Positions 1 through 64,000 of a stretch of DNA of 64,000 nt are shown here, in pieces. Position 1 is the first letter of the stretch; each line of letters starts with the position of its first letter. The notes below the pieces were generated by a model, which was not told the DNA's origin, searched no databases, and saw only the letters and a program-made list of their open reading frames with translations. The DNA lies in contig CATKHK010000069.1 in assembly GCA_949751835.1 (NCBI GenBank), positions 1-64,000 on the forward strand, given 5' to 3'. Position numbers and translations under genes: made by a program. The DNA is from Blepharisma japonicum. Its lineage: Eukaryota; Ciliophora; Heterotrichea; Heterotrichida; Blepharismidae.

Positions 1-85
1 ACCCTAACACCCTAACACCCTAACACCCTAACACCCTAACACTAACACCCTAACACCCTAACACCCTAACACCCTAACACCCTAA
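1..85. repeat. Telomeric repeat array, (CCCTAACA)n
   Basis: The first 85 bases are about ten tandem copies of CCCTAACA, the telomere unit known from heterotrich ciliates such as Stentor and Blepharisma. The C-rich strand reads 5' to 3' into the window, as expected at a left chromosome end. One unit at 42-47 is shortened to CTAACA. The array ends abruptly in AT-rich unique sequence at about position 86. It marks a true chromosome end, probably macronuclear. Confidence 0.97.
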
Positions 86-95
86 AATTTTTGGC

Positions 96-115
96 TATTA
101 TTATTATTATTATTA
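96..115. repeat. (ATT)6 microsatellite, probable LINE 3' tail
   Basis: Six ATT units lie at 97-114, about 10 bases from the telomere. On the minus strand they read (AAT/TAA)n and come about 190 bases after the last stop of the LINE reading frame. Several non-LTR retrotransposons end in a short (TAA)n tail instead of poly(A), so I read this as the 3' terminus of the element. It could also be a chance microsatellite. Confidence 0.6.
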
Positions 116-1024
116 AAATAGAAACGATTCTAACGCATAAAGATATTATCTGCTTACAAAATATACATATCTTTCTGAAGTGATAAATTGTTTATTATGT
201 TCATTCACTAAATAACTTAAACATGCTGAGGTAAAAATTGTAAACTTTTATTCGATATTGGCCTAAATCTGAAAATTAGTGAAATTAGCTCTTCATTGAT
301 TCATTTTAATGATTTTTCTTTAATTTTCCTTCAAAATCTTGATTTTCATGGTTTTTTAATCTTTTTCAGTCTATTATTTCAGGACATCTTATTAAATTTT
401 TAATTGTAGGGAATGAATCAAATCTCTTTTTTGAGCATTTTGCAAATTGATTTCTTAAAAGCTCTCTATCACTTTTATCAAACTGTTCACTGTTGCAGTT
501 TTTTCATAGCTCTTTTAATCTGTTAGCTTTGATTTCCCTCAGAATTAAGTAGCCAGATGGTATTTTGGTAATAAGATGTAATATCGGTATAGGCCATCAT
601 TGAGGAGCATGTGATACTTTCCTTAGTGTTTTTCTTATGCAAGTCTCAAATTTTTATTTCTCTCCTGATAAAAAAATTTTGTTCTTATTTTTATTTACAG
701 TATTGCCCATCCCGTATAAATTTCCTCTAATACAACTTTCGATAAGAATTTTAATTGATTTATTATTAAAGCAATCTTGTCTTATACATCTTCCTATATT
801 GTTCAAAGTAAATTTGAATTTAGGTAGTCTTATTCTGCATTTTTCAATAGAATAGCTATTAATAAAAATTTTCCGTCTATTCTTAATTTCATAATATTAC
901 CTAAATATTTATAAGATGTCGTTAAGCATGCATATTCATTTTCTCTATATTTGTCTAAATAAATTTCATTTTTCCTTGATAGAATCATAATAGCTGTTTT
1001 ATCAATTCCTTTATTGATTTCCAT

Positions 1025-1045
1025 ATTATTATTATTATTATTATT
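1025..1045. repeat. (ATT)7 microsatellite inside the LINE frame
   Basis: Seven ATT units. On the coding (minus) strand they make a run of asparagine codons just after the YADD-box region and just before the MEINK segment. Related reverse transcriptases have a short Asn-containing stretch there, so this looks like a local triplet expansion inside the old coding sequence and not a second element end. Confidence 0.6.
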
Positions 1046-1664
1046 GTTACATCATCTACTTACTTCATCACAAGCTTTAAGAACAGGTTCATAATTATCA
1101 CTTGCAATTAAAATATCATCAGCATAAGCTCTAATAAATAGTCTTTATCATTTTCTGGTATATCAAACAAGTCACTAATATAAATGTTAAATAAAATAGG
1201 ACTAAATGGAGAACCTTTTCTAAGTCCTCTGTTAATTTTCATTCATGACATTTTAGAGCCCAAGACTCTTAAAGTTTGATCTTTGAAGATTAATTTTACA
1301 GCATTAATTAGCTCAGCTGGCATCTTATAATTTTTTAGTTTTTCAATCAAAATTTGTCTATTAACAAAGTCATATGCTTTTTTGAAATCTATAAAAAGTA
1401 GAAAAACATTACCTACTTTGTTGACATTAAATTTCTCACCAATTCATGAATTTAGTATTTCGTATTGAATTTTAGCTGATTTTTTCTCTATAAATCCAAA
1501 TTGATAACTTTTTATCTTTTCTATTAAAATTTTTCGATATTTTTTGAATATGGAACTTCCATACAATTTAACTAAAAAGTTTATTAGTGCAATTGGTCTA
1601 CAGTTTTCAAAGCCAACTTCCTGATATTTCATATAATTTTGCTGAGCCGTAGGCATTCACATCA

Positions 1665-2186
1665 AGTAGCAATGCAATTCCAGAAAGTTGTCAATTACCA
1701 AAACAGAATAGCTTGCCATTTGGAAGTTGAGTTATGCAAGTGGTTCAGTCTAATGGTTCTGGAATCTGCAAGATTTTGATTTCTTTGGTTTCAGTTTCAG
1801 TGTTATAAATAGTTAATTCAGATCTATTTTCAACTTCCCTAAGGTTATAAATAGATGTTTTTTGTTGATAGCCATTAAGATAATCTTGGTAAGTTTGAGC
1901 TAGCAGTGGATCATAAAGGCTAAAATTGACCTGATACGCTGAGCAAGTTGCTCTGAAATCCATCTCTAATTCTAGATTGTTTGGTCTACTCAAGAGCTCA
2001 GCTGTTTTATGTCTTAAGGCCCAAAAACTGTGGGATCCAGCTCTGGAAAGCACTGGGATATACTTCTGTCCTATTGCTGCCAGCCATTTTAATAAAATAA
2101 AATTAGGAAAGAGAGTAAACATATTATTTATGCAAAGAATTCCATCAATATTATTCGCAGCGCTTTCAGAGTTGAAAAAAAATTGA
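1665..2186 (-). pseudogene. Kelch-repeat gene fragment, truncated
   Basis: The minus strand has an open frame (TGA read as Trp) containing TIYNTETETKEIKIL and then a stretch typical of a ciliate kelch/galactose-oxidase beta-propeller blade, LPNGKLFCFGNWQLSG. Upstream is an unassigned segment with ALRHKTAELL. Coding similarity stops near 2186 with no start context and near 1665, where the LINE begins. At most one or two blades of the expected five to seven remain. I infer a host gene fragment broken at the LINE 5' edge; no continuation of the propeller was found between the LINE and the telomere. The boundaries are approximate. Confidence 0.6.
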
Positions 2187-2311
2187 ATTATTGTATTATC
2201 TTTATCTTTAAATTAAATCAGAAATAGTCCTTGCTTTCGGCTCTAAATAATAAATTAATTAGTCTGATAGAACATTTAATTGCTTTATCTAGTTTCATAA
2301 TAAATAAAATT

Positions 2312-5300
2312 ATGCAGTTTTTTATTTTATTCAACTTGTTCTTTTTGGACCTCGCAACTTGCCCAATCAATAGTTATACATGCACTATTTCATCTATTAC
2401 ATACACAGCTTGCAATTCTAATAGATTCTTGATTGATAACAAAATATGTGCAGATTCTTGCCCTTCTCGTTTTACTGCAAGTTCAAATTTATGTACTTCA
2501 ATCAATACAAATTGTGTAGCACCAACATCCTCAGCCGCAGTTGTGCTTAGACTTCAATTTAAACCAGTTCAAGATTTGACACTTACATCTATTGCAAGCA
2601 CTACTGATTCTTCTGAACTTTTTGAAAATTCTGGTGGAATCTCATATAACTCTCAAACCCAAAATTCTCCTCTTCCTACCTTAGACCGTGGCTTTTATTT
2701 TGCTTCAACATCAAGTATTACTAGCAATAAAAGCCATATTCCATCACTTTATTTTATGCTAAAACTTTGAATAAAACCTTTATCTTATGGGCAAATTTTA
2801 GTTATTTCTTATAATTCAAAAAATTATATTACCTGCTATATCTCTAACCCTAACCTTCCAAAATTTGAAATTATTGTCCAAAGTTCTGCTGGGAGTGGCG
2901 AAACTTTAATAACTACGGTAAGCAGCGTGAGTGCCTCTCAAAACTGGCAAAATATGACTTTTCGGATTAACCAAACCTCTTGCAGCTCTCTGACTGCTGT
3001 CATTTATATGAATAACTCTGTAGCTGTGACTACCACATTTAGTAGTGTAGAGGCAAGCTTTCCAAACAGTAATTCTTATACATGAACAGTAGGGAAAGGA
3101 GGAGGAAATAATTCATTTCGAGGATTTTTGGCTGTTTTAGAAGCCAGATGCGACTCTCAGACTAATTATTCAGCTGCTCCAATCACTATAGAATGTTATG
3201 ATAATCAGTTCTGAGATGGCTCAGCGTGCAAAAATTGTCCAACAAATTGCCCTTCATGGCCTTGGTGTATTGCATCAACTACCTGCTCTGTTTGCAATGT
3301 TGTAGATTGTAATTCTTGCCAAGCCTATTCATCATCTACATGTTTAGGCTGCTTAACAGGTGTTTTGCCTAACTGCTGTGACATTTTGGCGAGTGCTTGC
3401 ACTCAAACATGGTCAAATACAGCATGCAAAACGGGTTATTTCCTTATTGAAGGGGTTTGCTTATATGCATGCCCATATGGATTCGGAAATTGCGCATCTG
3501 TTTCTTCAGCTCTAATTACAGCTGATTTTATGACAGCTTTTACTGGAAGTTATGATGCACTAATAACAGCAACAAGCTCTTCAAGTTATTACTTTTGAAA
3601 TTCCCCAGAAGGAAATGATCCTATCCCTTCGAAAGGCCGAGGTCTTTACTTCAATGGCAGTGCATACCTATCAGGATACATAAATTTATCTCATACATGA
3701 AGCATGGGGATGTGAATCTACGCTGTTAGCGGAGTGATCATTGGCCACAGCACAAGAAGACTGTCTATTTCTTCTAGTGGAGCACTTTCAATTGACTTGC
3801 AAACGTGAGATGAAACATATGCTAGCTACTCTGTCTCTCAAACTATAACTGCAAGCACTTGGACTTATGTTTCATACTCTACAGGGTTTGCAAGTAAAAC
3901 CTCAACCATTACTCCATATTTAAATAATATAGCTGGGATAGCAAGTTCAGTCACAAATTATGTATTTAGGCTTCAATCAGGAGGAATTCTCTATATAGGT
4001 AAAGATGATGTTAATTATTTTATAGGTTTTATTAGCTATTTTCAACTGTGAGGCGTTACAGTTACAAGTTTCAGCACTGCTTATAATCTCTATGGGTTTT
4101 CAGGAGGGATTGTGAGCACTTTATGGCCATGTAGTATTAATCAATACTATGATGGAACTACCTGTAAACCTTGCTTGAGTGCGTGCTCAAATGGTTGCGC
4201 TCGAGCAAATTCATGCAATATATGTGTAAACGACTTATGTACTAAGTGTAGCTATTTTACATTAGGAACTTGCTATGAGTGCGTTGCTCATGCTTCCGGC
4301 ACTACATGTGCATGCGATTCTGACTCTTTGCTTTCAGTAGATGGATTTTTATGTGATCCATGCTCAAGTGGTTGCTCGTTATGCACAGAGTTAACTTATC
4401 AAAAATGTACGGCTTGTTATTCGGGATTTTTTTTCTTCTCAGCGACTGGTCAATGCTTAAGTGAGTGCCCATCTGGATATTATTCAAATTCTTCTACAAA
4501 TAATTGTGATTATTTATCGAATTTAGCTCTTAGCTTAGATTTAACTGATCAGATCCGTCTGGATATGGTTTCTGGGTTCAATGCAGGCTCCGTAAATACC
4601 AATATTTATCCTGACTGATCTGACATTTATGATCCAATTCCTGCTTATAAAAGAGGCTATTATTTTGATCAAAAGAGTTATTTATCGTCTACAGTCATGA
4701 TAGCACCTTCATTTACAATTTCTATGTGGATCAAATCATACTCAGCTGGAATTTTATTAACAAAGTATACTTCGACTGACATCCTTAAAATAGCAGTCAA
4801 TTCATCAGGATATATATTACTTTCGATAGCTTTTTCTGATTCATCCTCTGCCTCTTTATCTACAACTATAAATATTTTAAATTATTGAAATTTTTTGAGT
4901 TTTACTGGGTATGTTCAATCAGATGGCAAAACCAAGCTGACTATCTATAGAAATGCGGCACCCTCTGATTCGTTTACGACTGCATCTTTAATTTATTTCA
5001 ATGACACTCTATCAGGGATACTTTATGTTGGTAATGATGAAATTTTGGGAAGCAATGGTCTCTATGGTTTTTTAGCTCGATTGAAGATATATAACTCTAA
5101 TACCTATCAATCTGATGATTATGCTACTTCTTCTTGTGCTGGTTGTGCTGCTTGCCCTTCTAACAATCAATGCTTAAGTGAATGTAGCTTAAATGATTAT
5201 CCAGATAACTGCACGAACTGCTTATCAGTCTGCAGTCAAGGCTGCGTTAGTAACTTAACTTGCAGGCTTTGCAGGGATAAAGAATGCTATTCATGCACAA

Positions 5301-8300
5301 CTTTTTCAGGAGAATGCACTAATTGCATTACAAACGCTTATAAATTAGCAGGTCATTGTAAATGCCTTTCAAATGCAATGTGAGTCTCCGATTCACAATC
5401 CTGCGAATTTTGTAATTCCATTTGCACGACTTGTTCAGCTCTTGATTATACGGGCTGCCTTGTATGCACATCAGGTAATTACCTAATCCAATCTTTATGC
5501 ATGACTTTTTGTCCTACAGGCTATATTTTAAATGGTAACAACTGCAACAGTGATACTTCTTTCACTGACTCCTTTGTATTTAATTTAAAGCCACATCAAA
5601 TAAAAGATATTATATTAGACTTAGAATCAAATATACCAGTTCTTACTGGCAAAGATAATAATTATTACCCTACTTATGATGCAACCGATCCTATTGCAGC
5701 TATTTATAGAGGCTATTACTTTTCTGGTTCAGCTTATATGCAGTTGCCTCCTTATGCAGATATACCTTCACCACTGCTCACATTTGCACCAAAATTTGTA
5801 ATATCAGCCTGAGTGATGCCAATTACTGCCACATGAGCCCTTTTTTGTAAGCAGATTAATAGTGGATTATTTACAAAATATATGAGCTTTGAAGTGATTA
5901 ACCAATTTCCATCACTTACTTTAACTTTAAAAGATTCTTCAACAGTCACTTATACAAGCGCTATTTCATCGTTAAAACTAGATCTTTCACAATGGAATTT
6001 TATTTCAGCAGCCTCTGCTATAAGTGCGACTCCTCAGCAAATAATTATCCTAACTACAAATACAAATATAGACACGTCAAGTGATTTGCATGCAAGCTGG
6101 CTGAATGATTTAGAAAGCTCATTTTTCTTAACAATTGGGGCTTGTCACCTTAATTCTTCTACTTTAACTTCAAATTTTAATGGATTTCTATGGGATATAA
6201 AAGTCTACAATGCTCCAATATCAAGCTCTTTGACTTTGGCATCTTGCAATGGATGCTCATTGTGTCCAATTGACAATTCGAATAATTGTCTTGATAATTG
6301 CCTAATTAATAGTTATTGGAATGGAGGCAGCTGCACTCTTTGCCTATCTGCATGCTTTAACCATGGCTGTGTGAGAAGGGACAAAAACTGCAACCTTTGC
6401 CAAGATGTCATATGTGAAATATGCGATGACTATACGAGCACTTGCATTACCTGCAAAGCAAACGCTGCCTTAATAGGCTCAAGTTGTCAATGCAATGAAG
6501 GATATTACTGAAATAGCAATAATGAAGACTGTGAGCTATGTGACGATTCTTGCAAGACCTGTTCGTCTTCTACATATTTAGATTGCTTAACGTGCGCTGA
6601 TGGTTTTGATATGGCAGCAGGGGTTTGCGCGTCTAGCTGTCCATTAGGATATTCTAAGTCTTCAACTGAATGTGTTTTAACCAATGTAAATATTTTTGAT
6701 TTGGATTTGAATACCCTTAAAGGAGTTATTTATGATAAAGCAAGCTCGATTCCAGCTGTAACTGGATCAACAAAGCAGTTTTATCCTAATTATGAAGCTG
6801 ACGATCCCATTCCTGCTTATCTAAGAGGATTTTGATTTAATGGGCAGACATCAATATTAAGGCTGCCTGAGTTTTCAAGCTATACATCGCCGAGACTTGT
6901 GTTTTCATCTCCTTTTACAATTTCTATATGGCTCAATACTGAAACATCATCTTCAGCTATATTATCAAAGCATATTATTTCTGATAATTACAAATCTCTT
7001 TATTTAATCTCATTAGTTGACAGCAAACTTAAAATTTCCCTTACCATAGGCTCGTATCAATTCTTTAATATTTTTCAAAACTCTCTTAACTATTATGAAT
7101 GAAGCCATATCGCTTTTACATTTGAGGCCTCTCAAAGTGGATATAATATACTATCATGCTATGTTAATGGAGTAACTGATTTACCAATTATGATAGAGCA
7201 TGGAACATTTACTGATATCGGACCTTTTACGACAGTAGCTATTGGAGCTCAGGTAAGTTCATTATCTGTTTATAACTATTACAGTGGTTTTATTTATAAA
7301 ATGCAGATATTTAATATAGTAAAATCAATATCAAGCCTATCTACTGCATCTTGCTCTGAAAGCTGCAGTGCTTGCCCTATAAGCCAAGCATGTATTCCCA
7401 ACTGTAGAATATATGAATATTGAAATGGTCCAGGCTATAATGTATGCTCTCAGTGTAGCCTAAATTGTACAAAATCCTGTAGAAATGAGCAATCTACGTG
7501 CTTACTTTGTGAGAATCTATTGTGTAATATCTGCACTGACTATTCATCTTCAGATTGTGAGGCTTGCAAAGAAAATGCTATTAATCCTTCTTCTTGTATA
7601 TGTGGTGAAAATTATGTACTAGATACTCAAAATAATAGCACTTGTATCACACTTCCATCTGGCGGATTTAAAGGGCCAGATGGAATATTTTATTCATGCA
7701 GAAATTTATGCACAATTTGCCAATCTCTTACCAACTGCACAGCTTGTGTAGAAAACGCCAGTTTGGTAAACGGTCTCTGCTATTGCGACTTAGGATACAA
7801 TGGAACAACAAGCTGCGCATTTGTCCCTTTTTCAGCAAAACTTACTGTTTTGTCAGATAATTCTCTTTATCTGATTTTTTCAGATAGTCCTGCAAATCAT
7901 CTTTTTGAAGGTGAGTGCACTATAATTATTGAAAAAAAAGGAGAAGTTTCTTACAAAATTGAGCAGGTAAATAGCACCTACTATTATATTACTTTGACAA
8001 TCAAAGAAGAAATTTCTAAGAATACTTTAGTTGTGCTTAAGTTTTTGAATTTAACTGAGCTTAGATCAGCATCAAACGGAATCTTAAATTCTTCCGAAGT
8101 TTCTGGATATTTAAATTATTATGATCCTGCACCCTACTCACCTGCTATTGCAGCTGTTACATCTCAAGCTACGTCTGGTGTCCAGACTACAATTTCTATT
8201 GTTGCTGTCATATCATTTATAAATCCTAGTCCAAGTTCTCTCTGAAGTATTATGAATTCCCTACAAATTCTTAGCTATTTAACATTATCAGGAATCCCTA

Positions 8301-9238
8301 TATCTACAAAAATGAGTACATTTTTGAATAATTTGAATTCTTTTAATCTATTTCCAAATATTTTCTCATATTTCATAGATAAAAACGAGGGAAATACTCC
8401 TTACTCCCAAGCTGAGGATTTTGGATATAACTCCGATCTGATTTTGATAACTACAGGAAATGATTTTACACTCATCTTGGCTTCACTCTCAGTTTTGCCA
8501 GCAGTTTTTTTCTTCTCTCACTGTTCTCATAGGTGGATTGGTAAGAAATTCATGAAAACTTTAAGAGATTATCAATTTTCATTTTATTTAAGATTTTGAA
8601 TTCAATGCTATCTTGAATTGGGGGCTGCTGCGAGTATTGGACTTGTGGCACTAGGAGTTAGCAATTTAACTCAAATTATCAATATTATTCTTTGTATATT
8701 TATTTATATATTATTACCAATCACTCCGCCTGGACTATTGTGGCTTTCTTATAAAAATAAAAATAGGATCCAATCGCGAGAAAAAAGGTTTACTGCCTTA
8801 TTTGGTTCCCTTTTCTATGAATTTAGAACTGATGAAGGGTTTTTGGCAATGCAATATTACTTTGTATTCTTTTTAAGGAGGCTTATCTATATAATAAACT
8901 TGGTATATTTGAGGGATTATCCACAGACTGAAGTTACTATCAATGTTGTTCTCTCCTTAATGACAATTATGCATTTATGGCTTTTCTGGCCTTATGAAGA
9001 TCAGATTTTACAAGTATCTAATTTATTGACTGAAATCTTAATTTGCCTAGTGATGGGTGCAATATCAATTTATTTATTCAATATAGAGCAAGAAATTGTT
9101 TCAGCAATTGAGACTAGCGTTGTTGCAATTGTCATAGTAATCATTGTAATCCAATTAATGGCTTCAATATTTATTTTTATCAGGACTCTCTATGAATTTG
9201 CAAAGCGTAAGCTCACCAAGGCTGGCTATGTAAAATAA
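2312..9238 (+). CDS. Giant LamG/Cys-rich multispan membrane protein, 5-module copy (copy 1)
   Basis: One intronless frame of 2308 aa with TGA as Trp, ending in TAA. The start at 2312 gives a hydrophobic leader (MQFFILFNLFFLDLA) just before a Cys-rich segment, and paralogue starts align here. Five LamG/concanavalin-like modules of about 200 aa follow. Each carries a central signature close to DPxPAxxRGxYF, at roughly 2690, 3640, 4650, 5705 and 6820. They are joined by furin-like linkers rich in CxxC and CxxxC (about 3190-3500, 4125-4510, 5130-5550, 6240-6690, 7340-7830). A beta-rich stalk (about 7830-8140) precedes an Ala/Ser helix and about eight hydrophobic segments (8250-9200). These include conserved YKNKNRIQSREK and YEFRTDEGF loops and a short basic tail. 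By paralogue alignment the module order is 1-2-5-6-7, so modules 3 and 4 are absent. Extracellular lectin-like binding is an inference, and the membrane part is only vaguely TRP/polycystin-like. Function unknown. Confidence 0.88.
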
Positions 9239-9913
9239 AAGTAAGGATCCTTCGAGTTCCACTTCAAAAAGGCTCGAGCATAACAAATATAATCATACGC
9301 TTTTATTATCGAAAATATCGATTTGGTTTAATAAAATAAAAATCTTTTAAGTTTTATATTTATCTTTCAATAGCTTAATTACAGCAATTATAGCTATTAA
9401 TTTTTAATTAAAAACCAAAATATAACTGAAATTTTGCTTGTAAATTAAATCAAGCCCATTTTTTAGAATGCTTATACATTCGCTAAAATTGCATTATGCT
9501 AATTGCGATTTTTTATGTTCAATAAATCTTAAATAATAAATAGCTATATTATTAAATTATTTATTTTCATTTCAGCGTATAATAAACCTTATCATGCAAT
9601 AAAAATATATTTTTTAAATAACCAATTTTAAACCTGTTTTAATAATAAAATTTATTAGTTATCTAAGAATCTAAATAAAATCTTATAGCTGAAATAATGA
9701 TAATTCGGCTAATATAACCAGAGAAATAATTCAATTAAGTCATTGCATACTAATTCATGAAAATGCAAAATTAATTAGTATAATTTCTTTATCCTTAAAC
9801 TAATACATAATTCTCGTTATCAGCACTTAATTTGAGTAATTAATTGAAGAAATAAGAAATCTCTGTTTCGCCTTCGATTATAACTGCTTCCTCGGATTAC
9901 TTCTTAAATAAAA
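9239..9913. other. Intergenic spacer between copies 1 and 2
   Basis: 675 bases of AT-rich DNA between two genes on the same strand. It must hold the terminator of copy 1 and the promoter of copy 2. I see no coding similarity, tRNA or clear repeat. Confidence 0.6.
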
Positions 9914-12900
9914 ATGATGCTATTTTATGTTTTATTCAACAGGTTCTTGGTGAGTTTCGCTACGTGCCCAATAAATAGCTCGACGTGCACTGTTTCATCA
10001 AATTCATACATAACTTGTGATTCTAGTCGGTTTTTAGTTGACGGAAAAATATGTGCTGATTCTTGTCCTTCTCTTTTTACTACAAGTACAAATTTATGTA
10101 CTTCAACCAATAACAACTGCAATGTTCCAACGACATCAAACGCTGTTGTTTTTAGACTTCTATTTTCAACAGTCACAGATCTAACGCTGACGTCTATTGC
10201 AAGTGATGTTGATAATACTGAACTTTTCCTAAATCCTGGTGGAATCTCCTATAATGACCAATCTCAAAATTCTCCTCTTCCAACAGTAGACCGTGGCTTT
10301 TTTTTTGCAACAACATCCAGCATTACCAGCAACAAAAGTCACATTCCTGGGCCTTGATTTATATTGAATGCTTGAATTAAGCCTGAGAGCGGCGGAGCTG
10401 GACAATTTTTTGTTGTTTCTTATAATTCCAAGAATTATATACGCTGCTATTATAGTAGTGGACTTATGAAACTAGATATTATTGCACAGAGCTCTACTGG
10501 GAGCGGTGAAGTAACAAAAACAATGTCAAGTGCTGTCCAGCCATCATATTATTGACAGCAGTTTAGCGTTCAGTTTAACCAAACTGATTGCAGCACTCTA
10601 GGTGTCACATTTTGGTTCAATTCTGCAACTGTACCATGTACACCAGTAAATGTATTCACCAATGTAGAAGCAAGCTTTCCTAATAGTAATTCTTATACAT
10701 GAACAATTGGAAAAGGAGGAGGAAACAACTCATTTAAAGGATTCATTTGATTTATGGAAGTCAGATATGACACAAATAAGAATTATGGGGCCGCCTTTGT
10801 CCCTAATGCTAGAGATTGCTTTGATAATCAATATTGAAATGGCGCATCATGCCAAAATTGCCCTACAAGCTGTTCAGGGTGGCCTTGGTGCACAAGTGCA
10901 ACTAGTTGTGCTGGATGTGGCATTGCAGATTGTGGGTCTTGCCCAGCTTATGGGTCATCTACATGTACAGGCTGCATTACTGGCGTTTTACCGAATTGCT
11001 GCGATATCTTAGCATCTACTTGTACCCAGACGTGGTCAAATACTGCTTGCCAAACTGGGAATGTTCTGGTTGGAGGAGTCTGTTTGTATGCATGCCCATA
11101 TGGCTTTGGAAGCTGTGCATCTGTCACTTCAGCGGTAATAACTGCTGACTTTATGACTTCTTTTGCAGGTAGCTATGGCACGGCTTTGATAACGGGGACG
11201 AGCTCTTCAAGTTATAACTTTTGGAATTCTCCAGAAGGAAGAGATCCTATTCCTGCAAAAAACCGAGGTCTTTACTTCAATGGTAGTGCATTTCTCTCTG
11301 GATTAATAAATTTATCACATACATGAAGTATGGGATTCTGAGTTTACGCTGTTAGTGGAACGATAATCGGGCATAGCACAGGTAGACTCTCGCTTTCTTC
11401 AAGTGGAACGCTTTCATTTGACCTGCAAAAATGAGACGAAACATATGCCAGCTATACTGCCTCGCAGTCAATTCCTGCAAGCACTTGGAAATATGTCTCA
11501 TATTCTGTGGGGTTTGCAAGTAAAACCTCAACTATTACCCCATTTTTAAACAATGCAGTTGGTACGGCAACTACAGTTACGAATTATGTGTTTAGACTTA
11601 TATCAGGAGGGACTCTCTATATAGGTAAGGGAGGCAGCACTTATTTCACAGGGTTTATAAGTTATTTTCAACTGTGGGGAGTCACAGTTACAGGTTTCAG
11701 CACTGGCTACAATCTCTATGGGTTTTCTGGAGGAGTCGTAAGCACCTTATGACCGTGTGATTTTAATCAATACTATGATGGATCTTCCTGCCAATCCTGC
11801 TTGGGCACATGCACGAATGGTTGTGCTCGAGCGAACTCATGCAATATATGTATAAATGATTTATGTACTCAATGCAATTATTTTTCATCAGGAACTTGCA
11901 CTCAATGCGTTCTAAATGCTTCTGGGGCTACATGTGCATGCAATTCTGGATACTATCAGCCCTCAGGTTTAGCTCAGTGCGATATTTCTGCATCATGCTA
12001 CAGTAGTTGCTCCACATGCTTAGCATCGTCATCTGGCTATTATCAATGCACCGCATGCAAATCTAACTACTATTTATTTGCAAGCTCTATGTGCATTTCA
12101 AGCTGCCCTTCAGGATATACTACCGGAACAAATACTTGCAATTTATCTTCAACTACTAGTCTTAGCTTATCGTTTTATGATCAGATTTTGCTGGATTCAG
12201 TCTCAGGAGTCCAAGTCGGGTCATCAAGCTCTAACAGTTATCCTACCTATGATGCCAGCGACCCATACCCAGCATATCTTAGAGGGTATTATTTTTCTGG
12301 AACAAATTACTTATCCTCAAGCACTGTAATATCGCCATATTTCACAATTTCTATATGGATATACCCAACTGTATTTGGGGTCGTTGCCACCAAAGTAGTT
12401 TCTGCGAGTGAAATACTTCTCCTAGAAATTTTAAGTGGAACTGGGTATCCTAAACTCTCGCTTGTTTGGGCTGACTCTAACACCTTTTCTGTCACCTTAT
12501 CCTCCAATGTATTAAATAATGGCTGAAATTTTATTGCTTTTACAGGGATTCAAGATGGATCATATGCAACCAAAATTAGTTCATATTTGAATTCTGCAAC
12601 TAAAGATTCAGGCCTCTCTTCAACACTAACTTTTTTTCAGGATAGCAGCTCTGGGACCCTTTATATAGGAACGACTGAAATCTTTACTGGCGGCTTTACT
12701 GGGTTTTTATATAATATTAAGATTTTTAATTCAGGAAATTTGCAGCTTAACGACTATGCTACTTCAAGCTGCACTTCACCATGCACAAGCTGTCCTAGTG
12801 ATCATGGCTGTCCTAATACATGCTCGTTTTCTGATTATTATAATGGATCAATTTGTGTTGCTTGTACTTCATGTTCTTTGGGATGCAGATATACAGATAC

Positions 12901-15900
12901 TTGTAGATTGTGCAAGACAAAGCAATGCTATGCCTGTACAACTTTTTCTGGTGCCTGCTCAAGCTGCATTACCAATGCAGAAAGTGATGGATCTGGGGGT
13001 TGCCAATGCAAGGCAATTGCTTTTTGGCAAACCACCACTGCCACCTGTGACACTTGTGATGCGCTTTGTTCGGTATGCAAACAAACCACTTATTTTGAGT
13101 GCAATACATGTATAACGGGAAAACAGATGGTAGGGATTATATGTCTTAATGATTGCCCATATGGGTATGGAGCTTCGTGCTCTTCAGTCACAACTGCCGT
13201 AATTGATCAGTCCTTAGATACTGATTTCCAAGGCTCTTATGGTGTTTTTACAACTGGGACTTCCTCAAGTACTTATCAGCCATTCGTTAATCCTGAAATT
13301 ATCGACCCTGTTCCTGCCTATAAAAGAGGACTCTATTTTGATGGAAATAAGTACTTGCTGTCTTCCAGTTCTGTTTACCTTTCTCATAGCTTTTATATGG
13401 GCTTATGAATTTACGTAATTACAAATGGAGATTTATTACAAAAACAAACGAGACTAACAGTTTCCTCAACAGGTGCAATTACAGCTATAGTAGAGGACAC
13501 TTCTCAAGCAACCTCTACACAAACCTTAACACCAAGTTCTTCATTTACAGGCTGAGCTTATGTTTCATTTTGTGTTTGATACTCATCAAATGCCACTCCT
13601 ATTTCTCTTTATATTAACGGAGCTGCAGCTGGGTCAATTACTATTACTGGAAAAGTCTTCAGAGACCAAGCTTCAACGAACCTGCAATTAGGCAAAAGTA
13701 GTTCTTCTACTGGCTTAGTTGGGTTTATCTACTACTTCCACTTATGAAATACTCAGGTCAGTACTTTCGCTTCTATTTATAGCAGCTTTACATTCTGTGG
13801 GTCTGGACAAGGAGCATCTTGCTTGTGATCGTGTGGGATTTCTACCTATAAAAATAGTGGCTCTTGCTCAGCTTGCAATACCTGTAGTAAAGGGTGTGTT
13901 AGAGCTAATACTTGCAATGTCTGTGATGATCTATTATGCTCAGTCTGCACTGGCTTTAACTCAGGAAAATGCACAACCTGCGTTACCAACGCATCAAAAA
14001 ATCCAACCAATTGTGTCTGCAATTCTGGCTATCGAACCTCAAATGACGGATTTTCATGCGTAGCTTGCTCTGCAGGATGCCAAACCTGCACAGGGGATGG
14101 ATATTACCAATGCACAAGCTGCACCAGCACTAATTACTTTCTTAATATTCAGTGCTTGTCCGAGTGCCCATCAGGATACACACAAAATTCTTCAACAAAG
14201 AACTGCGATCTCACAACTGCCTCATTTCCCTTTTCTTTTTCTAATATAATACTGTTGGGGACAGTCTCTGGTAGCAACGTAGGCTCAGTAACTACAAATG
14301 CATATCCTACTTATGACTCTAATGACCCATATCCAGCCTATCTGCGAGGCTATTATTTCAATCCTACTAGCTATCTGAAGGCCAGTTTTATGTTTGCCCC
14401 TAACTTCTCCGTTTCCATGTGAATAAAAGCAGAAGTGGGTGGCTACGTTCTAGCTAAATATAGAGGAGGATCAATCAAAGGTAATGTGTCGATAAAGTTA
14501 ACTGGAGAGCCTACTATAAGCTTTCCTTTATCAGACTCATCTACAATTATTTCTCTGGATGGGGCTTCAAGTGTCCTTTCCTCTTGGTTTTATGTATCCT
14601 TCAACTGAAAAATCAATGCTGATGGCACAACAACTGTGGGTTCCTATATCAATGGAGCTTCTTATCTGTCTGCTTCCAGCGCTACACCACTTTATCTTCA
14701 AGATAGCAGCACTGGGAATTTGTATGTAGGCTATTCAAGTGGGGGATTTACAGGGTTCCTGTGGAAAGTTACAATTTATCCCGAAGAGGGGCATGCTTCA
14801 GATGACTTACAAGCAGGAGGATGCTCAGGCACTTGCGCGAAGTGTCCGGCAGATTTTACTTGTCCTGACAATTGCCCAATTACTGAATTTTACAGTGGCT
14901 CAGGTTGCACAGCTTGCAAAGGGAATAATTGTCCTAAAGGTTGCAGGAATACTGATACTTGTAGAATCTGTAAGACGAGGGAGTGCGCTACATGCACATC
15001 ATTTACAGGGGGAAATTCCTGCTTGACTTGTATTACAAATGCTGTAAGTGATGGTTCTGGAGGCTGCACCTGCGCTTCCAATTCTTTTTGGGTTTCTTCG
15101 ACCGAGACTTGTGAAATTTGCGATTCAGCCTGCTCGACATGCTTAAAAACAACCTATTTTGAATGCTCTATATGCTTAGCAAGCTATCAATTAGTAGGAA
15201 GCGTTTGCTTGAATAGTTGTCCTTATGGTACTTCTTGCTCATCAGTAACGAGTCCTGTAATAAACCAATCTTTCGATGTGGATTTTCAAGGCTCATATGG
15301 AATTTTTACCACAGGGACAAGTTCAGCGACTTTCCAGTTTTTTAGCAGCCCTGAATCATTTGATCCTATTCCTGCATATAAGCGAGGCTTATACTTTGAT
15401 GGGAGCATGTATTTATTATCATCCTCCACAGTACTGCTCTCGCATAGTTTTTCTATTGGAGCATGAATTTATGTAAAAACTAATGGCCATTTATTAGAAA
15501 AACCAAGTCGATTCATATTATCATCAACAGGAAGTATTTCAGCTACAATGACGGACCCTTCTCAAGCAACATCTCCTCAAAGTTTGTCTTCAGGTACAAC
15601 ACTCACTGACTGAAACTATTTATCAGTCACTTTTAGCTATGTTTCTGATGTTACAACGCTGATGATTTATGTTAATGGCGGATCGGTTGCAACTCTACCA
15701 ATAGCCAATTATATTTTGCGTGATCTTACGTCAACTTACTTAATGATTGGAAAGAGTAGTACTTCAGGCTTTGTAGGTTTCATTAATAGCTTTCAACTAT
15801 GAAATTCACCTGTCAGCTCTTTCACAACTTATATTAACGCCCCGTGTGGCTCAGGACATGCTTGCTTATGGTCTTGTGATTTAACCAGCTACTACGATGG

Positions 15901-18865
15901 AACCTCATACACATCCTGCAACTCATGCAGCAGCGGGTGTGTCAAAGGTACTTCATGCAATATCTGCGATGATATTTTATGCTCAGCCTGCTCAGGATTC
16001 AGCTCAGGAAAGTGCATTCAATGCGTATCAAATGCCTCTCTAAGCCTAGCAACATGTGTTTGCAATGAAGGATACAGAACATCAGATGATGGGCTTTCAT
16101 GTGTAGCCTGCCCAAGCGGGTGCTCTCATTGCTATAAAGATGTAACCTCTGATAAATGCACTTCATGCATTTCAGGTTATAGCTATTCTTCTTCTACTCA
16201 GCTTTGCACACTTGCATGCTCATTAGGATATACCAAAGTCAATGGTCAGTGTGTATTGGCCATGGGCTTAATTTTTGATTTAAATTTGAACACTCTTGAA
16301 GGAGTTATTTACGATGCTGCAAGCTCAGTGCCTGTGATCACTGGATCAACTGAGCAGTTTTATCCCAATTATGAAGATGATGACCCAATCCCTGCATACT
16401 TAAGAGGCTTCTGGTTTAATGGCCAGTCCTCTCTTTTAAGACTTCCAGAGTATGGAATTTATACGAGCCCCAAAATCACTCTAATACCAATTTTTACTAT
16501 TTCAGTATGGCTGAACACTGAAATTCAAAATGCAGCGATTATATCAAAAAATGATGCCAGCAATGGCTATTCAATAGTTTACGCTATAAATCTAATGAGT
16601 TGTAAACCTACATTTACACTATTCATAAATTCATCACAATTTCTCTATATTTCACAGATATCTCTGTCTTATTATGAGTGAAGCCATTTATCAATTTCAG
16701 CGAATGTTGATGATAGTGGAAATACGATAATAATTTGTTATGTGAATGGAATCAAAGACTCAGAAGCCACAATAGCCAGTAGCTCTTTTCAAGACGTCAC
16801 CACAACAACAGTAATGACAATTGGGGCCCAGACAGGGAATGGCAAAACTATATATAATTATTTTAAAGGGTTTATTTATCAAGTTCAAATATACAAGGGT
16901 ATACAATCGTTATCAAGCTTATCTACAACATCCTGTACGGAAAGCTGCAATGTTTGTCCAACAACCCAAATATGTATCCCCAATTGTAAGATAACTGAAT
17001 ATTGAAGCGGCCCAGGCTATAATGTTTGCTATCAATGCAACGTAAAATGCAAAGAAAGTTGCAGAAACTGGCGATCTACTTGCTCTCTTTGCAGCAATTT
17101 GCTATGTGATACTTGCACTGATTATTCATCAACCGGATGCACAGCCTGTAAAGAAAACTCTATTAATGCTGATTCATGCATTTGTGGGGAAAATTACGTA
17201 TTGGATAATTCCAATAACAGTACTTGCATTCCTCTTACGCCTGGAGGGTTCAGAGGATCTGATGGGCTATTTTATGCATGTCCAAACTACTGCACATATT
17301 GTGAATCTCTGACGAAATGCACTGCTTGTGTAGAGCATGCAAGCATGAAGAATGATTTATGTTACTGCAATGTAGGCTACAACGGGGCCAATTCTTGCTT
17401 ATTAGTTTCTTTTTCTGCAAGGCTTTATGTTTTCAGTGACAATTCCTTAGATCTCATCTTTTCAGATGCTCTGGCTGATGCTTTAACAGAAAACGATTTT
17501 ACGATAAAAATTGAAAATAAAACAGATGCGACGTGAAAACTTGAAAAATTAAATGATACTAACTATTATATTTCCTTAAGCATTGATAAGGCTATTTCTA
17601 AAGGCGCTGAAATCACTTTGACATTTCTTAATCTTATAGATACTATATCTGTGTCTGGGGGAGTTTTAAATTCCAGTTCTCTTTCTTCAGAGCTCTATGC
17701 ATATGACCCTGCTCCTTATTCTCCTGAAATTTCGGCAATCGCTTCTCAGACAAAAGCTGCTGTCCAAGTAGCTGTAGCAGCAGCGGCTGCTCTATCCATA
17801 GTAAACCCTACTCCAAGCTCGTTATGAAGTATGATGAATGCATTGCAAATTTTAAGCTACTTAACCTTATCAGGAATTCCTTTATCAAGCAAAATGACAG
17901 CATTTCTGAACAGTCTTAACTCATACAACTTATTTCCAAATGCTTTTCTGTTCGTGATAGACAAAAATGAAGGGAATACTCCATACTCGCAAGCTCAGGA
18001 CTTTGGATTTGATTCTGATCTTATCTTGATTAATTCAGGAAATGACTTCACAGTCTTATTGGCTTCTCTAGCAGTTTTTCCAGCAGTTCTTGTTTTTTCT
18101 CGGTGCTCATACAGATGGTTTGGAAAGAAATTCATGAAAACACTCAGGAATTACGAATACGGGTTCTACCTAAGGTTTTGGATCCAATCATATCTCGAGC
18201 TAGGAGCTTCTGCGATTATTGGCCTTCTAACCTCAAGATGAAGCAACTCAACGCAAATTACAAATTTCGGTATCTGCAGCATTGTCTATCTATTGTTAGC
18301 TGTCTCCCCGGCTTGATTTTTTTATTTTTCTTACAAGAACAAGCACAAAATCCAATCCCAGAACAAAGACTTTACTTCATTGTTTAGTTCTTTTTTTTAT
18401 GAGTTCAGGACTGATAAAGGTCTACTTGGAACGCAGTATTACTTTGTATTTTTTACAAGAAGGCTCATATATATCACAAATCTGATATATTTACGTGATT
18501 ATCCGCAAACCCAAGTGACTATAAATGTAGTCATTTCTTTAATTACTGTGATGTATCTGAGTTTCTATAGGCCTTATGAGGACAAAATTTTACAAGTTTC
18601 CAATTTAATTACAGAGACGATGATTGAGTTAATCATGGGAGGAATTTCTATTTATCTCTTTGATGTGGATAGCAGCACTGTTACTAATGTCGAAAGCGCA
18701 ATTATAATTGCTGTTATTTTTACTATGGGAGTGCAGGCCTCCTCCTCAGTTGCAATTTTCGCTAGAACACTTTATCAAATAATCCGCCAAAAGCTCATGA
18801 AAAATGGAATGATCAAAAGCAGTGTGAAACCTTTTAAAACCCAGATGAAAAAGGCTCATCTTTAA
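9914..18865 (+). CDS. Giant LamG/Cys-rich multispan membrane protein, 7-module rearranged copy (copy 2)
   Basis: One intronless frame of 2983 aa with TGA as Trp, ending in TAA at 18863-18865. The start MMLFYVLFNRFLVSFATCP is a short signal peptide aligning with copy 1. Seven LamG-like modules have RG(L/Y/F)(Y/F)F signatures near 10290, 11260, 12280, 13325, 14345, 15380 and 16400. Sequence of each module compared with the right-arm copies gives the order 1-2-3-4-3-4-7: the 3-4 pair is duplicated and modules 5-6 are lost. The linkers carry the usual CxxC clusters. The stalk runs about 17410-17700 and the membrane segments about 17830-18800, with the same YKNKHKIQSR and YEFRTDKG loops as its paralogues. 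It converges on the copine gene with only 30 bases between the two stop codons. A surface receptor or adhesin is an inference. Confidence 0.88.
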
Positions 18866-18895
18866 GTCAATTCTTTATTACAAAAAATTAATTAT

Positions 18896-20905
18896 TTAAT
18901 TGACATCTTTATCTATGATATAATATTTATTATCATTTTCAAACCTCACCTTACTTGGAGGCACTGACAGAGTTTTGGAATTGGACTTTCTCAGGACAGA
19001 TTTTCTTACAGTCATTGACGATCTTTGCTCTAAAATCTCTGCAACCATATTTACATCCATGCAACAAACTCCTTCATCAACAACTTCAGCTATTTTTTCC
19101 CTCTCAAAGCCCAACTCTTCCACTTTGCCTATAAATTGCTCTTTCATGCTGCTCAATAGCATTGCAGAATCGTGCATTTTTTGTGGAGAAGGGATCATTT
19201 TTTGGCCAGCTGTATTGGTCCTGTATAAGTTTTTTTCGTCTTCTTCTTCATTAGGGAGGATCCCATTTCCTTGCATATAAGCGATCAGCTGTTTTGGTAC
19301 TTCATATAAAACTTCTTTTGCTAAATCGCTTGGATTAGACTTAAACTTAGAAAAGGGCACGAATTGCACTATGTCTCTTTTCATGTTTTTCTTCAGTCGC
19401 TTCGAATAAAGAGGGTGAATGTCCGCATCTAGCTGCTCCATCATGGAAAAGTCTTCGTTTCCCACGCCAACTATGATTATACTCAAAGGGAATTCTCCGG
19501 CTCTCACAATTTCGTCTATGGTATAGTCAATGTCATTGATCATTCCGTCAGTTAAAATCAACAGAATAAAATATTGCTGGTGCTTCTGAGATACTTGGAT
19601 TGTCGAGGCATATGTAATTGATGTTTGGATAAGTTCGTTAAATATAGTAGGACCATGGAGTCTTACTGTAGATAAGGCACTTTTATAGGCTTCTAAAACT
19701 TCTGAAATCCCTTTCACTTCTGGGTCAAAGATGTTTCCATTGAGGGCGAAACAATGGGAAATGATATCGAAAAGAGGGGGAAGCTTTGCTCCGAACCCGT
19801 ACACTGGGATTTTTTTATCAGAATCATAATATTGTAAAATTTCACCAACTGCAGATAGAGCTTGGATGTATTCGTTTGGATGGTCTATATCCAAATAATG
19901 TAAGGAATTATTAGCTGAAGGTAATCCGTTACTCTTGGTGAAATCAATCCCCACAATCAACGAAATTTCACAGCCTCCAAAAATATAATCTAAAAAGGTT
20001 ACTTTTTCTTCATATTGGAATCCAATTAAATTTAATGTAGCAATAGTTTTCTCTCCAAATGAAATAAAGTCTTGGAAGTTATTATTTTGCCTCAAATCTG
20101 CCAAGCAAAACTGGCAAGCTCCAATTAATTCATTTTTCTTCCTATCACTTTTATAAACCTCTAATTTTATTTTTCTCCTATCATCACCTCTGCATAGATT
20201 GTTGACTGATAAATCAATTCTATCTCATCTAAATGGATGAGAATCTGACGTTTCACTTTGATAGATAGGGACTTCATTATCATGAGAAGCTCTATAAAGT
20301 TTGAGAAATAATGGCCCCTTCAAGCTTCGACTGTCAATTTCTCATTGCATTTTCACGTGGTGATTTAAGTCACTCATTTCTTCCGAACTCACAGTAAATA
20401 GCCCTATTTTTCGTTTATTTTGAGTATTTTCCAGCTGTCTTGTGATGCTCCGAGTTGGCGAACAAACAATTTCATGGATATTGCACCGAATAGTCCCAAT
20501 GTAGCCTTGCTTGTCTAAATTAGGATTGTTTGGATCTTTCATGTCAAAGACATCAAATTTAAATTTCAATTGTTTTTCAAAACAATAGGAAACCTTGAAT
20601 GGAGTGATAAAGGACGGATTTTGTGAGCAATTTTGAATTTCGGTTCGTGATTTCTCTGTGCAAACTCCTGACTCGTCTTCAACGTAAAATACCACCATTG
20701 GGTCAGGAATTCTGAAGTGCTCATAGTGGTGAAGGTTACTACAGCTAATTGACAATTCTACTATAGAAAATAAGTCAACATCCTCTTCTCGAGCTCTCAG
20801 TGGAAGCTCTGCTATTTGATCTATTTCTTCGTCTTCAACTTGCTTTACTTTAATAATTCCTGAAACTATTTTAGGATCTTTGTCTTTACTGGCTCCACAG
20901 CCCAT
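18896..20905 (-). CDS. Copine (C2-C2-vWA), myristoylation signal, long C-terminal tail
   Basis: 669 aa, intronless, with TGA as Trp; for example one TGA joins the two C2 domains near residue 188. Copines are calcium-dependent phospholipid-binding proteins that bring their von Willebrand A domain and its partners to membranes. The N-terminus MGCGASKD fits N-myristoylation with a nearby Cys for palmitoylation, which is not typical of animal copines. C2A spans about residues 44-185 and C2B about 190-300. The copine/vWA domain is about 310-545, with a MIDAS-like DFTKSNG at 321-327. The last 124 or so residues are an extension; one part (ELGFEREKIAEVVDEG...MVAEIL) resembles a UBA-like three-helix fold. 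Total length exceeds the usual 530-590 aa. The start was chosen for the MGCG motif and the absence of coding sequence upstream. Confidence 0.93.
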
Positions 20906-21533
20906 TTGATTTTATATATTTATTATTCAAATATAGATAGATAATTCAATGAAGGAGCCTGTGATGAGTTTAATGGTGTAGTTTAATTAATATAATAAAT
21001 AATTTTCATTTATTTAGTTTATTCTGGCCTAAAAGTTTCATTTATACCTTGCTTTATTAAGATAAAATCTTTTGACTGAAATAATCTTTATATGATCATC
21101 TAAAAGCTGCATGGAATTAAAGAGCATATTATAAATGATTATGGCATTTGGTCTTCATTCTGAGCATATGCCAATTTTATGGAATATAGCATTAATCAGT
21201 TGATATCTAAAGTGCAAATTTTCTAAAAATGTTCTTTTACTTAGCTATATAAAATTCCATATTTTGTACAGAACCTTCAAACGCATTCAAAAAGAAACAA
21301 TAAATGTTCAAAATGCTTGGAAATTATAAAATTTCTAAATTTTCTGATATTAAATTAATCTCTATTTTTATAGTCTATTGCTCTTATTTTCAGTTAAATA
21401 AACTAATGCGTTGACTGAGCGAGAAGTTTATATGAGCTCAATGAAAAAAACTTAAGTAATTTATGCTTTGACATAATCATAGATAAAGCGATTGTTTCCT
21501 CATTTTTAATAATTCACCTATTCACTATTGTAT
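20906..21533. promoter_or_regulatory. Divergent promoter region between copine and aldo/keto reductase
   Basis: 628 bases of AT-rich sequence between two divergent starts, so both promoters must lie here. I see no coding similarity, RNA gene or obvious repeat, and I cannot name a specific motif. Confidence 0.5.
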
Positions 21534-22457
21534 ATGGAAACATTTCTATGAAATAATCAAAGAGCACCTCCACTAATATTTGGAACATTTAGCCTAGTAT
21601 CTACAAGCATCAAAAAAGCTTTAGAGGTTGGAATTGAGGCTGGGTATAGGCATATTGATACAGCTTCAATTTATGGAAACGAGGATGCTATTGGAGATGC
21701 AGTACAAGATTTTATTAATTCTGGAAAGGTATCGCGCGAAGAACTCTATATCATTGGAAAGCCTTGACTAACTCACCACAGGGACATAAGATCTGCTTGT
21801 ATAAAATCTTTATCAAGACTCAAGCTATCGTATTTTGATCAATATCTTCTTCACTGACCCCTATCTCTAAAGCCAGATCATAAAGATCCTCCGTCCTTTT
21901 CAGCATCGAAAGATCTATCTCAAATAGACTATTATCCCCTTTATAAAGTATGAGAACAGATGGAAAAACTTCAAGATGAAGGCTTAGTGAAAAGCATAGG
22001 AGTGTCTAATTTTACGATTGCTCTATTGCAAGACATGCTTGGATACTCAAGAATTAAACCATCGACTAATGAAATCGAAATATCGATATATAATCCACAT
22101 CATGAACTAGTTGATTTCTGTCATCTACACAAAATCGTCCCTTTGGGATATAGAGTTATATATAATCCTTTAAACGATCCCCTTTCATTATTCAAAAAAA
22201 GTGTCCTGGAAGACCAGCTGGCTATTGATTTAAGTAAAAAATATGACGTTGGTCCAGCACAAATACTTATTGCTTGGTGTTTAGCTAGAAACTGTGGAGT
22301 AATTGTAAAGTCTGTCACTCCAAAAAGAATCATTGAAAACTTTGAAGCTCAAAAGTTGATTTTGGAAAAAGAAGATATAGAAAAGCTGAACTCAGTAACC
22401 ACATATGGAGTATATTGTGATCCCTACGAAAGTTTTGGGATTCATCTGTTGAAATAA
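21534..22457 (+). CDS. Aldo/keto reductase family oxidoreductase
   Basis: 307 aa, the normal length for the family, once TGA is read as Trp. Aldo/keto reductases use NADPH to reduce aldehydes and ketones in a TIM barrel. The catalytic tetrad is complete: Asp42 and Tyr47 in GYRHIDTASIYGNE, Lys76 in YIIGKPW, His107 in YLLHWP. Further family marks are GVSNF in the middle and VKSVTPKRIIENF near the end, the NADPH-binding strand-helix. The ATG at 21534 leaves a short N-terminus before the first strand (PLIFGTFS), as expected, with no in-frame coding upstream. The gene converges on its right neighbour with 93 bases between stops. Substrate cannot be inferred. Confidence 0.93.
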
Positions 22458-22550
22458 ATTAAACCATATGAATTTTTAGATGTTTAAGCTATATCTAATC
22501 CAAATGGGAATCTAATAATGTTAAATTTTAAATATGCGAATTTACATAGA

Positions 22551-23183
22551 TTATTTTTCATTAAGTATGGCTTCTTCCACCTGAGCAGCCAAGTACTCAA
22601 TGCAGATTTCAATTTGTGAATCATTTGTGGGGCAGTCTTCATCGATTTCGCTCTTAATGATGTTTTGCTGTATCTCCCTGTCGCTAACAATCTCTTCTTC
22701 TTGATAGACTCGATAGTATTCACTTTGTCCAAGATCTGGGTCATAAAGCGCCTTCAAGAACTTCCTCAGTCCATTTTTTGTCCTTTTCCCTTCCAAAATC
22801 TCTGCATCATCCTTCATTTTTCTCTTCCCAAAACTTTCATGTCCTGAAGGAGTCATCAATAATGAAAAATTGTTTCCAAGTTCTTCTTTATCAAAATTGA
22901 GGTTTTTCTTCACAGAATCTTCTCCTGATAAAGGCAACTTAGGAGGTTTCATTTTTGGGGATTCTCCTCCTGAGTCTGCATTTGAAAGTTTTCTCTCAAC
23001 GCTGCTTTCTAAACATTCGTCAAGATCCCGCGCAGAAGCAAGAGATCCTGTGCGGGCTGTGGTGCCTGAGATGAGGAATCGTTTGGCTTTAAAAATTGGC
23101 TTTCTTGCATTTGTGACTGATAATGGGCCCTTGATTGATTTGTTTTGAGGTTTGCTTGAAAAGTCTTTAAGAGGGCGGAACAT
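22551..23183 (-). CDS. Unrecognised protein, 210 aa
   Basis: I do not recognise this protein. It is a single open frame with ATG and TAA. The N-terminal half is rich in Lys, Ser and Pro with basic patches (for example KPIFKAKRF and GKRKMKDD) and looks disordered. The C-terminal third (about residues 140-210) is acidic and could be helical, with the stretch ALYDPDLGQSEYYRVYQEEE. There is no signal peptide or membrane segment. It is first in a tight minus-strand series with the Acl4-like and LRR genes: its start lies 32 bases from the stop of the Acl4-like gene. Codon use and lack of internal TAA/TAG support a real gene. A nuclear protein is only a guess. Confidence 0.75.
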   Translation of the reverse strand: MFRPLKDFSSKPQNKSIKGPLSVTNARKPIFKAKRFLISGTTARTGSLASARDLDECLESSVERKLSNADSGGESPKMKPPKLPLSGEDSVKKNLNFDKEELGNNFSLLMTPSGHESFGKRKMKDDAEILEGKRTKNGLRKFLKALYDPDLGQSEYYRVYQEEEIVSDREIQQNIIKSEIDEDCPTNDSQIEICIEYLAAQVEEAILNEK

Positions 23184-23215
23184 TTAAGTTTAATTTGGTA
23201 TTTATACTTATCTTA

Positions 23216-24061
23216 TTAATTTTCAGATAGTGACTTGTGTAGTTCGCCTACTGCTTCTTGGAGCTCTGAATCTAATTGCTTTTGGCGTAGGAAGTCCAGG
23301 ATCTCGCTGGCTTCTCGATTTCGATTTAGCTTGTATAATGCAAAAGCTTGCATGTAAATGAGCTCATTTTGTGTGTCATCAATTGAGAGTCCGACGTCGC
23401 AGACAAATAAGACACCGTCTCAGTCTTCAAGCTCGATCAAAGTTCTGGAGGATTCGCCGAGGGATTGAGATGAGGGTAGATTGAATACTCCGCAATGCAT
23501 TAGAATTGTTTTAAATTTCTCCATCGCCTCTCTGGCTTCGGCGTAGTTTCCTCTTATGAGTCTTAGATTTGCCAAAATCTGATAAGCGTCTATGCAGGTA
23601 TCGTCAAATTTCAGGGCATTTTTAATGCAGAGCTCACAGGTAGATTCTGCATTAGGTTCGTCACAGAGATCTGTCATGAATAATTCTGAGATTGCTGCAT
23701 ATGCAGAAGCAATTTGAGGCTTTATGCCTTCATCTTCCTGGTTTTTCTTCAATAAGGCTATTCCCTTTTTATAAAGATCGAGTGAATCATGCCCATGGCT
23801 TAATTGAGCAAGAGCCATGTACTTCGATGAATTTTCAGATGGAAAAAGCCTTATACTTTCTCTGTACAAATTTGCAGCTGTTTCGTAATCTCCTAATGTA
23901 TTTGAAAGCTCTGCATAGCTATCCAATAATTCACTTGGAATTACCGAGTGCTGATTTGCTATATTTATTGCTTCTTTATAAAGTTCGGCTGCCTTTTCAA
24001 GTTCGCAAGCATCATGGTAGCTTCTTGCCTGCAAAAATAAATCAAAAATTTTTTCAGACAT
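23216..24061 (-). CDS. ACL4: Acl4-like TPR protein, probable assembly chaperone of ribosomal protein L4
   Basis: 281 aa with one TGA read as Trp (ELEDWDG) and a TAA stop at 23216-23218. Acl4 family proteins bind newly made ribosomal protein uL4 (Rpl4) and escort it to the pre-60S particle. TPR helices run from about residue 7 (DLFLQARSYHDACELEKAAE) through 185. The stretch ASAYAAISELFMTDLCDEP with following Glu/Cys residues matches the family's characteristic central motif, and LAQLSHGHDSLDLYKKGI matches the preceding helix pair. The C-terminal repeat QAFALYKLNRNREASEILDF is also as expected. Alternative: a generic TPR protein. The gene lies 20 bases from the LRR gene upstream and 32 bases from the unrecognised gene downstream, all on the minus strand. 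Confidence 0.8.
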
Positions 24062-24081
24062 AATTTTATCTTAAATATTAT

Positions 24082-24900
24082 CTACTTATTTGGGAAATAG
24101 TTATCAATGATGTGCCGAATCATCCATTTGATATTTTTTGAGGCTATATTCTGAGAAGGATCGTTTTCTTTTTGCCTGAATTTTGCGAGCTCATAGAGTG
24201 TGTCATTAAGGATGGTTCCTAAAGAATTTTCAAGGTAAACTCTGACTGGCAGATTTTGAGATGAGCCTTCGATGAATTTTTGGATTTCCTCAGCGAACAG
24301 CTTTGGATCTTGGCGTTGAGCACAAAGCTTTTCTTCCTTCCTTTGAGCATGCGCTTTTTTATTTCTGTCGCAAATGGCTTGGATTTCTTCAATAAAATCT
24401 TGATGCCCCAGACAAGTGATTTCTACATCTAACAGGCTTTGACTTTGGTATAAAGCGTCAACTGCGTTTCTTTTTGCATTTTCAGTTCAACATCCTTCAG
24501 AAAACTCCTGGAAAGCCAGATATTTTAGCTTCTCAGATCTTGGGACGTATTTTGCAAGAATGCTGAGTCCAATATCGCTTACTTGGCCAATATCAAGAGA
24601 TTTGAGCTTGGAATTATTGTTCAAAGTCTCCAAAATTCTTTGCACTCCGTCTTTTTCTACACAGCAACCAGTAAGTTTGAGACTTTTTAAGTCATACCCT
24701 TGAGCTAGCAAATTTCCAATATAGACCCCTGAACGGTCTTTGAGATTATTAAAAGAAAGATCAATTATTTTTGCTTTTGTTTCAGCACGTTGCAGTTCTC
24801 GAGTTAAATTGAGCACTTCTAAGTCAGTCAGGAGTTTATTTGAAAGAATAATTCCAGACTCTTCTGAGTTGTTAGTAACTGATGGCTTTATTGTGAGCAT
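24082..24900 (-). CDS. Leucine-rich-repeat protein with Dpy-30-like C-terminus
   Basis: 272 aa, one TGA read as Trp, stop TAG. Residues about 45-135 form ribonuclease-inhibitor-type LRRs: AKIIDLSFNNLKDRSG, LKSLKLTGCCVEKDGVQR, LKSLDIGQVSDIGLSIL. Residues about 155-205 are a charged helix (KKAHAQRKEEKLCAQRQ). The last 55 residues (PVRVYLENSLGTILNDTLYE...NIKWMIRHIIDNYFPNK) resemble the Dpy-30/RIIa-like two-helix dimerisation motif: V-YL--, --L---L-ELA, then -W--- followed by N and K. Such a combination would suit an axonemal or signalling scaffold, but that is inference. Its ATG faces the Dopey ATG across 22 bases. Confidence 0.8.
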
Positions 24901-24922
24901 TATTTATTAAAGTAATTTGAAA
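24901..24922. promoter_or_regulatory. 22-base divergent intergenic region
   Basis: Only 22 bases separate the start codons of the LRR gene (minus) and the Dopey gene (plus). The sequence is almost entirely A and T. Core promoter elements for at least one of the genes must therefore lie in this gap or inside coding sequence, unless the true start of one gene is further in. Confidence 0.6.
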
Positions 24923-27900
24923 ATGGAACAAGAATTCTACGATAGCTTGCAAAAGTGCTTTAACCAAACTAAGAACTCACGGTTTTGGCAATGAATTGAC
25001 TTAATTGCTTGGCTTCAAGGCGCTAAAAAAATTATAGAAGTGCATAAAGACCAAAGATTCCCGACAGCAATTTTGCACCAATACTCTAAGTTTCTATCGC
25101 AGTGCCTTATGCCAAATCAGTCTGAAGAAGTGCATAAGCTCACTTTAAGCATTTATAAGCACATTTTCCATTCAATTCCTCTGCATCAATATCATATATT
25201 ATCAGCTGGGTTTTTTCCTTTCTTCCAATTCGCATCAGCAAGCTGCAAAAACAAATTTTTGCAAATAATAGAAAGCATATTTTTACCAGAAATAAGCAAT
25301 TTGAAGCATATCTTTTTTGACCTAATCAGTTGCTTGCTATCAGGCTCTGTTAAATTACCAAAAGTTTTTCAAAGGGTCAGCCAGACTTTGGACATCCTAG
25401 CTGTTAAAATGAAACAAGATTTATATGGATCCATCTGACTTATTGTATTAAAATCATCGAAATCTCGGTCAGCCGCCCTACAATTCCTGCATTCCAGATT
25501 CGACATGGAATCCTGCGAAAGGGAGTTAATGATCAAAGCCTTGGCTGAGGCAATGGAAGATAAAGATAAAGAAGTAAAACGAAGTGTCTTAAATTTAATT
25601 CGCAGAATTTATCCGCTTGAAAGTGATAATTTTATATATCCAGAACTTAAAATTTTAGTAAAATCTGTGCTGAGACAAACGAAAATGAATGGTGATTTTA
25701 CTGTAAGAATAAGTGAATGGTTGTGCTCAAATGATTTTGAAGGAGAAATTGATGTTGAGAAAGCAGATTTTTTGGCTGCTTGCATCAGAGAAATTTTTAA
25801 AGAGAATTTAGAAATGATTAAGAAAAATGAAAATTCAATTAGTACTAAAAATTGCACAGTTGATTTATTGGAATATATTTATAGCACAAAGCCCATCAAA
25901 ATACCAGTTTTGGATAGGATATCTTTAGATATTATCACTTATTTCTATAGATTAAAAGCAGGAATACACGGAAAGGCATTAAATATCACCAGGAACCTGA
26001 ATCATATGGTATTTTGGGAATCATTTTTTTTATTATTTGAAAATAATATAAAGATGCATTCAAAAAAAGTTCTAAGGATTCTAAGATTTTCTATGAGTTA
26101 TATAGAGCATAATTCTGAAATCATAAATGTCATAATTGAAAAATTATTGGCAATTTGTATTGAGTCTCCACAATTTATAGAAATTTTAATTGATGATATT
26201 GAAATTTTGTCAAATAATATTGAATTTTCTAATAAATCAAACGCAAATTTATCATTTTACTTATTTAGCAGTATGCTAACTGGTCAAAAATACAATTTGC
26301 AAATGATTGAAAAAATTAAATCAATTTTAATCAGATTTTATGGGCTTGGAGCAGATTTTCATGAGCATCTTCCAGAATTGTATAACTTTGAGACAAAATC
26401 AATTGAAATTTTACTTTTAGTCTATAATACATTGATCGATTTAAAAGGTGAAATTCCTTCAATTCCTAAATTAATACAACTATGGACCCTTATTGAAACA
26501 AAGCATAAAGAAACAGCCTGCAATTTACTAATTGAATACAGCAAAATTGGTACGAAAGAATGGCTAGAGGCTCTTATTTCTCTTCTCCAAAAGCCCAATA
26601 CAGCAAAAGGTCTTAGAATATTCATTGAGTTTTGAAAAGTTTCTTCGGAAAATCATATGGAAGCTCTTTCAAATGCATTGGGAAGCGGAGAAGTTGTCTT
26701 CTTCATAAATGAATGCCTAAATAATGAAAGCCCCCTAATAAGACACTTAGCAAAAGAATGATTTTTTTCATCAGATAAAGTAGTTCCATTTACAATGGAC
26801 CCTATATTAGCTATAATTTTTAGTCACGCGTCAAGCCAATATTTAAGCTGCGACTCTCTTGATAAGTGTGAGTCTGAAAATATTGATAAATTCATCAAAT
26901 CTTTTAAAACACTTCATGGCATTTCAAAAATTGGTGGGAAAAATATATGAAGTGAAATTAATTCGCAAGATCTCAGCGAAAAAGCCTTATCTTTAGAGAG
27001 TTCCCCTTTGTTTCAAGGAATAACTTATGGAGATCTCATTGTATTAAGATGTTTTGAATTTTTAGAAAATATGAATTTGGAAGTTGAGGAGCTTAACTGA
27101 GCTATCTGCAATGCCCTTGAAGAGATTTCAGACTATATGAATCCTGAGCTTGCTTTTCGTGGACTGACTTGCTGTGCAAATGTATTGGTGAAGGCCTTAG
27201 GAGCTGACGCTAGTTCAGTCCAAATCTGCATGCTAATATTGATGAAAAAATTCTTAAAATTGACCAAAACAGCCCCAAACCCTTATGAATATCGGACTAT
27301 TTTGAATAGTGAACTTTTATGGGCCTGCCTTTGGAGAGGTCCTCTTACAAGTGATAAAACTTTGAGGACTTACTGGCTTAATTTCATTAAAAAAATTCCA
27401 GGATTGTCAGTTGTCTATTTAGATGGCTCCAATCTATATCAAACAATAGCTAATTTAGTTAGGCTATCTTGCCAACTTGCGGGAAAATATAGAGACGAAA
27501 ATGTGATTTTGCTTATAAAGAAAGTGCTTCATAGCTCTCTTAATATGAAAAATCTCAATGTTCATGAAAAAATTCCGGCTTTAGTTACAATGGTTTTTAA
27601 AGATTTAGAAAGTTATTTAAAGCTGTGCATAAAACTTTATGAAAACTCAAAGAATAATCACGAATTAAAATATCATACTCAAATAACGAAAATTTTTGAC
27701 CCAATAATGGAAAAGTATCCATTTGAATTAACGAAAGGTCTCATTGCAATTTGAATTAAATTTTGTTTGAATGCACAAGAATCTAAGCATTTTTCTTATA
27801 TCATCCGCCTTATCCAGTCATTTAGAATGGACATAGATTTGGTTTTTGATAATATTTTTGCTTATTTTCAAAAAGAATACTTGCTGATTCCAGATTCAGC

Positions 27901-29347
27901 AAGCACAGATGGTCGTGAACTGTGCGTAGCTCATTTCTTGAATTCTCTATTTCTGAATTTTGACTCTCTGAAGATCTCAATTAAGACTCAACAAAATTTC
28001 TGAATAAAATGTCTAAAAGTATTAAAATTACTAAGTTTTTCTCCATGAGAAGAAATGGGCATCTTCATTGTCAACATTTTGCATATAATAAAATCAAGAG
28101 TACATACTATGAATTTATATACAAACCCTCGTCTTGTAAAAGAGCTTCATTGCATTGTGCAAAAGGTGTTTAGCCAAGCTTTGACTATTTGCAATGCCTG
28201 AACAAGAGATGCGTATCATATGCCATACCCAGGTTTTGAAGAAGACCAAGAGAAGAAATTATTTAAAATTTTTATGAAAACATTAATGGACAAAGGCTAT
28301 GAAACAGTCTGCCTTGCCTATCCTGATGAGCTATCTGCAAAAATAAGGGCTGATTGTTTAAGCAATGTATGCTTACGAATGATTGCTCTGATGCCTGAAG
28401 CAACTCTGTCAGTTGACTTAGCTTCGGAGTTAATTTTAACATTTTTGAATAAAGAAGGCGCAAATCTCGGAAAAATCATTGGAAAAGAAGTGATCAATTT
28501 AATTATCAATCCTAGATTTTTTGAAATCTGTCACCGCTTTCCAAGTAGTTTAGATACGTGATCAAAAATTATAAACTTAACATCTTTACTTGTATACCCA
28601 AGTCATGAAAAAACCCTAGAAAATATAACGTTTAAGATAGCGAGCGATACTTGGAGTTTATTCGCAAATCCTGCAAGAAAAATTGGCTTTGTAATAAAAA
28701 ATATTGCTTTTTTAATTTATAGCGGAGCTAAAGATGACTACGTTCTTGCTATGGATTCAATCATTAGATATTTAACAACTGCGATAGAAGACGAAAAACA
28801 CTATGAAGTTAGCTTTTTACTTATTAGGGTTGTCTTTTCTAGATTTTCAAATGATAATTTAATGCAGTTCTGGATAAAAATTTATCCTAGACTTTATATT
28901 GCTTTATTTTCTATCTTCAAACGTTCAAGTCCCATCAATATTTTAGCAGCCCTAAAGCTATTAGAGTGCTTAGTAGTGTCTCGAATATTCAGCTTTCAAA
29001 CTATTCAATGAGCATTTATTCTTGATGTTAATAAAATAGGTAGGGATAGCCAAGTGGTCAAGTTTATCCCTCTGATAGCTGAAAATGTATTATTCTTAAA
29101 AGAGATAAAAGCAAGCTCAGAAAAAATTGATAGGGAGAACACTGGAAATGTGATGAAGAGAAAATTAAAATTATGCCAAGCCAAAATTGATGATTTAGAA
29201 AATGGCCTAGAAGATGTGAAAGAATATGCAAAAGTATTTATTGAAGACTGTATGATATATAATTGTTCTCTTTGGGAAACTGATATACAATCCTTGGACG
29301 ATGGAATTGCATTTGATCTATTAAATATGCGGTTTGGAAACAATTAA
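24923..29347 (+). CDS. DOP1: Dopey family protein (DOP1 homologue)
   Basis: 1474 aa, intronless, with about nine TGA tryptophans and a TAA stop. Dopey proteins are large helical-repeat scaffolds that work with Mon2 and the Neo1-type lipid flippase in endosome/Golgi traffic. The N-terminal 190 residues match the Dopey N-terminal domain in order: WQWIDLIAWLQGAKKII, LSQCLMPNQSEEVHKLTLS, IYKHIF, SAGFFPFFQFAS, IFLPEI, and SIWLIVLKSSKSRSAALQFL. The middle is alpha-helical repeat with weak conservation. The end has a probable coiled coil (KRKLKLCQAKIDDLENGLED, near 29160) and a conserved-looking terminus. Length is somewhat below yeast Dop1 (about 1700 aa). It converges on the giant-family copy 3 with 809 bases between stops. 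Confidence 0.85.
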
Positions 29348-30156
29348 TAGGTTCTGTATAATTTTAGCTTGTTTTGTTTATAATTTAAAATTTGATTGAT
29401 TGTTTTAATTAATATTTTATATTGATATAGCATATTTTACTTGCCTCTTTGTTCATGAGGAAAAAATAGCTCATTTTGAAAAATTAATATATACTGCAGG
29501 TTTTGCGATTCTAAATTGATATTAATCGAATGGAGAATTTAGCAGGCTATGAAAGGCAGCTTAGTTAGTTAAATGCAATATATAGCCAATCTTTTCATAA
29601 AATGTGCGCTGTTTTAAAGTCTCTCTGTTATATAGATATCCAGAAATTAATTTTGGCATATTTCTATTTGCAATTGCTTGAATTTAGCTTATTAGAAAAA
29701 TTGTACCCTATAGCATTTGTGTCTATTTGAGATAATTAATATAAGAATTTATTTATGATAATAATTAATTTAAATAATGATAGCATACATATAATAGTTA
29801 ACTATTTTCATTAAATATTTAGGTGTTGTATTATTGCTTATATTAAATATCTTATTATTTGATTTTTAAACCCTTTTTATAAAGTTTTATATTTCTTTAG
29901 TAAGGAGATGACGTTATTAAATTATAATAAAATGAAGTTTTATTAAAGTTATCATTTCTTTTCTTCTCAAACTTTTATGTAATAATTGTTCTTATCATAT
30001 CCTCTACATGAAATTTTTTGGTCTAATCTTATAGCGCAATGATGAATCAAATTATTGAATCACCCCCTTTAAATTGTATTTATAACATTATATATATATC
30101 TATATATATTAATGAATTTACAAATTATATTTCCGATTAATCAATATATTTTATAT
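29348..30156. other. Convergent intergenic spacer
   Basis: 809 bases of very AT-rich DNA between the stop of the Dopey gene and the stop of giant-family copy 3, including a TA-alternating run near 30088-30110. It is the border between the housekeeping island and the right arm. No coding or RNA gene seen. Confidence 0.6.
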
Positions 30157-32367
30157 TTACAACTTTTTGATTGGTTGTTTAGATTTGAAAAACCTTTGTT
30201 TCACAACTCCTGCTTTTTCAAGTTTGTTACGAATTACTTCATATAGAGTTCTTACAAAAATAGCGACTGAAGAGAATGACTGAACTCCAATAGCTGCTAT
30301 AATAATTGCAACAATTGTATATTCCACAGCAGAAACAATATTCTGCTCTAAATTAAATAAATAGGCTGATGTCGCACCCATCACTAAGCAAATTAGTATT
30401 TCAGTCAATAAATTGCATACTTGCAAAATTTGGTCTCCGAAAGGCCAGAAAAATCATAAATACATAACAGCCATTAAGGAAAGAACTATATTGATGGTCA
30501 CTTCGCTTTGTGGATATTCTCTTAAATATACCAAATTTATTATATATATAAGTCTTCTAATAAAAAAAACAAAATAATATTGTGTGGAAAGGAATCCTTT
30601 GTCACTTCGGAATTCATAAAAAAAGGAACCAAATAAGGATGCAAAAGATTTTTCTCGTGATTGAATTCTATTTTTATTTTTATAAGAAAATAAAAAATAT
30701 ACAGGTGGGGTAGCTACTAAAAATACATAAAGAATTGCACAAATAATAGCGTTGCTAAGCTGCACCGCATTTTTAAATTCAAAAGTAAGGAGCCCTATAC
30801 TAGCAGCTGCTCCTAATTCAAGATAGCATTGGATCCATCATCTTAAATAAAAGGAAAAATGATAATCTTTTACAGTTTTCATAAATTTTTTACCAATTCA
30901 CCTATGTGAGCAACGAGAAAAGTAGAGGATTATTGGTAAAACTGAGATAGAAACCAATATGAGCGTGAAATTATTTCCTGTGGTTATTAGTATCAGGTCA
31001 GAGTCATATCCAAATTCCTGAGCTTCAGAATAAGGAGTATTTCCTTCGTTTTTGTCTATGAAATATGGAAAAATGTTTGGAAATAAGTTAAAATTATTTA
31101 AAGCATTCAAAAATGCCCTCATGTTGGTAGATAAAGGAATTCCTGATATAGTTAAATAGCTCAAATATTCTAGACAGTTTATTATACTTCAGAAAGAACT
31201 TGGATTTGGGTTTAAAAATGATAAAGCAGCAGCTATAGCAACAGCAGTTTGGACTCCAGCTGTGGTTTGTGACGTGATTGCTTCTAATGTAGGTGAGGAT
31301 GGGTTAGGATTATAAGAATTCAAAAATGCTGAAACTTCTGATGAAGCCAAGATTCCATTTGAAACTGATCTCACATTTTTCAAATCCAAAAACTGAAGAT
31401 TAACCAAAGTGCCCTTAGAAATTTCTTTTTTAATTCTTAAAGAAATATAATAACAAGTACTATTTACTGACTCAATTTTGAAGGAAACCTTTCCTTGTTT
31501 TTCAATGCTTATCGTAAAATCTGATACTGCTAAACTGTTTACTAGGCTATCTGAAAAACTTAGATAAAGGGAATTATCAAACATAACAGTAAGTCTTGCT
31601 GAAAAAGAGACTAATGAGCAATTTTTTATTCCATCGTATCCTAAGTTACAAGAGCAGAGGTCATTTGCTAAATTTGCATGATTTACACAAGCTGTGCATT
31701 TCGTAGAAGATAGACAGGCTACACATAAATTTGGGCATGTATAAAAATAGCCATCAAACCCCTTGTATCCACCAGACGGAATTGTAATACAAGTATTGTT
31801 AGTAGAGGGATCTGGTACATAATTTTCATCGCATATACAAGAATCTGGGCTATTCGCATTTTCTTTGCAATTTAAGCATCCAGAAGGAGAATAATCATTG
31901 CAGACATCACATAGTAAATGACTGCAGAGCGAGCAAGAAGATCTCCAGTCTCTGCAGGTTTTCTTGCATTTGATATTACAATTATGGCAGACATTGTAGC
32001 CAGGCCCACTTCAAAATTCATTTATTCTGCAGTTAGGGATACAGGTTTTACTTATAGGGCAAACTCTACAAGATTCAGTGCAAGAGGTTGTCGATAGGCT
32101 TGATAATGATACTACAGTATTAAACATTTGTATAGTATAAATAAAACCTTGATAGAAATTATAAACTGACGATGTGTCTATTTGAGCTCCTATTATCATT
32201 GTAGTATGAGGACCGATATCGAGAAAAGCTCCGTATCCTGTGAAACTTGATGCATAAGATACTGTATTCACATAGCAAGACAATTTATTATAGCCACTTG
32301 GAGCGGCTTCTAATGTAAATACTATATGGCTCCATTCATAATTTTTAAGTGATGCATCACATATATA

Positions 32368-32482
32368 ATGAGCTGAAAATTTTTGGTTTTAACTCTCATT
32401 ATTTTTTTTGATATAAAATTAAATATTTTACTCTCCAAGAATTTGATATAAAAGATGGAATACATCTCCTGGGTACTATATA
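32368..32482. other. 115-bp TA-bounded insertion, candidate retained IES
   Basis: Copies 4, 5 and 6 read straight through module 7 here (coding ...FYICDAS...). Copy 3 has 115 extra bases flanked by a direct repeat TATATA (32362-32367 and 32477-32482). Exact removal with one TATATA retained restores the paralogue sequence and moves the frame from one phase to the other as observed (115 is 1 mod 3). Ciliate internal eliminated sequences are typically TA-bounded. A GT...AG intron could be drawn inside it (about 104 bases), but splicing that would leave 11 bases and the wrong frame. Base composition is AT-rich and no coding is seen within. Confidence 0.75.
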
Positions 32483-34057
32483 AAATACTGACCATAATGC
32501 TAAATTGCATGAAAAAATAGGCTTGCTATCCATTAATAAAATTGAATAAAGTGTTGAGTAACCATTAGAAATATCATGCTTTGATAATATAGTAGCATAA
32601 GAGTTCTCGATATTTAGCCATATAGAAATTGTAAAGGTAGGGGCAATAACAAGTACTGGAGATACATAATTTGAATACTCAGGCAGTCTTAAAACTGAAG
32701 ATTGCCCATTAAATCAAAATCCTCTTAAATAAGCTGGAATTGGATCATCAGCTTCATACTCTGGGTAAAACTGCTTTGTTGATCCTGTTACGACAGGAAT
32801 TGAGCTTGCCTTATCATAAACAACTCCATTTAAAGTGTTTAAATCTAAGTCAAACATTTTTTCTTGAATTCTCACGCATACTCCTGGATGTTTTTCATAT
32901 CCTAATGGGCAGCTCTTTAAACAAATTCCGGAAGCCATATAATAGCCATCAACGCACGTCAAGCAATCTAAATAGCTCGAAGATGTGCAGGTTTTGCAAG
33001 AAATATCACATAGTTCGCAATCTTCATTGTCAGAGTTTCAATAATATCCATTATCACATTTACAGCTTAAGCCTACTAAGCTTGCATGCGCTCTACAAGT
33101 AATGCATATACTTGTATAATCATTACATATTTCGCATATGATATCTTGGCAAAGATTACAATTTTTGTCTTTTCTTAGACAGCCTATAGTTGAGCAACCA
33201 GACGTGCATGCATCGCAGTTATAGCTATTTCAGTATTTGTCTATAAGACAATTTTCTAGGCAAATATTGGAATTATCAATCGGACATAATGAGCATCCGT
33301 TACAAGTGTATGATACTAAGGAATTGGTTGAAGCTGTATTATAAATTTTAAGATCCCATAAAAATCCATTAAAAAATGATGTTAAAGTTGTAGAATCAAA
33401 GTAACTTGCTCCTATTGTTATTAAGAATGAGCTTTGTAAATCATTTAATCAGCTTGGACGTAAGTCACTTGAAATATCAGTATATGTATTTATTCTCAAT
33501 TTAATAATTTGCTGAGTAGTTGCACTGATATCAGATACAGCTGAAATAAAGTTTCATTGAGAAAATGTAGCCTGCAATGAAGCAAGAGTGCTTTTATAGG
33601 TTTTTGTGGTAGAATCATGAAGTGTAAGAGTAAGAGATGGAAATAGATTTACCAATTCAAAATTGATATAATTTTTAAATCCTCCATTACTGGCTTGCTT
33701 ACAAAAAATAATCCCTGAATTAAATACAGGACTTATTCAAGCTGATATCACAAATCTTGGAGAAAATGTAAGTAATGGCGTTGCAGTACCCGAATAAGGA
33801 GGTAATCGAATATAAGATGATCCAGTAAAATAATAGCCTCTATAAATGGCTGCAATTGGATCAGTTGCATCATAAGTAGGATAAAATTTATTATCTTTGC
33901 CTGTTAGAACTGGGATACTTGAAGCTAAATCTACCACAATGTCTTTTATTTGGTGTGGCATTAGATTGAACACCAAAAAATCAGTGTAAGCAGGGTCAGC
34001 AGTACAGTTTTTGCCATTTATAGCATATCCGGTAGGACAAAAAGTCATGCATAAAGA

Positions 34058-34060
34058 TTA
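34058..34060 (-). other. In-frame TAA in giant-family copy 3
   Basis: The coding strand has TAA where copies 1, 4, 5 and 6 have a Gln codon (CAA or CAG) in the linker before module 6. A single C-to-T change explains it. TAA is used as the real stop by most genes in the window, so this should end translation. Confidence 0.85.
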
Positions 34061-37000
34061 AATTAGATAATAGCCTGTAATGCATGTAAGGCAGCCAGTG
34101 TATTCGACAGTAGAGCAAGTATCACAAATTGTATTACAGAGCTCACAGGACTGAGAGCTCGAGACTCATACAGCATTTGTATTACACATGCAATGGTCTA
34201 CAGGCTTATAAGCATTTGCTATGCAGCTTATGCATTCTCCTGTGAAGGTTGTACATGAGTAGCATTCTTTATCTCTGCAAAGCCTACAAGTTAAATCACT
34301 GACACATCCTTCATTGCAGCCTAGCAAACAAGTATCGCAGCTATCAGGATATTCATTTACAGCACAAATACTTAAGCATTGATTATTTCCAGGACAAGTT
34401 GAGCATCCTGCACCACAAGAAGTAGAATAATCATCGGCCTGATGGTTATAAGAGTTATATATATTTACTCCTGCTAAAAACCCATATAATCCTGAAGTCC
34501 CAAAAGTTTCATCATTTCCAATGTATAGAATTCCTGCATTAGTATCTTTAAAATAAATAAGAGACGATGTAGTAAATGAATTAACGCTTGCTGTATTTAA
34601 ATAGAGAGTCAGCTTAGTTTTGCCATTAGTTTCGATTTCTCCTGTAAAACTTAAAAAACTTCAATTATTAATAATGTATGTAGAGGCGGTTAAAGTAGCA
34701 GACGATGAATCAACAAATTTCAGTGAAAGCAGGGGGTATCCTGAGGAGTCCACAGAAATTTTGATAATGTCACTCGAAGTATATTTTGTCATTAAAATTC
34801 CAGCAGTCAGTGATTTAGTTCACATAGTTATTGCGAAAGAGGGAGATATTATGACCGTAGATGATAAATAATTGCTTTTGAAAAAGTAGTAGCCTCTTTT
34901 ATAGGAAGGGATTGGATCTTTTGTGTCTAAATTCCAATCAGGGTAAGAATTCGTATTTAAGGCTCCTACATTAAAACCAGAAACTGTATCAAGACGGATT
35001 TGATCTGTTAAGTCTAGGCCAATTCCTATATATGTAGAATAATCACAAGTTTTTCCAGCAGAATTTGGACTATAGCCAGATGGGCATTCAGTTAAGCACT
35101 GCCCAGTTGGTGCAAAAAATAAATACCCGGAAAAGCATGCTATACATTTTTGATAAGTTGAGTCTGTGCATTGAGAACACCCAGTATAGCATGGCTGACA
35201 TGAAAACCCATCATTTGAAGTCCGGTAGCCAGGGTCGCACACGCATGGAGTTCCATTAGCATTATTAACGCATTGGATGCATTTTCCTGAACCAAAACCT
35301 GAACAAATAGCGCATAGTAGATCATCGCAGATATTGCAAGTATTTGCCCTTACGCATCCTTTACTACAGGAATTACATGCTGAGCAAGAGGCAGAATTTT
35401 TATATGTCGAAATTAAACATTCCCATAGGCAAGAAGCCCCAGATCCAGATCCACAAAATGCAAAGCCATTAATAATAGCTGGGAATCCAGTAATCTGAAT
35501 GTTTCACAGCTGAAAGGAATAAATAAACCCTACAAATCCAGAAGAACTGCTTTTTCCTAATAGCAAATTAGTTGATGTTTGATCTCTAAATATTTTCCCT
35601 GAGATAGTGACTGAACCTGCAGCAGCTGCATTAATATAAAGAGAAAGAACAGAAGCATTTGAGGTATAATAAATACTAATAGACACATAAGTTCAACCAG
35701 TAAATGAAGAACTTGGGGATAAAGTTTGTGCAGATGTCGTTTGTGTGGTGCCTTCCATTATAGCTGTTATAGCGCCTGTTGATGCTACTGTTAACCTTGT
35801 TTGTTTTTGCAATAAATCTCCATTAGTAACCGCGTAAACTCAAGTTCCCATCGCAAAGCTATGCGAAAGATATACAGAAGCTGAAGATAATAAATACATG
35901 TTTCCGTCAAAATAAAGGCCTCTTTTATATGCAGGAACAGGATCAATAGTTTCAGGGCTTATAAATGGCTGAAAAGAAGTTGGGTCTGTTCCCGTTGTAA
36001 AAATCCCATAAGATCCTTGGAAATCAATATCAAATAATTGGTCAATAACTGCAGTTGAAACCAAAGAGCAAGAAGTCCCGTAACCATAAGGACAATCATT
36101 TAAGCATATACTGTCTACTATTTGTTTCCCCGCTATACAAGTAGTGCACTCAAAATAGGTAGTTTGCTTGCATGCAGAACAAAGCGCATCACAAAAGTCA
36201 CAAGTGGCAGTACTAGAAACTCAAAAAGTATTCGCCTTGCATCTGCAACCTGCTGATCCATCACCTTTTGCATTTGCAATACAGCTTGAACAAGCTCCAG
36301 CAAAATTAGAACATTCTAGGCACTGTTTTGTCTTGCACAATCTGCAAGCATCTGTATATCTGCATCCCTTAGGACAAGAACCACAATTTGTGCATGCTGA
36401 GCCATCATAAAATTGCGAAATTGGGCAAGTATTAGGACAATTGTGATCACTAGGACAGCTTGTGCATGGTAAAATGCAGCCTGATGTTGTATAATCATTG
36501 TATTGTAAATTGTCTATATTATATATATTTAAATCATATAAAAAACCAATAAAACCACTGCTTATGGTGGATTTTGTGCCAATGTAGAGAGTGTTTGCGT
36601 TGCGATCCTGAAAATAAATAATGTTTGAGGATGAGCCTACTTCTTTGGTCAAAGAATTAAAATATGAGTTTATTTTAGTAGTGTAACTTGCGTCTATTTT
36701 TCCTGTGAACGCAATGAATTTTCAGCTACTAGTTAATGAATTTTCTGATAGAGTTACAGAAAAAGATGAAGAATCTTTTAAAATAAGGGAAAGCTTGGGG
36801 TATCCAGAGCCACTCAAAATTTCTAAGCAAAAAATTTCATTCCCAGATACTGTCTTAGCCACAACTGTTCCTGCTCCAATAGGGTAAATCCAAATAGAAA
36901 CTGTGAAGTATGGTCCTATCACTGTGCTCGACGACATATAAGTTGTGCCTGTAAAATAGTATCCTCTTAGATAGGCTGGATATGGATCATTAACATCATA

Positions 37001-39262
37001 AGTAGGGTAATAAGTTCCCATAGAATTTCCTATTTTGGTTCCTGAAATCATATGAAGTATTATTTTATCATAAAGAGATAAGCTTAATCCAGAATTTGAA
37101 GAAAAAATACAACTTCTTGTTCCTGAATTTTCTGTATATCCTGAAGGACAGTTGGATATGCATAACATGCTATTGTAAAAGAAATAGCTAGAGCTGCAGG
37201 AAGTGCATAAGTAATAAGTAGATCCAGTACAGGAATTGCATCCAGTTGTGCAAGCAGAGCACAGTGCTTGGTTTATAGGCTGATAAAATCCAGTATTGCA
37301 AGTGCATGGAGTCCCAGAAGCATTAGAAATGCATGCTGTGCATGCTCCTGACCCGAATGAAGAACATTTAGAGCATAAAAAATCGTCACAAATATAGCAA
37401 GAAGTTCCTCTTGTACAGCCCATTGAACATGAGCCTGAGGATGAGCAAGGTTGGCATGCGCTACCATCATAATAATTAGAATAATCGCATGGTCATAAAG
37501 TTGTTCCTGCACTTACATATAGGCTATAAGGGACTGAAAAATCTGTAATAGTGATTCCTCATAACTGAAAATAACTAATAAACCCATTAAAATTCGGAGA
37601 GCCTATATATAAAGTTCCCCCATCTGCTAATCTAAATACATAATTTGTAGCAGTAGCTGATGATCCAGAAATATTATTAATATATGGCGTTAATGTAGTA
37701 GCTTTATTAACAAACCCCACAGAATAAGATATGTAACTTCATGTATTTAAAGTTATAGACTTTGATGCAGAATAGCTTGCATATGTCCCATCTCATTTTT
37801 CTAAATCAAAATTAATAGTCCCGCTAGAGTTTATAGAAAGTCTATTGCTGCTGTGACTAATTATAGTTCCGAAAATAGCGTAAACCCACAACCCCATGCT
37901 CCATGTGTGGGATAGATTTATGGATCCGGCTAAAAATTGGTTAGAATTAAAATAAAGGCCTCTGTTTTTTGCTGGAAAAGGATCTGAAGTTTCAGGAGAG
38001 TTTCAATAGTTATAGCTTGCTGAACTTGTCCCTGTAATTCATGCAGATCCATAGTTTCCAGCAAAAGTTCCTGTAAAATCAGCTGTTATTACAGCTGAAG
38101 AAACTGCGGCACAATTTCCATAACCGTATGGACACCCATATAAACAAACTCCTCCAATTAAAAAATACCCATTAGTGCAGGCTGTATTAGACCAAGTTTG
38201 TGTACAAGTTGCTCCTAAATGGTCGCAACACCCTGGAGGTATTCCTGTATAGCATGCAGTGCACATTGAAAATGAGTACCCATCGCAAGCACTGCAATCT
38301 GTAAGATAACAATAGCTACAGTCTCCCCCCCTAACGCATCAAGGCCAAGTTGGGCAGCCTGTTCTGCATATATGGCAAGCGGATCCGTCCCAATAATAAT
38401 TATCAGCACAATCAATAGTAGTAGTTTGAAAATAAACTGCACTAGTTTCAGCTCATACCGATAGTCAGTAAATAAACCCTCTAAATGAGTTCCCTCCTGA
38501 TGTATTTCCAAAAGTTCATGTATAAACTCCATTTGGAAAACGAATTTCATTTGCTAAGAAATGAGTTGCACCTTGTGTGTTACCATTGTAATAAAATACT
38601 ATGGAGCATGTGTTGCAATTTCATTGATATAAATACATTGAGACTGTGTGCCATGATGAAGAATAATTGACAGCAGAGGCTCCAGAAACTGATTGTTGAG
38701 TTCCATTTGAGTTATAAATCAATACAGAGAAATAATAGACGCCGCTAGGATCAGCTCATATCCTAATGTATGAAGTTGAGCTTATCTTCACATTTAAAAT
38801 TTCTCCACTTCCCAAAGTCTTTATTACCAAATTTAAAATAAAATAAGGGCCAGGAATATAGCTTTGATTCCCAATCATACCTGAACTGGTAGCAAAATAA
38901 AAGCCACGGTCTAGTGTCGGAAGTGGGGAATTATGTGTGAGAGATTTATATTGGATTCCTCCAGGGTTCTCAAATTTTTTGGTGGAATCTGAGGAATCTG
39001 CCACATAAGTCAGCGTTAAATCTTGAACACTAGCTAATTTTAATATAAATAAAATTGCAGCTGCTCCAGTAGGTTTGGTGCAATAATTACTGCATGAAGG
39101 ACAATTTAGCTGGTAAGGAGTATAAAGAGTTGGACATATATCAGCACATACATAAGAATCAACCATATATTTTGGCATATTGCAAGCTGATCCTGTGCTA
39201 TCATAAGGGCAGCTTGAAAGAATCAACACAAGTTTGGCGAGAAAAATAAGGATCTCAATCAT

Positions 39263-39846
39263 TTTAATTGATAATTATTATGGTGACTTGAAATAAAAAC
39301 CTTTCAATATTTATAGAGCTAAATTGCAGCTGATTATGACACTCTTAAATAGAGTTCATTTCAGTATGTCATAGACTAAAAAATATGTGTCATTCCAAGA
39401 GTGTAGGTTGATTGATTGATACGTGTCACCATTTTAACCTACATTCATAATTTCTTGACATTCCATAAACAAGAGAAATAAGATTATTATCAGATTAATT
39501 AAAATTAATTGACCTCATCTAATTTGCTTATTAAAGATCTATAGTTAATAGAAATTCTAATTAGTTGAAGAAATGCTAGTATTTTCTTATTTTATGTTTT
39601 TAATTTTGCTTCTTCAAATTTTACATTAAAGGAGCAAATAATAAAATTAAAAAATAATAAAAGTAAAATAAAGAAAGAATCATGAAGTGTTGATATTTTT
39701 AAGTTTTTATTAAATCACATTAAATTTCTCATTTTTTGACAAGTTTTAGGATTGAATATTTAGTAGTTAAATTGATATTCGAGATTCTATATGGCTTTGG
39801 GAAAAATTTATAAATTTTACTTTTATATCTATAATTTAGTATTTTA
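39263..39846. promoter_or_regulatory. Spacer between copies 3 and 4, with nested inverted repeats
   Basis: 584 bases holding the promoter of copy 3 and the 3' end of copy 4. About 75-185 bases upstream of the copy 3 start lies a cluster of short perfect inverted repeats: ACACTCTT at 39339-39346 with AAGAGTGT at 39397-39404, and TGTAGGTT at 39402-39409 with AACCTACA at 39436-39443. There is also TATGAC at 39335-39340 with GTCATA at 39368-39373. The first two stems overlap and so could be alternatives. The rest is AT-rich without visible features. Confidence 0.45.
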
Positions 39847-42800
39847 TTATTTCTTAACTTTCTTAAGACGAGGCTTAAGCGCCCGAATGTTTCTTTTCAC
39901 AATCCCCGCTTTAGTAAGCTTATGATGAATGATTTCATATAGAGTTCTAACAAAAATAGCTATTGATGCAAATGACTGAATTCCCATAACTGTAATCACA
40001 ATTGCTACAATAGCACTCTCAAAATCTGAAATAATTTCCTGATCTAAATTAAATAAATAAACTGTAGTCGCACTCATTATTAAAAAAATTGATATTTCAG
40101 TCAATAAATTGCATATTTGCATAATAGTGTCTTCAAATGGCCAAAAGAAAATTAAATGCATAATAGTCATTGCTGAAAGAACGATATTTATAGTTACCTC
40201 TGTTTGTGGATAATCTCTTAAAAAGACCAAGTTTATTATATAGATAAATCTTCTCACAAAAAATACAAAATAATATTGTGTTGCTAGCAGACCTCGGTCA
40301 GTTCGAAATTCATAAAAAAAGGAGCTAAACAAGGCAGTAAATGTTTTTTCTCGAGATTGGATCCTATTTTTATTTTTATAAGAAAACCAAAAATATGCTG
40401 GTAGTGTCACAACTAATAGAACGTAAATGATTATACAGATAATGACATTGGTGATTTGCGTCATGTTGTTGAATCCAAATGTAACTAGCCCAATACTTGC
40501 AGCAGCTCCTATCTCAAGGTATGATTGGATCCAAAATCTTAAATAAAAAGAAAATTGATAAGCTCTCACAGTTTTCATAAATTTCTTACCAATTCATCTA
40601 TATGAGCATCGAGAAAAGAAAAAAATAATTGGAAAAGCTGAAAAAGAAGCCAATAACAGAGTAAAATCGTTTCCTGTATTAATAAGAATTAAATCAGAGT
40701 CATATCCAAAGTCCTTAGCTTGAGAATATGGAGTATTCCCTTCATTTTTATCCATGATATATGAAAAAAAGTTTGGTATTATGCTAAAAGAGTTCAAATT
40801 GTTCAGAAATGAACTCATTTTGCTTGAAAAAGGAATTCCTGATAAGGTTAAATAGCTAAGAATCTGCAAAGTATTTATCATACTCCAAAGAGAACTTGGA
40901 CTTGGGTTTACAAGTGACAAAGCAACTGCCCCTGAAATCGCAGCTTGTGCACCAGCTGATGCTTGAGACGCAACTGATGCAACTGCAGATGAATATGGTG
41001 CAGGGTCATATGAATTCAGAGCTGCAGAAATTTCTGATGAATTTAACACTCCATTTGATACAGATCTCACTTCTGCTAAATCTAGAAACTTAAGAACTGC
41101 CAAGGAGCCTTTAGAAATTTCCTCTGTAACTGATAAAGAAAGATAATAGCACGTGCTATTTACCTGTTCCATTTTATAGGATACTTTTCCTTGCTTTTCA
41201 ATTGCTATGGTAAAATCATTTATAGAGAGTAAATTAGCAAGACTATCTGAAAAAGTAAGGTAAAGAGAATTATCAGATAAAACGGTGAGTCATGCTGAAA
41301 AAGGGACTAGAGAACAAGTTTTCGTTCCATTATAGCCTAGATGGCAATAGCATAGATTATTATTTAAGGTTGCATTTCCTACACAAGCAGTGCAGCTAGT
41401 AAGAGATTCACAATAAGTGCAGTAATTTGGGCATGAATAAAATTTGCCATCTGGACCTCTAAATCCTCCAGCTTCAGTAGGGATGCATGTACTATTAGTG
41501 GAAGTGTCAAGAACATAATTTAGATCACATATGCATGAATCTGGGTTAATCGCATTTTTTTTACAAGTTGAGCATCCAGAAACAGAATAGTCAGTGCAGA
41601 CATCACATAATAAATTACTACAAAGCGAGCAAGTAGGTTTCCAGTCTCTGCAGGTTTTCTTGCATTTTGTATTACATTGATAGCATGTATTATAAGCTGG
41701 ACCACTTCAATATTGGTTTATTTTGCAGTTAGGGATGCAGATCTGGCTTATAGGACAAGCACTGCAATTTTCAGTACAAGAGGTAGTCGATAAGCTTGAT
41801 ATTGATTTGACAATATTAAACATCTGTATGGTATAAATAAAGCCTTGGTAAAAATTATAAATAGCTGAAGAACTTACTTGAGCTCCGATAGTTATTGTAG
41901 TATGAGGACCAGAATCGAGAAAAGCTCCATATCCTGTTAAGCTTGGCGAATAAGATATTCCATTCACATAGCAAGACAATTTATTATATCCACTCGGTGT
42001 GGTTTCTAATGTAAATGCTACGTGGCTTCATTCATAATATTTAAGTGCTGCATCGCATATATAAAAAATTGTCAATAAACCTAAGGAACTTGAAAAAATA
42101 GGTTTACTATCCATTAAGAAAATTGAATAAAGTGTCGAAAAACTATCAGAAATATTCTGCTTTGATAATATAGAAGAATAAGAGTTTTCAATGTTTAGCC
42201 ATATAGAAATGGTAAAGGTAGGTGCAACAGCAAGTCTTGGCGATGTATAATTTGAATACTCAGGCAGTCTCAAAATTGAAGATTGCCCATTAAATCAAAA
42301 CCCTCTTAAATAAGCTGGAATCGGGTCATCAGCTTCATATTCTGGATAAAACTGCTTTGTTGATCCTGTAACTACTGGAATTGAGCTTGCCTTATCATAA
42401 ATAACTCCATTTAAAGTGTTTAAATCTAAGTCAAACATTTTTTCTTGAACCCTTATGCAATCGCCTAATTTTTTTTCATATCCTAATGGACAGCTTGTCC
42501 CACATATACCTGAAGCCATATAGTAGCCATCAGCGCACGTCAAGCAATCTAAATAATTTGGAGATGTACAGGTTTTACAAGAAATATCACATAACTCGCA
42601 ATCTTCATTACCTGAATTTCAATAATATCCTGGATCACATTGACAGCTTGAACCTACTAAACTTGCATGTGTTCTACAGGCTATGCAGACACTTGTATAA
42701 TCATCGCATCTTTCACATATGATATCCTGACAAAGGTTGCAATTTTTATCTCTTCTTACACAGCCAACAGTTGAACATCCAGCAAGGCATGAATCACAGC

Positions 42801-45800
42801 TATAGCCATTTCAGTATTTATCTATAAGACAGTTCTCTAAACAAGTATTGGAATTATCAATTGGACATAATGAGCAGCCATTGCAAGTGATTGATATTAA
42901 TGAATTAGTTGTAATTGTATTATAAATTTTAAGATCCCATAAAAACCCATTAAAAAATGACGTTAAGGTTGTGGAATCAAGGTAGCTTACCCCTATAGTT
43001 ATAGTAAACGAGCTTTGTAAATCATTTAATCAGCTTGAGCATCGGTCGCTTGAGGTATCTGTATACGTATTTGTAGTAAATTTAATAATTTGCTGAGGAG
43101 TTGCACTGATTTCAGATACAGCTGAAACAAAATTCCATTGAGAAAGAGTAACTTCTAGCGAGGCAAGAGCACTTGTATAAGTTATTGTAGAAGAATCCAG
43201 CAATGTAAGAGTAAGTGATGGATATTTATTTACTAATTCAAGACTTATAAATTTTTCAAATCCTCCATTACTGGTTTGTTTACAAAAAACAACACCTGTA
43301 TCAGAAACTGGATTTATCCAGGCTGATATAGTAAATTTTGGTGAAAAAGTAAGTAATGGCGAAGCTGTGCTTGCATAAGGAGGTAACTGCATATAAGCTG
43401 AGCCAGAAAAATAATAGCCTCTATAAATAGCTGCAATAGGATCGGTGTTATCATACGTTGGGTAAAATTTATTATCTTTTCCTGTGATCACTGGAGTGCT
43501 TGAAGCTAAATCTATCACAATGTCTTTTATTTGATGCGGCATCAAGTTAAACACAAAAAAGCCAGTATAAGCAGGATCAGTGTCACATATATCACCATTT
43601 ATAACATATCCAGTAGGACAAAAGGTCATGCATAACGATTGAATCAAATAGTAACCTGCTGTACATGCAAGACAGCCAGTATACTCGACAGTAGAGCAAG
43701 TATCACAAATTGTACTACAGAGCTCACAGGACTGAGAGCTCGAGACTCATACAGCATTTGTATTACACATGCAATGGTCTACAGGCTTGTAAGCATTTGT
43801 AATGCAGCTTGTGCATTCTCCTGAAAAGGTAGTACATGAGTAGCATTCTTTATCTCTGCAAAGTCTACAAGTCAAATCACTGACACACCCTTCATTACAG
43901 CCTGTCAAGCATGAAGTACAGCTATCGGGATATTTATCAAAATCGCATTCACTTAAACATTGATTATTTAAAGGGCACACAGAGCAACCAGTATTGCATG
44001 AAGCTGAGTAGTCATAAGATTGATAAGTATAAGTATTATAAATATATAATCTTGCTAAAAAACCATATAGCCCTGAAGTCCCAAAGGTTTCGTCATTTCC
44101 TATATAAAGAGTTCCTGCAGCAGTGTCTTTAAAATAAATTAAAAGTGTAGTAGTCATATCCTGAGAAGCCACTGTGTTGATGTAGAGGATAAGTTTAGTT
44201 AAGCCATCAGTTTGAACCTGCCCTGTGAAAGCTAAAAAGTTTCAACTGTTTATAATACTTGCTGAAGTAGTTAAAGTAGCATGTGAGGAATCAGAAAAAG
44301 CTATTGAAAGTGAAGGATATCCTGAGGAATCTACAGTAATTTTTAAAATGTCATTAGTTGTGTATTTAGTCATTAGAATTCCTGCAGATAGTGGTTTTAT
44401 CCATAGAGAAATAGTAAATGAAGGTGCTATCATAACTGTTGAAGATAAATAATTGCTTTGAGAGAAGTAGTAGCCTCTCTTATAAGAAGGTATGGGATCC
44501 TTTGCATCTAAATTCCAATCAGGATAAGTATTTGTACTCACTGAGCCTACATTAAAACCAGAAACTGTGTTAAGACGCACTTGGTCAGTCAAGTCTAGAC
44601 CAATCCCTAAATCTGATGACCAATCACAGGCTTTTCCTGTAGGGTTTGAATTATACCCTGCTGGGCATTCAACTAAGCACTGGCCAGTTGGTGTAAATAA
44701 ATAGTACCCTGGAAAGCATGCTGTGCATTTTTGATAAGTTAAACCTGTGCATTGAGAGCACCCAGTATAGCATGGCTGACATGAAAAGCCATCATTTGAA
44801 GTTCAATAGCCAGGATCACACACGCATGAGCCGGGAGCTCCACTAGCATTATTAACACATTGGGTACATTTTCCTGAGCCAAAACCACTGCAAACTGAAC
44901 ATAATAAATCATCACATATATTGCATGTAGAAGCCCTGACACATCCTTTGCTGCAAGAATTACAGGCTGAGCAAGAGCCGCTGTCTAGATAAGTAGAAAT
45001 GCTGCATTCCCATAGACAAGAAGCTCCAGACCCACAAAAAGTAAAACTGCTCATCACAGCTGTAAAATCTATAATTTGTGTGTTTCACAGCTGAAAATAA
45101 TAAATAAACCCTACAAATCCAGAAGCACTGCTTTTTCCTAATAGCAAATTAGTTGATGTTTGATCTCTAAATATTTTCCCTGAGATAGTGACTGAACCTG
45201 CAGCAGCTGCATTAATATAAAGAGAAAGCACAGAAGCATTTGAGGTATAATAAATACTAATAGACACATAAGTTCAACCAGTAAATGAAGAACTTGGGGA
45301 TAAAGTTTGTGTGAATGTCGCTTGAGTAGTATCTTCCATTATAGCTGTTATAGCGCCTGTTGAAGTTACTATTAACTTTGTTTGCTTTTGCAATAAATCT
45401 CCATTAGTAGCCACATAAATTCAAGCTCCCATCGCAAAGCTGTGCGAAAGATATACAGAAGCTGAAGATAATAAATACATGTTTCCGTCAAAATAAAGGC
45501 CTCTTTTATATGCAGGGAGAGGATCAATAGTTTCAGGGCTTATAAATGGCTGATAAGAAGTTGGGTCTGTTCCTGTTGTAAAAATTCCATAAGATCCTTG
45601 GAAATCAGTGTCAAATAATTGATCAATCACTGCAGTTGAGACTGGAGAGCAAGAAGCTGCATAGCCATATGGGCAATCATTTAAACAAATAATGTCCACT
45701 ATTTGTTTCCCTCCAATGCAAGTAGTGCACTCAAAATAAGTGGTTTGCTTACATGCAGAACAAAGTGCATCACAAAAGTCACAACTGGCTGTACTAGAAT

Positions 45801-48800
45801 GCCAAAATGTATTTGCCTTGCATTGGCATCCGCCGGATCCATCAGCTTCTGCATTTGTAATACAGCTTGAGCAAGACCCAGAAAAAAATGTGCACTCATA
45901 GCACTGTTTTGTCTTACACAATCCGCAAGTATCCGTATATCTGCAACCTTTTGTGCAAGATCCCTTGCAAATAGCATATGTCGACCCATCATAATATTGA
46001 GTAATTGGACCAGCGTCGGGGCAGTTGTGATCAAGTGGACAGCTAGAGCATGAAGAAATGCAACTTGATGTCGTATAATCACTGTATTGCAAGTTTTCGA
46101 CATTAAAAACGTTTAAATCATATAAAAATCCAACAAAGCCACTAGTTGTAGTAGCTTTTGTTCCAATATAAAGATAGTTTGCACTGCGATCCTGAAAATA
46201 AATAACATTTGATGATGATCCTGTTTCCTTGACAAGAGAATTGAAATATGAATTCACTGTAGTTATATGGGTTGCATCAATTTTTCCTGTAAAAGCAATA
46301 TAATTTCAACTGCCGTTCATAGCATTTTCTGATGAAGTTACTGAAAATGCTGAAGAGTCTTTTAAAATAACAGAGAGTTTAGGGTATCCAGATCCACTCA
46401 AAATTTCCAAGCAAAAAATTTCACTCCCAGACACTGTTTTAGCTAGAACTGTTCCTGCTACAACAGGATATACCCAAATAGAAACTGTAAAATATGGCCC
46501 AAGCACTGTATATGAGGACATGTAAGTTGTACCTGTGAAATAGTATCCTCTTAGATAGGCTGGATAAGGATCATTAGAATCATAAGTAGGATAATAATTT
46601 GACATAGAATTTCCTATTTTGACTCCTGAAATTGAATGAAGCATTATTTTATCGTAAAGTGATAAACTTAGTCCAGTCGTTGAGGAAAAATCACAATTTT
46701 TTGTACTTGAATTTTCTGTATATCCTGAAGGACAGCTTAAAAGACATACCATGGAATTGTATAAAAAATAGGTGGAGCTGCAAGAAGTGCAAGAATAATA
46801 AAAAGAATCAGTACAATGAGTGCAGCCACTATAACAAGGAGAGCATAAAGCTTGATTTATAGGCTGGTAATACCCAGAATTGCAAGTACAAGGAGATCCA
46901 GCAGCATTGGTAACGCATGAAGTGCAAGCTCCTGAGTAAAACGATGAGCATTGGGCGCATAAAAAATCGTCACAAATATAGCAGGATGTTCCTCGGGTAC
47001 AGCCCATTGTGCATGTGCCTATGCAGGATTGACAATTAGTTCCATCAGAATATTGAGAGTAATCGCAAGGCCATAAAGTTGATACTGTCCCTCCAGTTAA
47101 TGTACTTATACTAGAATAGGCAGAAAAGTCACTAATCGCTACTTGCCATAGCATAAAATGAGCAATAAATCCTTTGAAGTTTGTCGTGCCTTTTCCTATG
47201 TATAAAGTTCCTCCAGAAGGCAATCTGAATACAAAATTTGTGATTGAAGTATATGTCCCAGCAGCATTATTAAGGTAAGGAGTAACTGTAGTAATTTTGT
47301 TTGAAAATCCAACTGTATAGGAAATATAACTCCATACGCTTGAAGTTATAGTTTGAGTAGCAGACCAACTTCCTGAACTAGCGTCTCATTTTTCCAAGGA
47401 AAATATAATTGATCCACTAGAATCAATACTAAGCTTATTAGAGCTGTGGCTGACTAATGTCCCAGAAATAGGATTAATCCACATACTAATGCTCCAAGTA
47501 TTAGATAAGTTAATAGACCCTGCCAAATACTGGTTAGAATTAAAATAAAGACCTCTATTTTTAGCTGGAAATGGGTCAGAAGATTCAGCAGAAGACCAAT
47601 AATTATAACTACTAGAGCTTGTACCTGTGATTAAAGCCGTTCCATAACTTCCAGCAAATGTCCCTGTAAAATCAGCAGATAAAACAGCAGAAGATACAGC
47701 GGCGCAACTCCCAAACCCATAAGGGCACGCATATAAGCAAACCCCTCCAACCAGAACTTTATCACTACTGCATGCAGAATTTGACCATGTTTGCGTACAA
47801 GTCGTTCCATAAATATCACAGCATCCTGGAGTAATACCTGTAAAGCATGCTGAACACAGTGATAAAGAATATCCAGAGCATGCACTACAGTCAATTGTAT
47901 TGCAAGTACTACAATCAGTTCCTCTTCTGCACCAAGGTCAGGTAGGGCAGCTAGAATCGCAGTCTCCACATGCTGTGCCACTTCAATATTGATTATAAAC
48001 GCAATTAATAGTAGGAGTAGCAGTTCCATAAACTCTAGTAGTATCTGATCTAGCTTGCAGTCAATAAATAAATCCTCTAAATGAGTTTCCTCCAGATACA
48101 TTACCAATTTTTCATGAATAAGTCATCACTGTAAATCTTCCTTCTGCACCATTTACTGCTGTTGTTCCAACAGCTAAGCCATTAATAAAAAAAGACACAT
48201 TTATAGTATCGCAGTCCGATTGGTTAATAACAACTGATGCAGAATGCCACGATGACGCATAAGTAGACGTTGCCGTCCCAGCAATAAATTTAGCATTACC
48301 ACTAGAATCATAAATATTTGCAGAATACTTATATACACTGGTGGAATCTGCATAAACCCGCAAATATTGCGTAGAACCTGATATAACGTTTAATATTTCT
48401 CCACTATTAAGAGGCATTATCCACATATTTAGCGTAAAATACAAAGCTGGGGTGTAACTTTGGCTTCCAATTATACCTGAAGTTGTAGCAAAATAAAAGC
48501 CACGATCGAGGGTTGGGAGAGGAGAAGTGCGGGTGGCAGAATTATAAGAAACTGAACTGGGATTTATAAATTGGTCAGCAGACCCAGTTGAGCTTGCTAT
48601 ATAAGTGCCTGATACATCTTGAACTGTTGAAAAGGGCAATGTAAATAAAATTGCACTATCCCCACTAGGAGTATCGCACCAAAAAAGTACTGATACGCCG
48701 TCGTGATCAGGTGAAAAAAGTGAAGGACACCCAGCCAAGCATATTTTACTGTCAGCATAGTATTTGGTTCCACTTTTGCATGAGCAACCTGCTAGCCCTC

Positions 48801-48873
48801 AATCTATGCTGTTATATGGGCAGCAGGTGAAAGTCAACCAAATTTTGGTGATAAAAAGGAAACTTAAAAGCAT
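39847..48873 (-). CDS. Giant LamG/Cys-rich multispan membrane protein, intact 7-module copy (copy 4)
   Basis: 3008 aa, intronless, TGA as Trp, TAA stop. The ATG at 48873 starts a signal peptide (MLLSFLFITKIWLTFT) followed by CCPYNSIDWG. The next in-frame Met, 45 codons downstream, would lose the leader. Seven modules in canonical order have signatures near 48490, 47555, 46550, 45500, 44470, 43420 and 42300. Seven furin-like Cys linkers alternate with them. The stalk lies near 41280-40990, then the Ala/Ser-rich helix (SQASAGAQAAISGAVAL), about eight membrane spans (40900-39950) and a Lys-rich cytoplasmic tail. Conserved loops between spans are YKNKNRIQSREKTF and YEFRTDRG. The ectodomain has many Asn-X-Ser/Thr sites. 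Closest relative is copy 5, of exactly the same length, but one stretch of module 4 is nearer to copy 3. The function is not recognised; a surface receptor or adhesin is plausible. Confidence 0.9.
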
Positions 48874-49904
48874 ATTTTTATAAAAATGACAGAGATAAAT
48901 TTAAATGCAGAAGCCAAATATATACCCCAGAACAGACTTAAAATAAATGAATTAAGATTCGATCAATCGAGCTAAGAGCTTAGCTATTGAATATTAATAT
49001 TAATTAACAGATTGACTTTTTAAGATAATCAGTTAATTTTGAGTTATCTACAAATAATAATCATATGCTTCTTTTATAGCAGGAAATCGCTATAAATGAA
49101 TGATCATGATAATATATTGAGATAGAGAGATTTCTATCTGTTTTGCTTAAAACAAAAAATTGGACTTCATAATAATTTTCGTTTTAGGAATTATTATAAC
49201 TTACAATAAAAAATAAATTTCAGCTAAAACTAAGGGATTATTATTAAAAGTTGTTTAAGAAAATAATCATCAATAACTATTGGGATTGTTTATTTTAAAT
49301 TTGTTTTAGAGTTTTCCAATCCTATTTATCGATTCAATAACAATATCATAATTAATCCAAGCTATTATGGATCAAGAGGTAAGAATAAAAAAATCCGTGA
49401 AGTCTCAAATATTTATAGAAATAAGTTAAACCAAAAATCATAATTTTTCTTTTTTTAAAATAAAACCAAAATTAAAAATTATTGAGGGTAACAATAAATT
49501 CAAAATAAATATAAAATGATTGAAAGGATCAATAAATACGAATTGTCTAGCATTTTTTGAATTAAAATAAATAGATCTTCCCATAGAGATGATTGCTCTC
49601 AACTTAAGGAGAAATATTGGAATGAAATGCAAGAATATGAAATAGGCTATAATATTAAAATAAAAGCTTTTTAAATATTTGCTATTACTTTATTTTTATT
49701 GTATTTTTAAATGCAGTTAAACTTCTAAAAGCGCGATATAATTATGAAACTGAAAAAATTATGTGTGATTACAATTATTAGTTATAGATCTATCCTAATA
49801 GATTAATAACTATTTTATTATCAAAGAAAAATTATATTTTCTCTCTAAATTTATTATAAATTAATTAGAGTCTTTTACTTGAAATTTTTACTTTAATAAT
49901 GTGT
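48874..49904. other. Spacer between copies 4 and 5
   Basis: 1031 bases, very AT-rich. Just upstream of the copy 4 start the coding strand has TTTATCTCTGTCATTTT, nearly repeated as TTATCTACGTCATTTT before copy 5, so the proximal leader was duplicated with the gene. A 64-codon minus-strand frame at 49438-49632 looks like chance. No RNA gene seen. Confidence 0.55.
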
Positions 49905-52900
49905 CTACTTTTTTACTTTTTTGAGATGGGGTTTATAAATACGAATATTTCTTCTCATAATTCCTGCTTTGGTAAGCTTATGGCGGATAATTTCATATAA
50001 CGTTCTAGCAAAAATGGCTACTGAAGCAAATGCTTGTATTCCCATAACAGTTATTGTAATCGCCACAATGACACTCTCAATATTCGAAATAATTTCCTGA
50101 TTTAAGTTGAATAAATAAACTGATGTCGAGCTCATTATTAATAAAATTGATGTTTCTGTCAATAAATTACATACTTGCAAAACAGAATCTTCAAATGGCC
50201 AGAAAAAAATCAAATGCATGAGAGTCATCAGAGAAAGCACAATATTAATGGTTACTTCGGTTTGTGGGTATTCTCTTAAAAAGACCAAATTTATTATATA
50301 AATAAATCTTCTTATAAAGAATACAAAGTAATATTGTGTTGCTAGTAGTCCACGATCAGTACGAAATTCATAGAAAAATGAGCTAAATAAGGCAGTAAAT
50401 GTCTTTTCTCGTGACTGAATCCTGTTTTTATTTTTATAAGAAAACCAAAAATATGCTGGCGGGGTAACAACTAATAAAATATAAATAATGATACAGATAA
50501 TAGCATTTGAGATTTGGGTCATATTATTGTATCCGAATGTGACCAGCCCAATACTTGCGGCAGCTCCCAGCTCAAGGTAGGATTGAATTCAAAACCTTAA
50601 ATAAAAAGAAAATTGATAAGCTTTAACAGTTTTCATAAATTTCTTACCAAGCCATCTGTACGAGCATCGAGAAAAGAAGAAAATAATTGGAAATACAGAT
50701 AGAGAGCCCAATATCAGTGTAAAATCGTTTCCTGTAGTTATCAAAATCAAGTCAGAGTCATATCCAAAATCTTTTGCTTGAGAATATGGAGTGTTTCCTT
50801 CGTTTTTATCAATGATATATGTAAAAACATTTGGCATTAAGTTAAAAGAGTTCAAATTGTTCAAAAAAGAACTCATTTTGCTTGTAAAAGGGATTCCTGA
50901 TAAAGTCAAGTAACTAAGAATTTGTAAAGTATTCATCATACTTCAAAGAGAACTCGGACTTGGATTTACAACTGATAAGGCAACGGCTCCTGAAATCGCA
51001 GCTTGCACACCTGCTTTTGCTTGGGATGCAACTGCTGCCACTGCAGTCGAATAAGGTGAAGGGTCATACGAATTGAGAGCTGCTGAAATATCAGATGAGT
51101 TTAAGATACCATTTGAGATTGATCTCACTTCAGCTAAATCCAAAAATGTAAGAATTGCTAATGCCCCTTTTGAAACTTCTTCTGAAAATGTTAAAGAAAG
51201 GTAATAGCAGGTATTATTTACCTGCTCCATTTTATATGAAACTTTTCCTTGGTTTTCAATCGTTATGGTAAATTTATCTTTTGTTAAAAAATCAGCAAGA
51301 CTTTCTGAAAAAGTAAGGTAAAGAGAATTATCTGATAAAACGGTTAATCATGCAGAAAAAGGGACTAGAGAACAGGTTTTAATTCCATTGTAACCAAGAT
51401 TGCAATAGCATAGATTTTTATTCAGGGTTGCATTTTCTACACAAGCAGTACAATTGGTAAGAGATTCACAATAAGTGCAGTAGCTTGGGCATGAATAAAA
51501 TTTACCATCAGGACCTCTAAACCCTCCAGCCTCAAGAGGAATGCATGTGCTATTGCTAGAACTGTCAAGGACATAATTTACATCACATATACATGAATCA
51601 GGATTAATCGCGTTTGCTTTACAAGTTGAGCACCCAGAAGTAGAATAATCAGTGCAGACATCACATAATAAATTACTACAAAGTGAGCAAGTAGGTTTCC
51701 AGTCTCTGCAGGTTTTCTTGCATTTTAAATTACATTGATAGCATGTATTATATGCAGGACCACTCCAATATTGATTTATTTTACAGTTAGGGATGCATAC
51801 CTGACTTATAGGACAAACACTACAGGTTTCTGTGCAAGAGGTAGTCGATAAGCTTGATACTGATTTGGCAATATTAAACATCTGTATGGTATAAATAAAG
51901 CCTTGATAAAAATTATATACTGACGATGCGCCTATTTGAGCTCCAATAGCCATTGTAGTATGAGGGCCTGCATCGATAAAAGCTCCATATCCTTTTAAGC
52001 TTGACGGATAAGATATTCCATTCACATAGCAAGACAATTTATTATAGCCACTCAGTGTGGTTTCTAATGTAAATTCTACGTGGCTCCATTCATAATATTT
52101 AAGTGATGCATCACATATATAAAAAAATGTCAATAAGCCAAAGTTACTTGAAAATATGGGCTTGCTGCCCATTAATGAGATTGAATAAAGTGTTGAGTAC
52201 CCATCTGAAATGTTTTGCTTTGACAATATAGCACCGTAAGAATTCTCAATGTTTAGCCATAATGAAATTGTAAAGATAGGAGCAAGCACAAGTCTTGGCG
52301 ATGTATAATTTGAATACTCAGGCAGTCTTAAAATTGAGGATTGCCCATTAAATCAAAATCCTCGTAAATAAGCTGGAATAGGGTCATCAACTTCATAGTC
52401 TGGATAGAATTGCTTTGTTGATCCAGTAATAACTGGGATTGAGCTTGCCTTATCATAAATGATCCCGTTCAAAGTATTTAAATCTAAGTCGAACATTTTT
52501 TCTTGCACCCTTATACAATCTCCTGATTTTTTTTCATACCCTAAAGGACAGCTTGTCCCACAAATTCCGGACGCCATATAGTAGCCACTAGCACATGTCA
52601 AGCAATCTAAATAGCTCGAAGATGTGCATGTTTTACAAGAAACATCGCATAGCTCACAATCTTCATTGCTAGAATTTCAGTAATATCCATCATTGCATTG
52701 GCAGCTTGAATCTATCAAGCTTGCATGTGTTCTACAAGTAATGCAAGTACTTGTATAATCATCGCATTTTTCACATATGACGTCTTGGCAAAGGTTGCAA
52801 TTTTTATCTCTTCTCACACAACCAGTTGTTGAGCATCCAGTAAGGCATGAATCGCAACTATAACCATTTCAATATTTACCTATAAGACAGCTCTCTAGGC

Positions 52901-55900
52901 AAGTATTGGAATTGTCTGTTGGGCATAATGAGCATCCAGTACAAGAGTTTGATGTTAAGGCATTAACTGTAATTGTATTATATATTTTTAGATCCCATAG
53001 AAACCCATTAAAGAACGATGTTAAAGTTGTGGAATCAAGGTTGCTTGCACCTATATTTATTAGAAATGAGCTCTGTAAATCATTTAATCAGCTTGAATGC
53101 TGGTCACTTGATATATCTGTGTATGTATTTGTTGTAAATTTAATGATTTGCTGAGGAGTTGTACTGATATCAGATACAGCTGAAATAAAATTTCACTGGA
53201 AAAGTGTGGTCTCCACTGAGGAAAGAGAACTTGTATAGGTGATTGTTGTAGAATCCTGTAATGTAAGAGTGAGTGATGGATATTTGTTTACCAATTCAAG
53301 GCTCACAAATTTTTCAAATCCTCCATTCCCGGTATGCTTAGAAAATATAGTTCCTGTGCCAGATATTGGATTTATCCAGGCTGATATTGTAAATTTTGGT
53401 GAAAAAGTAAGCAATGGAGAAGCTGTGCTTGTATAAGGGGGTAACTGCATATAAGCTGATCCAGAAAAGTAATAGCCTCTATAAATAGCTGCTATAGGAT
53501 CGGTTATATCATAAGTGGGATAAAAATTATTATCTTTTCCTGTTAGAACTGGGATATTTGAAGCTAAATCTACCACAATGTCTTTTATTTGATGCGGCAT
53601 CAAGTTAAACACCAAAAAGTCTGTATAAGCAGGATCAGTATCACAGTTATTACCATTTATAACATATCCAGTAGGGCAAAAAGTCATGCATAAAGATTGA
53701 ATCAGATAGTAACCTGCTGCACATGTAAGGCAACCAGTGTATTCAACAGTAGAGCAAGTATCACAAATTGTATTACAGAGTTCACAGGACTGAGAGCCAG
53801 AGACTCATACAGCATTAGTATTACAAATGCAATGACCTAAAGGCTTATATGCATTTGTGATGCAGCTTGTGCATTCTCCAGAAAAGGTAGTGCACGAGTA
53901 GCATTCTTTATCTCTACAAAGTCTGCAAGTCAAATCACTAACACACCCTTGGCTGCAGCCTGTCAAACAAGCAGTGCAGCTATCTGGATATTCATTTACA
54001 GAGCAATCACTTAAGCATTGATTATTAGAAGGACAGGCCGAGCAGCTTGTATCGCATGAAGCTGAGTAGTCATAAGATTGATAAGTATGAGTGTTATAAA
54101 TATATAATCTTGCTAAAAACCCATATAATCCTGAAGTCCCAAAGGTTTGATCATTTCCTATATAAAGAGTTCCTGCATTGGTATCTTTAAAATGAATTAA
54201 TGATGTAGTAGTAATATCACTAAAAGCTGCTGTATTCATATAAAGATTTAGCTTAGTTTTGCCATCAGTTTGGACTTGCCCTGTGAAGGCTAAGAAGTTT
54301 CAACTATTTATAATACTTGTTGAGGTAGTTAAAATAGCAGATGAGGAATCAGAAAATGTTATTGAAAGTACTGGGTATCCTGAAGAGTCTGTAGTAATTT
54401 TAAAAATGCCATTAGTTGTGTATTTTGTCATTAGAATTCCTGCTGCCAGTGGTTTTGTCCATAGAGAAATAGTAAATGAAGGTGCTATCATGACAGTGGA
54501 TGATAAATAATTGCTTTGATAAAAATAATAGCCTCTTTTATAAGAAGGTATAGGATCCTTTGCATCTAAATTCCAATCAGGATAAGCATTGGTATTAACC
54601 GATCCTACATTAAATCCAGAAACTATATCAAGACGAACTTGGTCAGTCAAGTCTAGACCAATCCCTAAATATGATGACCAATCGCAAGTTTTGCCTGAAG
54701 AATTTGCACTATAGCCAGATGGGCATTCACTTAAGCACTGACCAGTTGGTGCAAATAAATAATAACCTGAAAAGCATTCTGTGCATTTTTGATAAGTTAA
54801 ACCTGTACATTTAGAGCATCCGGTATAGCATGGTTGGCATGAAAACCCATCATTTGAGGTTCAATAGCCAGGGTCACATACGCATGAGCCAGGAGCTCCA
54901 CTAGCATTATTAACACATTGGGTACATTTTCCTGAGCCAAAACCACTGCAAACTGAACATAATAAATCGTCGCATATATTGCATGTAGAAGCCCTGACAC
55001 ATCCTTTGCTACAAGAGTTACAGGCTGAGCAAGAACCGCTGTCCAGATAAGTAGAAATACTACATCCCCATAGACAAGAAGCTCCAGACCCACAAAATGT
55101 AAAACTGCTAATCACAGCTGTAAAATCTGTAATTTGTGTGTTTCACAGCTGAAAATAATAAATAAACCCTACAAATCCAGTAGAACTACTTTTTCCGAGT
55201 AGCAAATTGGTTGATGCTTGGTCTCTAAATATTTTCCCTGAGATAGTGGCCGAACCTGCAGCAGCTGCATTAATATAAAGAGAAAGAACAGAAGCATTTG
55301 AGGTGTAACAAATAGAAATAGATACATAAGTCCAGTCAGTAAATGAAGAGCTTGGGGATAAAGTTTGTGTGGATGTTGCTTGTGTAGTATCTTCCATTAT
55401 AGCTGTTATAGCACCTGTTGATGCAACTATTAACCTTGTTTGCTTTTGCAATAAATCTCCATTAGTAGCCACATAAATTCAAGCTCCCATAGAAAAGCTG
55501 TGAGAAAGATATACAGAAACCGAAGATAATAAATACATGCTTCCATCAAAATAAAGGCCTCTTTTATATACAGGAACAGGATCAATAGTTTCAGGGTTTA
55601 TAAATGGCTGATAAGAAGTTGGGTCTGTTCCTGTAGTAAAAATCCCATAAGATCCTTGAAAATCAGTATCAAATAATTGATCAATCACTGCGGTTGAGAC
55701 CGAAGAGCAAGAGGTCCCGTAACCGTATGGGCAATCATTTAAACAAATAGTGCCTACTATTTGTTTCCCTCCAATACAAGTAGTGCACTCAAAATAAGTA
55801 GTTTGTTTGCATGCAGAACAAAGTGCATCACAAAAGTCACAACTGGCTGTACTAGAATGCCAAAATGTATTTGCCTTGCATTGGCATCCGCCGGATCCAT

Positions 55901-58900
55901 CAGCTTCTGCATTTGTAATGCAGCTTGAGCAAGACCCAGAAAAAAATGTGCACTCATAGCACTGTTTTGTCTTACACAATCCGCAAGTATCCGTATATCT
56001 GCATCCTTTTATGCAAGATCCCATGCAATTAGCATATGTTGACCCATCATAATACTGAGCAATTGGACCAGTGTCGGGGCAGTTATGATCAATAGGACAG
56101 CTAGAGCATGGAGAAATACAACTTAATGTCGTATAATCGCTGTATTGTAAGTTTTCGACATTGAAAATGTTTAAATCATATAAAAATCCCACAAAGCCAC
56201 TAGTTGTGGTAGCTTTTGTTCCAATATAAAGATAATTCGCACTGCGATCCTGAAAATAAATAATATTTGATGATGATCCCGTTTCTTTGGTTAGAGAATT
56301 GAAATATGAACTCACTGTAGTTATATGGGTCGTATCAATTTTTCCTGCAAATGCAATATAATTTCAACCGCCATTCATAGCATTTTCTGATAGGGTAACT
56401 GAAAAAGATGAAGAGTCCTTTAAAACAAGGGAAAGTTTAGGGTATCCTGAACTACTCAAAATTTCTAAGCAAAATATTTCACTCCCAGAAACTGTTTTAG
56501 CCAGAACTGTTCCTGCTCCAGTAGGGTATATTCAAATAGAAACTGTAAAATATGGCCCAAGCACAGTATATGAGGACATATAAGTTGCACCTGCGAAATA
56601 GTATCCTCTTAGATAGGCTGGATAAGGATCATTAGAATCATAATTAGGGTAATAAGTTGACATAGAATTTCCTATTTTGACTCCTGAAATTGAATGAAGC
56701 ATTATTTTATCATAAAGGGATAAGCTTAATCCAGTTGTTGATGAAAAATCACAATTTTTTGTACTTGAATTTTCTGTATATCCTGAAGGACAGCTTAATA
56801 GGCATATCATTGAGTTGTATAAAAAATAGGTGGAGCTGCAAGAAGTGCAAGAATAATATGAAGAATCAGTACAATGAGTACAGCCACTATAGCAAGGAGA
56901 GCATAAAGCTTGATTTGTAGGCTGGTAATACCCAGAATTGCAAGTACAAGGAGATCCAGCCGCATTGGTAACACATGAAGAGCAAGTTCCTGAGTAAAAC
57001 GATGAGCATTGGGTGCATAAAAAATCGTCACAAATATAGCAGGATGTTCCTCGGGTACAGCCTATTGTGCAAGTGCCTACGCAAGATTGACAGTTAGTTC
57101 CATCATAATATTGAGAGTAATCGCAAGGCCATAAAGTTGATACCGTTCCTCCAGTTAATGTGCTGATACTAGAATAGGCTGAAAAGTCACTAATGGCGAC
57201 TTGCCATAGCATAAAATGAGCAATAAATCCTTTAAAATTTGTTGAGCCTTTTCCTATGTATAATGTTCCTCCTGATGGTAATCTAAACACAAAATTTGTG
57301 ATTGAAGTGTATGTCCCAGCAACATTATTAAGATAAGGAGTAACTGTAGTAATTTTGTTTGCAAATCCGACTGTATAGGAAACATAGTTCCATACGCTTG
57401 AAGTTATAGTTTGAGTAGCAGACCAACTTCCTGAAGATGCGTCTCATTTTTCTAAGTAAAAAATAATTGACCCACTAGAATCAATAGTAAGCTTATTAGA
57501 GCTGTGGCTGATTAATGTCCCTGTTATAGCATAAACCCACATACTCATGCTTCAAGTATTGGATAGGTTAATAGATCCGGCCAAATACTGGTTAGAATTA
57601 AAATAGAGGCCTCTATTTTTAGCTGGGAATGGATCAGAAGATTCACCTGAAGACCAATAATTATAACTACTGGAGCTTGTGGCTGTAATTAAAGCAGTTC
57701 CATAGCTTCCAGCGAATGCACCTGTTAAATCAGCTGTTACAACAGCAGAAGAAACTGCTGCGCAATTCCCAAACCCATAAGGACATGCATATAAGCAAAT
57801 CCCTCCAATACGAACTTTTCCACTGCTGCATGCTGTATTTGACCAAGTTTGTGTGCAAGTGGTTCCATAGGTATCACAGCACCCTGGAACAATGCCTGTG
57901 TAGCATGCTGAGCACATTGATAAAGAATAGCCAGAACATGCGCTGCAATCGACTGTATTGCAAATACTGCAGTCAGTTCCTCTCACACATCAAGGCCAGG
58001 TAGGGCAACTAGAATCACAGTCTCCACAGGCTGATCCACTTCAATATTGGTTATTAATACAGTTAATTTTACTAGTCATTGTCTCATAGGTTCTAGTTGT
58101 GTCTGCTCTAGCTTGCAACCAATAAATAAATCCTCTAAATGAATCAGTGCCAGATACACTTCCGATTTTTCATACATAAGTAGTGACTGTATATCTTCCT
58201 TCCGAGCCATTTAGCACTGTTGTACCAACTCCTGAGCCGTTAATATAAAAAGAAACATTTATAGTATCACAATCCGACTGTTCAAGAACTGCTGAGACAG
58301 AATGCCATGATGATGTATAAGTCGAAGTTGCAGTCCCAGCCACATTTTTTGCATTATTACTAGAGTCATATATTCTTCCCGCATATTTGTATACACTCGA
58401 GGAATCTGCATAAATGCGCAAATATTGTGTCGAACTTGCTATGACGTTCAAAATTTCTCCGCTAGAAAGAGGCATAATCCACATATTTAGGGTAAAATAC
58501 AAGGCTGGGGTATAGCTTGAGCTACCTTTTATCCCTGAAGTAGTGGCGAAATAAAACCCACGGTCCAGTGTTGGGAGTGGAGAAGTGTGGGTAGCAGAAT
58601 TATAAGAAACTGAGCCTGTATTTGTGAACTGGTCAGCAGATCCAGTTGAGCTTGCTATATAGGTCCCTGTTAAATCTTGAACAGTTGAAAAAGGTAATGT
58701 AAAATAAATTGCATTGTTTCCGCTAGGTACACTGCACCAATAAGAGACTCCTCAGCCATCATCATCAGCTGAAAAAAGTGTGGGGCAATTAGATAAGCAT
58801 AATTTTTGAGCTGTGTAATATTTGGTTCCACTTTTGCATGAACAGCCTAGTGCTCCTCAGTCAATGCTATTATATGGGCAGCAACCAAAAGTCAACCAAA

Positions 58901-58931
58901 GCTTGGTGAAAAAAAGCAAAATTAAAATCAT
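49905..58931 (-). CDS. Giant LamG/Cys-rich multispan membrane protein, intact 7-module copy (copy 5)
   Basis: 3008 aa, intronless, TGA as Trp, stop TAG. The ATG at 58931 begins a signal peptide (MILILLFFTKLWLTFG) before CCPYNSIDWG, aligned with copy 4 residue for residue. Modules 1 to 7 have signatures near 58550, 57605, 56605, 55560, 54535, 53475 and 52360. Every linker Cys motif of copy 4 is retained, including DCSICNTVDCSACSGY after module 1 and CRLCRDKECYSCTTFSG after module 5. The stalk is near 51340-51050 and the membrane module 50960-49990. Copies 4 and 5 match in length to the codon with many synonymous changes, which suggests selection to keep the protein. Some blocks are almost identical between them. 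Confidence 0.9.
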
Positions 58932-60202
58932 ATTAATTATTAAAATGACGTAGATAAGCTTATAAGTTAAATCAAAAAAGTTAAGATAGAAGACTTATTT
59001 GGTAAAAAAGTTGTGATTTTCAGGAATAATGATAAGAATGAAAATCATATAAGATTAGTTTCTAAATATTGAAGTAAAAAATTATAATTAAAATTAATCT
59101 TTCTTGATAAACAGTTAACTTTTGCTTATCTGAAAATAATAATCTACAGCTGCTATTATTGCCAAAAATCATCTTAAAATAACACAAAATATTTAGGAGA
59201 TGATACTTCTCTTAGATCTTTGTTAAAGCTAAAAAGTCCAGCTTTAAGAGTTTTAAAATTTTATCAGTAATATTTAGTTTCAGAAAAACCGCAATTATAA
59301 TAATAATTTTGAGTTAAAAATAAGCGATTTTTAATTATTGAGTCTAGTTAATAAATAAACTTTTAACACTTTATTAAAAATTTTTATAAATTAAAATTGT
59401 TTGAAGTTATCTAATGCTATCTACTAACAAAATAAATGCTTTTTATACTTAAAAATAAACGTAACTAAAAATGCTGGATTAAAACATATTTCTGAGAGAT
59501 TATATGCTTTTATTTTAAATATAATTTTATTTATATTAAGTAAATGAAAATAGCATTATACTCAAATTCTAATTCTTTTGTATTTAAATATATAGTTCTT
59601 GCCTTAAGGATTCTGCTGGTATAATAAAAGTAATTTAATGCAAAATATTTAATCGTTGGGATTAGCTGATAGACTCAAATACTCATATGCTATTTCTTGA
59701 ATAGTTTGAAAAAGTCAACAAGACTTAGGCGATAAAATTAAATTTGTCCATTTTGAAATTAAGTAATAGAATAAATATTAAATATTTAAGAAAATATTGT
59801 CTTTATTTTTATATTTTTACTGAGCATGATAGACTTGGAAGGGAAAAGTTTACAACTTTGTCTGCTATTTATAGGAAATCCAGTACATATTTGACCGAAA
59901 ACAGCTGAATTGCAGGATTTTCGTATATAATTAGCAAGCCAAGGAGATTGAAATGTGATTTCCTTATTAATTCTATCCAAAGCAGGCTTAAATTATAATA
60001 GATGATGCAAGCCAAGAAAATATTAAAAAATGGCATTTAATTATTAAACTCAATAGCAAATATAAAAGTTAATAGTGTCGAAGGAATGAATATTTATTGC
60101 ATAAAATCATTAGTATCTTTAATTAGCAATATATCACTCAAGCATTATGAAAATTAATAAAAATTTTATTGAAAAATATTTTATTAAAATATTAATTTAT
60201 AT
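58932..60202. other. Spacer between copies 5 and 6
   Basis: 1271 bases, the longest gene-free stretch in the array, AT-rich with a less biased patch at about 59810-59990. That patch holds a 64-codon minus-strand frame (59786-59980) of no recognisable family, probably spurious. No RNA gene or repeat is evident. Confidence 0.55.
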
Positions 60203-63200
60203 TTATTTTTCGACTTTCGAAACTTGAGTTTTATACGGATGAATACTTCTTTTCACAAGCCCTGCTTTGGTAAGTTTATGATGGATAATCCCAAATAAAG
60301 TCCTTGCAAAAATGGCTACTGAAGCAAATGATTGTATTCCCATAATGGCTATCACAATTGCGACTATCCCGTTCTCAATAGTTGAGACAATTTCCTGATC
60401 TAAATTAAATAAATAAACTGAGGTCGAGGTCATTATTAAAAAAATTGATATTTCAGTCAATAAATTACACAATTGCAAAATTGAGTCTTCAAATGGCCAA
60501 GAGAATATTAGATGCAAAATGGTCATCATAGAAAGAACGACGTTAATAGTTACTTCTGTTTGTGGGTAGCCTCTTAAAAAGACTAAATTTATGATATATA
60601 TAAATCTCCTAATAAAGAAAACAAAGTAATATTGCGTTGCAAGTAAGCCTTTATCAGTTCGAAATTCATAGAAAAATGAGCTAAATAGCTCGGTAAAAGT
60701 CTTTTCTCTTGATTGAATTCTATTTTTATTTTTATAAGAAAATCAAAAATATGCAGGTGGGGTAACAACTAATAGGACATAAACAGCTGAGCATATAACA
60801 AAATTAGTTATTTGAGTGATATTGCGAAAGCCAAGCGTTACAAGTCCAACACTTGCAGCTGCTCCCAGTTCTAGATAGCATTGGATCCAAAATCTTAAAT
60901 AAAAAGCAAATTGATAGGCTTTCACAGTTTTCTTAAATTTCTTCCCCATTCATCTGAATGAGCATCGTGATAAGAAGAAAATAGCTGGAAAAACTGATAA
61001 AGAAGCCAATATCAGTGTAAAGTCATTTCCACTAGTTATTAGGATCAGGTCGGTGTCAAATCCAAAATCTTGAGCCTGAGAATATGGAGTATTCCCTTCA
61101 TTTTTGTCTATGAAATATTTAAAAATATTTGGAAATAAATTAAAAGAATTCAAATTGTTCAAAAATGTGCTCATTTTGCTAGAAAAAGGGATTCCTGATA
61201 AAGTCAAGTAGCTAAGAATTTGCAAACTGTTCATCATACTTCATAGAGAACTTGGGTTTGGATTTACCACTGATAAAGCAACAGCTCCAGAAATAGCAGC
61301 TTGGGCACTAGCTGTTGCTTGAGAAGTAACTGCTGCAATAGCTGGAGAATAGGGCGTAGGGTCATAAGAATTCAAGGATATTGAAATTTCTGATGAATTT
61401 AAGATACCATTTGAAACTGATATCAGTTCAGTTAAATTTAAAAACTCAAGGGTAGCTGATGTACCTTGAGATATTTCTTCTGAAATTATTAAAGAAATAT
61501 AGTAGCAGGTGCTATTGAGCTGTTCAAGCTTGCATGAAATTTTCCCTTGCTTTGTAATTGTTATGGTAAAATCATTTAGAGTAAGACTATCTGCAAGGCT
61601 ATCTGAAAAAGTGAGGTAAAGAGAATTATCAGATAAAACAGAGAGTTTCGCTGAAAAATGAACTAAAGTACAATTTTTTGTACCATTGTAGCCTAAATCG
61701 CAATAGCATAGATTATTCTTTAAGCTTGCATTTTCTACGCAAGCAGTACAGTTAGTAAGAGATTCGCAATAAGTGCAGTAGCTTGGGCACGAATATAAAA
61801 TCCCATCAGGTCCTCTAAATCCTCCAGCCTCAAGAGGAATGCATGTGTTATTGTTAGAAGTGTCAAGAACATAATTTACATCACAAATACATAAATCAGG
61901 GTTAATCGCCTTTTCTTTACAAGCTGAGCACCCAGAAGTAGAATAGTCAGTGCAGATATCACATAATAAATTACTACAAAGCGAACATGTAGATCTTCAA
62001 TTCCTGCAGGTCTTTTTGCATTTTGTATTACATTGATAGCATGTATTATAAGCTGGGCCACCCCAATATTGATTTATTTTACAGTTAGGAATACATATTT
62101 GGCTTATTGGACAAACACTACAGGTTTCAGTACACGTGGTAGTCGATAAACTTGATACTGATTTTACAGTGTTAAACATCTGTATGGTATAAATAAAGCC
62201 TTGATAGAAATTATAAATAGCTGATGAACTTGCTTGAGCTCCAATAGTCATTGTAGTATGAGGTCCTGCATCACTAAAAGCTCCATATCCAGTCAAACTA
62301 GGAGAATAAGATATACCATTTACATAGCACGATAATGTATTATAGCCACTAGAAGCAGCCTCTAATGTAAATACTATATGACTCCATTCGTAATTTTTCA
62401 TTGATGCTTCACATATATGAAAAATTGGGGAGACGCCCAAAGTACTCGAAAATATAGGCTTGCTATCCATTATAGATATGGAGTAAAGCGTTGAATAATC
62501 ATTAGAAATATTGTGTTTTGATAATATAGCTGAGTATGAATTCTCAATGTTTAGCCATATAGAAATTGTAAAGGTAGGAGCAATTACAAGTCTTGGAGAT
62601 GTATAATTTGAATACTCAGGAAGCCTTAAAACTGATGATTGTCCGTTAAATCAAAATCCTCTTAAATAAGCTGGAATAGGGTCATCAGCTTCATAATCAG
62701 GATAAAATTGTTTTGTTGATCCAGTTATAACAGGGATAGAGCTTGCTTTATCATAGATGACTCCATTCAAAGTATTTAAATCTAAGTCAAAGATTTTTTC
62801 TTGAACTAGCACACATCCACTTGGAGTTGAAGAATAACCTGATGGACAGCCGGACCCACAAATTCCTGAAGCCATATAATAGCCATCAGCACATGTCAAA
62901 CAGTCTAAATAATTCGAAGATGTACAGGTCTTGCAGGAAGTATCACAAGCTTCACAATCCTCAGTGCCAGAATTCCAGTAATATCCAGAATTGCATTGAC
63001 AGTTTGTACCTATTAAGCTTGCATTCGTTTTACAAGTAATGCAGGTACTCGTATAATCATTGCATATTTTACATTTGATGTCTTGGCAAAGGTTGCAAGT
63101 GTTATCTTTTCTAACGCAGCCAACAATAGAGCATCCAGACAAGCATGAATCGCAGATATTGCCATTCCAGTATTTGTCTATAAGACAATTATCTAAGCAA

Positions 63201-64000
63201 GTATTAGAATTATCAACTGGGCATAATGAGCATCCACTGCAAGAGCTTGAAGTTAAAGAATTAGCTGTAATTGAATTATAGATTTTCAGATCCCATAGAA
63301 ACCCATTAAAATATGACGTTAAAGTAGTAGAATCTAGGTAGCTTGCTCCGATCAATAAAAGAGAAGAACTTTCTAAATCATTTAGTCAGCTTGCATACAA
63401 ATCGCTTGATGTATCAATATTCGCATTTGTAGTAAGCTTAATTATTTGCTGAGGAGTTGCGCTGATGTCGGATACGGCTGAAATAAAATTTCATTGGGAA
63501 AGAGTTGTCTCCAGCGAGGCAAGAGTACTTGTATAAGTGATTGTAGTAGAATCTTGAAGCGTCAGAATAAGTGAAGGGAATTTGCTTACTAATTCAAGAC
63601 TCACATATTTTGTAAATGCTCCACTATTAATTTGTTTACAAAAAATAACCCCTGTCCCATCTATTGGTTTTATCCAAGTAGAAATAATAAATTTAGGAGC
63701 CAATGCAAGCAATGGTGAAACTGTGCCTGTATAAGGAGGTAACTGCATATACGCTGATCCAGAAAAGTAATAGCCTCTATAAATAGCTGCTATTGGATCA
63801 GTTGCATCATAAGTAGGGTAAAATTTACTATCTTTGCCTGTGAGAACTGGAATACTTGAAGCTAAATCGGTAACAACGTCTTTTATTTGATGAGGCATCA
63901 AATTAAAAACTAGGGTGTCTGTATAAACTGGATCAATATCACAATTGCTGCCATTTATAACATATCCTCTTGGACAAAATGAAATACATAAAGACTGAAT
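60203..64000 (-). CDS. Giant LamG/Cys-rich multispan membrane protein, C-terminal part (copy 6, runs off the window)
   Basis: An open frame from the window edge to a TAA at 60203-60205, TGA as Trp. What is visible is the end of the linker before module 6 (SLCISFCPRGY), module 6 (YRGYYFSGS near 63765), its Cys linker (SGCSLCPVDNSNTC), module 7 (LRGFWFNGQ near 62650), the last linker, stalk and about eight membrane spans (from about 61240 down), plus a basic tail. No lesion is seen in this part. Module 7 reads uninterrupted where copy 3 has the 115-bp insertion. The N-terminal two thirds lie beyond 64000. It is a fourth gene in the same direction as copies 3-5. Confidence 0.88.

Follow-up and report, generated by a model that had tools for sequence, protein, structure and literature searches.

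The window, a stretch of 64 kb, is the first part of contig C69 (256,672 bp) in a Blepharisma japonicum assembly of 45.2 Mb and 224 contigs. It starts in telomere repeats, CCCTAACA, at C69:2-79, and its GC content is about 34%. When TGA is read as tryptophan the minus strand holds seven open reading frames of at least 900 nt, totalling 33,066 nt, and open frames of about 9 kb emerge; with the standard code there are four such ORFs, which sum to 4,326 nt. For Blepharisma, PMC9942806 gives the same telomere repeat, the use of UGA for tryptophan, and introns predominantly of 15-16 bp. Because the telomeric start, the genetic code and the GC content agree with the features given in PMC9942806 and PMC9942856, contig C69 is read as Blepharisma-type macronuclear DNA.

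Most of the contig is covered by an array of related genes. The 3,017-residue protein of copy 4 contains seven Laminin_G_3 stretches (E 1.5e-50), and on the strength of this domain and of a cysteine-rich sequence the family product is probably a surface protein. Within the window the array is broken up between 18896 and 29347 by ordinary genes, namely a copine (18896-20911, minus strand), an aldo/keto reductase (21513-22457, plus strand) and a Dopey/DOP1-like gene (24911-29347, plus strand); family copies lie on the plus strand before this block and on the minus strand after it. Copy 3, a gene of about 9 kb of the Laminin_G_3 type on the minus strand, falls into three open parts. The upstream part (34058-39274) and the downstream part (30157-32388) are reading frames with TGA as tryptophan that are also recovered by tblastn, while the middle part (32399-34057) enters an inserted segment and meets a stop inside it. 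An in-frame nonsense codon at 34058-34060 is an independent lesion and lies upstream of the insert in gene orientation.

When copy 3 is aligned with copies 4-6 (MAFFT), a single clean gap of 115 bp appears, bordered at either end by TATATA (32362-32367 and 32477-32482). The interior, 32368-32476, together with one TATATA accounts for the 115 bp, of which 23.5% is GC. Counting the base that follows the first TATATA, the full repeat common to both ends is TATATAA; an end repeat of at least 7 bp arose in random insertions of contig DNA at a frequency of 0.00088 (200,000 trials). The corresponding empty sites lie at 42058-42063 in copy 4 (gene at 39847-48900, minus strand), 52116-52121 in copy 5 (49905-58994, minus strand) and 62414-62419 in copy 6. 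The first two read TATATAA and the third TATATG, so that two of the three copies in the window, 4 and 5 but not 6, keep the full TATATA.

The same junction is found by protein homology. The copy 4 protein splits copy 3 in tblastn into 39265-32477 (query 9-2281) and 32367-30160 (query 2280-3015). At an E value of 1e-4, over C69 plus 43 kb of contigs C31 and C55, 27 matches from other copies run across the junction (25 on C69 and 2 on C55, the query copy counted), and only the two halves of copy 3 fail to cross it. Removal of the 115 bp joins the copy 3 frame without a stop and with no residue gained or lost relative to copies 4-6. Among 3,545 stop-free, frame-restoring cuts of at least 20 bp this cut scores highest against four paralogs, with eight equivalent positions inside the repeat. 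An exact TATATA-bounded insertion in coding sequence, its absence from copies 4-6, and the recovery of frame and homology on its removal had all been proposed in the first-pass annotation, and all three are borne out. A search of the 45.2-Mb assembly at E values up to 10, which passes over simple repeats and highly frequent words, returned the insert's match to itself and no second copy, and a dispersed repeat or duplication was rejected as its source for that reason. Comparison of the ends by eye showed no terminal inverted repeat next to the direct repeat.

A scan of the family copies on C69 for breaks, made with 20 family proteins and directed at frame-breaking or stop-bearing insertions, returned three insertions of at least 20 bp supported by several templates. 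One is the 115-bp insert; the others, of 139 bp (C69:175413-175551) and 172 bp (C69:152677-152848), are frame-breaking, lie outside the window and sit in other family copies. The earlier statement that the 115-bp insertion was the only one of its kind thus stands for the family copies of the window and fails for the contig. The 172-bp insert is flanked by an 8-bp direct repeat, TTTAAGCG, that contains TTAA (end repeats of at least 8 bp arise in random insertions at 0.0003). The boundary of the 139-bp insert is less sure, because 12 cuts tie for the best score, with CTAC, ATA or GG among their repeats; it can be cut at TA-containing repeats, and a repeat of this sort arises by chance at 0.034. 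In the assembly both regions matched paralogs only, and no further copy of the two inserts turned up. Nor does the assembly hold a second contig with an excised form of any of the three regions; the matches were again paralogs, the nearest pieces being 86%, 89% and 80% identical. The presence of the 139-bp and 172-bp inserts at other sites in other copies suggests that the family is subject to recurrent retention at a low level.

Several further breaks on C69 were kept outside the insertion count: one at C69:243060, which has 207 bp extra and is supported by one template only; a small frameshift at C69:182980 (-1 to -4) that splits one family copy; and breaks near C69:244860 (-71 to -74, two templates) and 246000 (+1). 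In alignments on C69 with at least 45% identity and 300 bits, no stop-bearing insertion of at least 7 residues was found inside a gene, and the only two recovered lie past the point where copy 3 starts. The 43 kb examined on contigs C31 and C55 includes roughly 25 kb that matches the family, in which there was no break.

The three host genes differ in their state of preservation. Branch dN/dS was estimated by a simple parsimony count at codons where all other copies agree. On the copy 3 branch there are 203 synonymous and 151 nonsynonymous changes, a ratio of 0.187 (a second set gives 0.190); the ratio is 0.071 for copy 4 (100 synonymous and 29 nonsynonymous) and 0.104 for copy 6. The nonsense codon of copy 3 is the only one within a gene in the C69 family alignments at the above thresholds. 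Since stops make up 3.55% of point changes, a single stop allows at most about 0.015 substitutions per site of fully neutral drift (95%, Poisson), and the decay of copy 3 is therefore recent or partial. The first-pass description of a decaying gene is accordingly upheld in a mild form, by one nonsense codon and a modestly raised dN/dS. Branch dN/dS in the copy that carries the 172-bp insert is 0.169-0.180, against 0.123-0.124 in its relative. For the copy with the 139-bp insert the value is 0.072-0.106, lower than in its relative (0.122-0.163), and neither an in-frame stop nor any other break was found across its roughly 9 kb; the 139-bp insert is either very young or cut from some molecules.

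These features can be set beside what is known of internal eliminated sequences (IESs) in the genus. PMC9942856 gives 39,799 IESs on 41 Mb for Blepharisma stoltei, about 70% of them intragenic and taken as precisely excised. Repeats containing TA are found at 30,212 of them, the commonest being TA, TAT/ATA and TATA; their lengths span about 65 bp to 7,251 bp, and the short ones are largely nonrepetitive. The 115-bp insert resembles the short TA-bounded IESs described there in its length, its alternating T/A repeat, its intragenic position, its exactness and its AT-richness, and also in that no second copy was found. The 172-bp insert is close in length to a B. stoltei IES peak at 174 bp. There are differences as well. 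The 7-bp repeat is longer than the common TA, TAT and TATA, the GC content falls below the B. stoltei IES mean of 33.3%, and a length of 115 bp falls at the margin of the periodic IES range, off its 110-bp peak (PMC9942856); the lower GC and the missing inverted repeat do not help an IES reading. Unlike the IESs of that account, moreover, the segment sits in a macronuclear assembly and is known here only as assembled sequence.

The inserts have the length, the repeat, the single-copy nature and the position of the IES class, and the 115-bp segment is therefore read as an unexcised element of this class. A TA-containing direct repeat, exact restoration of the coding sequence, and a length between about 65 bp and 7 kb are all found in it. 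We consider it probable that the segment is a Blepharisma IES, or an IES-class element, that was not removed from the assembled macronuclear locus. The first-pass annotation had offered a retained IES, and this survives in its core, given the ciliate setting and the IES-like anatomy (TA repeat, length, want of a second copy, empty sites in paralogs), and is shorn of its claims about uniqueness and introns. From the sequence we infer that the segment would be subject to excision. Its origin would be an insertion into a TATATA target in germline DNA; from most genes such segments would be cut at the TA repeat during macronuclear development, by a probable domesticated PiggyBac excisase, and at copy 3 excision would fail in all or most macronuclear copies. 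This failure may be recent, and the existence of more than 25 paralogs would make it tolerable.

Imperfect excision of this kind has precedents. Excision is regarded as a continuum in PMC9942856, where partly retained IESs are said to be hidden by assemblies, and in Paramecium somatic IESs with retention scores above 0.1 occur in excess in weakly expressed genes, as reported in PMC7606892. Like the copy 3 insert, the incompletely excised IESs described in that source are IES-sized, lie in macronuclear coding DNA and often bring early stops; in Paramecium, however, retention is a fraction scored from reads, whereas the copy 3 case is a consensus sequence. Retained or partly retained IESs have thus already been described in both genera, and the 115-bp insert, so read, is a further example.

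A never-excised insertion would look identical, since transposition also leaves an exact insertion with a direct repeat, and we hold it unlikely, although worth weighing, that the segment came from a short mobile element or filler sequence whose entry duplicated the target site, and that it is permanent in both nuclei and was never an IES. GTACCC adjoins the repeat on one side, as at the start of the BstTc1 terminal repeat of B. stoltei, which follows a TATA duplication (PMC9942856). The likeness to the BstTc1 sequence given in that source stops after six bases, and the other end of the insert shows no match. A piece from within the BstTc1 terminal repeat found no match in the assembly with up to two mismatches, and pieces of the B. 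stoltei Bogo terminal repeats found none either, as might also hold for a clean macronuclear B. stoltei assembly; a derivative of BstTc1 or Bogo was rejected. The terminal inverted repeats by which a MITE or DNA transposon is recognised were not seen when the ends were compared by eye. Against a mobile element stands also the want of a further copy of any of the three inserts in the 45.2-Mb macronuclear assembly, and TA-bounded intragenic germline segments are, according to PMC9942856, precisely excised in Blepharisma.

A different possibility is that the segment is a true IES excised in most macronuclear copies, the assembly having captured a germline or minority form. The 139-bp insert lies in a copy that looks as if it were still functional, and assemblies are reported to conceal partly retained IESs (PMC9942856), both of which would accord with such a capture. 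Residual retention scores in macronucleus-enriched DNA are nevertheless given as 0.02 or less in the same source, and a consensus should therefore rarely pick the retained form. A germline array at the published density of 39,799 IESs on 41 Mb would be expected to carry about 200 or more, against the three found. With this deficit, and with a contig that starts in a telomere, a germline assembly is disfavoured; three inserts in the array are as expected for macronuclear DNA with rare retention. We regard capture of a germline or minority form as very unlikely.

That the segment is an intron gained by insertion is hardly credible. The first-pass annotation held that the frame is not recovered when the insert is read as an intron, which is strictly wrong: a GT-AG segment of 91 nt on the minus strand (32463-32373), ending in TTTTCAG, does so, and it is the only such option found within 15 nt of the insert. 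The intron reading is nonetheless poor. Splicing of the 91 nt would leave 8 residues that are absent from copies 4-6, and introns in Blepharisma are given as predominantly 15-16 nt (PMC9942806), a length at which the 115-bp insert offered no frame-restoring GT-AG intron. In 1,000 shuffles of each insert, at least one frame-restoring GT-AG intron was allowed in 69% of trials for 115 bp, 40% for 139 bp and 66% for 172 bp, and an intron of 15-16 nt in 1.1-1.5%, while the actual 139-bp and 172-bp inserts allow no frame-restoring GT-AG intron. With its length, its extra residues and its chance-level occurrence in shuffles, the 91-nt candidate is judged a chance feature and a spliceosomal intron was rejected.

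To return to the retained IES, retention in the array might also be partial and vary between macronuclei, the IESs then acting as on/off switches for individual Laminin_G_3-type paralogs. We think this quite unlikely. The well-preserved copy with the 139-bp insert is as expected if the insert is cut out in some cells, and a very young retention would match equally. Two points merit follow-up: inserts recur within a single array whose start is close to a telomere, and one of them occupies a copy that is otherwise well preserved. IESs that stay in coding DNA inform on the reliability of DNA elimination and on whether elimination can silence genes. With three inserts in one tandem array and more than 25 relatives with empty sites, the family offers a compact place in which the retention of IESs, its inheritance and its cost can be measured.
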